Below are positions 1 through 64,000 of a DNA stretch of 64,000 nt, in pieces. The position numbers and the translations under genes are program-made. Within the stretch, counting starts at the first letter, position 1, and each line of letters opens with the position of its first letter. The notes below the pieces were generated by a model. The model was given only the letters and a program-made list of their open reading frames with translations, was not told the origin of the DNA and searched no databases. Source of the stretch: Chalara sp. BL73 (lineage: Eukaryota; Ascomycota; Leotiomycetes; Helotiales); the NCBI GenBank assembly GCA_918026815.1, contig CAKJVC010000196.1, forward strand, positions 1 to 64,000, in the 5' to 3' direction.

Positions 1-654
1 AAAAGTACGACAGTAAGCTTAGTACAAATCTATTTACGTACAAAAAGCTATTTTCGTGGAAAATCAAGTCAAAAATACAATTACCGCGCGGAACGACTAG
101 AGAGCTAGCTAGCTCGCTATTTCAACTAAAGCTCGGCCATGGCTATATTCGATCATATTTACAAGCTAGGTCATGTGACGTCTGACAAGTGCGTGTGTGC
201 GGAACGAAGGAAACAGCTCAGCATTTGCTACTTAGCTGTAATGATCCTAAGCTAGTTCTAGCTAGATCAAAGCTCAAAAACGACCTTGGAGGAAACAGGC
301 TTACAATGGCCTTATTACTGCATACAACAATCGGCATTGAAAGACGCTAGCGTTCCTCAAAGCGACTAGCGTCTGTACTAGACGGAACCACCTGAATAGG
401 CTAGAGCGGGAACAGGAGCTAGAGGAGCTAGAGGCGCTAGGGGAGCTAGAGAGAGGAATAGACGTTCGCTACGATTTCATTTGTTTTGCTATTTGCTACA
501 ATTAGGGCTAGACCTTCAACATTCACTGGAATAGATTGACTACCACTATTGCTTGTACATAAACTAGATAGGAACGCTAGCGCCTAGGCGCTAGCCGTGC
601 TATAGTCCTCGACTGATACAGCACGTTAAAAGGAATAATAATAATAATAATAAT
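1..654 (+). mobile_element. 3' fragment of Tad-like LINE (copy 1)
   Basis: Nearly co-linear with 20826-21478 of the full LINE at 15607-21478. It covers the end of ORF2 (the C-terminal Cys/His region) and the whole 3' untranslated region with its AAT-repeat tail. Small indels break the frame, for example a 2-base loss near 160, a 2-base gain near 195 and a 1-base loss near 340, so it codes for nothing. The element continues off the left edge, so its 5' extent and target duplication cannot be seen. Clearly the same family as the other two copies. Confidence 0.9.
576..595. repeat. 20-bp perfect palindrome in LINE 3' end (copy 1)
   Basis: GCTAGCGCCTAGGCGCTAGC equals its own reverse complement. 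It lies about 60 bp before the AAT tail and is found unchanged at the same place in all three LINE 3' ends (also 9907-9926 and 21404-21423). Inference: a 3' structure used by the element's reverse transcriptase. Confidence 0.9.
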
Positions 655-3600
655 GTTTGTCGATTTGTAACAGTTTATAAACGTATATTTACAAAACTTT
701 TACAAACTGCGTTTTTCGGTTCGAAACTATAACTAAAAACAAGTTGTAATTTTTGTAAAAAATCTGTAAAAAAAGTTTTGCTAAGTTTTTTGTATTTATA
801 AAGTTTACAGCTTTAAAAATAGCTTTTTTTAGTCGGTCGGTAATTACTAAAATATTTTTACAGTTTATATTTTTAAAAAACTAAATAACGAAATTTATAA
901 AAATTTTACGCTATTGCTGTTTCGAAATAAACAAAAACTTTAAAAATTTTATTTACAGTTTTTTAAGTTTTGTTTGCTTTACAAAAATCGCAATTACAAA
1001 CGAATTTTTATACGTGCTTCGATATTTTCGGCTAAAAAACTGTTTAATTATTAACGCTATAGTACTATTTTTTTAAGTAACTGTATAGTATAAAATCGTA
1101 AATTAATTGTATTAATTAAATTCGTAGTTTTTTATTAAAAACTTAATAACAGTTTTAAAACAGCAAAACTTTTAAAAAAATTTCGAACATTTTATAAAAA
1201 AACTTTAACTTTAAAAGCTGTAAACAGTTTACGAGTTTATTTTTGTACTGTTTTTAGTATTTACACGTATTGCAAATTTGTAAATACTACTGCTTTTATA
1301 ACTTTTGTAAATTGCTAAATAGTTTATATAGCAAACTTGTTTGTTGCTTTGCAACGTTGCTTTTTATTAAGTTTTGTTATTGTTAACTTCGCAAATATTT
1401 TGCTAACTTTTTTTTGCATTATTAATAACTTTAACAACTGTACTATTCGATAGTGTAATTTGTTGTTTGTAGTATCGACCGGCAAATTTTGTTTTCGGCG
1501 AAATAAAGCGTTTATATACTCGTTGTTTTTTTTGTTAGTAAACAATTACGAAGTTGTAACGCGAAAAAACCAATAATTAGCGTATTTGTCGTTTTGTTAA
1601 TTTACGGATTGTTATAAAGTATTTTAAGTTTTTGTAGTTCGTATAAATTTAAAAACGCTTTATACTTCGTAGTTAAAAGTTTTATTTTTAAAAACAATTA
1701 ATAATTGTTAATATTTTTGTTGTAAATTTTGTAATTGTATTTAACAAAAAAAACTTTTTTAAAAAAATAAATATAAAACTGTAGCAAACTTTTTTGTCGA
1801 CTTAAAACAAAGTTTTTTAGTGTTTTATATTAACGTATTCGTTTTATAATCGTTTTTTTATAGTCGAACTAAACTAAAACAAAAATAAAAACAAACAATT
1901 TTTTAGCTTTTTAAAAACAGCGTTTACTATATTGTTTTATTAAAAACTGTATTTTGTTTTATAAAAGCCGTTAACAAAACTGTAATTTTTTTTTTTTTTA
2001 ATAAAACATTTGTAAAAGTTCGTAAACCCGAAAAAGCTTTTTACAGCTTTTACGGACTTAAACGCTTTTATTTAATAATAGTTTTTATTTTTTCGAAATT
2101 TATTCGTAATTTTATTTTCGTTTTAATAATAAATTTTAAATATTTCGTTAATTGTACTTTAAATTTATACTTATCGATATTTAGTTAAAAGTTTGCTTTT
2201 TAAAATTTTTGCAATACTTTACAAACTTTCCGACAATAGTTTTTAATATTTTTTAACGTGTAAATAAACACGTCGTTAATATACGCCGAACAAAATTCGT
2301 TTAAATATTTTCGCAACGTTTAATTAATATATTTTTAAAACGTGTTTAAAACGTTCGTTAAATTAAAAAGCGTTACTATTTATTCGTACAATTTATAACG
2401 TGTTTAAAAAGCAGTTTTTATTCGTTTTTTCGACGATTCTGATTTTGTAAAACGCAGTTTTTACGTTTAGTTTAATAAACTAACAAGTTTAAAACAAATT
2501 TTGCAGTATTTTGTAAATTAACAAAAAAAATAACAGTTTTTATAAGTAATTTTATTTAAGCTTTAGTAGTCGATACAAAACCGTAATTTACTTTTAAGCT
2601 TTTTAACAAACAAAACAAAAACTGCTATAAAAAAATTGCTTATTTAAATAAATTTTTTATTGAAAAGTTTTATAAAAGTTTTCCGGAAAACTAGTAACTT
2701 TTTTTTCGATATACTATACAAAAAACTTTAAAAAAAAGTTTAAAATTAACTGTTTACTTTTTTAAGTCAATATTATAATCGATTTTTTTTTTCGGAAACA
2801 AAAGTAGTTTTTAGCTTTTTTCAAGTCAAATAAAAAAGTAAACTGTGTATATTAAGTTGAAAACTTTTTTTTTAAATTTGTCGAACATTGTTTTGCTAAA
2901 ACTTTTTTAATATTTTTTAAGCTAACTGTAAATACGTACAATTTAAACTGTCAGCGAACTTTTTTAACTAAAGCGTAAAAAGTTACAGCGAATACTTTTG
3001 CGTATCGAGTTTTCAAGTATATTATAGTAGTTTTTTACGGATCGTTATATTTGTAAAGTTTACTTGTAATAATTTTTGTTTTGCATTTTACTAAGCATTT
3101 TGTTTTTTAAACTATAACAGTTTAAAAATTATATTGTAGCTTGAAAGTTTAAATACTATATACAAATAAGTTTTATTTTTTGTATAGCTATTTATATTTA
3201 TTTTTACAACAGCTATTTTTGTAATAGTTTCGTTGCTAAAACTGTTAAAGCTTTTTAAAAAACAAAAAAAATGCTAATACGCAACAAGTTGTATTTACAA
3301 ACAAACTGTAAATCGATTATTTCGTATAAAAAGCACTTAGTATTTATTAAAGTATTAGTAACCGACTTTTAATTAATAAATATAAATACAACAAAAATAA
3401 ACTATTTATAAAAAAAAAAAAATTTTATTTATTTTTTTACAATTTTTTTAAACTTTTAACAACGATTTGTGTTAAAAACTTTTTTTTTTAAGTTACTTTT
3501 TTGTTATTACTGTTTGTAACGTTTAAAAAAAATTTTAAAGTTTTTTTTGCGCGCTTTTTTTTTTTTTAGTTTTACAGCTGTAATTTTCGCTTTTTGCTTT

Positions 3601-4950
3601 ATTGTTAATTTATTACAGTTTGTCGATTTCGGTTTATAAGCTAGTAGCAAGTAGTAAATTGTAACAAAATGCTTTTTTTTGCTGCAGTACAAATATAAGT
3701 TTTTTATTTTTTTTTTTTGTTTTTTTTTATTAAAAACTTATTCAGCTTTTTTTTGCGTTTACGTTTTTACAAAAACTACCGATATCGATTGCTAGTTTAT
3801 TGCGTTTTGCGAGCTGTTTATAGAAACTAGTAACTTTTAACAAGTTTCGTTTTTTTTTTTTTTTTTTTTTTTTTAATTTTTTGTAAAACTGTAAACTTAT
3901 TGTTAACAGTTTGTAATTGTTTACAATACTTTTTGTATATAAGCTTTTTTTTTATATTTACTATACAAGTAAGCATTTGCATTAAAAAAGCAAAATTTAA
4001 ATAGTTTTTTTTAGTTTTATTATTTTATTTTTATATTTGTGTTTTTAGTATTAGCTAGTCGAATTTTGCTAAAAATTTACAAAATAGTTTAAAGTTTTGT
4101 CGAATATTGTTTAGTTTATTAAAAACTTTTTTTTGCTAGCAAAAGTTTTTAAACGTTATTGCTATTTGTTTTAGTAAATTACAAACTGTAAACTAGTTTG
4201 TTTTTAAGTAAATGTTTATTTACAAATAAACGCGACTAGCTGTAGTATTTACTAAACGGCTAAATACGTATTAAACTTGCTTTGTTTTGTTTTTAATACA
4301 AGCTTTATTTATTTACAATTTAGTTTGTAGCAATTTTTCGAACTGAAAGTACAGCGCTACATTTTCTTTTTTGCATAGTTCCGAATTCGTAAATCGAAGT
4401 TTTAGCTTTTTTAGCTTGTTAGCCGGTAAAAAAAAAACAAGTTTAAGCGTAAAGCTTAAAATTAAGTTTAACAGTGTTTTTTTTAACGTGTTTATTCGAT
4501 TAGCAGATTTAGTTAACGCAGCGATTGTTTGTTTTTGCAGTTAGTTAATTATATTCTGCTAATTGTTTAGTATGTTTTACAATTATACAAAAAAATTCGA
4601 ATTATTTATTTTTATTGTTTTACTTTACGAGCGTAGTTCGTATATGTTAAGCTTTACTGTAGCTTGACAGTTTGTAACACTTTTTTTAAATAGTCAATAA
4701 ACTACTACTACTGTTTTAAGCTTCGTTGTATTCGTAATTCGTAAGCAGCTAATTTGCTACTTTTTTAAATATGTAATACTTTTTTGCAAGCAGTTAATTT
4801 GCTGCTGCTGTTTAAAAAAACGCTATAGCGCGTAGTTCGCTACATAAAATTAAAATGTTAATTTTAATGTAACAAGCTAATAGTAACTTATTCAATTGAC
4901 TATTACTGCTATATTACATAAAAAATCAATATAAAAAAAAAAAAGAAAAA
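655..4950. other. AT-rich mutated repeat block, no genes
   Basis: A long run of very low GC with homopolymers and no credible coding. The few open frames (near 1324-1545 and 3507-3692) are K/N/F/L-rich products of composition. C occurs almost only as ACN, GCN or TCG; TCA, TCT, TCC, CCA, CCT and CCC and their complements are nearly absent, while CpA/TpG is common. I read it as repeat DNA mutated to saturation by a RIP-like process. The original repeat families cannot be recognised by eye. Confidence 0.8.
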
Positions 4951-6436
4951 TCCAGGAGATTACAGGTTTTATAACTAGGCTTGTAACGGGTCCGCTAGTA
5001 CGTAACGGGTCGGTGGCTTTACGGAGAGTTCACGGTAGCCACGCGCTATTACGTGGTTGCAACAAAAGCTGGCTCGTGCCGCAGGCACGTGCAGCCGAGT
5101 TATTTTTACGGGTTCAACCCGTCACATAGATTAATGTAAAAACAAGCTTCCGGAAACGTAACTATATGTTTTTTTGTATTAATAGTTTTAGTTGCTATAT
5201 TCGGGCTTAGCATTTTTGTTTTCGGGCTGCCGGCGAAAACTTTAACTGTTTATACTAAAAGTGCTCGGCTTTTATAAAAAGTGTTTTACACTTCGTGACT
5301 TATACAAAACATCAGCATAAATTGAGTTTTTGATATTGTTGTTAATAGATTACATAAGTTGCAAGTGTTTCTAGTTTTAAACATTTTAAAAACATAACAG
5401 CCGAGCAGCTACGATAACTTTGTTTTTTAAGAGTTTGTTGATCGGATTTCCAGAGCTACACGCGTTGTAAAAAAACTAAGTTAAGTTAATAGATTAAGTA
5501 TTTTTTACAATTGCTTCTTTTTTACGCTTTATTTTCTTTAGTTATTCACTACAGCCTAGTGTAAAGCCTTTTAAATTTCGGAGAAATAACAAAGCTAAGC
5601 AATATAAGATAAATATACTAATATTGCTATATTTATTAATTTAAAGCTATTGCGAATATGTTCATAACTTCTTAAGAAATCTTTCAAAGTTAAGCATATA
5701 ACATTTAAGTTAGTGCTTTAGCGGTTTACGTAAGTATATACTTTTCGAAACTATTATTTCTTCACGGCGTTTTGTTATCTTTTTTAGTAACAACAAAGTT
5801 TGCTAGCGTTCTAATTTCATGTTTTTAGAGTTTGTTAGTCGCAATTTTAAAATAGCGGTAGAAAAAACTTACGAACTTTTTTTTTTTTAGCGGCCAGTTT
5901 AGCTTTTTTCTCGAGTTATATTTACAATATTTGCTTTCTTTTTTAATAACTAAAAACACATTTGCTTTATATAAGCAGTACAAATTATTTGCTTTGTTAA
6001 TAAAAAAAAAAAATTTTCGTCGAAAATTTTTTGGAGTATTTTTTTATATTTTTATATTTTGCAATTGCGGAAACATGTTTGCTTAAAAAATTAAATTTTC
6101 GCAAACTGAGTACTTAATTAATTTGAATAAGCACGTATAAAGTTGAACAATCTTAAGTAGTTATATTTAATGCACACAAAATTGGACCTAGCCGAAAACG
6201 AAATAGCTAACTACATCGAATTACTATTTTTAGAAAAATTATTTCTGGAGAAGTTATTTCTGAAAAAGCTATTTCTGGAAAGGTTTTTTTTGGAGGGCTA
6301 TTTTCTGGAGTTGTCCATTTTTGAAACTTAATCATTTTTATAACAACGGCAGAAGAGTGACCTATCTTTACTGACATCTGAACTAGAGCTCACCACGTAT
6401 AGCTATTAGCCAAATCGGCTTCCTAGGTTAACGTCC
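4951..6436. other. Degenerate repeat DNA with a short GC-rich island
   Basis: At 4951-5130 composition changes abruptly to GC-rich sequence, including a twice-repeated GTAACGGGTC and a short inverted repeat ACGGGTT/AACCCGT near 5108-5122. AT-rich non-coding DNA follows to about 6230. No ORF is supported. It is probably the relic of one or more old insertions; the family is not recognised. Confidence 0.5.
6233..6312. repeat. Short tandem repeat, about 15-bp unit
   Basis: About five imperfect copies of a 15-bp unit of the form ATTTCTGGAGAAGTT, with single-base variants. It lies in non-coding DNA just before the left arm of the inverted repeat pair. Confidence 0.7.
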
Positions 6437-6790
6437 GTCCTTACGTGGCGGAAAACCCTTCGTGCCGGAAAAAATAACTCGTACTTTGACTTCAAACAAA
6501 CCAAAAAATCCACATATTAAGATATCTCGCAAAATTTAATATAAGGCGTATTCTCTAGCTATTTAAGCACTCTAGATGCCTCCGAATTAAAAATCACCCT
6601 GTGGTTGTTGTTCTCGCGCGTGATTTGTTAAAGGACTCTATTAATAGTAAAAGAGAGTTCTGTTAATATACTTCCACTATTAAACTCTTATTGCCTACAA
6701 AACGCGTCAAAAGATACTATTTAAGTATGTAAACCTTAGACTAACACTATTAATTGTCTTAAGCTTTGTAGCTATTTGTAACAGCCAGGG
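6437..6790 (+). repeat. Left arm of a degenerate inverted repeat pair
   Basis: The reverse complement of about 8645-9002 matches this stretch with indels over roughly 350 bp. The best-conserved part is the outer 40 bp (ACGTGGCGGAAAACCCT then CGTGCCGG); further matches include CCACATATTA and TATTGCCTA. The arms point inward around a 1.8-kb middle that contains the small gene at 7957-8226. This could be the long terminal inverted repeats of a DNA transposon or two inverted copies of a MITE. No transposase is visible and I found no target duplication. Confidence 0.6.
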
Positions 6791-6813
6791 CCGGTTAGGG
6801 ACGGATATCATAA

Positions 6814-6917
6814 CAGCTACAGCAGCCACCAGCATACCGCTACAGCAGCCACAAGCATGCAGCTACAGCAGCCACAGGCATACAACTACAGCAGCTACAG
6901 GCTGACAGCTACAGCAC
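6814..6917. repeat. Minisatellite, alternating 24/22-bp units
   Basis: Four and a half units built on CAGCTACAGCAGCCACAGG, alternating between 24 and 22 bp, so a higher-order period of 46 bp is suggested. All three frames contain variable codons and no ORF uses it. Confidence 0.75.
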
Positions 6918-6966
6918 AGTTGAAAGGATATAAGGAACAGCCAAAGCTTTCAGGAGGAAAGCAAGC

Positions 6967-7925
6967 TTGAGTTTATCTGCTAGACGGACAAGCATACTTT
7001 TGATATCAATACATCACTATTTCTATTGCAGTCACGTGTCTTACCTGTTATATTGCAATCCCTCCTGTTGCCCTCTAATTGTTACACTATTGCGGTGTCC
7101 AGACCTTTATAAAACCAATGCCCTGATCTGCACTTCGGATTACAGCACGTGACAATTTTAGTGGAGGGCGCTTTGTGACCAATGGAAGAGTCACGTGATT
7201 TAGTGCTTGCCGACATGATATAGTTGTCTCGGCATTTTTAACCTGAGCCTCTCCTGAGCTGGCCTGATTCTCGCTGAGCCTGGTATGGCGCCTGACAGCA
7301 AAAAAGTTGCCCTTAATTGTAAGTCTACACGGCGCCTACTGCAAGGCATCGGAAATAGCATTTTTCTTGAGTTTGTTTCATTTACACAGCCCCAGCCACT
7401 TTCAAAGATTCCACTTGGCAAAGCGGCTTCAAGATGCCATTGACAAACCACTAAGACGGCACTGACTCTCTTACGGAGGTAGAGCGAAAACCGACATAGC
7501 CTTATCGTCTTTATTAGGCCTGGGCATGCCACATTTATCTGATGGCACATATCATGCCAATGATAGCTTTGCACCCTCGGTTAGGTTCTGCAACAAGGGG
7601 ACTACGTGGCTCTCCTCAGCTCCCCCCAGCTGGGACACTTCAATATATGCCAGAGGCAGAATGAATAACCAAGGCTGACTAGCAGGCGCACAAGGCGGTG
7701 GGCAAGCCTTGCACTTTTCCCCTATAATCTCGAGGTATAAGCTGTCGACATTCTCCGCATTATAATATCCATATGACAGCCGCAAAGCAGTCCTTCAATA
7801 CACTGCTCAACTCTCTATCATCTCTCCCAGATATCTTCACTGCACAAAATACTACAATAGCTCGGCTTCCTAGGACTCATCTAGGTAACTTACACTTCAC
7901 CTTTAGAATTCACAGCTTCTTTTAG
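6967..7925. other. Non-repetitive stretch, no supported gene
   Basis: Base composition here is ordinary. Two overlapping open frames on the minus strand (7200-7574 and 7552-7785) lack an ATG start in good context, resemble no family I know and lie in different frames. They may be remnants of a broken gene. The last 150 bp (from about 7800) look like a promoter and leader for the small gene that follows. Confidence 0.4.
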
Positions 7926-7956
7926 CTAATCTAATACCTTAGCCATCAATTCAATA

Positions 7957-8226
7957 ATGAGTTGGTTCGGTAGCAACGCCGCCGGCAAAGAAGTCCAAGT
8001 CAACCAAGCTGTAGTCCAGAACGTGGATAACCGCAAAGAATGCAGGAAGTGCCGCCAGCCTGACAACAGTTGCGATGGAAACTGTGGAGATGCACAGTTC
8101 TGGAAAGGAGTCGCTGTCGGCTCTGTAGGAGTTGCTGGGATTGGTAGCACCACCTATGTTGGTGCTTCATGGCTGGGTGGCAAAAAGGAGGTGGAAAAAC
8201 CGAAGAAGTCGGGGTGGTTTAGTTAG
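7957..8226 (+). CDS. Small hypothetical protein, 89 aa
   Basis: Not recognised. An uninterrupted ATG-to-TAG frame of 89 codons with balanced, non-biased codon use, unlike the mutated DNA on both sides. It starts MSWFGSN and has a Cys-rich centre (two CxxC-like pairs in CRKCRQPDNSCDGNC, residues about 30-44). A glycine- and valine-rich hydrophobic stretch follows (about residues 51-73), possibly a membrane segment or glycine-rich loop, then a basic KKEVEKPKKS tail. An upstream ATG-free leader supports this start. It lies between the two arms of an inverted repeat, so it could be a host gene stranded in repeat DNA or cargo of the element. No function is proposed. Confidence 0.5.
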   Translation: MSWFGSNAAGKEVQVNQAVVQNVDNRKECRKCRQPDNSCDGNCGDAQFWKGVAVGSVGVAGIGSTTYVGASWLGGKKEVEKPKKSGWFS

Positions 8227-8644
8227 ATTCAATTAGCGAAGACCGGGACTGCAACCGCAAATCCTTTCTGGCTCTTTAAGAACGACGAGGCATAGTTGTT
8301 GTTTAATCCCAAAACGAGTGCTCCCAAGCTCACATGATCCCTTACCGCTTTTGCTCAAGACAATGTTCTTCTCTCTTTTATCGGCCTAATTGATTCATAG
8401 CGCGTCTATCCATACGACCCGCTCCCGGTTCTCGAGCCAGATGTACGTAGCGCCAGGTTGAGGTTTGTCGTCTCGATTCGTCGCATATAACAAATGCAAA
8501 CAAGCAAACATGCAGCTGCCAGTACAAACAGACATTTGCCAAGTGCTGATATGTCAAGTGCTGAGAGATACCAGATGCAAGCATCTACCTAAACCCTTCC
8601 CTAATAGTCCACTTGCTAGACTAATTAGTACATCGATTTTGTAA
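8227..8644. other. Non-coding 3' flank
   Basis: Ordinary composition. A minus-strand frame at 8378-8584 is short, has no family resemblance and is not accepted as a gene. Nothing else seen. Confidence 0.5.
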
Positions 8645-9002
8645 AGATCTGGACACTATAACGGCCACGACGATCGTAACGATTAATAGCGTCATTTTAA
8701 GGTATAAAAGCTTAAATGTAGTATGTTAATTGGGTTTATAGGCAATAGGAGTGTAATAGTAGAAATATATAGAAGGAATTCTCCTCTGCCCTTAATCGAC
8801 AGGTCCTATAGATTAGCTACAGCAATAACACCTATTAGGTTATTTTCAATTTAGAAAGTTTAAGGGCATTTAAAAATGACTAAAAGGTATACTCTCTATC
8901 AAAATTTTAAGAGATTTCCTAATATGTGGAATTTTTAGCTTGCTCAAACATAAAGTACCTGTCGATTTTTCCGGCACGGAGGGTTTTCCGCCACGCAGGG
9001 AC
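8645..9002 (-). repeat. Right arm of the degenerate inverted repeat pair
   Basis: Partner of 6437-6790 in opposite orientation. The outer end is again the best conserved (TTTTCCGCCACGCAGGGAC at the arm tip). The arms have diverged by many substitutions and small indels, so the pair is old. Confidence 0.6.
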
Positions 9003-9836
9003 AAACAGTATCAACTTTGAATAAGGAACCGGGAGGCACACTCAATACCTGCAATACTTCAGAGACTAGCGCATACAGAGGCCAGGACTTTCTAAAGCCT
9101 CCGTCTACGATATGGCAAACATTTTAGCACTCGCTTATTACAGACAGAGGTCAAAAGTATCAACTTACCAATGTGCGCGTTGATCAATTTAGAGAATCTG
9201 CAGGAGGATGACTTTCTTTTCATTTTTTGAATAAAGCACCATGATTTCACTTAACTATGTAAAAAGGAATTTTTCTTGCAGCAATTGGCATTACTAGTCT
9301 TGTTATATGCAGCGATTCAAGCAAACGAAGCACCGAAGTTAGTTGTTTCGCTATTCAACATCAACTCTTTTACTTACATTAAAGTTCGGCCCGTAACAAT
9401 CATGACGTAAATACGCCAGTGTTTCTACTTAGTAGTAAAAATAAATAAATTTACTTTTAAGAATTGTTAACTGAGCTTTAAACAAAAATTAAACTAATAA
9501 AAAAACTTAGTTTTTAAAGTATTTTTTTCGAATAAAGTAAAAAGTGCTACAGTAAAAAAACACGAGCAAAAGTAAACTTATTTATTTATACTACCGCCGT
9601 TTTCAGCTACAAGCGAATTGGCTATAAATTTGTCGACTATAAAGCATGTCGTTATAAACTTGTAATTTAAAAACATATTGTTTGTAGAGTTGCCGTTTAA
9701 ACATGTTATTTGTAAACATGTTTCTAAAATGTAAATATACTAAACAAAGCACACGCTAAAAAAAGTGCTAAAAACTTAAAAATTATATATACGTAATCGC
9801 ATAATTAAAGTAATGTTACTTTTAAAGCGCCGCAGA
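9003..9836. other. Transitional to AT-rich mutated DNA, no genes
   Basis: The first 400 bp are of ordinary composition with no ORF. From about 9400 the sequence takes on the same AT-rich, YCH-poor texture as 655-4950. Confidence 0.6.
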
Positions 9837-9987
9837 GGCTAGACCCTCAACATTCACTGGAATAGATTGACTACCACCATTGCTTGTACATAAACTAGAT
9901 AGGAACGCTAGCGCCTAGGCGCTAGCCGTGCTACATAGTCCTCGACTGATACAGCACGTTAAAAGGAATAATAATAATAATAATAAT
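9837..9987 (+). mobile_element. Severely 5'-truncated LINE 3' end (copy 2b)
   Basis: About 150 bp matching the last part of the LINE (compare 21332-21478), including the palindrome and an AAT tail. It joins directly to an oppositely oriented LINE segment at 9988. Typical of an abortive target-primed insertion, but no flanking duplication is visible. Confidence 0.85.
9907..9926. repeat. 20-bp perfect palindrome in LINE 3' end (copy 2b)
   Basis: Identical to the palindrome at 576-595 and 21404-21423. Confidence 0.9.
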
Positions 9988-11345
9988 ACTAGCTTTGCTT
10001 TAGAACGTCGTTTGGCCTGATATAGTCGGCAATCTTTCCGTTTGTCGATCTTTTGTATAGGCCATAGCTTTGTAAATTGATCGCGGATCCTCTTTTTCCA
10101 GAAATTGATTCCAATGTTTGCGTTTTGCACGTTTAATAGCCAAAAAATAGCTATTCCGAGCTACTAGATATTCCTGTTTCCGACTAGCATTACGTGCTAG
10201 CTGTCGTTTGCACTGTAGCATCGTTTGTCGTAATTCCCGTAGTTCGTCATTCTACCAAGGTTTGGCTTTAGCGCTAGTTTTTTGTATTGGAATCGCTATT
10301 TTTGCTGCTGTAGTAATAGCTGTAGTAAACGATTCCGCAGCTTGATCTAAAAAATCAGTAACTAGCATATCCGAATAGCTAGTACTAGCGTGTTGCAAAA
10401 TTTGTTCGATTTTCAAACTAGGATCCTGAAGCAATTCCGAACTAGCTGAGCTACTTTGATCAATTGAACTAAGCTGAACTAAAGCCGAACTGTTCAAAAT
10501 CGAACTATTTTTGATTTTTCGAGCAAAAGCTTCGGAAAATCGAAGCCAGTCAGCTAGTTGCGTATTAAATCTGGTTTGCATATTGTTGTCGAAATCCGAG
10601 CTAGTGCTAGTTCCGCGTATTGTGAAAAGGATTCCGTAATAGTCCGAGCCTAAATCAGGCAAAATCTGTCAGTCGTCGACTAGTTCAACTAAATTGCTCG
10701 AAACTAAAGTTAAGTCTAGTACCGATTCTTTAGCTAAGTGCGGCCGAAAAAAGGTGCTTTCGCCAGGCGTATTTAATAACGCTAGTTCTTGATTTTCGAT
10801 CTAATTGACTAGCTCGTCGGCATTTGGACTAGGCTTTGCTAGTGGATCCTACTAAAAGTAATGCGTATTAAAATCGCTTAGCAGAATCGTACTTAGCTGT
10901 AGCGTTCTAGCATACAAACACCGCTTTAGCGTTTTAGGCCTTAATCTAGCTTAGTCTGATTCATTGTAGATATTAAGAAATTGTAATTTTGACGATCTTT
11001 TTACGATATCGACTACAAGCATGTCGGAGTTACGTAATAACGTGCTTGCTATAGTGACTATTGGCCGATAGCTTTTTGCTACGTAGACTAGCGTACAAAG
11101 TCGGAATGCTAAGTCAGCCGGCAAAATCTGTAAAAATGCTGAATAAGCTATTAAGCGTGTTGTCGAATAATCTAGCTTATTGTCGGCTAGTTGCACTAGC
11201 TATAGTTCTTAAACGACTATTATGTCGATTTTTAGCTCAATAGCTAGCTGAAGTGCTGATTCGGTAGCTGCAGCACTTTTGTTAAAGTTCACTTGTAGTA
11301 CTTTGGTATTGCTACTAATTATACTAGCTAGTTTAGCTTAGTCGA
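9988..11345 (-). pseudogene. LINE ORF2 5' portion (endonuclease), mutated and truncated
   Basis: Aligns with residues 1 to about 463 of the intact ORF2 at 17276-21289 and ends where the intact copy reads QTTFQSKAS. Stops at several places replace Gln or Trp codons, for example the SDQAR site near 10950. The exonuclease-endonuclease-phosphatase motifs remain partly readable (SD.YGI near 10640). The 15-bp tandem expansion of the intact copy is absent here, so this copy keeps the shorter ancestral form. Confidence 0.8.
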
Positions 11346-11546
11346 TTTAATTGCAAGTAGCACTTTACAAGCTTTGTAATCAGCTGTGTGATTTCTTTTG
11401 CAATTAACGCATTTAAGAACTAAATGCACGCATGTAGCTTTTTGTGTATTGCACGTATTGCATGCATAATTTTGCGTCACGTGACTTTCGCTGCATAGCT
11501 TGCATTTGGCTGATTTTTTGCAATGCGTGTCGATATGCTCGAATGC

Positions 11547-12893
11547 TTAACATTTGCTGCATTGCGTAGTCGGCGCTGTAGCATAGAATTTCTTTACACG
11601 TACGCTAATGCCGGCAATAAATAGCCGGTAACGGATAGCTCGATTAGCTTCCTTAGCTGTAGCAAATGATACTACGACCGATTTTGCGCGCTGATTAGCT
11701 TTTTTGTCGGCCGACGTCAGCCAATAAAAAGTTTTAATTAGTTGTAGCTTTTTGTTGAACGTTTTAATTTTCTTAATTACTAGCTCCATTCTTTTTGTAG
11801 TATTAAAGTCGCTAGTAAGTATGCTATGCAATACGACTTTGTGCCAGAATTCGTTTTTTTGCATTGATTTAAACGGTACTAAGTGTTGCTAAATAGCTTG
11901 CTTTTCGATTAAATAGCTTGCTGAAAATTGACTAGTCGTTGTAACAACTAGATTTTGGCCTATAGATTTAGTAATAGTATTAACTACTGGATTTTTGACA
12001 TTTTTGTTAGCAAAAGCTTGATTAAAAGCATTCCGAAGTGCTAAAAGTGAAAATTTAGTAGCAACGTTTAACGACGTAACTAGCACGAGTCTGAGGTTTT
12101 TAGCTTTGGTTTTGCTTAGTTCAATTGATGACTTAGCTTTTTGCTTTGATTTGACCAGTGTCCATTTTTGCGGAACAGCTTTGTTGTTGTTGTTGTTGTT
12201 GTTGTTGTTGAGCATATTGCTAGCCGTAGCGATAAACGCGTACGACGGTGTCGATTTAAATGCTTTAGCTGTAAGTGCTGTAGCTATAGCTGTAGCGATA
12301 AGCACTTTAGCTAATGCTTTAGTTTTCGTTTCAATTTGACGCGTAGCTAATTCCAGATTAGCGATTTGCGACGTGATAATTGTAAAGGCCGTACGCAATT
12401 TGCTTTGTTCCGTGTACTTTCTAAAGATCTTTAGCAAATCCAGTAGCTTCGATTGCTTGTCGCGTGATTGCGTAGCTAAGCTAGCTTAGATCAATAAATC
12501 ACGAGCTTGCAAAACTAGCTCGCGCGCCGATTGTGTAGTTGTTGTTGTTGTTGTTATTGCAAAACGTGTTTGTTTCGCGTTGTTGTTTTTGTCGGTTGCG
12601 AAAACCCTAAATGCCGTACGCTTTCCGTTTTGGTTGTAATTCGAGCGGTGAAAATTGATGCCTGAGGCAAATGCGGCAAAAAAAATTTCAGTCGCGAAAA
12701 GATTGCTAGCAATAGAGTCGGAGCTAAGTTCTAGCTCGATAAGCTTAATAGTACTGTTGCTAATAGGCTGATTTAGTAGCTCTAAGCTAAAGCTTTCGAT
12801 AAGCACATCGATCATATCGACAGCATTACTTGGTGGTGGGCTAAAGGCGGGCGCCTCCAAAAAGGGGTCAGACGCGCTCGACATATCGACCAC
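11547..12893 (-). pseudogene. LINE ORF1 (Gag-like), mutated
   Basis: Homologue of the intact ORF1 at 15748-17274. The frame starts at an ATG at 12884-12882 and is broken by stops that replace Gln or Trp codons of the intact copy: CAA to TAA at about 12485, TGG to TAG at about 11888, CAG to TAA at about 11546. Many Pro-to-Leu/Ser and Arg-to-Lys changes reflect C-to-T and G-to-A mutation. The first zinc knuckle has lost residues. Not functional. Confidence 0.8.
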
Positions 12894-13022
12894 AACAACA
12901 GCTTTTTTACGCGCACCACGCGTCGAGCTGGCTATTGCTGGGAGGAATAGGCTAGTGAGCTAGTTCTTCAAGTATTGGAGACGTGTTTTGAACAAAATAG
13001 GGGGGGTTGAAAATTGTTGTTT

Positions 13023-15592
13023 TTGGCGGAATGCCGGTATCAATTGTACTAAATTGCTCTAGTTGGTTGTAGTTGTATTGCTAATAATAACCGGCAAATT
13101 GTTTATAAACTTTATAAATTTCGACGTATTTTTTGTAATAGTTTTTAAAGCCATATTGTTGTTTCGAGTAATAAAAATGTTTATTTTTATTGCAACTTTT
13201 AATGTTATTAAGCTAATTTCGGCGTTTGTGTTAAGCGTAACTTTAATATTTACAAGCTTTAAGCAGCTTGCTAATATAATAACTACTTTTAGTGTAAAAA
13301 AATAAACTTTCAAATATTTCGAATAAAACTTTACTAAGCTAAAACTAACGTTAACTGTACTTTTGCTGCAGTTTACTAACTTTTTTAAATTTATTATACT
13401 TTTTTTAAATGTTTGTTTAGCAGTTGTATTAAAATTAATACTAAAGCAAATTACTAGCTTTTTTAAGCTTATTATGCTTTTTTTAATAAATATATACTTT
13501 ATTTTTTTATTTAAAGTTTTTTTTAAGTTTTTAAGCTGTTTTTTAAAAAGAAAAGCCGGATTTGCTAGCGACAGTAGTTTTTTTAAAGTAAATTTTTTAA
13601 AAATCGATTTTTAAGTTATAAGTTTTGCTAACGAACTTTTATAACTGTAGCTAAGTTTAGCTAGCGTACTTGCTACTGTAAATTTTAATTTTTAAGCTTT
13701 TGTAACTTTTTGCTTTAAACTAGATTTTTCCGGCTTTTTAAGTTTGTTTTTAAAAAAACTTTTTTAAAAACATACTATTTTTAGCTGTAGTATTTTAATT
13801 ATACTGTGCTTCGTTTACTTTTAAAGCTTTTTTTGTAGCGTAAAAAACTTAAAGTTATATAATGCTTAACGTTTTGCTTTTTTAGTAAATAGTTTAATTT
13901 TTACAAGTTTTATTTCGGCTTTTTTTACAATAAAGTTTTGCACTTAAATACTCGTTTTATTACTTAGCTTCGTTTTTGTTAGTATATCGCTAGTTTTATA
14001 AACGTAAGTTTTAATATTATTAATTATACTTTTTTTTTTAGTTTAAACTTTTTTTTTTTTAAACCGAACTTTTTTTTTTAAAACTCGTTTTTTATTTTTA
14101 AAAATGTAACTAAATTTAGTATTAATAGTTTGTACTATAACTTAGTTTCGGCGCAAAAAGTTGTTGTTAAACTGTATAAATATTAAAGTTTTTCCGAGTT
14201 TTTAGAATTTTAAGTAAATATAGTAATTTTCGTTAAACTTATAAATAACGCTTAAGTTAATAAATTTCGTATAGTTGTAATACTAGTTTATATATTTATA
14301 AAACTTTTAAAGTTTTATATTATTTAATTGCTAGTTTTTGCACTATTTGCAAGTATCGTTATTTCGAAACTTTTTTTTTATTAAAATTTTTTATAACTTA
14401 CTTTATATTTTTTAGTATAATTCTTTTTTAAATAGTTAAAGTTAGCTATTCGAGCTTTTTGCTAAACTCGTTTTGTAACAATTTGTAAAATTCGCAAACG
14501 TTTTAAGTTTTTTGTAATGTTGTTTATTTTTTAATTCGTAACTAAACAATTTTTTAAAAAAAAAAATTTAATAAAAAACAAAACAGCTTTTTTGCGCTTT
14601 TTTAGTTTTAACGTCGAAAATGCCGAAAATGCCGAACAAGTTTTTTTAAACACAAAAAAAGTATTTATTTTTAAACTATTAAACTTTGTAAGCAGCTTTT
14701 TTATTTTTTGTTTTTATACTAAATTTTTTTTTTTTTTAATATTGCACATTCGTTTTTAACGTATTTATAAATTTTTTTGTAAAGTTTAATATTTTTAGTA
14801 TTTAGTTTTTTAAGTTTTGCTGTATATTTAAAAGCTTTTGCTTGCAGTTTATACAGCAGTTTATATAAAAATTTAAACGTTAGCATTTTATTTGTAATAA
14901 CTTTTTTTTTAAGCATTTTAATTTCGCTTAATTAAACTCTTTATAATAAAAGTATATTTGCTTTTGTATTACGTAATTTTAATTACCGATAGTTTTAAAC
15001 TTTTTAACGTATTTGTCGAAGTATACAATAATATATAAAAGTTGTTTCGAGTTTTTATACCGGTACTTTTTTAACAGTTTTTGTTAAAAAAAAATTTACG
15101 TTACAGTCGAATTACTGTATTCGTTTAATTGTTTAATTTTTTTTTTTAGTTAAATCGAAACGTATTTTGCTGCTTTTTTTTTTTTTTTTTTTTTGTTATT
15201 TTAAATTTTATAATTTTTAAAGCTTTTGTTAAAAAATTTAAAGTATATAGTAAATTTTTTGTTGTTAAAAAACGAACTGCTATATTTTTTAAGTATCGGC
15301 ATAAATTAAAAGTAAGCACAGTTATATATTCGGCTCGAGTTTATAAAAGCAACCGATTGCTTTTTAAGTTTTTTATACTTGTATGTTTTGTTGAAAAATA
15401 AATTTAAAATAAAATTTTTAAGTTTTTTTTTTTTGGACTTTTTAGCCGTAAATACAAACTTTAGTGCCGATACAAAAAACATTGTATATAGTATAAGTAC
15501 TATAGCAATAGTAATAAGCAAAAAATTGTTTTGTTAAAAAACTTTCGAGTATAAAAAAAAAAGTTAATATAACTAGTCGTTGTTATTAAAAC
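13023..15592. other. AT-rich mutated repeat block between two LINE copies
   Basis: Same texture as 655-4950: homopolymers, frequent TCG, GCT, ACA and ACT, almost no other TCN or CCN. Overlapping frames on both strands at 13059-13313, and those at 13363-13614, 14719-14916 and 15306-15521, are low-complexity I/F/L/K/N strings and not accepted. The LINE at 15607 inserted into this already AT-rich DNA, as its target duplication shows. Confidence 0.8.
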
Positions 15593-15606
15593 AATTTATA
15601 TATTTA
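15593..15606. repeat. Left 14-bp target-site duplication of LINE copy 3
   Basis: AATTTATATATTTA, identical to 21479-21492 on the other side of the element; the bases outside differ (C versus T before it). Confidence 0.85.
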
Positions 15607-15747
15607 CACCAACAACAATTTTCAACCCCCTCTATTTTGTTCAAAACACGTCTCCAATACTTGAAGAACTAGCTCACTAGCCTATTCCTCCCAGCAATAG
15701 CCAGCTCGACGCGTGGTGCGCGTAAGAAAGCTGTTGTTGTGGTCGAT

Positions 15748-17274
15748 ATGTCGAGCGCGTCTGACCCCTTTTTGGAGGCGCCTGCCTCTAGCCCACCACC
15801 CAGTGACGATATCGACCTCGTCGACGTGCCTATCGAAAGCTCTAGCTTAGAGCTACCGAATCAGCCTAGTAGCAACAGTGCTATTAGGCCTATCGAGCTA
15901 GAACCTAGCTCCGACCCAATTGCTAGCAATCCGTTCCCGACGGAAAACTTTTCTGCCGCATTTGCCTCAGGCATCAACTTTCACCGCCCGAATTACAACC
16001 AAAACGGGAAGCGTACGGCATTTAGTTTTTCCGCAACCGACAACAACAACAACGCGAAACAAGCACGTTTTGCAACAACAACAACAACAACTACACAATC
16101 GGCACGCGAGCTAGTTTTACAAGCTCGTGATTTATTGATCCAAGCTAGCTTAGCTACGCAATCACGCGACGAGCAATCGAAGCTACTAGATTTGCTAGAG
16201 ATCTTCAGGGAATACACGGAACAAGGAAAATTGCGTACGGCGTCTACAATCATCACGTCGCAAATCGCCAACCTAGAATCAGCTACGCGTCAAATTGAGA
16301 CGAAAGCTAAAGCACTAGCTAAAGTGCCTATCGCTACAGCACCTACAGCTACAGCACCCAAATCGACACTGTCATACGCGTCTATAGCTACGGCTAGCAA
16401 TATGACTACAAACAAGCCTCAGGAATGGACCCTAGTTCAGCCTAGATCAAAAGCAAAAGTAGCTAATCTAGCTACTTCAAAAATTGAACTAAGCAAAACT
16501 AAGGTGCAAAGGCTAGTTTTGATCAGATCCCCAGATGCAAACAACTCATTTTCGCCACTAGCATTACGGAATGCTTTCAACAACGCTTTCGCACAAAAAG
16601 GCGTAAAAGAGCCGGTAGTTAATACTATCACAAAATCACTTGGCCAAAATCTAGTAGTTACTACGACTAGCCAATTTTCGGCACAATATCTACTCGACAA
16701 ACAAGCTATTTGGCAACACCTAGTATCGTACAAAATAGCTCAAATCGACGAGCCTTGGCACAAAGTCGTGCTACACAATATCCCGACAGCCGACTTCAAT
16801 ACGCCTAGCGGCATGGAGCTAGTAATCGACGAAATCAAGACTTTCAACAAAGGTCTACAACCTATCGGAAAGCCGTATTGGCTGTCGTCAGCTGACAAGC
16901 GGGCCAATCAACGTGCCGGATCTATCGTCGTTGCATTTGCTACAGCCGACGAAGCTAGTCGAGCTATTCGACACCGGCTATTTGTAGCCGGCATCAGCGT
17001 ACGCGTAGAGAAATTCTATGCTACAGCGCCGACTACGCAATGCGGCAAATGTCAGGCATTCGGACATATCGACACACATTGCAAAAAATCAGCAAAATGC
17101 AAGCTTTGTAGCGAAGGTCACGTGACTAAGCAACATGCTTGCAATACGTGCAATACCGTCGGAGCCAAATGCATTCACTTAGTGCCGACGTGCGCCAATT
17201 GCAAAGGCAATCATACAGCTGATGATCGAACATGCGAGGTTTTTACCTCAATTAAATCGACTAAGCTAAATTAG
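15748..17274 (+). CDS. LINE ORF1: Gag-like nucleic-acid-binding protein, 508 aa
   Basis: The first ATG in the open frame is 15748; codons upstream are open for about 65 bases but lack an ATG. The N-terminal half is Ser/Pro/Asn-rich and low in complexity, with poly-Asn and poly-Thr runs. The C-terminus has cysteine/histidine knuckles: CGKCQAFGHIDTHC (CX2CX4HX4C), then CKLCSEGH and CANCKGNH. Such ORF1 proteins bind element RNA and form the ribonucleoprotein used in retrotransposition. The stop TAG is one base before the ATG of ORF2 (TAGCATG), so ORF2 may be translated by termination-reinitiation. The frame is intact. Confidence 0.9.
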   Translation: MSSASDPFLEAPASSPPPSDDIDLVDVPIESSSLELPNQPSSNSAIRPIELEPSSDPIASNPFPTENFSAAFASGINFHRPNYNQNGKRTAFSFSATDNNNNAKQARFATTTTTTTQSARELVLQARDLLIQASLATQSRDEQSKLLDLLEIFREYTEQGKLRTASTIITSQIANLESATRQIETKAKALAKVPIATAPTATAPKSTLSYASIATASNMTTNKPQEWTLVQPRSKAKVANLATSKIELSKTKVQRLVLIRSPDANNSFSPLALRNAFNNAFAQKGVKEPVVNTITKSLGQNLVVTTTSQFSAQYLLDKQAIWQHLVSYKIAQIDEPWHKVVLHNIPTADFNTPSGMELVIDEIKTFNKGLQPIGKPYWLSSADKRANQRAGSIVVAFATADEASRAIRHRLFVAGISVRVEKFYATAPTTQCGKCQAFGHIDTHCKKSAKCKLCSEGHVTKQHACNTCNTVGAKCIHLVPTCANCKGNHTADDRTCEVFTSIKSTKLN

Positions 17275-17275
17275 C

Positions 17276-20200
17276 ATGATTAGTACTAATACCAAAGTAT
17301 TACAAGTGAACCTCAACAAAAGCGCTGCAGCTACCGAATCAGCACTTCAGCTAGCTATCGAGCTAAAAATCGACATAATCGTCGTTCAAGAACCATGGCT
17401 AGTGCAACCAGCCGACAATGAGCTAGACTATTCGACAACACGCTCAATAGCTCATTCAGCATTTCTACAGATTTTGCCGGCTGACCTAGCATTCCGACCC
17501 CGTACGCTAGTCTACGTAGCGAAAAGCTATCGGCCAATAGTCACTATAGCAAGCACGTCACCACGTGACTCCGACATGCTTGTAGTCGATATTGTCGAAA
17601 AAACGTCAAAATTGCAACTTCTCAATATTTACCAGGAATCAGACCAAGCTAGATTAGGGCCTAAAACGCTAAATCGGTGCTTGTATGCTAGAACGCTACA
17701 GCCAAGTACGATTTTGCTAGGCGATTTTAATACGCATCATCCTTGGTGGGATCCATTAGCAAAGCCTAGTCCGAATGCCGACGAGCTAGTCAATTGGATC
17801 GAAAATCAAGAACTAGCGTTATTAAATACGCCTGGCGAAGGCACTTTTTTTCGACATCACATGACTAGAGAATCGGTACTAGATTTGACTTTAGTTTCAA
17901 GCAATTTAGCTGAACTAGTCGACGATTGGCAAGTTTTGCCTGATTTAGGCTCGGACCATTACGGAATCCTTTTTACAATACGCGGAACTAGCACTAGCTC
18001 GGATCTCGACAACAATATGCAAACTAGATTCAATACGCAACTAGCTGACTGGCCTCGATTTTCTGAAGCTTTTGCTCAAGAAATCGAAAATAGCTCGATT
18101 TTGAGCAGTTCGGCCTTAGTTCAGCTTAGTACAATTGATCAAAGTAGCTCAGCCAGCTTGGAACTGCTTCAGGATCCTAATTTGGAAATCGGACAAATCT
18201 TACAACACGCTAGCGCTAGCTATTCGGATATGCTAGTTACTGATTTTTTAGATCAAGCTGCGGAATCGCTTACTACAGCTATTACCACAGCAGCAAAAAT
18301 AGCGATTCCAATACAGAAAACTAGCGCTAAAGCCAAGCCTTGGTGGAATGACGAACTACGGGAATTACGGCAAACTATGCTACAGTGCAAACGACAGCTA
18401 GCACGTGATTCTACGGCACGTGATTCTACGGCACGTGATTCTGGTCAACAGCCAATACTTGATTCTAGTCGGAAACAGGAATATCTAGTAGCTCGGAATA
18501 GCTATTTTTTGGCCATCAAACGTGCAAAACGCAAGCATTGGAATCAATTTCTGGAAAAAGAAGATCCGCGATCAATTTACAAAGCTATAGCTTATACAAA
18601 GGATCGACAAACGGAAAGATTGCCGACTATATCAGGCCAAACGACGTTCCAAAGCAAAGCTAGTATACTACGTAGCAAGCTGTTCCCTCCGCCACCTATA
18701 GCAGCTAATTTAGCTTGGTACAATTATCGACCTAGTACTACGTGGGCATGGCCAAAATTAGCTATTTCGGAGCTAGAAAATGCATGCTCGGCAAAAATCA
18801 AAGGCAAAACGCCAGGTCCGGATTTGATCAATCAAGATATTGTTCGCCAAGCATATCGTACGCATTCGGAGCTATTTTATAGACTATTCGCTAGTTTATT
18901 GAATATCGGCTATCACCCAAAGTGCTGGAAGCAAGCTACAGGTGTAATACTCAAAAAGCATCAAAAGCCTGACTACACGGATCCGACAGCATACAGAGTA
19001 ATATCGCTACTTAATTGCTTAAGCAAAATCAGCGAACGCATTCTAGCTCAGCGACTTAGCTACTTAGCGGAAACAACTAGCTTATTGCACAATACGCAAA
19101 TCGGAGGTCGCTTGAAAAAATCAGCTATCGACGCGGCAATGCTATTGACAAATGAGATACAGCAAAATCGACTAGCAAAACGTACAACAACAACGTTGCT
19201 ACTAGACATCAAAGAAGCATTCGATCACGTGGCCAAAAATCAGCTATTAGCTATTTTGCAAAAGCTCGGCATGCCGACTAGCTTGATTTCCTGGGTGTCG
19301 TCATTTCTAGCTAATCGACAATTACGACTCTCGTTCGACAACCAACTAGAGCAATTTAGTACAATTGATACCGGCATCCCGCAAGGCAGTCCTATTTCGC
19401 CAATACTATTCTTGATCTACATACGAGATTTAGCGGCAAAGCTAGCTTCGTCGATTAAAATAGTGTCGTACATGGACGATATGTCATTGACTACGTCATC
19501 GACTAGCTTGCGGAAAAATGTACGCATACTAAAACGCGAAGTAGCTAAACTAGCTGAACTAGCGAGCTTGAATGCAATTCAATTCGATTTGGCCAAAACC
19601 GAACTAATCCATTTTACGACAGCTAAACTAGCTAGTTCAATTAGCTTACGACTACCTGACAACGAAGTCGTACAGCCAAAAAAGCTAGTACGCTGGCTAG
19701 GCGTTTGGTTCGATTCAGGACTTACATTCAAGCAACACGTCGCAATACGTACTAGTCAAGCTAGATCTAGTTTTTATCGACTAGCTAGACTAGCTAATAC
19801 GGAACAAGGCCTTAGTCCTTTTGCTATTCGACAGCTGTACCTCGCTTGCGTGACTAGCGTGGCCGACTACGGAGCAATAATATGGTGGAAAGGTCAAGCA
19901 CAATTTAGCCGACAATTACAATCATTACAGAACTTAGCACTACGCAAAATACTAGGTGTTTTCCGAACTAGCCCTATTTGCCCTATGGAAGTCGAATCGG
20001 CATTGTATCCTGCTAGCGTACGACTTAACGCTAGCGTACGACAATATGCTATTCGAGCTTTGAAGCTACCTCAAAATCACCCAATCAGACAAGCTATACA
20101 AACAGCTACAGCCGGCACACAGCTAGAACGCATCGCTAGTTCAGCTAGTTCAGCTAGTTCAGCTAGTTTAGCTAGATTAGAGCACATACAACACTACAAG

Positions 20201-21289
20201 TACGCTCCATGGAATCGCACTACGCCGTACAACGTCGAAATCAGCTCGTTGTCAAAAGAGGACGCTACTACAATGCACCAAACTAGCTTGAATCACTTAA
20301 GCTACCTTAGTACAATTATTTACTCCGACGCGTCGATGATTCCGAGCACCGAATCGACAGGTGTAGGAATTGGCTTTATTGCGCTACAATACGACAATCA
20401 AGGACGGCCTAGTACGATACATCGTAATATCGACAACATTGGCCAATCACAGCTAGTCTACAATGGAGAGCTAGAAGGAATCACGCAAGCTATCGAATAC
20501 GCTAGTACAATAGCACAGCCTGGCCAAAATTACGATATTTATGCCGACAATCAAGCCGCACTTCACAGGCTAAAATCAGCTAACGACAATCCCGGCCAAT
20601 CACAGCAAATACGCGCTAGCGAAGCTACGCTATACGCAATAGAAAAAGGAGCTAGTATTGCACTAAAATGAGTTCCAGGGCATACGGATATCTACGGAAA
20701 CGACCAAGCCGACAAATTAGCTAAACTAGCTACAACTATTGAGCCTAGCACTGCAACGACGAGTTTTGCGGTACTCGGCTGCGAAGCTAAAAAAGCTAAT
20801 ATTGCGGAATGGAAAAATGTGCTAGCAAAGTACAACAGCAAGCCTAGTACAAATCCATTTACGTACAAAAAGCTATTTCCGTGGAAAATCAAGTCGAAAA
20901 TACAACTACCGCGCGGAACGACTAGAGAGCTAGCTAGCTCGCTATTTCAACTAAAGCTCGGCCATGGCTATATTCGATCATATTTGCACAAGCTAGGTCA
21001 TGTGACGTCTGACAAGTGCGTGTGCGGAACGAAGGAAACAGCTCAGCATTTGCTACTTAGCTGTAATGATCCTAAGCTAGTTTTAGCTAGATCAAAGCTC
21101 AAAAACGACCTTGGAGGAAACAGGCTTACAATGGCCTTACTACTACATACAACTATCGGCATTGAAAAGACGCTAGCGTTCCTTAAAGCGACTAGCGTCT
21201 GTACTAGACGGAACCACCTGAATAGGCTAGAGCGGGAACAGGAGCTAGAGGAGCTAGAGGCGCTAGGGGAGCTTGAAAGAGAGGAATAG
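17276..21289 (+). pseudogene. LINE ORF2: endonuclease / reverse transcriptase / RNase H, one internal stop
   Basis: One frame of 1,338 codons broken only by TGA at 20669-20671. N-terminal EEP-type endonuclease: VQEPW near residue 39, GDFNTHHPWW near 149, SDHYGI near 227. The reverse transcriptase has GIPQGSP and the catalytic YMDD near residue 737. RNase H has YSDAS, ADNQAAL and GHTDIYGNDQADKLA. A CXC-X7-HX4C motif lies near the C-terminus. The stop sits where RNase H proteins have the Trp of a WVPGH-like motif, so I read it as TGG changed to TGA. It removes the last RNase H motif and the tail. ORF2 also holds a 15-bp triplication (18404-18448) and an SSA repeat (20146-20170). Confidence 0.92.
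18404..18448. repeat. 15-bp tandem triplication inside LINE ORF2
   Basis: Three copies of GCACGTGATTCTACG (the last diverging at its end) add in-frame ARDST repeats. Copy 2 on the minus strand lacks the expansion at the matching site (reads LARNASRKQEY). The reading frame is preserved. Confidence 0.85.
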
Positions 21290-21403
21290 ACGTTCGCTAC
21301 GATTTCATTTGTTTTGCTATTTACTACAATCAGGGCTAGACCCTCAACATTCACTGGAATAGATTGACTACCACTATTGCTTGTACATAAACTAGATAGG
21401 AAC

Positions 21404-21423
21404 GCTAGCGCCTAGGCGCTAGC
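21404..21423. repeat. 20-bp perfect palindrome in LINE 3' UTR (copy 3)
   Basis: Same sequence as at 576-595 and 9907-9926. Located about 40-60 bp upstream of the AAT tail. Confidence 0.9.
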
Positions 21424-21478
21424 CGTGCTACATAGTCCTCGACTGATACAGCACGTTAAAAGGAATAATAATAATAAT

Positions 21479-21492
21479 AATTTATATATTTA
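21479..21492. repeat. Right 14-bp target-site duplication of LINE copy 3
   Basis: AATTTATATATTTA directly after the AAT tail; pairs with 15593-15606. Confidence 0.85.
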
Positions 21493-22170
21493 ATTTAACA
21501 GTTTGCAACGGCAACAAAAATAATTTTTATATTTATTTGTTTTATACTAGCTACTTAAACTTTAATAACAGCTACTGTTTTGCTAAAACGTTTAAAGCTT
21601 TTTTAGTAAAACTTTTTGCTAAAACTTTTTTAACAAAACTTTTTTATACCGTAAATTAGCGTATACTTAGTTTATGCCGAAATTTTGTAGTTTATTGTTA
21701 TTTGTTTAACTTTAATTACTATACTAAATTTCGGTATTTTTAAATTTTTTACTTTTTAAATGCTATTTAAATACTTAGCTTTAACGCTTGCACGCTAACT
21801 TTTATTTTTAGAATATCGTTTAAAAAAATCGCTTGCTAATAAAAATTACTAACTGAATAAGTTTTTGTAAACTGTTGTAACGCTTTTTAAACTTCGCGCT
21901 GCTTTTTTAAAAATTTGTAGCGTTTTTTTTTGTATTACAAAAATATCGCTGTAGTGCTTTTTATCGAGTAGCTCGTTAGTAAAACGTATTTGAAAAGTAT
22001 ACCGGTATTTTTTTTTTTGCTTTTTCGTACTGTATATCGCGTTTATAAGCTTTGCTGTTGCTACAAAAAGTGTTTAATTTTTTGCGTAAGTCACTAAAAA
22101 TACATATAGCGAAAAACATGCTAAAAAACAAAAACAGCAACAAGATTTAGCACAAAACTTATAAGCGTAA
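21493..22170. other. AT-rich mutated block, right flank of LINE copy 3
   Basis: Continuation of the pre-insertion AT-rich DNA, with the same depletion of non-CpG TCN/CCN. No ORF supported. Confidence 0.75.
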
Positions 22171-22648
22171 TAGCGGTAGCTGTAGTATACTAAAAAAAGC
22201 ACCGGTGAGCCTAAGCTTTATATAATAAATAAACGTCAATAGCTTATAGAATATAATATATAGAAAAGTAGAATCAGTTGTATTGATATAGCGTTCTAAG
22301 TGTTGTTGTTGATAATTGATGATTGTTGGTTCTTGTTGATCCCCAGCACTGAAAGCATCCCTTATATGCACCCTTCGATCCGAGGTCACATGACTAGCAA
22401 CCCACACTTCATCACGTGACAACTACAAAGAAAAAGGAATCAATCCCCACCACAGTAATTGCTTTATAAGTTTAATATACTAAAAATACAAAAACATAAA
22501 AAGCAACTGTAAACAATAGAAACAAGCTTTTATATAAGCGACTCCGAGTTTTTCTTGTATTGGGTCTGAAACCCTTTATACTCTGATTATCACCCCTTAC
22601 TTCTGTATTATGACCCCGTGCCGCGCCTTGGGCATACCGATTGTTACA
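22171..22648 (-). repeat. Probable LTR remnant, minus strand
   Basis: Read on the minus strand it starts TGTAACAATCGGT at 22648 and has a TATATAAAAG box near 22530. The same 5' start, TGTAACAATCGGT, occurs at 29700 on the minus strand, which suggests two LTR ends of related elements. No internal coding region is attached. Boundaries on the left are a guess. Confidence 0.4.
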
Positions 22649-22782
22649 TTAATAAAAGTTGTGTTTTAACTCGTTTTTCGGTATTGTAAAAAGTCTGTGT
22701 AACGACGCTAGAGCACTACAGGCTGAGTAGAGGTATGTGGGAGTACGTATCTTAGGCTAATAGTAGTATTCTAAGAGGTCTA

Positions 22783-22985
22783 TGTAAGGTGCTGGAGTAG
22801 GGTGGCACAAGTCAACTGCAATTGATACGAAGACTAATCTCTACCTTCTCTACTACGTCCCGAGTCCCCTACTTATACCCTCCGAACCCCTGGCGACTCC
22901 CTACGTGCCCATACATGCCAAGCCTCAGTGCCTTTACCGAGCCCCTCTCAGTGCCCCTTAGCACGTGACATCCTGGCGCCTGACA
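22783..22985. repeat. Solo LTR A, 203 bp, with 5-bp target duplication
   Basis: Begins TGTAAGGTGC and ends GCGCCTGACA. Flanked on both sides by GTCTA (22778-22782 and 22986-22990). A second copy lies at 29819-30021. The TG...CA ends and the 5-bp duplication identify it as the product of LTR-LTR recombination of another LTR retrotransposon. Confidence 0.88.
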
Positions 22986-22994
22986 GTCTACTAC

Positions 22995-22999
22995 GAAGG
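22995..22999. repeat. Left target-site duplication of Gypsy element
   Basis: GAAGG, identical to 29516-29520. Confidence 0.9.
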
Positions 23000-23349
23000 T
23001 GTTACGCGCATCGCTAACAGGCTTATGCCTTAGGGGCCTGAGGCTCGGTAGACTTGGTTTACACAGAGAACCCCTGAGGTAGGATCACGTGATGGATCAT
23101 GGATCATGCTATGATCCACGATCCATGGATCATGGCGCTTGCAATGATCCAACACACGAGGGAATCTATATAAGTAAATAGCTTTTCTTTAGATAGGAGC
23201 TTCGTGCTCAACTCAATATAGTATCTTAACACCATACTGTTATCGGGATCTTACTCTTTATATGTGATATACTTACTTCTTCCCAGACCAACAACCCTCG
23301 GACCAAGATTTTCTATCTATATCAGTTGTAGGCTGATAGGACCGTAACA
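23000..23349 (+). repeat. 5' LTR of Gypsy element
   Basis: 350 bp, TG...CA. Contains inverted copies of GGATCATGG-like blocks near 23093-23137 and the promoter described separately. Differs from the 3' LTR by 13 transitions. Confidence 0.95.
23167..23211 (+). promoter_or_regulatory. LTR promoter: TATA box and probable transcript start
   Basis: TATATAA at 23167-23173 is followed 37 bp later by GTGCTCAA at 23204-23211. That octamer is the exact complement of the sequence two bases inside the element (23352-23359). In self-primed Tf1-type elements the mRNA 5' end pairs with the primer-binding site. So the position of the octamer suggests transcription starts at about 23204. The start site is inferred. 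Confidence 0.6.
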
Positions 23350-23351
23350 CT

Positions 23352-23359
23352 TTGAGCAC
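23352..23359 (+). other. Primer-binding site, probably self-primed
   Basis: TTGAGCAC, beginning two bases after the 5' LTR, is complementary to GTGCTCAA in the LTR (23204-23211). I did not recognise a match to a tRNA 3' end. This is the arrangement of Tf1/sushi-type retrotransposons, in which the transcript's own 5' end primes first-strand synthesis. Confidence 0.55.
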
Positions 23360-23390
23360 CTGTCTTGAAGTACCTGTATCGCGTATAACA

Positions 23391-26300
23391 ATGTCGACAA
23401 CTAGTTCAACCCCACGTACCTCTAAAGGCTCAGCGCCATCTGAAGCTTCACCACCAATTCCACAGCCTGTTTATATGCCACAACAAGTCAAACCACCTAA
23501 GGTCCAGGAACCTAAGACCTTCGACGGCAATCGACAACACTTTCGCCTATACGTCTCACAATGCGAAATCTACATTCGCATGAACCCGCTATCCTTCGGA
23601 AGCCAGAAGCAGATAGTCTTGTAGGCAGTATCCTTCTTGACAGGAACCGCTTACGATTGGATTTCTACTCATTTGAAGGACTACTTCGCTTATTCACATA
23701 ACAAGAAAGAGATCGAGACTAATCTCATTTTTGACAGTTATAAAGAATACGTCAGTCAACTCACCCGTATGTTCGGGAACACGAATAAAGAAATAAAAGC
23801 GGAACGAGACATTCAAGTGTGCAAGCAACTTACTAGTGTAACGGAATACACAGGGCGTTTTAAGCTGCTAGCAAGAAAAGTAGACTGGGATAACAAAGCT
23901 CTTACTGCGCTCTACTACAAAAGTCTCAAGGAAAATGTCAAGAATAATATTGTTCGGAGAGGACGACCAACCAACCTCACCGCCATAAAAAACAAAGCAA
24001 TTGAGATTAACACCAGACTGTATAAGAAACGCATAGAAAAAAAAGGACAGTATTCTTTAGAGTTCAGCAAACGGCAGCACTCTCAGAAACCCCGTTATCA
24101 CTCACTCATAGAACTGGATGCGTTCCAGAAAAAGCCTAAGCAAAAAACAAACTTATCCAAGAAAAAAATGCAGCAACGACGCGACAAGAAGCTATGCTTC
24201 GAGTATAGACTGCCAGGGCACATAGCTAGCTCTTACCGCTAGAAGCAACCTTGGAAAAGCCAGAAACAACTCAACATCACGAGCAAAAAAAAATACAACA
24301 AAGCACCTGGCAAAGTTCTGGCCGTGCTTAAAGCCAAGAAACCAGAAATGCCAGAAAAAGAACTAGAACAACAACAGATCTATACTCAACATAACGCTAC
24401 GTGCATTAAGTGTGGAATGAAATGCAGTGCAGCCTGAAAAGACAAATGCTCCAGTTGTCATTTCGACGAGGATAACGAATAGGAAGAAACAAGCAAAACT
24501 ATAAAAGAATTCTTATCCCAAGTAGATAAAGCAGCTATTGAATCAGAATCCGATGGAAATTGGAATGTAAGTTTAAAGATAAATCGGCTTTTGAAAATCT
24601 CTGAATCAGAAAAACGGATTCTGCATAAGTCACTATCCAGGGTTGATCAGGATGACTTTAAAGCACTTTCCAGAGAATATATAGTCAATAACACCCCAGC
24701 AGAGGAAATTACACTCCAGCGCAGACTGGAAATCATCAATAAGGAAATCCTCAAAAAAAGAACAAAGCTAGAAGAAATAAGAGCAGAAAAAAGAGCTAAA
24801 AAACGCAGCAAATAAGAAGCAATGCTTGCGTCAGGTTTAATCGACGAGTCTGAAAAGAACAACGCAGCGCATTACCGACACCCACAACATAGAACCTTTC
24901 ACTGGACTGCATGCTACACGAACCACTGCACATATCATTATAACGCTAAGCAAGCAGGGTAGTACTCAAAGCGAAAGCGGATAATATACCTCGAGAATAA
25001 CGAAGAAAAAGAACCAAAAAGAGAACTTTGCGCTTTCGGGGGGGAAAAACAATTATCTGTCAGAGTCAAGCTAGGAACATACAACATGACAGCTATAATA
25101 AACTCTGGAGCCACGAGGAACTTCGTATTACCGGACGTGATAAAGCATTTCGGAATATCTACACAAGTCAAGACTAACTTATACACTTTCACGGTAGCTA
25201 ACGGCACGGATGCATCGTACCGAGATGGACTTGTAAATATCGAAACATCAAAGCTCAGAATGGACACAAGTGACTACATGGAATAGTTACAACTGGACGT
25301 CACCCGGATAGAGCGGCATAAGATTATTTTAGGAATGCTATAGATTATAGAGCATAACCCAACGATCAATTGGCAAACAAGACAGCTCGTCTTTAACAGA
25401 TGCCAATGTGCGGTCAAGCCCAAGCTATTGACTATTAGGCTAACAGGGGGCAAAGACAAAAAAGCACAACTAGAAAAACTCGACCAGAGCCCAAAAGAAG
25501 TTTGCGCTACTTCCAAAAAGGAGCCAGATCACCTAGACGAGGGATCACATACTAAAAAAGTGCCCAAAAAGTATGAAGAGTTCGAACGGCTATTCTCGGA
25601 GGAACAGGGACCCGCGGCTTTGCCGGAACACAAGCTATGGGATCATGAAATACCATTAATCGAGGAAGCAGTGCTTCCAAAAGAACCAATTTACTCATTA
25701 TCCACAGATAACCTGAGGACGCTCAGAAAGTTCATCGACTCCGGCCTGAAAAAAGGAATAATCAGGAAGTCAACATTACTAGCAAAAAGCTCGGTGTTAT
25801 TTGTGCTTAAACTAAACAAAACTAAAAGGTTGTGCGTCGACTATCGGAAGTTAAACGACATAACAGTTAAAGACTGCTATGCACTACTAAAAGCAGACGA
25901 GATAAAAAATCGCCTGCAAAGAGCCAAAATATTCATACAGCTAGACTTACGAGATGCGTACTATAGTGTGCGAATCAAAAAAGGCGAAAAATGGAAAACA
26001 GCTTTCGGAACCCGGTACAAACATTACGAGTTTACAGCCATGCTTATGGGACTCACAAATGCTCCAGCCATTTTCCAAAGACTAATTAACAATATTTTTA
26101 TGCTATTCTTGAACGTTACTTGCATATGCTATCTGGATGACATTTTGATTTATTCCAGTCGAGAAGAAAATCACAAAAACGATGTCAAGGCAGTATTATG
26201 TGCGCTGCACAATGCGAACATAAGACTCAAACTATCGAAGTGTCGATTTGAAGTCAAAAAGGTTATATTCTTGAGATATGTGATCTCCACAAAAAGAATC

Positions 26301-28598
26301 AAAATGGACCCAGCGAAAATCAAACCTATCTTAGAATGGAATGCTTCAACATGCGTTAAAAACGTATAATCATTTGTGGGATTCGCCAATTTCTATCGAA
26401 AATTTATTAAGAGATATTCGGAATTAGCTACTTCATTAACTCGACTTACTCGGAAAAACGTGGTTTTCGAGTGGACAACAGAAGCACAAGAAGCGTTCAA
26501 CAAGTTGAAGCAGGCTTTCACTATTGCTTCTGTACTTCTCGCTTTCGATGCAGAAAAAGAAATCAAAGTAGAAACCGATACATCAGATTATGCTTTAAAA
26601 GCTGTGTTCAGCTAACTCAACGCGAAAGGGAAATAGCAACTAACAGCCTACTATTCACGAAAGTTCACATCAGCAGAATTCAACTATAAAATATACGACA
26701 AAGAACTACTCGCTATTGTTGATGTATTTCGCGAATAAAAAAAGTACTTAGAAAGATTCAAATACCAGGTACAAGTGCTAACAAACCACAAAAATCTCAT
26801 TGTTTTCACCACCACGAAAAAGTTAAACCGACGCCAGGTCAGGTAAGCGAAAAAACTCGCTTTATACAACTTCAGAATTTCATATGTCAAAAAAACAGAA
26901 AACGCTAAAGCAAATGCGCTTAGCAGAAAACCGGAGTACTTCTCCAACAAAACACATGTTTTGCACGCGGTGCTACAACAAGAAAAAGACTTATTAGTAT
27001 TCAACAGAAAAGAACTTTTTATAGCCACAAGGATAAAACATCGAGTAGAAAACTCGGAGTTTATCCAAGCATACAGGAAAGATCTTATAGCCACCAGAGC
27101 TCTCAACAAACAAAAGCAAAGATTTACCACAAACAGCTCAGAAATCTTTCGCTACCACGAGAAAATCTATGTCCTATTTATACTTAAAACGACTTTTGTA
27201 ATGGAACAACATAGACTACCCGCTTATGGACATCAGGGGATCGCTAAAACCATAGACAAAATCTCCAGGAAATACTACTTTCCAGGAATAAGAAAACTGG
27301 TTACCAGGATAGTTACCGAATGCGACACGTGTATCCGGAACAAAGCTTTACGCTATGTTTCCTATAGACTAATACAATCGCCGACTACCTCAGACAAACT
27401 ATAAAAGTCTATCGTATAGGACTTCGTAGTAAAACTACTACTTTCCAGACAGCCGGTCTCGGGAAAATAGTACGATTCAATATTTGTTATTGTAGAAAAA
27501 ACTACCAAATACTGCTACTTAGAGCTATATTTGGAAAGCAGCACAGCAGAAGATTTAGCTTATACATTTCTTAGAGTCGTAGTTGCAAACTATAGAACTC
27601 TTACGGAAATCATATCAGACAGAAACAAGCTCTTCACATCCAAGTTCTGAACAACGCTCACTGCGCTTATAGAAGTAAAAAGGAAGCTATTAACGAGCTT
27701 TCATTTACAAACTAATAGACAAACAGAAAGACTTAACTAGACAATAGAAGCATACTTCAGATGCTATGTGAACTACAAGCAAGACAACTAAGTCGAGCTT
27801 TTGCCACTCGCACAGTTCGCATACAACAGTGCAATCAACGAAACAACAAAAGTATCGCCGTTTTATGCTAACTACGGCTATGAGCCAGAAGCATACTATG
27901 AACCAGGCAAGGATAAAGCGCATTTACAGCTTGCAATAGTCAAAGTCGAACAATTACAAGCACTGCACTTACAGCTAGCCGAAAACATAAGATTTCTCAA
28001 CTAAAGATCTGCGGAGTACTACAACCGTAAGCATAGTGAAACACCACACTTTAAAAAGAGGAATAAAGTCTATTTTGTCAGAAAAAACATTAAAACTAAA
28101 AGACTAAACAATAAACTGGATCACAGAAAGCTGGGACTATTCAAAATCAAACAAGTTGCAGAACTAAATGCATTCGAACTCTACTTTCCTAGAACTATGA
28201 ACATACACTCAGTATTTCTCGCTTTACTCTTTGAACCAGCACCAGAAGGAGCACCGCTAGCTTCACACACGGAAATTGAACCAATCAACCCAGAAGCTGA
28301 ATACGAGGTCGAGAAAATTCTAGACTGCAAGTATGTCAGAAGGAAACCAAAGTATTTAATTAAGTGGATCAATTACCCAGATTCGGAAAACACATAGGAA
28401 CCAAAAAGAAACTTCAACTGCCCTGAAATGCTTGAGGAGTTCTACTGTCAATATTCAAAAGCTCCAGATAAGAAGCCCAGAGGACGTTCCCAGGGGAAGG
28501 AAAGTCAAAATCTGCAAAGGAAGTGCTCGGCAGGACTTCAGGTGTGCAGAATGCGTTGTGCACATTCTCCAGGAGATCCTCGGGCCTGGCCTGTGTAG
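23391..28598 (+). pseudogene. Gag-Pol polyprotein of chromodomain Gypsy element
   Basis: One frame of about 1,736 codons with about twenty in-frame stops and no frameshift. Gag starts at ATG 23391. A degenerate zinc knuckle near 24198-24240 reads CFEYRLPGHIASSYR, with Tyr where Cys is expected twice. Protease: INSGA near 25098, so the catalytic Asp is Asn. Reverse transcriptase: YLDDILIYS near 26128. RNase H near 26565-26940. The integrase zinc region spans 27204-27345 (H, H, CDTC), followed by a DDE core with SDRNKLFTS near 27618. The chromodomain (EYEVEKILD to NYPDSENT) is at 28299-28394 and is followed by a stop where homologues have Trp. Most stops fit TGG or CAG/CAA changed by G-to-A or C-to-T. 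Confidence 0.9.
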
Positions 28599-29076
28599 CC
28601 TCCTGAGCCAACCGCTCTTTCTCCTCCAGAGCATCGAGCTCGTCCAAGGACGCGAGTCCACGTCGCAACATCTCTTTTTCACGAGCGCGAAAAAACTTCT
28701 TCTGCGTACGGATCCGTTTGATCCGTGCAGAAATCTTTGCGGCAGCCTCGGCGAGTGCTTCGGCCTTTTCTTCGGCTTTGGCCTCGTCCTCTTCCAACTT
28801 CTTCTTTGCTTTGTCTAAAGACCTCTAGTCCTTAGAAGCAGGACTACCAGCATCACAACCAGAAAAACCACGACGCACACACTTAGCACAACGAGTTGAC
28901 TTTTCTGCTTTTATGCATTTTATGGAATGTCGATCCCGGGCATGTTTTTTTTCGCAAGCAGTACACGGAATCATTTCTTCGCCAGTCAGAATTATCCGTC
29001 TTTTCAGATCTTTCTTTTTAATGTCTTTTCGTGACACTTCAAAATCAAAGCAATCGGCTGTACGCTTAGTTGTCAT
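28414..29076 (-). pseudogene. Antisense accessory ORF of the Gypsy element, 220 codons with one stop
   Basis: Runs opposite to Gag-Pol between the chromodomain and the 3' LTR, from ATG 29076 to TGA 28414. A TAG at 28825-28827 is the only break and fits a TGG codon hit by G-to-A. Residues 37-78 hold six or more cysteines in CTACEKKH...KC...RCAKCVRRGFSGC, a likely zinc-binding cluster. An Ala/Glu/Lys-rich stretch after the stop (residues about 85-155) looks like a coiled coil. The C-terminus overlaps the 3' end of Pol by 185 bp on the opposite strand. From memory, some fungal Gypsy elements (Boty of Botrytis) also carry an antisense gene; I cannot confirm homology. Function unknown. Confidence 0.7.
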
Positions 29077-29152
29077 AATGAAAGAGAAAGGTGGCCATGC
29101 GGCCTCCTACGATATTTTCTTAGCATACTTAAGCATGTGGACACGCTAGTCT

Positions 29153-29165
29153 AGGAAGAGGATAG
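29153..29165 (+). other. Polypurine tract of Gypsy element
   Basis: AGGAAGAGGATAG directly abuts the 3' LTR, where plus-strand synthesis is primed in LTR retrotransposons. One T interrupts the purine run. Confidence 0.7.
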
Positions 29166-29515
29166 TGTTACGCGCATCGCTAACAGGCTTATGCTTTAGG
29201 GGCCTGAGGCTCGGTAGACTTGGTTTACACAGAGAACCCCTGAGGTAGGATCACGTGATAGATCATGGATCATGCTATGATCTACGATCCATGGATCATG
29301 GCGCTTGCAATGATTCAACACACGAGGGAATCTATATAAGTAGATAGCTTTTCCTTAGATAGGAGCTTCGTGCTCAACTTAATATAGTATTTTAACACTA
29401 TACTGTTATCGGGATTTTACTCCTTATATGTGATATACCTACTTCTTCCCAGACCAACAACCCTCGGACCAAGATCTTCTATCTATATCAGTTGTAGGCT
29501 GATAGGACCGTAACA
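29166..29515 (+). repeat. 3' LTR of Gypsy element
   Basis: 350 bp, same length as the 5' LTR with no indels; 13 transitions separate them. Confidence 0.95.
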
Positions 29516-29520
29516 GAAGG
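29516..29520. repeat. Right target-site duplication of Gypsy element
   Basis: GAAGG, pairs with 22995-22999. Confidence 0.9.
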
Positions 29521-29700
29521 ATATAAAAAACATAGAGAAAGAATAATCTAATAGACAAAAGAAACACTTTTTATATCTCTCTTCATATTCTTCCGGAGTC
29601 CGTGTCGTACCTAGGTCCGTAAGGGATATAAGTGCCATGTCCGAAGGGGGTCCGTCCCCCTGTCACGTGGTCAGGAGTCCATATGCCACCGATTGTTACA
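29521..29700 (-). repeat. LTR remnant interrupted by the Gypsy insertion
   Basis: On the minus strand it starts TGTAACAATCGGT at 29700, like the block starting at 22648, and has an AGATATAAAAAG box. It stops at the Gypsy target duplication, so the Gypsy element inserted into or next to it. Confidence 0.4.
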
Positions 29701-29818
29701 GTCTGTTGTTGAATCGAAGTAATACTTTTTATAAAAAATTCATTGGCTTTAGCGTAAAAACTTTGCTTTTTTTTATTTTACTTAAGCCTCAAAAAATCCT
29801 TTTAAATTACTGTATAAG

Positions 29819-30021
29819 TGTAAGGTGCTGGAGTAGGGTGGCACAAGTCAACTGCAATTAATACAAAGACTAATCTCTACTTTCTCTACTCCGTCCCGAG
29901 TCCCCTACTTATACCCTCCGAACCCCTGGCGACTCCCTACATGCCTATACATGCCAAGCCTCAGTGCCTTTACCGAGCCCCTCTCAGTGCCTCTTAGCAC
30001 GTGACATCCTGGCGCCTGACA
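29819..30021. repeat. Solo LTR B, 203 bp
   Basis: Same family and length as 22783-22985, seven differences. Flanks are ATAAG (29814-29818) and ATAGG (30022-30026), a target duplication with one G/A change. Solo LTR left by recombination. Confidence 0.85.
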
Positions 30022-30810
30022 ATAGGCTGAATTTTGGCTTTTGAATCGCTATTAAACTGCCTCAGGAGAGTAATATTGATTCCAGATTTGTAGAGGGCAC
30101 CGCGTACAGGTGTTCAGCCGTCGTCCTCCCGGCTCGTGTTGTTGAATAGACTAGCCCACTAGTTTATTATGATATGCAATTGAATTTAGAACGAAGGCGG
30201 GGGTTCAAAAATCGTTGACCAGTTTTTAATAGAATGAGAGGTTAATTTATTTTGTAAAAAGTAAGTATGTAAAAAAGGCTCACAATTAATTAAAACATTG
30301 AACTAACATACAAAAAGGTAAAAAAGTGGTGACCGTATTGTAGATCGGCCTTCTATTTCTTATCCGTAGTGTATTGTAAAATATTGATACCCGAGCCGAA
30401 CTAACTTTGCCGATGGTGCAGGGAATGCATAAATTTATGCATGGACAAGGCGCGTCGCCGGCTGCCCAATCAAGGGGGGTGGCGGTCGAGGGGCATTTTT
30501 GACCACTGCGAGAGCTTCCTACAGTATAGACTTATTTAGCTCTCAGCTCATCAGTCCAGAAAAAATACATCGCCAGCTATATTCAGTCACACTGTTGTTC
30601 ATTCACAAGAACAGACGACCGCTCAACTTTTCTCCGCTGCCATATAGCTCATCCATAATTTCGTCTCAGAGCTCAGAGTTGGTTAAACTCCTCAAGAAAC
30701 TCGCTGCTAGAAGTATATCTAGAGGGAACATAGCGTCCTTATTGTCCACAGCTTCAGACTGGAGCAAAAAGAGCGGCGTTCAGGCCGGCTTTGACCGCCG
30801 AGCCGCAGGA
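30022..30810. other. Repeat edge and upstream region of DDHD gene
   Basis: Around 30140-30222 (minus sense) a weak resemblance to the LINE 5' end is visible (GAATAG.CTAG..., then GGGGGTTCAAAAATCGTTG against GGGGGGTTGAAAATTGTTG). From about 30410 the composition becomes that of host DNA, with a GC-rich patch at 30450-30495 and a pyrimidine-rich stretch before the proposed start. This is the transition from transposon-rich to gene-rich DNA. Confidence 0.4.
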
Positions 30811-33800
30811 ATGGACATCGTGAGTGTCCCCGACCCTGTGGCTTTAAGACTCGCTGACCTAGTAGACCGAAAATCAGCCTCAAGAGAAACTGTCAGAAAA
30901 GTCTTATCTCAGTGGTGCGATTGAATCAATCACGCCCTGGGGCCCTTCACGATCATCTACGCCGAAACCTGCTTCAATGGCTCGTCCTGGCGAAGGCTCC
31001 GGACTGAAGAACCAACATGGAGGATACCAGAGTTTACATTTGTCATATGGGCTAAGCTCAAAGAGATATCCAAGTGATTGTCCTCCCATGGCCGCAAGAT
31101 GGTTTTATGCTGTTGATGTATGTCTGCATGCATATGAATGCTTGGTGTATGTCAATCTGATGCTTGTTTCTAGTATCCCAAGCGGAAGCCGAAGCTGTTG
31201 AAGAACAACTCAGAAGAAAGCAAGCCTTTGCCACAACCTAAGAAATTCGTGACGTTCTCGATTCACGACTCCAATGCGATAGAAGCTGCTTATCAGAAGC
31301 TTGCCGACGAGCACGATGATTCAAACAAGGAGATTCTTCACAAGGATGATGATGAGGGAGATGTCGGGGAACGAACTGCAGCAAACGTTAGCAAGAAGGC
31401 GAATACGAGTCAGAGTGAAGCAGGTCAAGACGAGAATACAGGTGGAAAGGTTAGAGTCCCCGTCCACGAGGACTTTCTATTTGATTGTGATATTGAACAA
31501 CGGGAATTAGCCCCTGTCTATTGGCTTGGGCCAATATATGAAGTCAGAAGGGGATCTTGGTTTTATCAAGAAGGCTCCACGCTGCGGCCCTGCGACGAAA
31601 ATCTTGCCTTCCAATTAGAAGAAGGTTATCTCAAAATAAAGCCCTTTCGTTACCCTAAGGCGCAAGAGAAACCTTCATCCAAGACAAACAACGATTTAAA
31701 GTCGCTAGCAATTAGCGATACCTTCGGCTCTCGCAGACGGGCGGGTTCAGGTGAAGTAACACCAAAAGCTTCAGTAGAAAATCTCAAAGCCGCAAGTCAG
31801 CAAGCACTGGAGGATCCTTTAGAGAGTGCGAAGGAAGCGGCGACACCTGTTCCCCACCAACCTCAAACTTATCGTTTATTTGGCCAGTATATGAATCAGG
31901 TTGTCACGTATCAGGACGCAACAGTCGCTTGGCTTACTGCTGATAGTATAATGTCTCGAGTGAGTAGTATTGCATATCAGAAGTTTGCTGGAGGTGGCTA
32001 TCTTGGAGGTGTTAAGGTCGTCCGTGGTTATATCGAATTAGGCAAAACGAAAGAATCAACTGCAAGTGAAAAACATCCCGCAACGCCAAAAACTGCGGCC
32101 TTAAGACCAGACAACCTACCTCCTACTTTACAGCTTGACGAAAGACAGCAGAAGTTGCTGAAGAGAAGATCTGCGCCGCCAAGCACGAAGAGTACCGAGA
32201 TGTCAGAGCCCGAGAAACGTTTACCCGTTCAAGAACCCGCACTCTCGACTTTAAGGCGTGAAATTGACCCAGAGATGGAAGCCGAGGCTGTGAGAAAACG
32301 GGATGAAAAGGAGATTGAGAATGACTATAATGATTCAGATGGCGAAAATCAAGGCCGCGAGATAGAGCATCTGATCCTCGTGACCCATGGCATCGGACAA
32401 CGGCTTGGAATGAGGTTCGTGCCTTTAAATATAGGAACTTTCATGATATTGACATATATTTGTAGGACAGAGAGTGTCAACTTCGTTCACGATGTGAACG
32501 TCCTTCGAAAAACCCTCAAAAACGTATATACACACTCTGCGGATCTCCAAGCTCTTAATTCTGAAATTGACAAATTGCCTAAAAATTGTCGGGTGCAGGT
32601 TTTGCCTGTGTGCTGGCGTCATCTCCTCGATTTTCCGAAGAAGGGTGTTCGCCAAAATCGCAAAGAGCACGACCTGGGAGAGGCATTTGGCGATGAAGAA
32701 GAATATCCAAGTCTGGAAGATATTACGGTGGAAGGTGTGCCTTTTGTCCGCTCTCTCATCACTGATCTCGCTCTGGTGAGTATTGTTATTCCCTTCCTGA
32801 TCTCTATATTCGATCTGGATGGTGGCGAATCTCCCTCCGTGTTAACATCATAGTAGGACATTCTTCTTTACCAAAGTGGATATCGGGAGCATATTAGCAC
32901 CATCGTGTTGGAGGAGTCAAATCGAATTTACAAACTTTTCCTTCAGCGGAACCCATATTTCAAAGGGAAGGTAAGTCTTATCGGGCATTCACTTGGTTCT
33001 GCTGTATATTTTGATATCCTCTGCCGCCAACGTGAAAATACAGCTATTCACGGATCAAATACACATCGGCAACACTATAATAGCCGCCCAAGAACCACCT
33101 CGAAGGTACACGGGAAAGATTTTAGCTTTGACTTCGACGTTGAGGACTTTTACTGCCTTGGAAGCCCGATCGGGTTGTTTCAAATGTTGAAAGGAAGAAC
33201 AATTGCAGGAAGGCATCAACCTGACTCTTTACCGGCAGAGTCCCCGATGGATCCTGATTATGGAGATCCTTACTTTGCGTCTAATGCTGGATATTTGGCT
33301 GCGGACGGTATTTCCACCACAACTGGACTGCCAGTCACAATATCTTCCCCAAAATGCGCAGAGCTGTATAATATCTTCCATCCCACTGATCCCATAAGCT
33401 ACCGACTAGAGCCTTTGATCGCTCCTGCCATGTCAGCCTTAAAACCTCAACTATTACCCTATACAAAGAAGTCTATTTCGGCCAGTGTGAGTGGGATAGG
33501 TGCTACAATCAGCCAAAGCGTTGGCGGCTTGTGGTCAAGTTTGAGCTCTGGAATCGCAAACAGTCTCTTGAATCGCAGCCTTGGTCTATCTAATGATGAC
33601 GTCGCTAGTATGGCAACACCATCCTCGCAAACACATTCTCGGAGTACTTCACAATCGATTGGTGCTGGCACGAATATTGTGGGTGGAAGTGTTATATCTG
33701 ATGTACCAACTCTGCAAAGAGAAAACACCAACGAGAAGCAAAGACAACTGGCGGAAGAGACAGCAGCAGCGGACAGAGATGGCACGGGCGAGAGTAGACC

Positions 33801-34176
33801 AACACTGATTGATGATGAGATCGAGACTCTTTATGCAGGGTTCCAAAAGGACCGGAAAAAAATACAGACCGAATCGGGCGGCGACTATGACTGGGCTGAA
33901 GCTGAGGAGCGGGGCAAGAAGATTCGTAGAGAGGAAATGAAGGTTCGAGCATTGAATTCGAATGGCCGTGTAGATTTCAGTATACAGGAGTAAGTCGCAT
34001 GTTATGCAGTCTTTATATAATACGTTTTAATATTTCGCAGGAGTGTTCTCGACTTTAATCCCATGAATACCATTGCGTCTCATCTCTCATATTGGGCAGA
34101 TGAAGATGTCAGCCACTTTGTGATGTCCCAGCTCTTATCAAGGCATCGTAACTTCGCAAAGAATGTGCAGAAATAG
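30811..34176 (+). CDS. DDHD-domain phospholipase A1-like protein, about 1,026 aa
   Basis: Proposed exons 30811-30819, 30866-31117, 31174-32414, 32466-32775, 32857-33989 and 34041-34176, all GT-AG and in phase. Early conserved blocks are GAIESITPWG and ARWFYAVD. LILVTHGIGQR lies near residue 495, the lipase motif GHSLGS (nucleophile Ser about 649) in exon 5. The DDHD metal-binding domain follows: DFDVEDFYCLGSPIG near 695-710, FHPTDPISYR downstream and ADEDV near the C-terminus. The family hydrolyses phospholipids, preferring phosphatidic acid, on organelle membranes. The first two exons are the least certain: the tiny first exon encodes only M-D-I; the frame is firm from about 30866. It faces the Spt6 gene 3' end to 3' end. 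Confidence 0.88.
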
Positions 34177-34752
34177 ATTACTGGCCTTAATATTCTATTG
34201 TGCTGAGATCCGCGACGGAAACATGGCGTTTGGTAGAGAACGGGTTATCAGGTACAGGAGTCATATATTTGGAGATAAAGTCGAATGCCTTAGTGAATGA
34301 ACTCTTAGAATACCCTGTAAAAATAATTTCTCACACCGTTCTTGAAAATTGGAATGGAAAATCATTCTAGAAGAGTGCAGTGGCAATGATCAGCGGACGT
34401 TAACTCATTGGTCCTTCTCTTGGGAACGCTGAAATTGAATTATTAGGATGTGCCATTTCGAGCAGGCGTTGATCACGAGGAAGGGAAGATATAGAATGCC
34501 GATATTCAAAATGATTGGTATGTTAGATGCATTATTCACGATCCAAGGGAAGAAGTCTTCTGACCAAATCGCCTAATAGAGAAATGCTCGCCTGAGTTCG
34601 CTACCTATGCTCAATATATACTTTTCAGCTTCGTAGATGCCCTCAATTACCTTATTAACTGGTACATCAAAGAAGAAACCAAAGGACCAGGATACCAAGT
34701 GGTAACTACCCTTTCCGGCTAGCATCGGCAAGTTCTTCAACGCTTCATCTGA
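34177..34752. other. Convergent intergenic region
   Basis: About 575 bp between the DDHD and Spt6 stop codons. Must hold both 3' ends. No ORF with recognisable content. Confidence 0.5.
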
Positions 34753-37700
34753 CTATTGGCCACGTCGGCTCATTTCGCTTGCGTGTCGAAGCTTGAATCC
34801 ATTGCAGAGAGCCGTCATATCTGGGTATGGGCTCTTCATCATTTCGTAGGCACCAGGAATAATTCGTACTGGCCACGAATTGACGTTTGACAGTTGACCT
34901 GCCTTAAAGCAGAGATGGAAGTATCCTGGGTGCTTCGTGTCCAGGCAAAACGCGTATACCGATCTCCTTGGGTTAGCTTCGGTGTATGTACTCAACCAAT
35001 TCTCTATGAATATCGTAAGCACATGACTCAAAAGACCTATTACTTCGCTTACCTGTCTGGAGCTTGGTACCCTTATTCCACTTCTCGTGCTGCATCATCT
35101 CTTCTACTTTTTTGGTCATAGGTTTGACATGGTCTGCTATCAATTCATCAAGGTCTGTATACTTGTACTTATTGCCAATCACGAGTTGTTTTCCAACGGA
35201 GAATTCACTGTCCTTCTGAAGCTCCAGGACGTCAATGTGCTGATAAACGCCGTCTGCAACTTTCCAAGTGACGACAATATGATCATTGCCTTTGGAGGAT
35301 GGACGAATAACAGCATCGCCTTGTGATTGCGAGCCCAGATATTCCTCAGCTTGTGTGAAATTGAACGGCTTGAATAGTGGATGTTTGATCACGCGTTGGA
35401 CCCTTCCGGTAGCGTTGTCTTTGACTTGCAGAGCCTCAATGTCCTCACGCTCCAATTCAAGATCCCAATATTGCCTATCACGATCGAATCGCCGCTTATA
35501 CGGAATACTTAGTAAAGCCTTACGAAGGGAGAGTTTTGCAGAGAAGTTCTTTCGGTCGAGCTCAAGAAGCTTTGCTTGAACAACCTGGCCCACAGAGAAA
35601 AGCTGATTTAAAGGAAGGTCATTCTCCGAGCCTTCATGAGGCTCGACTCGACCTTCGATCCCGGAATCTAGTTTAGCAATAACGAAATCTGGCTTTGCAA
35701 CGCGTATGTTGACTGAAACAATCATACCCTCACATAGTGAGTCTTGAGATTCTCCGGTGAGCGTCGTGAATACCTCATCCTCTGACAGAAGTGCAAAATT
35801 TCTTCGGAGTTCTTCGTAGGGCTGCTGAAGCTCGGCACGGATTGTCTCCAAGGTGGCACGCTTTCGCTGATTGTAGTTTTTCTCCAGTTGCTCGGCGTAT
35901 TCCTCAAGAATCAAATCATTGACCTTTTCTTGCTCATCATCCTTTATAAGTTTTCGCACAATAGCCCCAGGTCCACCTTCATCCACCTCAGCTTTTACAT
36001 CTTCTTCATCCAATTCAAGAGCATCAGCAGCCATTTTACGGCCTAGTTCGTAATCCTCTGGATGCACTCTTGTGTTGTCGAGATAGTCTGAATTTGGGGT
36101 TGAGCTGTCATATTCAATTAACAAGAAACTTGCACAGTTGTTCCAAACTCGAGGACCCACCACTGGTAGCTTTCCGCTGTCAGGGTCGCCTACCAGCTCG
36201 TCTCGACTATTTACAAGACCACCATTCTTATTGATAGTGTTGAGGACGGATGTCGCTTTGCGGGGACCTAAACCACAAATATATGGGAGAAGCGTTGCGG
36301 TGTAAGGGTCGCTTATGGCTTCATTGATATCAAGGCCGCAGAGGTTGACCATATCTACCATGGCTGTCTCGAGATGTTTCCGAAGCTTGTCATCTGGAAG
36401 AAGGTGTTGAGATGGGTGAAATGATAAAGAAATGATATCTTTGCCAAGAGCAGCGTATTCTTTCATTGGATTTTGTAAGTACTTCGCCAAAGCCACACAG
36501 TAGCGTGTCAGTGGTGGGAAGGTTGGATGATCAATAGCACCACGTGGACTGTCCTTGTAGAGGCGTGCTACCTCATCGTTGACAATTACAACATCTAGAG
36601 CTTCACTTCGATCTTCCCCGGTCTCTGCGTCCTCAAATTCGGCGCCTTTCAAGCCACGATCATTGACGAGATCGCGAATGGTATTAATCAACCGGTGGGT
36701 CTCGACAGAAAACCCACCAATTCCCAGAACGTCGGGCTTTCTCCGTTGCACAAGCTCAACGAAGTCTTCTCTAGCTCTTTCATCGCGTGATAGATTATTG
36801 AACTTTCCGTGCTCTAGAACTCGACCATCTTCTTCCACCCATGCCCAGCAGACAGCATCGCGACTAGGATCGCCATTTCCGTTAGATAATGCAAGAACAC
36901 GAGGGATGGTGCCGAGAATCATTCCTTTCGGCTTGTAGGGTGCTTGATCAAGTTTCCTCGAATATTCTTCTCTACAGATCTTGAGGATAGAATCTTGGCA
37001 TTCAGTTCTCATGCTCTCCTTCACACCCTTGATGATCACTTTCTCGAGTTTGTGATACGCAGCATCGAGTGCTTTCTGTCGCTCTTCATTCCAAGCGTCA
37101 GCAACCTCACTGAAATTCTCTGAAGCAAATTCCTGAAAGAGCCTTTTACGAAAGTCTGACTCGTTCGATAATGAAACACGAACTTCAAGAAGCCCTTCCT
37201 CCTCGGCCTTCAACATTTTCAGAAACATCTCGGGCTTGCTCGCAATATCGCTAAAAGTCTGGTTCTTGATATATTTAATTTCGTAGTATTGATGCTGGTC
37301 ATCAATCTGTTTTAGCCCCTTGTCTGTTCTCCTGCAAGAAACTTCGCCCGCCATGTAAAAGTTTCTGCGGAAGTGTTGACGCATGCGGGGGTTCATGAAA
37401 AGCTCTTCGGCGTACATCTGGCGGGCAGCCTCTAAGACCTTTTCTCCCGTGCTGAGTTCGTTATCGTAAATTAAAGAATCGGCTAGGTCGATTGGTGTTT
37501 GGGCATGGTCGTTGGTATACTGCTTCCTGCCTTCCTTCAAAGCATTCTGAGCAACTTGGTCAGCAGTAATACCATATGCCTTGACCAAGCTGTATGTTTT
37601 CCCCTTCCGTATACGATCATAAATGCTCGTCTTGTTACCAGCACGACGTTTTTCCTTGACATCACCGTTCGTTGCAGCTAGATCTTTGATTTCTGAAGAA

Positions 37701-39136
37701 TACTGAAAATATACGTAGTCCTGGATATCTTGCAGTTCCTCCATGGTCGCCGCAATTGGAAGCATATCCTCAAACATCTTATCCTCTATTCCGCCGGCCA
37801 ATTTGAGATTATCAAACGTCTTTTCCAAAACATTCCGCTTGTCGATTAGGGCACGGAACTTGAGGTCAAGCTCCAAAACACGCCACAAATCGTCTTGATT
37901 CAACATAATAGTAACCTCATCTTCATCTGGATGATTAGACCGGCCTCTGATCTTCCTCGCATGAATCAAATAATCTTTTCGGTGCTGGAAGACATAGGGT
38001 ACTTCGACGGCATCGATGGTCAAGAACTCAAGTACCTTTCCGATTGCTCTCGTGAACGGTGCTTGAAGTTCGGGATGAAGTCCCTTCTTTGGCCATATCA
38101 AACTCGTGATCCAACGAGCTTCCTCCTTGAACTGCTCCTCAGATAGCTGAAGATGCTTGTATGGCGCTCGATCAAGCTGGAATCGCTCAGGCTCATCGGC
38201 CCAGCGGATCTGGTTATCTTCATCCGTGAGCATCTTCTCTGCCAATTGAGAAGGCTCGAAAACATCTTTCAGCTCGAGATTATGGTCACCAGCCTCCCTT
38301 GCCTCTGCCTCATCTTCTAATGCCAAGGCCCAATCGTAGTCTTCACCATTTCCAAAGATAGCCTCCATGTCTTCGAGCGCATCTTTGTCGAGACCAGTTG
38401 CTTCCGTTCCGATGACAAAGCCTCTCTCACGTGGACGAGCCACCTCCATCTCCTCCAGATGCCGTTGTCTTTCATCGTCATCCTCCAAGTCATCCTCCTC
38501 AATAAAATCAGCAAACTCATCGACGCGATGGTGATCTGGCCTAGCGAATTGTCTATCTAAATCGTGGGGCGCGTCGGCATCATCGTCGTCGGAGAATATA
38601 TCATCAAGCCCACGTTCCTTTTGTTGCTCGCCGTCTTCCCGGTGGCCACGCTTGAGTCGCTTAAGTTTGGGCTGCAGTTGTGTCAGAAGTCCATATAAAC
38701 CTAAAAAAAATGTGACTATACCTGTGAGGTAGTCTTTCGCTCCCATTCAGGATTTGCCTCTCCAATGAGATCAAGATCCTCCTCATCTAGCACTGCTTCT
38801 TCCTCATCGCGCTCTGCCCTCCGTCGCTTTCTATCCTTCTTCCGACGTCGCTCTCGCTCATCTGGCTCTTCTTCATCGTCTTCTATGATGAAACCCTCTC
38901 GGACCTGCGATACAATGTTAGCCGTAGCGCAAAACATGTGCAGCATTTCTTTTGGGATGTACCGCGCGAGCCGCCTCCTCATCATCATCGTCATCTTCCT
39001 CCTCGCTTGAATCATCTATATGTCCGTTCTCATGGTCTTCCCGCGCACGCATTTCACCAGTGTCCTCATCGAATGAGTCATCATTTTCCTCATCATCGAG
39101 GTCGGCCTCAGTTTCAAGCAGGTCATTCAAGCTCAT
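34753..39136 (-). CDS. SPT6: Transcription elongation factor Spt6, 1,408 aa
   Basis: Exons on the minus strand: 39136-38963, 38904-38722, 38671-35053, 35003-34753. The N-terminus is highly acidic ([27 protein letters not shown]), followed by [14 protein letters not shown], a hallmark of Spt6. The Tex-like core includes a helix-turn-helix region ([15 protein letters not shown]), a YqgF/RNase H-like domain ([10 protein letters not shown] ... [12 protein letters not shown]) and a helix-hairpin-helix ([15 protein letters not shown]). An S1 domain follows ([20 protein letters not shown]), then the tandem SH2 region at the C-terminus ([24 protein letters not shown]). Spt6 is a histone chaperone travelling with RNA polymerase II. 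Length is normal for fungi. Confidence 0.97.
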
Positions 39137-40251
39137 CTTTGCGGTTTGGGAGGTTTAATGACAAAGAAATGAGATAGAAAGGGCGAGACGGTGGCTCTAT
39201 GCTGGCAAATATTGTGGTCCAGCAGCTTGGAGGGTAGCGAGAGAGGTCGAGCGGTCTGTGGCAGCTTTGGAGGAGATGAGGAATAGTTTCTGCCTTTACT
39301 CAACTAGGGCGAATCGCGATATAAAAAACGCGACAGGGGGGTTTTGAGAGAGGCTGAGGCTGAGGCTGATGCTTGAAAATGCTGTGTTACATAATCATGC
39401 CTCGTGTCACATGCGCCCATATATCTCACGTGAAATAGCATGTTATCTGCTTACTTAAGCGATATGCTACGGACAAGACAGGACAATGTTGCGGCCAACA
39501 CACAGACACAGTTTCATCAAACCTACTGATTTATCACGAAAGCAGTGCTATCTTGATTTGTACCTGGTGTGTATGTTTCTTTTATTTCTTACGGAAGATC
39601 TCAGCTTTACAAGCTCCAAACCTGGATATGTAGATTCTGTAGAAAACCCATTACTTTAGCACCATCTCAGGGGCTGATGAGGGGCAGAACCTGAAGGAAG
39701 CGAAGTGTATGCGGGTGCAAGCCTAATCAGTGCGGCCCAATTGCTTTGCAAAAAGCTTTCCAACGTGAGACGCCTGTAGTAAAGGTACTTGCTAGTATTG
39801 TGTAGGATTGGCTTGGGCTGGGCCTCCACTCCAAAAGACTAAACTATTATCTCGAGTCATACCATTTTTTGGTTCCTCTATCTCTAATACCTCGTGCATC
39901 TCATGGCGGAGTGAAAGCATATATCTGCGAATCGAGAACCATCAGACCTAACTACCCCACCCCACCTCAAGCCCACCTCGTCCGTGGTTGTTAGCGCCAG
40001 CCTGACCATCCTTCGTTGGTACTGTAACTGTGCCTGGTTACAAGATTCAATATTTACACTGCGTTTGAACCACCGTTGGCCTGCTTAATCGTGATATAGC
40101 ATAAACTCACGCACGCGGACACAAAGACAAAGACCACCAGTCTGCACATCCTATCTCGCGTCCATCGGTTTTGCCAAAGTGAGGAGCAGGCGACGTCTCT
40201 AGACACTCAACCCTCTCGGTTCCGTGGGGCAGCCACAGCAGTTAATACACG
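39137..40251. promoter_or_regulatory. Divergent promoter region, Spt6 / MAPKK
   Basis: 1.1 kb between the two start codons; both promoters and leaders must be here. A GAGGCT hexamer repeat lies at 39350-39370 and an AT element GATATAAAAAACGCGAC near 39317 on the Spt6 side. No ORF. No individual factor site can be claimed. Confidence 0.6.
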
Positions 40252-41986
40252 ATGTCGGAAGGAGGCTTTGGGGCAAGGAGTTTGAAGAGGAAAAATGTCA
40301 AAGGGTTAGCTTTGAATGCGCCAGCGCCACGGAAGGTGGAACTCCCCTCAGATGCCGATCTGCAAATTCCTGGAAGCATTGGCGCCAGCGAGAGCACACG
40401 GCAGACTGCACAACTGGAAATTGGTATTGAATACAAGTTGGACTTGAAGAGGGAAGACCTGGAGGTCCTAAAAGACTTGGGAGCTGGTAATGGAGGAACA
40501 GTGAGCAAAGTGCGCCATATGGCAACAGGGACAATCATGGCAAGAAAGGTCGGTGCAAATATCCACAAGATTGTTTCAGTTACTGATACCCAGTTTCTTA
40601 GGTGATTCACGTCGAGGCCAAGAAAGAGATGCGTCGTAGGATCGTTCGTGAACTCCAGATCATGCACGAGTGCAATTCCGTGTACATTGTAAACTTTTAC
40701 GGCGCTTTCCTGAGCGACAACAACGATGTGATAATGTGTATGGAGTATATGGATGTCGGGTACTGTGGTCGTTTCTTTCTGAGCTTCTCGGGCTAACATC
40801 TTTATTAGCGCACTCGATCGCATCTCCCAGCAATTCGGTCCTGTGCGAGTAGACGTGCTTGGAAAGATCGCAGAAGCAACCCTAGGAGGCCTGACATATT
40901 TGTATATGGCGCACCATATCATGCACCGAGACATCAAACCTTCGAACATACTGGTTAACTCCAAGGGACAGATTAAACTCTGCGACTTTGGCGTATCAGG
41001 TGAACTAGTCAACTCAGTGGCGGACACGTTTGTGGGCACCTCAACTTATATGGCACCTGAGCGGATTCAGGGTGAAAAGTATACTGTGAAATCTGATGTT
41101 TGGAGTTTTGGTTTGGCTATTATGGAACTAGCTATTGGCAAATTCCCGTTCGATGCTAGTGAGCATCTGTCGGATGGTGATGGGGCCCCAGCTGGTATCT
41201 TAGATCTACTGCAGCAGATCGTTCATGAGCCTGCACCAAAACTACCTAAGAGCGATGCCTTCCCAAGTATTCTTGAAGATATGATCCAGAAATGCTTAGC
41301 CAAGAAGCCAGAAGAACGTCCTACCCCAGCAGATCTCTACGTAAGTGGCTCTTAACCATTTTGCTTTTATCACCATTGACAGTTTATAGGAACGTGAGCC
41401 TTTCGTACAAGCCGCAAAGCGCACCCCAGTAGATTTGCGAGAGTGGGCTGTGAGTTTGATGGAGAGAGATAATCGCAAGTCTCACCTCGCTCCGCAGTTG
41501 TCTCCAGCAACCCGAGCATTGCTTCGGTCTGGGGACTCGCCGATCGGCTCTGCCCCTCAGGATTATTCATTGCCAACACCAACATCTGGTGACATTCCCA
41601 TAGGAGGCGCAGATGTTCGCTCAGCAATGGCATCTCCCGATTATGGCTCTAGGTCAGCCATTAAGAATGGATCACAGAGTCTTGGCCGTGCGTCTGGCCA
41701 GGACTCATCACGCCATCCAGGCATAGCCCGAGTTTCAACAACGAGTTCTGTTCCAAAGGTTAGCACAGTCCACGTTCCGGACCATGTAGTGCCTAGTGGA
41801 TCGTCAAGCGCAGGTGCATCAAGCTTCAACCTTCCCATACGACCCGCTCCACCACCAACAGGAGCATTGCCACCACCGCCGCCAGTCCCACGGAAGGAGA
41901 ACAGTGATCAGGATATCAAAAAGGATAGTCGGCGGCAAGCTACGTTTGGAAATGGCATGTATGGATACCCAAATTCCGGGCATTGA
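40252..41986 (+). CDS. MAP kinase kinase, Ste7/Fuz7 type, 527 aa
   Basis: Exons 40252-40548, 40602-40759, 40809-41340, 41390-41986, all in phase. The N-terminus SLKRKNVKGLALNAP is typical of the Ste7 branch. Kinase motifs: glycine loop GAGNGGTV (78-85), catalytic lysine in MARK (Lys99), HRDIKPSN (about 191-198), DFG near 211, activation loop SVADTFVGT with the usual phosphosites Ser221 and Thr225, and MAPERIQGEKY. Such kinases relay Ste11-type MAPKKK signals to Fus3/Kss1-type MAPKs for mating, appressorium formation and virulence in fungi. The last 170 residues are Ser/Pro-rich with a run of prolines (TGALPPPPPVP), probably disordered. The first ATG fits the conserved N-terminus. Confidence 0.95.
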
Positions 41987-42670
41987 GCGACTTTCTTCAT
42001 CAAAGTCTTTTTACATCTCTGGAAGCGCAAGCCAGCATTGCCGGCGCCGTCTCGATTTGCTATAGTTCCTATTCTGTTGATGCATATCTCGTTCATGGCT
42101 CGGATCGTACTTATCTGAATGGCCAGAAAAGGAAGGAAGCAGACTTTAGTAACTTCCGGCGTTATACAGGCGTATGATAGATTCAACGAAGTGCCTAATA
42201 GCTTTTGTTCTTTTCCGTGCCATCGATACCTTCTGCAATATAATAACTAGATCAAGCCGTTACGATGCAATGGGTTTATTCTTGTAAGATGAAGATTGTT
42301 GACCCCCAAATAAACATCCTAGATGTGTTTCGTGGCGAGCCCTCCCTTCGTGTAGGAAGATTATCTCCCAACGCTCGTTTGTATAAATCACCAGGTCAGT
42401 GATACGCACCTTGGAAGCTCGACTAGGACTCGAGGAGCCGAGTCGCCTACAAGTTGCTGTTTTTTCGTCTCCTTCTATTTCTCGAGGACAGAATAACGAG
42501 GTAAAGCATACTTGGGCATGGCCATACAATATGAATAATAAGTATACGGTGGTTCGAACTTTCATAGATTCAACGATCTCTCCAGGTGCGGCTTTCATTC
42601 AGTCTATTGCCTTATGGTTGGCATTTAAAGGGGAGGCTGGCCTTTTTGGCATCCTTTAAATCTACATATT
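41987..42670. other. Convergent intergenic region
   Basis: About 680 bp between the MAPKK and HAD stop codons. Open frames here (for example 42260-42598 minus) show no family resemblance. Confidence 0.5.
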
Positions 42671-43853
42671 TTAGTTCTTTCCTTTTCCATCCTTGAGGCC
42701 GCCTACACCCACCCCTCGCGCTTCCGTATCACTACTTTCACCTCCACGGGCGGTTTGACCAATGAAACCATTTTCCAAGATCTCGATCAATTCATCTAGT
42801 CTCGAAATACAGAGATCTGTATGCTCATGGGTTGCTAAATGCGTATTGACCTCATTCATAAGCAAAATCGTCGCTGCGCCAGCCCGATACCCTGCCGTCA
42901 TATCGTCTATTGAGTCCCTTTAGACTGCATAAGCTTCATTACCTATTTTGGGGGGGAAGGGGGGGGGGGGGGGGGGGGGTTGAGCGAAGAAGCAAATAAC
43001 TTACCCAACCATAATCATCTCCCTCCCGTCCCCGCTCTCGCCATCTTCCTTAATTAAGCCCCAGCTTTTGGCGATATGCAATATTCCTGCTGGATCTGGT
43101 TTTGGTGGTCGGAAGTCTCTCGTTACGATCGGCGCAAATACCTGTCCTTGGAGAAACTTGCCTAAGAGATGGTTTACAGGCACGTTAAAATTGCGAGTGC
43201 AGATGCCCTTTGGAATGGATCTAGAGTCTAGATATTCCATTAGAGAAAGAAGACCCGGCTGTGGCGCTTGAGAGTCGCAGGCTGCAGATTCGATATCACG
43301 TATCCTCTGAAATGCGATGGCTTGGGCATCCGGTGGTAGGGTGTAGATGTGATCGAGGATGTCTGTCTGCGAAGTTTAGTCACTTATTCGTTTCTGAATT
43401 CGGGAGTACTAACTCCTTTGTCGATAGAGAGAGCCCTGCGCATCTGGCTAAACATGTAGTTCTGAGGCATACTTCGGCGACGGTCAGCTCATTTTCATTT
43501 GATAGATAGTGCCGCGGATGGAGCTTCTGTAATGTAGAAGCATCCATCTTCATCCCAAGTATTAATAACAACGCCACCATCTCTCGAAACATTTTACTTG
43601 GACTGGCTCTCCATCCTAGCAAATACATTACTCTGACTAACCATAAAGTACCATCAACGTCAAATACAATTCCTTTCAGTGTTGGAACTCCTGCTGCCGC
43701 GACACCGACTCCATGCTTCAGAGGAGCGAACCGACGAGGTTCTTTGGATGACGTAGACATCATGAGAGCCCTTCTCAAGCGATCGCTTGCAATTCTGGGG
43801 GAACACTGAAGCGGAAAACAATGAAGACTAGTAGTCACTTGCGAAAAATTCAT
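42671..43853 (-). CDS. HAD-like phosphatase, about 292 aa
   Basis: Exons on the minus strand: 43853-43642, 43471-43414, 43366-43005, 42917-42671. All four HAD motifs are present: FDVDGTL (nucleophile Asp65, Asp67), GICTRNF (motif II), FRPPKPDP (motif III lysine) and GDSIDD (motif IV), which is completed only by splicing the last intron. A small helical cap lies between motifs I and II. The family dephosphorylates small phosphorylated metabolites; the substrate here is unknown. An upstream ATG (43853) gives a basic N-terminus that could target mitochondria; a second Met pair at 43764-43759 is an alternative start. Intron 1 is long (170 bp) and intron 3 contains a run of 21 G on the plus strand. 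Confidence 0.85.
42950..42979. repeat. Homopolymer G tract (G7-AA-G21) inside an intron
   Basis: Seven G, two A, then 21 G. On the coding (minus) strand it is poly-C within intron 42918-43004 of the HAD gene, between the donor and the branch region. Confidence 0.9.
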
Positions 43854-46185
43854 GTATAACTTCAGCAATATCTAATGGATTCTATTGGGGCAATTTGTGT
43901 GAATGTGACAGCGGGGGAAATGTGGGGATTGTGCTTCTCGCTTAACCATAGATCCTTTTCCCGTTCTGGGCTGAATCTTCAGGGGCTAGCCTTTGAATAG
44001 AGAAAGGCCATCAAGAGAAATTAGAATACGATACTTCGTATATTTCCAGACCAATATTAGTAGGCCACTTCTGTCAGGGCATCAATAGTTTGTTGCATAT
44101 CATAGATCCCACGATAAGAATACCTCCATCCTAGCATGACTAAGCATTATTCCTTTCAAGTGGCATTTCGAGTTATATCAGTTAGACCCAGAAACGCCTT
44201 TCTTTGACCTGGCCGATTCGACAATAGAGCAACGATATAAAGTTCAGAAAAGCCTCTAGGTTCGTTTTGGAAGAGACGCATATCGCCTCGCGCATTGGAG
44301 CAGCGCTCTGAAACTTTAGTATATGAATGTGGATCAGGTCTGGGCCACCAAAACCTGGCAGAAATACTAGAAAACAATTTCGATCAAGAAAGGGCAGAGA
44401 TCTGAACACCAAGCTTCAACAAACTTACCTCCCAGGCAGCTTTAGCAAGCCATACACGCACTCGTCGGAATTTCGTCAATGCCAGTTGTACAATGTTCTT
44501 TAGACAGCCATGATTGATTTAGGATTAGCTACTTTCCTCTGATTCATGAGACAATCATACCTCTGCCATATGAGGATATTCCTAATCTCGTCTAACAAGA
44601 CTTCTCATCCACGCACACTAGTTGAATACAAAATAACAAACTCCAGGCTAATTTAGCTGACACTTCAAAATGACAAAAAGCAATGATCCGCAAGCAATAT
44701 ATTTCCATAAAGTTACATACTGTGGACGCTACGGTCAGATAAAGAGGGAGACCTTCCTCCAGTGAAGGATAAATGTGCCAAATCCATGGATATGAGACCT
44801 TCAACCCATGTCAAAAATACATAGTGATTTGAGCCGAAAGAGCCCACGTAAATACTATGCGAACAGTGCCTTATATGAAGTGGGCAGCGTGGCTTCGGCG
44901 GAAGCTTGAGAGCAATGGAGTCGTAAAACTCGCAGCATATCCAACAGAGCACAGCGGACGCCGTTTGAGCTCACCAATGACGACCTTTAACAAGCCAATG
45001 CAAGTATCCGGAATGGTGCTTCTGATAGGCTCAACTGAGGCAGAGGGGCGCTCTTAGCTCGCCTTGTAGCCAAACCCGTGGCGAAAATCACCATCATTGA
45101 AGTTTCATCGTTCAATAACCAAGGCCCTGAGGCAAGGATACTACGGAGCAAATAATGAATTGGCTTGAAGACTACCAAAGAGGCCCGGTAGTGTTAGATG
45201 CGGTCCTCGCCTTGTTACACCATGGTGAGGAGGGGAAGAGAGAAGGCAGATATCTGCTTGCAATGGCATGTGATGATGAGGTTGCTAGGGAGCGGTTATG
45301 CCCGCGACGCATGGTAGTACCTGACAGCAGGAGCCAGTGGCGTCTGTTATCGAGAGCTTCCAATGTATGGTTGGGTTTCGCGATACATGACTAGTCAGGG
45401 ATGGATTTGTGAGGACGCAACGGAAAGTTGGATTAGATATGGATTAAGATGATTAGCATATCCTTTCCAAAGGCTCTTCCTTCCAGAAACGGCGCTTTTG
45501 TGTTCAGGCTCAAGTCGCACATATGAGAGATCAGACACCGAAATGCGGCTGACATATGCAGATCGCAGCAAAGAACATACATCGGCCTAGAAAGGGACAT
45601 ATATCCGTTGTCAAAGTCACCAAACACCTAAAGTTCCAAATAAGCCCGGCTTTGGCGACTTAGGAAAATAGTCGACTCAGTGCTTTCAGAATTTAGAGTA
45701 GGCGCACAATGATTGATTGTTGATTTGGAGCGCAGAAACTCCTTAATAGAGCTTGGGTTATCTCTATCATCTGTCTAGTGGGTCTTTCTGCTCTCTGAAT
45801 ACTTGGTGGCACTAACTAGAAAGCTCATGTTATAGTAAAAGGAAAATCATAGATGAATGTGGTCATGCCTGAAAAAAACAACATCAGGAATCAAATATAA
45901 ATTTACAAGGGATATTTGGAAGATCTCGCTTGTATTCTCGAAGAGGCCATTACTATAGATCCCATGAACCAACGCCGGTATGATAAACGACTCTTCGGTC
46001 GTGATCGCTCCCACACGCTATGCTCCTAATATAATATCCCTCAAATGCTTCGTAGAATGGTCGTGAAGTCTGTCGCTTGAACCAATCCGACGTCCCCTAC
46101 TGATGAACAGAGAGCTACAGGATGGCTAAGGTATAGTGCTGTTATGTTGCTGATCCGAGTATGAAGAAGAACAAAACATCGAGTC
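43854..46185. other. Gene-poor interval
   Basis: 2.3 kb of ordinary composition. Open frames such as 44156-44412 (minus), 44857-45057 and 45155-45394 (plus) are short, mutually overlapping or without known relatives. No RNA gene recognised. It contains the promoter of the HAD gene and the 3' end of the DUF4588-like gene. Confidence 0.5.
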
Positions 46186-47013
46186 TCATACAAATCTACC
46201 ACGTTTTCCTCCTCCACCAAACCCGTCCTTGCCTTCTGGATTCAGGATGTTGAAGAATTCTCCATAGTCATGAGTGATCTTTCGTTTCTGACCAGTACTG
46301 CTCCGAGATAAAGATGTCCCGCTTCGATTGATGGATCGCCCAGAGTGGTTGTTGTGTCTTGAACTTGTTCGTGGGGTTCGCGTTACTGTGATTGGTGGAG
46401 TTGATGCATGTGACATGCCTGGACCATCTCCTTGACCTCGAGAATTGTCCGACATATCGATATCATGATGGTTGCCCTCAGAGTCTTGAGCAAAGGGATT
46501 TCCTGCTCGAAAGGTAAATGCGGGAGGGTTTAGGACTACAGGTTCGGGGGGCGCTGGTAGGGTTGTTGTGGGAGATGGTAAATCTGTTTGTGCTGGTGTG
46601 GCGGCCACATCGGTAGGTCTCATTGTCGAAGAGAGCCGTGGTGCACTGTGGGATCTATGAATCTCAGGCGATGATGCTCGTTCTTGCTTTGACGTAGACT
46701 CTTCATCGCTGTCCGTATGTGCAGGAACTGAGTCCCGGCCATCCAGTCTTTCCGTTGCCCAACGTCTTATCCTCCAACCTTCTCCATCACTCAAACCAAT
46801 ATCTTCATTATCCAGAAAGCTTAGCAGCTCATAAAGTGCGTCCTCGTATCCTTCTGCCCGTGATCTTCCTTGATCTGCCGCCGCGGTCTTGTAAAGTTGA
46901 GTGACTGATAAGGCGGCAGCTTTGAAGGCAGTCAGGAGTTGCTCGGGCGGTTCACTCGATTTCGATGGTGACGTTCCTGGCAGGGATGTGTTTAGACTTC
47001 TCATGGAGTCCAT
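46186..47013 (-). CDS. HAPSTR1/DUF4588-like nuclear protein, 275 aa
   Basis: Single exon from ATG 47013 to TGA 46186; the frame is open further upstream but has no ATG. Residues about 22-90 form the conserved part: LLTAFKAAALSVTQLYKTAAADQ, a GYEDAL.ELLSFLD helix, and GEGWRIRRWATERLDGRD. I associate this pattern with the DUF4588 family (human HAPSTR1/C16orf72, a HUWE1 partner in stress responses), from memory and not by alignment. The rest is Ser/Thr/Pro-rich and ends with QKRKITHDYGEFFNILNP and a Gly/Lys/Arg tail (GGGGKRGRFV), which could serve nuclear import. Divergent from the ISWI gene. Confidence 0.72.
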   Translation of the reverse strand: MDSMRSLNTSLPGTSPSKSSEPPEQLLTAFKAAALSVTQLYKTAAADQGRSRAEGYEDALYELLSFLDNEDIGLSDGEGWRIRRWATERLDGRDSVPAHTDSDEESTSKQERASSPEIHRSHSAPRLSSTMRPTDVAATPAQTDLPSPTTTLPAPPEPVVLNPPAFTFRAGNPFAQDSEGNHHDIDMSDNSRGQGDGPGMSHASTPPITVTRTPRTSSRHNNHSGRSINRSGTSLSRSSTGQKRKITHDYGEFFNILNPEGKDGFGGGGKRGRFV

Positions 47014-48005
47014 GACGGCCGATGGGTAGGACGTGCAGCAAATATCTGGAAGTGGTGTAGGTTGTAAACAATGGAGGACAAGACTGTAAGATATTGAGGG
47101 TTCAGGAATGGCCTTTGGGGTGCGGCGATTGTGGACCAATAAAATACGGCTAGACTGACAAAGGGCGGAATTGAAAGAAATATTGAGTAGGCAACAACAG
47201 ACTATGAGGATGCTGATCTAGCGCGAGTAACAAAGGTGAAAGGAGTAAGTTTGGAGAAGTGAAGGATTGAATTTGTTGAATTTTTTTAATTTTTTTTATT
47301 AATTTTTTTCTTTTTGGTGCTGTATGATTATACGGATTCACGGGGAGGAATTAAATCAAAAGTGGTGGTGGGTGGTGGGTGGTGGGGTGGTAGTGGTTGT
47401 AGCTGTAGTATTGGTTATAGCGGTAGTAATGGTTGTAGTTGTGGTGGGTGGTAGGTTGTAGGTTTCAAGGTAGGCTTGGTAGCCTCCTAGCCTAATAAAG
47501 GTGCTGTAGAAAGGGTTAAACCAGGCACAAGAGACAGAGAGACACAGGCCTAACCCCCCCTGGAACCCCCAAAGAGACAAACAGAAAAGCGGTGGAGGAA
47601 GCGGCGACGGCAGAACTTTTTTTCAAAAGCGGGTCTTGCCCTGTCCACCCACCAACTTCGTCACCTTTCGCGAATGTCTGAATGGGCTAAAGTAGTACTA
47701 AGTACAGGCTACGCTTCACGGGTAACAGGGTCAGCACAGGCACTTTGCTGCACTAGCCACTGGCACTGCTACTGGCGCTGGTACTTTTTTGTTCCCCCCA
47801 TTTCAACTCCCAAACTTTCCTCGACGCGATTCCTCCCCCCTCCCTACATCGCAATATCTATCAACAAACTCCCCCCTTAAGAGGCGTTATCATCATCAAC
47901 GCGATCGAGTTTCTTCCTTCGCCACCACTGGGGCCATTACAAGTCACAATCGCGCCATTTCACTCGTTCAAACAACTACCCGCGTCAGGCTGAGGCGGAT
48001 CCACG
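47014..48005. promoter_or_regulatory. Divergent upstream region with GGT-rich microsatellite
   Basis: About 1 kb between the DUF4588-like and ISWI start codons. Holds a T-rich run at 47281-47310 and an imperfect GGT/GTA repeat at 47361-47465. The pyrimidine-rich stretch at 47790-47880 is likely the ISWI leader. No gene seen. Confidence 0.55.
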
Positions 48006-51000
48006 ATGGCACCTCGCTCATCGCGTACCAGCGGCCATGACACGGATACCTCCATGCCAGATGCCTCAGAGGCCTTCAAGCCTCTTGCAGTAGATCCAAT
48101 GGTATGCTATCCTTAATTCAGGGGAATGGTATCCTTTGAATCATAATCCAACTCGCTTACATTGGCATGCTTGGTAAATATGCTTCCCGCGTTAACGCAT
48201 TTATAGGATGTCGACGAGACCCCAGACTATACCGAGGATTCAGATACTAATCCCAATACCACCGCGAGTAGCGTAGCTGGCGAACAAGTTGCCGGTGATG
48301 GCCGGAAGAGGAGATCAGAGGCGACCCAGTTACGCCGAAGTGTCTTTGGTAAGAAGCATGACCGTCTCGGGGAGTCGAAGGTAGGACATATTCCTCTTGA
48401 AGTGGAGGCCATGTGAATAACCCGAATTCATGTCTAGGAAGATGATTCTATCCGCCGGTTTCGATACCTTCTTGGTTTGACAGATCTTTTTCGACATTTC
48501 ATCGAGACCAACCAAAACCCACGCATTAGGGAGATCATGCACGAGATTGATCGCCAGAACGCCGAAGCTGAACAAAAGGCAAAGAGCACCAAAAACAGGA
48601 AGGGCGGCGCCGCCGCGGGAAAGGTGCGCAGAACTGAGGCCGAGGAGGATGCAGAGTTGTTGAAGGATGAAAAGGCAGGGGGTTCTGCTGAGACTGTGTT
48701 CAGAGAGTCTCCAGGCTTCATCAAAGGGGGTCAGATGCGCGATTATCAAGTTGCAGGTCTTAATTGGCTCATTTCCCTCCATGAAAATGGTATTTCTGGA
48801 ATTTTGGCAGACGAGATGGGCTTAGGCAAGACCCTGCAAACCATATCCTTCCTCGGATATCTCAGACATATTATGGATATTACTGGACCCCACCTGGTTG
48901 TCGTTCCCAAGTCTACCCTTGATAACTGGAAGAGAGAATTTGCCAAATGGACTCCCGAGGTCAATGTTCTCGTTTTGCAAGGAGCCAAGGATGAGCGCAA
49001 TTCTTTGATCAACGAGCGACTGATTGACGAGAAATTTGACGTCTGCATCACAAGCTATGAGATGATTTTACGAGAGAAGTCTCATTTGAAGAAATTTGCT
49101 TGGGAGTACATCATCATTGACGAGGTAAGTTCTCACTATCCTACCTATTTCATCGCGCTAACGAGAAAAGGCTCATCGGATCAAGAATGAAGAGTCATCG
49201 CTGGCTCAAGTCATACGCCTTTTTAACTCTCGAAATCGTCTCTTGATCACCGGAACGCCGCTCCAAAACAATCTTCATGAACTTTGGGCTTTACTGAATT
49301 TCCTGCTTCCGGATGTATTTGGTGATGCAGAAGCTTTCGATCAGTGGTTCTCTGGACAAGGGGAGGACCAAGATACTGTGGTGCAACAGCTACATAGAGT
49401 CTTGAGGCCTTTCTTACTCCGCCGTGTAAAGAGTGATGTGGAAAAGAGTCTCCTCCCCAAGAAGGAGATCAATCTATATATTGGAATGTCAGATATGCAG
49501 GTCAAATGGTATAAGAAGATTTTAGAGAAAGATATTGATGCCGTCAATGGAGCTGGTGGCAAGCGCGAGTCCAAGACTCGTCTTCTCAATATTGTTATGC
49601 AGCTTCGAAAGTGCTGCAACCACCCATACCTGTTTGAGGGTGCGGAGCCTGGACCTCCTTATACCACTGATGAGCACTTGATCTATAACGCTGGAAAGAT
49701 GGCTATGCTGGATAGGTTACTTGTCCGTCTAAAGAAACAAGGCAGTCGCGTTCTGATATTCTCTCAGATGAGCAGATTATTAGATATCCTTGAGGACTAT
49801 TGCGTTTTCAGAGAGTTCAAGTATTGTCGAATCGATGGTAGTACTGCTCATGAAGAGCGTATTCAGGCAATCGACGAATATAACAAGCCGGATTCGGAAA
49901 AGTTTGTCTTCCTCTTGACTACACGTGCTGGTGGTCTTGGAATCAATCTAACAAGCGCTGATATTGTTGTGCTTTACGACTCGGATTGGAATCCCCAAGC
50001 TGATTTGCAAGCGATGGATCGAGCTCATAGAATCGGTCAAACGAAGCAGGTCGTTGTTTATAGATTCGTCACCGAAAATGCAATTGAAGAGAAAGTGTTG
50101 GAACGTGCTGCCCAAAAGCTTCGACTCGATCAGCTTGTTATCCAGCAGGGACGGGCCCAAATTGCTGCTAAAGCTGCCGCGAATAAGGATGAGCTGCTCA
50201 ACATGATCCAGCATGGTGCAGAGGCAGTATTCCAGAGTAATGGTGCGACTGGAAGTCTTGTCAAGGCTGATAAAGAACTGAATGATGATGACATCGATGA
50301 GATTCTGAGGCATGGTGAAAAGCGAACCGCAGAGTTGAATGCGAGATATGAGAAGCTTGGGATTGATGACTTGCAAAAGTTCACCTCTGAGTCTGCATAT
50401 GAGTGGAATGGACAAGACTTTACCAACAAGAAAAAGGAGATTGGCATCAATTGGATTAACCCGGCCAAGCGCGAACGCAAAGAGCAGTCTTACTCGATGG
50501 ACAAGTATTATAAGCAGGCTCTCTCAACAGGTGGCCGCACTGCAGATACAAAGCCAAAGGCACCCCGAGCGCCGAAGCAAGTTACTGTACACGATTACCA
50601 GTTTTTTCCCGGCACTCTACGTGATCTCCAAGATCGCGAGACTGCTTATCATCGGAAAGAGATTGGCTACAAAGTTCCCTTACCAGAAGGCCCTGATGAA
50701 GATCTCTCTGATCGTGAAGCGGAGCGCGCATTGGACCAGCAAGAAATCGATAACGCAACACCGCTCACGGACGAAGAACAAGAGGAGAAGCAACGGTTGT
50801 CTCTCCAAGGCTTCGCCGACTGGAACCGCAGGGATTTTCAGCAATTTGTCAACGGGTCAGCAAAGTATGGCCGCAAGGACTATGAGTCCATCGCAGATGA
50901 GGTCGATAGCAAGAATAGCGATGAGATCAAGGCCTACGCTAAGGTCTTCTGGGCTCGCTATACTGAGATCGCTGATTATCAGAAGTATATTAGTTTGATT

Positions 51001-51670
51001 GAAGCGGGCGAGGAGAAAACTCGTAAGATGGAACATCAACGAAAGATGCTCAAGAAGAAGATGGGTCAATATCGTGTTCCCTTGCAGCAGTTAAAGATCA
51101 ACTACTCGGTCTCCACTACAAACAAGAAAGTGTATACCGAAGAGGAGGATCGCTTTCTACTTGTCCTGTTGGACAAGTATGGCGTCGACAGCGATGGCAT
51201 CTATGAGCGCATCCGTGATGATATCCGTGAAAGCCCACTTTTCCGCTTTGACTGGTTCTTCTTAAGTCGGACACCGATTGAAATCAGCAGACGTTGTACC
51301 ACTCTTCTCACTACTGTCGCTAGAGAGTTTGAAGATACAAGTGCTACGAAAACAAATGGAGCTGCCAATGGTAAAGGCAAGAGAGAGCATGAAGACGATG
51401 AGAATGATGAAGATAGCATACTTGGAGCTCCAAAGAAGAAATCCAAGAATTCCGTCAAGGTAAGCCCAAAGACAACAATGCTATATACCTTGGATATACT
51501 AACTAGTCTTTCAGAATAAAGCGCTCGAAAATGTGAGATCTGTGACTGGCAGTAAGGCCACATCCGCTGCACCTTCGTCTCGTGCTTCAAGCGTCCTTTC
51601 TTCTAGCCCTGCAGCGCCTGCTTCTTCGAAAACCAAGAGTAAGCCGAAGCCAAAGGGTAAGAAGAAGTGA
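48006..51670 (+). CDS. ISWI-type chromatin-remodeling ATPase, 1,133 aa
   Basis: Exons 48006-48101, 48207-48380, 48438-49124, 49171-51459, 51515-51670; total 3,402 bases in phase. The SNF2 N-lobe has the Walker A motif DEMGLGKT (near residue 215) and DEAH (about 318-321), which is split by intron 3 between DE and AH. The helicase C-lobe contains [13 protein letters not shown] and RAHRIGQ. HAND (about 720-850), SANT (near 877) and SLIDE (near 974-1035) follow, as in ISWI proteins of yeast (Isw1/Isw2) and animals. These space nucleosomes using ATP. The acidic N-terminus and basic Lys-rich C-terminus (KPKPKGKKK) are normal. Length fits the family. Confidence 0.97.
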
Positions 51671-53387
51671 AAGGCGGATTAGAGCAAACTCTCATCTTAG
51701 CCGCTGCCACTACATATCAAGGCGCCATCAGGCGTCATGTGTATTATGATATTTATAAGGTTATCAGGGTTATAATTCTCTGGTGCAGGGGGGGATGGCG
51801 TCTCGCGGAATCGGCATCTATACGGCGTATTAGACAGGCTGTAGAGAGGATTGCGTTATCTTGGTAGTCTCGGATATGAAATCGAAATAATTTATACTTT
51901 GCAGTTCCCAATGATTTTCTAAATGTATTTCTATGCCCATCTGTTACCCTCATTTGTACTGGCCATAGCAGTGCATTCTTCTATCTCCCAGATCATACCT
52001 ATCCACTCCCGAAGCTGCTTCTGGACCATTCCTATCTGCTACCTCTTTATGAAAGTGCCTAACTAGACAATATAGCACAAGTTGGGATACAATACTGTAG
52101 TCATAGCAACTACTGATGTATTTTTGTATGGCGGATTTTTTAGACCACCCCAGCATGATTATGGCAACTCACATAAGGTGGGTCACAAATATCTTGCTGA
52201 CTAATCAATAATAAACTAACTAAAGGGGAAATTCTCAACCTCAGTTCATAAGAGTGGGAAACTGATCAATCTCTGAACAACTTTTTTACCCAGGTATGTG
52301 GAGCATGACTATCTGAGCAGGCGTATTTCTTTACCAAGCTTTGACCTTTTCGAACTCCCAAAAAAGTCAGTTTCGTAGCATCAATTTCAATTAGATACGT
52401 ACAATTCCGCCCATCTATCTCAATCAACCTTTTCACTTGCATTATATTTCAAAAAATATGTAGCATTGCATTCTCAGTGGGATAGACCAGCCTAAATAAT
52501 GCCTCGTTCTGGATGCAGCTTAATTTGCACATCCTGGCCTCTTACAACTCCTTTTCGGATATGTTGATCAAATTTATATTTGGTCTTCGCTCAGCTATAC
52601 GGCACACTACCGTCCTTGAGCTTGTCATCTTCCCGCAAAGTAAATACCGAGGAAGAAGCCTCGGCTGCGCTCTTAAGGGAGTTGGTTGATGGATTTGGCA
52701 GTATTTCCCACGGAAGCCCAGAGAACAGGAAGATTATCATCTCGAGAAAGCGCGACGTGGTAACAAATGAGTAATTCACAGGGAAGGGTATCGAGGTTGT
52801 ACCTTTCCATAAAAGGCTGAATATTTGATGCATTGTATAGAAATAAGAAGTATAAGTAGAGTCCATGAGAATGATTCAAAACGTCTATGCTGTGGAAATA
52901 CCTCGTAATAACATACACCTGAAATGCAGATTTAACGCCGCCAGAAATGCAATAAAGAGCAAACTGGCTCTTTTACGAAGTATAGTCACTCACGAACACC
53001 TCTTCCTAGCAATATCAACCCCCTTATTCAACGACTACGAGGAAACACCAACTAGAGAACCCATAGAATGTCGTCCAATCGATTGTGCAGTTCGTAAAGA
53101 CGCAAATAAAATTTATCCCGGGAATACCGCAATCGCGAACGAAATGGTGGTCGGCAAATGAGAGGGAATCTGTCGCGAGTTCAAAGGCGACGGCTAGGGA
53201 AAGTAATCTCTCCTTCCTCATCTGAAAGCTCATCCTCATACTTGCCAAGAACACCAAAAGGATTATTCAAACCAGCCTGCACGTTTAATGAGGAAGTTTT
53301 CGAAACAATTCGGCCTATTTGGCCACTTCAATTAGCTCCTCATGTAGATGGTTGGGATCAAGCTATAAACGAGAGAAGGCATGGCAA
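51671..53387. other. Convergent intergenic region, no supported gene
   Basis: 1.7 kb between the ISWI and C3H1 stop codons. Two plus-strand frames starting with ATG (52865-53161 and 53158-53391) overlap by 4 bases and the second ends against the C3H1 stop. They have no recognised domain and no clear splice joining. They could be exons of a small gene but evidence is too thin. Confidence 0.45.
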
Positions 53388-54578
53388 CTAACTAGTAGGA
53401 GGACCAATTGGGCCAAATGAGGATGGTCCATACGGACGATGGTTGGTATGGAAAGTAGCGTTGGCGAATGATGGAGGTCGAGCTACTGTGGTGTTCTCAC
53501 AACCGCCGCGCCAGGATCCAAGACTGCGAGAGGCCGACGCAGAGGAAAGGTTGGGAGTTGCACCCGGGGCGGCCATTGGTTGCATGAGGATCACTTGCTG
53601 CTGACGCTTGTACCAGGCTGGAAGGCCATGATTGAGTCCAAGTGCGACTTGGGTGGCCTTGTCCAGCGGCATTTCATGCTTGAATCTGCATCCAAGCTGA
53701 GTGAACGCGCAGACACCTTCATGGAGCCACTTATCACAGTAGACTTTGTGGCGGCGAGGGATTGGAACAGCTGGAGCCGGTGGACTAGCGGCGACAATCG
53801 AGTCAATATGCATCTGTTAAGTGTAAGCATGATTCTTCTTCTTCTTCGCCTGGGTTAGTTACCTGAACCTCGATCTCTCCGGCTCCATCGGGACGTCGTG
53901 CATGCAAGCTCGGAAGAGTGTTGATGAACTATACAGAATAAGCAATAGGAGATTGCGAGTATAAGTGTACTATACCGCGGCAGCCACCATCTCTTCCTTG
54001 CCGTCTGGCTGGCCAGTGGCCCCACGGGGGAGTTGCAACGGTGGCAGCACTATCATATTCTCTGGACCTGTCGTGCATTGTACCTTTACGAAGTCGATTT
54101 TGCCCAGTTCATCAGCGCGAAGGAGTGGAACATATGAGCCATCTTCTAAGCGAATTCCATATGTCGTCGCTACCTTTAACTGGTTCTCTGTTGGCCAAAC
54201 TGGTCCGGGTTTGACACTCGAGAAAGGAACATGGATAGCCGTGGTGGATTTCGACTGAACACACCCGTTAGAGGTGGCTGCGGCCTGTGCGCCTAATCGA
54301 GTTGCCGCGGTGCGCCAGGTAGTAGTTTGGGGATGGCTTCCTAACATAGATGGTAGGCGGGCTTCATTGCTGGCTCTAACTCGGTCCTCATGGTCCCTTG
54401 CGGGCTGAATTAGATTATTTGGACTGGACATATTTCTGATGTTCGATGAAGCAGAGTCAGGCTTGATAATGTCTCCAGTTAGCTCGGATGTCATTTCAAC
54501 ATCATGGTTTTCTGATACTGAGGCATCCCCTGTTGGGAAGTTGCCAGGAAATGCAAGAGTAGCCACTTCTGCAGACAT
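53388..54578 (-). CDS. C3H1-type zinc-finger protein, 364 aa
   Basis: Exons on the minus strand: 54578-53976, 53928-53863, 53813-53388, all phase 0. A single C-X8-C-X6-C-X3-H zinc finger lies near residues 249-269 (YCDKWLHEGVCAFTQLGC then RFKH), preceded by a basic PIPRRHKV. Upstream residues about 145-190 hold a conserved block (YGIRLEDGSYVPLLRADELG, then DFVKVQ). The termini are Ser/Ala/Pro-rich. CCCH fingers of this kind usually bind RNA; the target is unknown. The short second exon encodes FINTLPSLHARRPDGAGEIE. The start ATG is the first in the frame. Confidence 0.85.
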
Positions 54579-57500
54579 CTTAGTAACAGGCAGGTTACAC
54601 CGCCTGAATAATTAGAGATGGGCGAGGGGATGCAGTGAAATGCAAACGGAAGAAGCTATAGTCTATAGAGTCCTGGGAGGGGAGTGGCTGATAGAAGCGT
54701 TGGAATCCAAAGGAAGTATTATACAGCTCACCCTTTAAGCAGCAATGCCGTCTTAAGTATTCCTTCTATGGCTTCAAGACAGTCGTTTGTCGGTAGCAAA
54801 TAAGGTCGCCTGGAAAGCTGCAGATGTTTGACCTCTGCACGTGATAAGTGCAGGTGCGTGAAGCTGGGCACAAACTGCAAAGCCAACTCAGACAGATCAC
54901 GTACAGATGGAGTGATTTGCTGTGTTGTGTATGATGTAAAGCTGTTCACTGGCTGTGTTATGGCTCTTGTAGCGGCGCGTTGTCCTCCTGCAGTGTTAGG
55001 AACCAATTCTCATTGGCAAAATACAGAACCAATTTTGAATTCTGTGCGCCACTTACCACTTCCACCAAAAGACGACACATGAGTATATCTATCTAATGGT
55101 TATGGAGTTGGGTTTGCACAGATGGGTTCTTGCCTCTTGGCTAAAGTCCAGTGTGATTGAGCCTGGGATCTTATACCAACCCGTGTTACAGCCATTATAT
55201 ATTGCCAATGACCGAACACAATGCTAATTAACGTGTTCGTTGCATGACCTGGAAATGAACCTAAAGATAGAGAGAACAGTTCTAACCCACTGGATATACG
55301 AAGCCAAAGGACGGTTATATGTCACGTGCAGTACTAATTACCACGATAATAGAGACCCGTGAGAAATCGAGAGCAGGGTCGAAAGGAAAAGGTGCAGGTT
55401 TTGCTTCTGGCTTCGCTTCCTCAAAGATACTGATATCTCAAAGATGGAGCTCCCTCAATACAATGCTAAGAGAGTAATATGAGCAAGCCGCTCCAAACAC
55501 TGTGCATTCCCCAAAGCATTAAAACCGAATCCATTGCTAAACAAGCTGGGGACGTACATGCTTCCACACCCTTGGCTAGTAGCGGCATATTACGTATGAT
55601 AAGTGACTGCCATTCTCAGACAGCTAGATCGATGGCAGCTCTCACGGGCATAGTGAGTATATAGGCCACAACTTCAAATATTGTGCTAGAGTGTTCCGCC
55701 TGCGATACCCAACCCGATCCAGAGTGAGGCTACTCTCAATATACCATATTAGAAACGGGTACAGCCTTGTGGTCTTTTCTATTTATTGGAAGTAACTGTC
55801 CAGGAGCATGTGACATAAATGGGTATCGCTTGATACAGTACGTAACCGCACATAGAGCGAGTAAGAGAGAAAGCTGATACCGTAGAAAGTAGCGGTTCCT
55901 TGCCCATATGCCGATAGTTTCACAGCAGTGAAGTATAGCTCAAAAAGGGCACTTACCTTTGCAATACCATTCGTGGACAGCTATATCCGGAACACATCAG
56001 TCCCCAACATGGCTCGATTGGAAATCAAATAAGAGCAATAGCAGAATAAATTGCAGCATACCTCATACTAGTGTGGCAGGCTCCGGAAGAGACTACATAC
56101 CACGTCTTCAAACCCACATCTGTGACGGGAGAGTTGTGGCAGAATCCCTGCATAATAGGTTCTCCTGAGGGTGGTGTCAGCGCAACACGGAGCTTTCCTC
56201 GATCGAAGAGTAAGGTGGCTGAACTGAATATATTAGCTAGACCTGTCGATCTGATGGATAAGTGGCTGCCAAGCTGTCAGGCTGTCAGGTAGTCCTGCTC
56301 CTCAGAATGCCTGTCGATATTATGTCATATCCAGTGGCTGATCCTCCTAATCGGGTCGATTCAGGGGCTGTGGCAAAGAGATATTGTAGGACCAGATCTC
56401 TACCTTATCATTCTGTGAAACATTAGGAACAGATAAACGCGTAGCCCGCTATGATCGAGTTAACAAGTAATAGCCTTCGTCGAAGCGAAGTAAAGGCAAC
56501 TGAGGCTTCGTGTGCAGTCATGCAACCGTCAAAGAGGAAATGCAACAATCCAGTGTATAATAAAACAGTTGCCTCAGCTTTTACGTCGAGATCATAACCA
56601 TGCCCTACACCTGTGGAATGTATGGCATTGGGGAAGGGTGGCTCCTATGGAGACAAGGCCACGGATCCAAGCATTCAATACTTTGCCTATCGTCTTAATA
56701 CACTAGGTAGGTAACATCTCAGACGTGTTGCTAAGCCGATTGCAAAGTATTCTGATAAATCGTACATCAAGAGCAGTTTGTCTTAAGGCGATATGGTCTC
56801 TATTGCTCTGGTGGTACAATGTCCATGCTGGGAGGCCAACGCAGAGATGATGAAACTATTCGCTTTGTGGAATACTGGCAACTCGCCCATTTTATATTTG
56901 TATGTGCTCTCTCTGCTTAGGTCTGCTATTTAACATGTTGAAAAGCAGATTCGCACTGCATGAGAGGGAAACAATGTGTGGTGCTTAAGCTGAAAATAAA
57001 AATTTGCCCTGAGCACAAGGAGATACGTAGGCGGAAGTGGAGAGACTCTACCATACCTATATGTCGTTTAATGCCGTTTGATGCCAATAATGATGAGACT
57101 CGTGGTATAAAGCGTTCGATTATATTTGCCGTGAGTGTACATCCATACTTGTGATTGGATGTCGTACAGAGATATAGTTCCATCTCGCGTATTCAATTAT
57201 TCATACGGTTAGACTTGCCTCTCTTGCCGAAGTTGTCCCACCTGGAAAATGCAAGATGCAAAATTGTTGTCGGTGTTGGGGAATCAAATATTTATCCTAT
57301 AACCATGTCTTCAATAATAGACTAGCCTCTATTCGTCTCTGCTGCTTCTTTTAGCATAGGCTTATCTTACTTCGTTATTCTGTTCTCACGGAAGAATCTT
57401 TCGGCACGTCTATGGACTTGAACATTGTCGCTGGCTGCTGTATTAATCAACTGAAAGCAACGGGGACAATGAAATCACAAAGGACTCCAGGCATATTCAA

Positions 57501-58290
57501 ATACTGTCCTGGTGGTATTTGGTTTGCCACATGGGAAATTACTATTGGACCGTCTTACTCTCAAGACATTATGATTTATGAATAATGTACTCATAGGAAA
57601 ATTCATCAACACATGGATCATAGGACATTTCCGGGTTATGGCTTGACTAAACGGTGCTGGTTCCATGGTAACAGGATATACCAGTGTCCGTCTTTGCCGT
57701 CAACAACAAGCCACACGCGCATGGGAGAAGGAGCATGATGTCTGGGAGAATCCAGAATACTGTGCTGCTATGTGTGTGTGGATGCAGCCAAGGCACTGGA
57801 AACGACTATTTGTCGTTGGTTGAGAGCATTTGAGCAGTTTAACAGGGATACAAAAGTGGAGGATTAAACTGGCCATAACCATTTTCATCGTATCTTGGAG
57901 ATATACATATACGCCTATTGGTCAATGATAATTCTTGTTGCGATTTTTTGGAAAAAGGAAGCTCCATGCTCAATTTTCAAGATGCTTTGCCACGTTTAAG
58001 TGCGGTATGAAGGTGTGGTTACAGAGTTCTGTGGATCACTGAATTGAGCCTATTTCATGGTCTTGTCTTGACTTCAATCCATGGCGAATCATGATTTCAC
58101 ATTTGATAAAGCTATCGTGTCTACGTTTGATATTCTGATTTAGAAAAGTCCCTCCTATCTAGTTAACTTCTCGGGTTGACTGCCTACAAAACTTCTTCGA
58201 ATCATTGGAACAGCTATTTTATCATTAGCCAATCTTCCTTTCCTTTTTGGGCCTCTATCAAATACTCATCGGAGCAGATTCGAGTCCAGA
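54579..58290. other. Long gene-poor interval, divergent
   Basis: 3.7 kb between the C3H1 and ferric reductase start codons. Composition is ordinary, not AT-mutated. Open frames reach only about 90 codons (for example 54728-55006 minus, 56926-57183 minus) and none resembles a family. It may hold non-coding transcripts or genes with many short exons that I cannot resolve; no tRNA seen. Confidence 0.5.
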
Positions 58291-60441
58291 ATGGAACCTC
58301 TTGTCAAAAGACAGCATATTCAACATGCCGACTCAGATTCAAAACTTGAACCTCATTGGGGGTATGCGAATCGAATACTACCCTGCACCAATAACCAAGG
58401 GACTTGCGAGTATCTCGATGCGGTATACTGGATGCATGATACTTCAATGCTATACACCTTCATTATGTGGGCTGTGATTGGAGGTTTACTCATCATTGCC
58501 GCTGCTCTTCGGATCTTCAAGCCACAGGCTCGGGGAAAGAGAGCCTCAGATTCAGAAGGCCAGGAATCAAAGGCAACGATGGGCCTATGGTATCGGGTTT
58601 GGAGCGGGATACAAGCTTCTATGAGAAGATGGCTTTTGCCTGAAAGTTTTGTTGGATTCTTTGGTCATGTTACACGGCTTCAAGTCGTGGTACTATGTAT
58701 CTTGTTTGCGTATTTATTGATATTCTCGTAAGTAGATCGATATTTCTAGTGTTTATGCTGGAGTAGTGAAAGGTCAACAATCGGAGAACTTACGTACACT
58801 CTCCATAGTCTTGTAGGAATCGTCTATAAAACATGGGTCACTCCAGTAAAAGGATACACGTCTCTCTACAACCGGCGCACTGGGATCGGTGGTTTCTCGG
58901 TCCGGGTTGGGGCCTTTGCCTATGCATTGACGCCACTGACAGTAGCTCTATCAACAAGGGAATCCATTCTATCACTGATCACAGGAATCCCTTACCAATC
59001 TTTCAATTTTCTACACCGGTGGTGTGGAAGAATTATTTTCATACAGTCTGTCATTCATACAGCAGGTTGGTGCCTGATAGAAGCTCGATACTACCAACCC
59101 CAACCCACCGTATGGAAGAAGTTTATTGCTCAATTATACATGATATGGGGAGTTGTCGCACTGATATTCATCACCTTTCTCTACATATTCAGTTTGAGAA
59201 GGGTGATACGATTAACGGGCTATGAGTTCTTCAGGAAGGCACATTATGTGGTTGCAATGCTATATATAGGTGCTTGCTGGGGCCATTGGAATCAACTTGC
59301 CTGTTGGATGATTGCCTCACTAGGAATATGGGGAGTTGACAGAGGTATCCGGTTTCTTAGAAATTTGTTAATCCACATTGGGCATGCTGATGGATCAACT
59401 GGTAAACCCTATGCTTTCCAGCCCAATGCTGTTGTCATGCTTACCGATATTCAAGGCCGTGGGTTCCATCCTGCCCAATCCTCGCTCAAATATTTCGATG
59501 ACAAAGATGGAGGAGTGGTCCGCCTCGACTTTGATCATAAACAAATCCCTTGGGCAGTCGGCCAGCACTTCTTTCTTTGCTTTCCTGCTCTCACAATCTG
59601 GCAATCACATCCACTTACTACTGCTTCATTACCCACCTCCAACTCAGATATTGTTCACCATACTTATATCGTTCGCTGTCGCAGAGGCGAAACTGCACGA
59701 TTGAAGAGTCTTGCTCTTAATCAAACCGCCGAACCTTTCCCTAAGGAAGGTGCAGCCACCACACCAAATACAACACCCGTGATCCTCACGGGACCTTATG
59801 GAGCCCCATTGATTTCCAATTCTAGTAATATAGAACCAACAAACATTCTCGCAATAGCAGGAGGCACAGGCGTCTCCCTAACCTTACCTGTTGTGCTTGC
59901 AGCTATCTCATCGCCGGCTTTTGAAGGCACTGTAATGGAATTTATTTGGGTCACTCGCCGCACATCAAACATGCAATGGATCACCAACGAACTTGAACAG
60001 CTGAAATCTTTTTCGCAACAGAACAGTACAAATCTAAATATTCGAATTATTGTCACACAAGAAGCTGAGGCATCAGCCTCTACCTCCTCCTTGCCTCGTA
60101 TCACCAATAAGAATGAGAATATTGCCTCGGAGATTGACGCCGATATGAAAACCCATCCTTCATCACCTATTTGCTCATCCTCAATCGATATTTCTCAGTC
60201 AGCAAACTTCACAATCACGTACCTTCCCTCCACTCGACCCTCTCTCGAACAGCTCGTCTACGCATTCCTGGAGAATAGGGCACAAACAGAATATCGGACA
60301 CGAGTCATAGCAAGTGGTCCTGCAGGTATGGGACACGATCTACGGAGCGCGGTTGCGCAATGTAACTATGGAAGCCGAGTCCTGAAAGGAGAACGAAGAT
60401 GGGATGTGGATTTAGACTGGGACGATAGGATGGATATATGA
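58291..60441 (+). CDS. Ferric reductase (FRE type), 689 aa
   Basis: Exons 58291-58727 and 58809-60441 with an 81-bp intron, in phase. The N-terminus is followed by a first membrane segment (SMLYTFIMWAVIGGLLIIAAAL). The ferric-reductase membrane domain has paired heme histidines: His215 and His229 (LHRWCGRIIFIQSVIH) and His290 and His305 (AHYVVAMLYIGACWGH). The FAD-binding part contains HPLTTAS, the NAD(P)H part GPYGAP, AGGTGVSLTLP and GPAGMG. The enzyme moves electrons from NADPH across the plasma membrane to reduce ferric iron for uptake. A Ser-rich insertion interrupts the NADPH domain (EASASTSSLP to IDISQSA). No copper or iron transporter lies next to it. Confidence 0.94.
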
Positions 60442-60762
60442 TATTTTATGACTTAATTTAACTTTCAAACATCTATGTTAAAGCGGTCCAATTTCATTTA
60501 AATTTGACCTGTAATTCATACCCCAGGAGTACACAAAAATAAAGCTGGGGAAATTGTTGCATTCTTAATATGATTTCTTCCTAATAATATCCCAGGTTCT
60601 AATGCTCAGGTTATCTAATCACCTGATATAAGATCACGAATTTTGGAAGCTGAAAGTAAAAGTAAGCAACCCCCCATCTCAAATACCACCAAGGTACTCG
60701 CTTGTAAGTCCAGCAGAAAAGGAAAAAGATACTAAATGTACAGTAGGTAAAGCATGCCAGGC
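60442..60762. other. Convergent intergenic region
   Basis: About 320 bp between the ferric reductase and CHD-like stop codons. Nothing else seen. Confidence 0.6.
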
Positions 60763-63700
60763 TCATTGGGTTGCAACATCCGGTCGTTGATTGCTCCCTG
60801 CGAGGATTCGATGAAGGTGCTTGCGAGCAAGGTCAACCTGCACCGGGTCTTCCGTACTCTCTCTGAGCTCGTCGAGCATGATACGAACCTGTGTCTTCGA
60901 GCGGAGAGCAATGCATGAACTGGCTCCAAAGCCTTTGCCGAAATGCGCAAGACCGCAGAGGTTACAGGTGTCTACGCCTCTTAGCTTTAGTGGGCAATCT
61001 CCTGTAATGTGGAGGGCCTTGCAGGCATGGCAGTGCCGTAATGATGCACTGGCTGGCCCGTGCTGGGTAGTATTAAAGCCTCCAAGCACTTGTCCTACTG
61101 ATGGGTGTGCTTGACTAGTTCCAACATATCCTATAGAATGTGGGACAACTCCGTACCCTCCTAGTGGAACTGGACCGGCGTTACTACCAAGCTGGTAGCT
61201 ATGGGGCATGGGCTGTCCTTGGTAGTAATTTTTGGAGTACACATGGGAATTGGACGGCGCAGGCTGCCGTACATGTTGATTCTGGGTCGTCCGGAATGGA
61301 ATACTAGCTTGGCTTTGGGACTGAGGTTGTTCATGTCGATAGGACTTTCCGCGATATCCGGTGAGCTTTGGATCTGGGCCAACTGCACCCTTGGGGAGCT
61401 TTCTTGGGATATATTCGCGCTCTGCTTGGACTTCGGGTTAGCTTTGGAAATTGTGGATGCATCTGTCGATTTCGAAGACGTGATCTTTTGTGGGGACATC
61501 TGGTGCGAACCACCCTTTGCGTGATTTGTTCCTGATACCCGATTGTTGGAACTAACCAACTGTCTCCCATTAGAGCTGCATTTGGCCCTTGGCTAATGCT
61601 GACGACTGAGGATCGAAGCGCCTATGGACTGGGTCCTACTAGAACCAGCACCGTCTATATTTGAAGCAGGCACTACCTGCTTCTTGACCACTTTATTGGT
61701 CAAAAACTTTGCACGCTTTTGCTTCGCAACAGCTTTGGATTTCGTACCTTTCGGTGCTTTCGGTTGGGATAGATCCAGTTCACTGGGCTCAATAGGTGCA
61801 GCTACATCTGAATCATCCTCTTCCTTGTCTGATAATCCTGGAGTTGTATCGAAGTCCGATTCCTGATCTGAACCATGCGACTTCCGTTTCGACTTCTTCA
61901 TAGGAGAAGATGCTGGAACATCATCATCTGGCTCTATAGTACTGCGCTTATAATCGACATTCTATAGCAATTAGCAGTTTTCTTGGATGAGAGCGTGATA
62001 AGCCAACGACTTACTTGTCTTGCGCGTTTGCCACGACCGAAGGTCTCATGTCTTCTAGCTGCCTCAAGAGCTGCCTCACGCTCACGTTCATCCAAAATTT
62101 TAGTCCAGAATGAATCGTCTGGAGGAGGTTCTTCCACATCAGGATCACCCACGTCCTCAGTGAGGTCGCCTTTATCATTAGCCCATATCTGGGCGAATGA
62201 AAACTGTGATGCCGCGGTCTTTTTATCATCAATCTTAGTATTTTCGACCTGTGTTCGGTCCAAGAGTTTGTCAACAGATGCTGAATCGTACCGGATATCA
62301 TTGCGATCGTCATCGTTAAAAAGTGCAGCCGCACCATGTGCCAAAATAGAGGCCAGATCAGGCATCTCATCATCGGCGGCACCTAGGGTCTCAACTACCT
62401 CCGCAAGTGCTAGCTTCTTACGATTGATCTGAACAATCTTCTCCTCCGCACTATCCTTTGTCATTAGCTGGAAGACAAGTACCTTTTTCTTCTGCCCAAT
62501 GCGATGTGCACGTGACAGCGCTTGGAGATCTTGTTGAGGCTACGCATTATGTCAGTACGGAAATATGAAGAGAAAGGGTATACTGATTAACATTGAAGTC
62601 GGGATCCTAAATTAAAGTTAGCCGTGTACTAACGGGTAGTGGAATTACATACCATAATGATGACAGTGTCTGCTGTCGCCAGATTTATACCAACACCGCC
62701 AGCACGAGTCGAAAGCAGGAAAGCGAACAAAGGAGAGTTTGGAGCATTGAACGCATCAATTCGCTTTTGCTTTTCGAGAGCGTTGATCTTGCCATCCAGT
62801 CGCTCAAAGGGCATACCAAGCCCGTCCAGAAAATCTTCGACCACGGTGAGTTGATCTAAAAACTGACTGAATATCAAAACGCGATGCCCGCGGTCTCGCA
62901 ACTTAGGAAGCATGATTTCCAAAAGTTGGAATTTGGAGGATGCGTCAATAAGATTTCTTTTCGTTGCTGCTTCGTCGAGTGACGTCTCTTCGATTGCAGA
63001 ACTATAGATGAAAGGGTGGCATAGACACTTTCGAAGCTGCATCAAAATGTTGTTCAAATTACCACGCTCTTTGACATTAACCACATCCTTTTTTGCACCC
63101 ATGATGCTTCGAATGAGCTCCGGGTTCTTGCCTAGAATGAATTTGTAGAGTTTCTTCTGTACCAAACTCATCGAAACAGGAATGATCACTTGCGCCAAAG
63201 GGGGTAGAAACTTCAATGCCTCAACCTTTGTTCTCCTATGAAAAGTCAGTCGGCTCTATCTACACGAGATATGTACGATAGTTGTAGATTACCTCAAGAG
63301 ATATGGTGTGATCAAATTTTGGATTTCCTTCATCTTGTCATTGTTTAGCTCCGCCTCGGCATACTTTTCCTCTAAATCGGCAGCCTTATGTTTTGGATCA
63401 AGGAACTGCAACATATTGAAGAGCTCTCGCAAGTTGTTTTGTATCGGTGTGCCTGAACAATCTCACATTAGCATGTTTCTATCCTGGTATGCTACCACAC
63501 CAACCTGTAAGAAGGACTGAGAATGGGGCGTTGAGATTCTGCAAAGCTTCATAGAGTTGATTGGCGTCATTTTTCAGGCGCTGCCCTTCATCAACAATTA
63601 AACCAGCCCATTTAGTACGTCTGAAGAATAATCTAGTGTCGTCTCCTACAGGCCCTTCATAGGAAGTAATCACTACGTGAGCCCTCATGTCCCTGCAATT

Positions 63701-64000
63701 GTCTGGGAATAGCTCATATTGCATCACCATGTCACGAGCTTTCTTGCCTCCATAGAGCGCAACAACACGGAGCCCTGGAGCCCATTTTTTAATTTCACGA
63801 CGCCAATTGGGGCAAGTCGAGTTGGGTGTTACCACTAAGAACGGCCAACACTATATACGTAAGTCGAGCCACATATTGATTTTCGTTGGTTACATACCTT
63901 GGGTCTCTCGAGCACAAGGGAGGCAATAAATGCTATGACCTGGATAGTCTTTCCTAGACCCATCTCATCGGCTAGAATAACGTTCTTTTGTTTGTGAAAA
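60763..64000 (-). CDS. Mi-2/CHD-like (Mit1-type) chromatin remodeler, 3' part
   Basis: 5' end lies beyond the right edge. Firm minus-strand exons: 64000-63898, 63850-63505, 63452-63293, 63235-62653, 62606-62592 (a 15-base microexon, DPDFN), 62539-62015, 61961-61677. ATPase motifs: [18 protein letters not shown] in the DEAH position, LLTGTPIQNN across a splice, LLSTRAGGVGINL, SRAHRIGQ. DEGQR is typical of the fungal Mi-2/Mit1 group, part of repressive NuRD/SHREC-like complexes; family choice is from memory. After 61677 an intron to 61593 removes an in-frame TAG. A further intron between about 61560 and 61430 must change frame. The last exon, open from 61437 to TGA 60763, is Gln-rich and ends in zinc knuckles (CHACKALHITGDC and CNLCGLAHFG). 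Confidence 0.85.

Follow-up and report, generated by a model that had tools for sequence, protein, structure and literature searches.

Features of the Locus

The window analyzed here, a stretch of 64,000 nucleotides from Chalara sp. BL73 (contig CAKJVC010000196.1, positions 1 to 64,000, forward strand), contains the following features, given with the evidence for each. Here, Y is a pyrimidine, R is a purine, H is A, C or T, and every C is counted on both strands.

655–4950, no strand assigned: AT-rich repeat block lacking most YCH (context count, genome matches)
13000–15200, no strand assigned: second AT-rich block with a similar depletion (YCH at 21 of 466 C)
15748–20671, + strand: non-LTR retrotransposon with two open frames, the second holding endonuclease and reverse transcriptase (translation, copies, codon counts)
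22995–22999, + strand: left target-site duplication (matching 5 bp)
23000–29515, + strand: complete LTR retrotransposon copy with fewer mutations than its relatives (same five bases at both ends, copy alignments)
23000–23350, + strand: its 5′ LTR, outer bases spared and inner end the mutated side in the family (LTR-pair comparison)
25000–26999, + strand: internal slice aligned to 16 other copies (copy-to-copy comparison)
29166–29515, + strand: its 3′ LTR, in mirror image, outer end nearly spared and inner end the mutated side in the family (LTR-pair comparison)
29516–29520, + strand: right target-site duplication (matching 5 bp)
30000–64000, no strand assigned: gene-rich DNA encoding Spt6, ISWI, ferric reductase and other proteins, where YCH is at normal levels, used as internal control (context counts)

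Depletion of YCH in AT-Rich Repeats

The block at 655–4950 has a G+C content of 21.9% over both strands, and its 940 cytosines comprise 33 YCH, 631 RCH, 135 YCG and 141 RCG, against 6807 YCH and 5942 RCH among the 15730 cytosines of the gene-rich control. Observed/expected ratios in the block are 0.00–0.20 for the six YCH triplets and 1.37–3.81 for ACA, ACT, GCA, GCT and NCG, while the low values for ACC (0.27) and GCC (0.62) arise because the second C of these triplets is itself a YCH site unless G comes next. The absence of YCH previously described, with one exception, for three shorter stretches is reproduced by our recount: 1021–1260 has 45 cytosines with both neighbors inside, of which none is YCH, 11 are NCA and 12 are NCG (six CpG); 13081–13260 has 42 cytosines with a single YCH (CCA); and 13861–13980 has 28 with none.

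Elsewhere in the genome, the YCH:RCH ratio lies between 0.62 and 1.55 in 78 of 80 one-kilobase windows (from 20 samples spread evenly over three contigs) and below 0.6 in the other two. Judged by composition, genes are spared and the depletion is confined to repeated DNA. Among 14 contigs with AT-rich windows, it is weak on one, C85 (78 YCH vs 117 RCH). Another 43 loci match the block, often over part of its length, at 68–98% identity. A comparison with locus L014 on contig C82 (99.6% identical) yields 16 differences, 10 of them transversions, and is uninformative about the mutation rule because almost no targets remain in that DNA; in comparisons with L015 and L018, few YCH sites remain, and YCG, RCT and RCA are also altered.

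The dinucleotide indices of the block (TpA/ApT 1.62, substrate index 0.56) fall within the RIP-positive range according to thresholds quoted in PMC12550465. This would be in line with canonical CpA-directed RIP followed by drift, which could produce an apparent depletion of YCH, and the alignments below bear directly on that account.

The Mutation Rule in an LTR Retrotransposon Family

Since the two LTRs of one element are identical at insertion, differences between them represent changes that occurred after insertion. Ten complete elements of one family (that of the window and nine others) were compared in this way, giving 393 transitions, 362 of them at YCH, and no transversions, such that only C:G-to-T:A transitions occur, as expected of RIP in the broad sense. 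In the interior parts of the LTRs, changes affect 317/636 YCH, 15/481 RCH, 4/102 YCG and 0/116 RCG sites. When divided by 3′ base, YCA (109/224), YCC (83/188) and YCT (125/224) show no clear preference among the three, and RCA is changed at 5/160 sites. YCA is hit and RCA hardly so, which means that the target is not CpA in itself, and the dominance of CpA that characterizes canonical RIP in Neurospora and Leptosphaeria is not seen in these interior parts. Neither is targeting of TCG, of the Microbotryum type, since TCG is changed at 4/60 sites vs 55/125 for TCA. The earlier statement that CpA is spared thus holds after a purine, where RCA is largely untouched, and fails after a pyrimidine, where YCA is hit like YCC and YCT.

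Comparisons of the internal slice between copies give the same picture. Against each of its four closest relatives among the 16 copies, the window copy differs by 197–249 transitions and no transversions. Its slice still holds 271 YCH, 345 RCH, 97 YCG and 73 RCG sites, and the fractions of these read as T in the relatives are, in that order, 115/271, 10/345, 4/97 and 0/73 in L043; 175/271, 27/345, 6/97 and 0/73 in L044; 176/271, 26/345, 9/97 and 1/73 in L045; and 190/271, 24/345, 5/97 and 0/73 in L046. In these close comparisons, YCH mutates about 7–16 times as readily as RCH or YCG do, and RCG is almost immune. A count of private changes, present in one of five copies (the window and L043–L046), gives YCH 53/70, RCH 65/332, YCG 19/97 and RCG 1/78, an excess of YCH over RCH and YCG of only about fourfold; this count is unpolarized and includes 101 columns with one C and four T, read as C lost in four copies. 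The twelve older copies have also lost RCH (596/4115) and YCG (279/1114), and differ from the window by 8–20 transversions each. The specificity is thus graded, with older copies losing RCH and YCG too.

Taken together, these data establish the YCH motif as a mutation rule, more than a matter of base composition, and bear out the earlier proposal of RIP-like decay directed by a pyrimidine 5′ of the target cytosine and blocked by a G after it. They also exclude, for the LTR family, both outcomes named beforehand as contrary to that proposal, namely changes mainly at CpA and ancestral repeats that lacked YCH, the latter because the window slice keeps its many YCH sites. Canonical CpA-directed RIP with later drift is refuted for this family by the triplet counts in copies and LTR pairs (between the window and L043, YCA is changed at 45/106 sites and RCA at 6/136, with YCC and YCT altered just as frequently as YCA), and drift would have brought transversions, of which the ten LTR pairs have none; we therefore consider this account highly improbable.

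Both strands are mutated in the copy and LTR alignments. A test for strand-coordinated runs in 16 comparisons gave p<0.01 on YCH sites in one and p<0.05 on all sites in two, and we see no clear runs of this kind, although many rounds of mutation may blur them.

Sparing of Element Edges and Stand-Alone LTRs

Within 100 bp of either end of an element, YCH sites are nearly untouched (8/233), in mirror fashion. Counted over the ten elements in 50-bp bins from the LTR start, changes number 0, 0, 3, 14, 17, 57 and 61 in the 5′ LTRs, and 54, 78, 69, 14, 12, 6 and 4 in the 3′ LTRs, such that the same sequence is mutated when it is interior and spared when it is outermost. Mutation of YCH is close to nil at the edge of an element and reaches about 60% of sites by 250–300 bp inside.

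Seven stand-alone LTRs (342–355 bp), five of them with matching 5-bp flanks, are changed at 21/502 YCH sites, against 329/580 in the inner portions of the LTRs from nine full elements, and this despite the many LTR matches in the genome. They are probably not younger than the full copies, as they carry more transversions relative to the window 5′ LTR (2–17, compared to 0–7 in the nine full copies, with six of the seven exceeding every full copy). These seven LTRs thus reveal a repeat-length requirement of the kind expected of RIP in the broad sense, with both edge and length gating measured on this one LTR family.

UV damage also favors C-to-T changes after a pyrimidine, and silent repeats may be poorly repaired, so that dipyrimidine damage, or deamination of methylated cytosines, in silent heterochromatin could be invoked. 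UV damage, however, would neither track element edges in mirror image nor spare stand-alone LTRs that are probably no younger than full copies, and decay of methyl-CpG would strike CpG, the most protected context (RCG in the interior LTR parts). We regard this explanation as scarcely tenable. Changes on both strands are not easily accounted for by editing of retrotransposon cDNA. CpG decay, UV damage and cDNA editing were accordingly rejected on the evidence of context, edges, stand-alone LTRs and strands.

The Non-LTR Retrotransposon

The non-LTR element at 15748–20671 has many genome copies at 92–95% identity. Against eight copies, the excess of changes at YCH is weak in seven (for example, YCH 10/179 vs RCH 6/287) and more visible in L062 (31/181 vs 8/288), with 14–26 transversions per ~1.5-kb slice. 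We therefore rejected this element as a second family supporting the rule between copies, and the weak excess in most of them indicates that some long repeats escape. Its third codon positions do fit the YCH rule: C/(C+T) is 30/202 in pyrimidine-C-H context and 31/47 after a purine, compared to 141/290 in three host genes.

Candidate Enzymes

As suggested at the outset, the genome was searched for rid, Masc1 and dim-2 genes and for cytidine deaminases. The PF00145 profile gave four matches in three genes, corresponding to a canonical RID, a diverged RID-type gene and DNMT5; with this one model, none of the matches looks like DIM-2. The canonical gene, on contig C164, encodes a protein spliced from three exons with EQT and PCQ motifs, and branches with the Calycina marina RID; its closest RID relatives point to the Helotiales. 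The second RID-type gene, on C79, also carries EQT, and EQT (or EET) is a mark of RID/Masc1 (PMC6709928). A RID/Masc1-type gene, as RIP in the broad sense would require, is thus present, this being a statement of presence only.

Among deaminase candidates, there are 11 matches of OTT_1508 type and 8 of dCMP/cytidine-deaminase type (dCMP_cyt_deam), while the AID/APOBEC-type model PF18778 gave none, in a search whose controls were equally silent. Several APOBEC enzymes choose their targets by a 5′ pyrimidine, and the preference in the interior LTR parts is likewise set by the 5′ base. These points would favor a zinc-dependent cytidine deaminase, APOBEC-like or of OTT_1508 type, that mutates either alone or via the RIP pairing machinery. 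We note, however, the lack of clear strand-coordinated runs in the 16 comparisons, and such enzymes, when acting alone, are not known to us to be gated by repeat edges or length. On balance, we consider this explanation unlikely, and the APOBEC-type chemistry raised by the first-pass annotation does not carry beyond resemblance, given changes on both strands without clear runs, the length and edge gating and the presence of RID.

Discussion

Edge sparing, sparing of short repeats, normal genes and mutation of both strands together indicate a process that behaves like RIP. The explanation we favor, and consider likely, is a RIP-type defense acting on long repeats, in which C-to-T mutation at YCH on both strands would be driven by RID with a changed motif. 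Under this model, homology between copies would be what is sensed, and paired homologous DNA would be acted on, before meiosis, by the RID methyltransferase or by a partner that RID brings in, with the target shifted from CpA to pyrimidine-C-not-G. The C164 RID would be the enzyme, and its target-recognition domain would sense the base 5′ of the cytosine. DIM2 intercalates an arginine beside the −1 base (PMC11315935), such that a methyltransferase of the same group can contact the 5′ neighbor. If the target had to be flanked on both sides by ~150–200 bp of matching DNA, this would explain the escape of 350-bp repeats. RIP is described as preferring CpA in most fungi (PMC4352252) and the process in this fungus does not, which is a point against this explanation.

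The data may also accommodate a deaminase at this step. In its explicit form, RIP pairing recognition, with the same ~150–200 bp on each side, would be coupled to a separate cytidine deaminase that reads the 5′ pyrimidine, an OTT_1508-type protein being the candidate; we consider this form quite unlikely.

Compared to known systems, the process shares with RIP in Neurospora crassa the C:G-to-T:A changes, the targeting of long repeats, the sparing of genes and a RID-type gene. It differs in requiring a 5′ pyrimidine, in making no distinction between A, C and T at the 3′ position and in the protective effect of G there. APOBEC3 and AID likewise choose targets by the 5′ neighbor, but act on single strands; we know of no repeat-length or edge sensing by them, and the one model tried revealed no clear homologue in this genome. 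The order of preference in Neurospora is quoted as CpA>CpT>CpG>CpC in PMC5496416. RIP of the Podospora anserina LTR element crapaud (PMC10787394) similarly mutates full copies and mostly spares solo or fragment LTRs, but its target is CpA/TpG, and graded edge sparing is not described in the available part of that account. Hypermutation at TpCpG in Microbotryum (PMC5381629) is similar in having a trinucleotide target with a 5′ pyrimidine and in acting on transposons, but requires at the 3′ position the very G that protects here; Microbotryum is moreover a basidiomycete that lacks RID and has only a methyltransferase related to Masc2, according to PMC4352252.

In the open-licence PMC literature, mostly at the level of abstracts, we found no description of YCH or 5′-pyrimidine RIP in an ascomycete. 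The literature consulted defines RIP by the 3′ neighbor and mostly as CpA; in this fungus, it is the 5′ base that decides, 3′ A, C and T are equal and G protects.

A separate question, of breadth and not in competition with the above, is whether the YCH rule is general to many Helotiales or RIP fungi and has been missed by tools that consider only the 3′ base. The rule would yield both CpA and CpT signatures, and mixed signatures of this kind were obtained by a dinucleotide method for Botrytis and Sclerotinia transposons (PMC4352252), while CpT-to-TpT was dominant in the RIP-capable control fungi of one survey (PMC7882544), and RIPCAL was not designed for trinucleotide bias (PMC2621366). However, a CpC signature would also be expected, and is not reported in the sections consulted, and the DIM2-dependent changes in Zymoseptoria are at CpA (PMC8016269). 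Such generality is possible but doubtful. As dinucleotide indices still classify the block as RIP-affected, similar rules may go unnoticed in other genomes.

If a separate deaminase step were involved, it would represent the equivalent of APOBEC in a fungus, put to work by RIP. The LTR data provide a natural measure of the distance from a repeat edge at which the process begins, ~150–200 bp, and this distance would explain why repeats must reach a minimum of ~350–400 bp. Finally, what sets the target of RIP would become testable, through swaps of RID recognition domains between species.

Loss of YCH Cytosines in AT-Rich DNA

The first-pass annotation had reported that AT-rich DNA in the window lacks TCA, TCT, TCC, CCA, CCT and CCC, that is, YCH (C after a pyrimidine and before A, C or T), and this is borne out on both strands in the stretches 1021–1260 (0 YCH among 45 C), 13081–13260 (1 of 42) and 13861–13980 (0 of 28). 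Across the AT-rich block 655–4950, the 940 C of both strands comprise 33 YCH, 631 RCH (the same after a purine), 135 YCG and 141 RCG, compared to 6807 YCH and 5942 RCH among the 15730 C of the gene-rich 30000–64000. Elsewhere in the genome, 78 AT-rich 500-bp windows (under 26% G+C; 34 loci on 14 other contigs, fetched mostly by homology and hence a non-random sample) hold 567 YCH to 5193 RCH, with the weakest depletion on contig C85 (78 to 117). The depletion is real and far from chance. Genes, by composition, stay clean of it: in twenty 4-kb samples taken at even steps on three contigs (a measure of composition rather than of alignment), 78 of the 80 one-kb windows have YCH:RCH ratios of 0.62–1.55, and the two below 0.6 lie in loci L080 (G+C 0.41) and L089 (G+C 0.35).

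We note that block 655–4950 has a 99.6% identical copy (C82:677407–681733) with only 16 substitutions, probably a recent segmental duplication, which offered few targets because little YCH remained. GCTAG-rich stretches lie at window 1–640, around 21235 and at C2:183149–183696. They share a 20-base word that occurs at 18 genomic places, including two within the window and three on C2 spaced 264 bases apart. An open frame with a DUF7131 domain (31891–32853) adjoins the Spt6 gene.

Substitution Contexts in Repeat Copies

Two mobile elements of the window were compared with their other copies:

15748–20671, non-LTR retrotransposon whose two open frames are intact, the second carrying endonuclease and reverse-transcriptase domains
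23000–29515, complete LTR element with the same five bases flanking both sides

The LTR element has at least 19 nearly full-length relatives, 16 of which were compared with it over a 2-kb internal slice. The four closest (L043–L046, which partly share history) differ from the window copy by 197–249 transitions and no transversions each, and the other twelve by 284–382 transitions and 8–20 transversions.

C-to-T changes by context (changed sites/sites)
Comparison: YCH; RCH; YCG; RCG
Window C to T in L043: 115/271; 10/345; 4/97; 0/73
Window C to T in L044: 175/271; 27/345; 6/97; 0/73
Window C to T in L045: 176/271; 26/345; 9/97; 1/73
Window C to T in L046: 190/271; 24/345; 5/97; 0/73
L043 C to window T: 51/207; 9/340; 8/101; 0/77
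Private to one of five copies: 53/70; 65/332; 19/97; 1/78
Twelve older copies, pooled: 2372/3243; 596/4115; 279/1114; 75/859
LTR pairs, ≥200 bp from outer edge: 317/636; 15/481; 4/102; 0/116

Tabulated in this way, the C-to-T changes concentrate at YCH, and the reverse comparison with L043 demonstrates that the window copy too has shed C under the same rule. The YCH excess among private changes is smaller, roughly fourfold, because only sites still held by four copies are counted; 101 further columns with one C and four T are unpolarised. The older copies have also lost the weaker contexts with age. The first-pass annotation had also described CpA and CpG as kept, which for CpA is true only after a purine. 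CpA itself is not the mutated unit: in L043, 45 of 106 YCA sites have changed vs 6 of 136 RCA sites (Fisher p 2.6e-13).

At insertion, an element's two LTRs have the same sequence, and differences that arise later are therefore polarised with no need for reconstruction, provided that the direction of change is C-to-T. The LTR pairs of ten elements (that of the window plus nine more of its family, 351 aligned positions each) yield 393 transitions and no transversions, of which 362 fall at YCH, 27 at RCH, four at YCG and none at RCG. In the LTR-pair interiors (last row of the table), having a pyrimidine 5′ of the C and lacking a G 3′ of it each have a more than tenfold effect, and whether the 3′ base is A, C or T matters little (YCA 109/224, YCC 83/188, YCT 125/224).

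Element Edges, Short Repeats and Strands

Counted in 50-bp bins from the LTR start, the changes number 0, 0, 3, 14, 17, 57 and 61 in the 5′ LTRs, and 54, 78, 69, 14, 12, 6 and 4 in the 3′ LTRs, with four more in the final short bin; less than 100 bp from the outer edge, only 8 of 233 YCH sites have changed. Identical LTR sequence is thus mutated in the element interior and spared at the outer end, and this mirror image rules out sequence or promoter function as the cause of the sparing, while distance from the repeat end can explain it. Short GATCATGGATC-like words abound in the outer LTR part (window 23000–23150).

The LTR (5′ copy at 23000–23350, 3′ copy at 29166–29515) matches the genome at 153 candidate places, 40 of which were scored, and an internal stretch of equal length has 42 (40 scored). 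Seven of the 40 scored LTR places stand without a listed partner LTR or internal match in the vicinity, five of them with perfect 5-bp target-site duplications. Against the window 5′ LTR, these stand-alone LTRs have changed at 21 of 502 YCH sites, and the interior LTR parts of the nine full elements at 134 of 243 (5′ LTRs) and 195 of 337 (3′ LTRs). Relative to the same window LTR, the stand-alone LTRs carry 2–17 transversions and the nine full copies 0–7, with six of the seven exceeding every full copy; they are thus probably not younger than the full copies, and have nevertheless escaped mutation. If some 150–200 bp of matching sequence had to flank the target on both sides, edge sparing and the escape of stand-alone LTRs would be explained together.

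Both strands are commonly changed (for example, 61 top- and 68 bottom-strand changes in L043). Run tests on YCH and on all sites gave no clear strand runs in 16 copy comparisons, with p < 0.01 at YCH sites in one (L043, 0.0075) and p < 0.05 at all sites in two.

The Non-LTR Retrotransposon

Copies of the non-LTR element at 92–95% are numerous, and some contigs carry several. Its fourfold third codon positions have a C/(C+T) of 30/202 in the pyrimidine-C-H context vs 31/47 after a purine (141/290 in three host genes), and selection would seem to have preserved the proteins as the mutator took most of the silent targets. When the window element is compared with eight copies, seven show a weak YCH excess and there are transversions, such that the element seems largely to escape mutation at present; its location may be protected, or too few targets may remain in it.

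Candidate Enzymes

A profile search of the genome (58.7 Mb, 199 contigs) gave four PF00145 matches in three genes, none of which resembles DIM-2. The gene on contig C82, with 7r76 (Cryptococcus Dnmt5) as its best solved relative (E 2.4e-35), is identified by homology as DNMT5. A rid-type gene, which the first-pass annotation had proposed to look for, is present on C164, with EQT, PCQ and QIGNAVPP motifs; EQT (or EET), with a short recognition domain, is described as the RID/Masc1 signature (PMC6709928). Its protein branches with Calycina RID (support 0.95), and on this sequence evidence it is assigned as canonical RID. Over the searched region it has 67% identity to its best relative and 61–64% to its best named relatives, in Calycina marina, Hyphodiscus, Mollisia and Chlorociboria, by which the fungus most likely belongs to the Helotiales. 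A second, diverged RID-type methyltransferase (C79:18167–19105) keeps EQT, with other motifs altered, including at the QIGNAVPP position, and belongs to a clade of ten with several Helotiales members (support 0.98). Among deaminase profiles, PF14441 (OTT_1508-type) has 11 matches and PF00383 eight; PF18778 gave no match in this genome in a search without a working control.

Relation to RIP in Other Fungi

The textbook target of repeat-induced point mutation (RIP) is CpA. A kingdom-wide k-mer survey concludes that CpA preference is common to RIP-like defences (PMC12543289). Reported preferences include CpA>CpT>CpG>CpC in Neurospora, with a different order in Trichoderma (PMC5496416); CpA, CpT and CpG signatures in dinucleotide scoring of ten genomes, mixed CpA/CpT in Botrytis and Sclerotinia (PMC4352252); in an Ascomycota survey, dominance of CpT-to-TpT change among the RIP-capable controls (PMC7882544); DIM2-dependent changes at CpA in Zymoseptoria (PMC8016269); lowered CpA indices, again by dinucleotide scoring, in repeats of two Arachnopeziza species and Rhynchosporium (PMC12550465); and TpCpG in Microbotryum (PMC5381629). 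Trinucleotide bias is described as outside RIPCAL's design (PMC2621366), and the usual RIP indices also land in the RIP range for the present DNA. In searches of openly licensed literature we recognised no description of the YCH rule among the papers listed, and other papers, within or outside that literature, may hold one.

The substrate, contexts, edge effects, length gating and two-strand action of YCH mutation are shown here. As to mechanism, homologous copies would pair, RID would act as the enzyme or as a recruiter, and the mutation would fall before meiosis. The YCH process is RIP-type by its behaviour and outside canonical CpA RIP by its target, with RID as the candidate enzyme.
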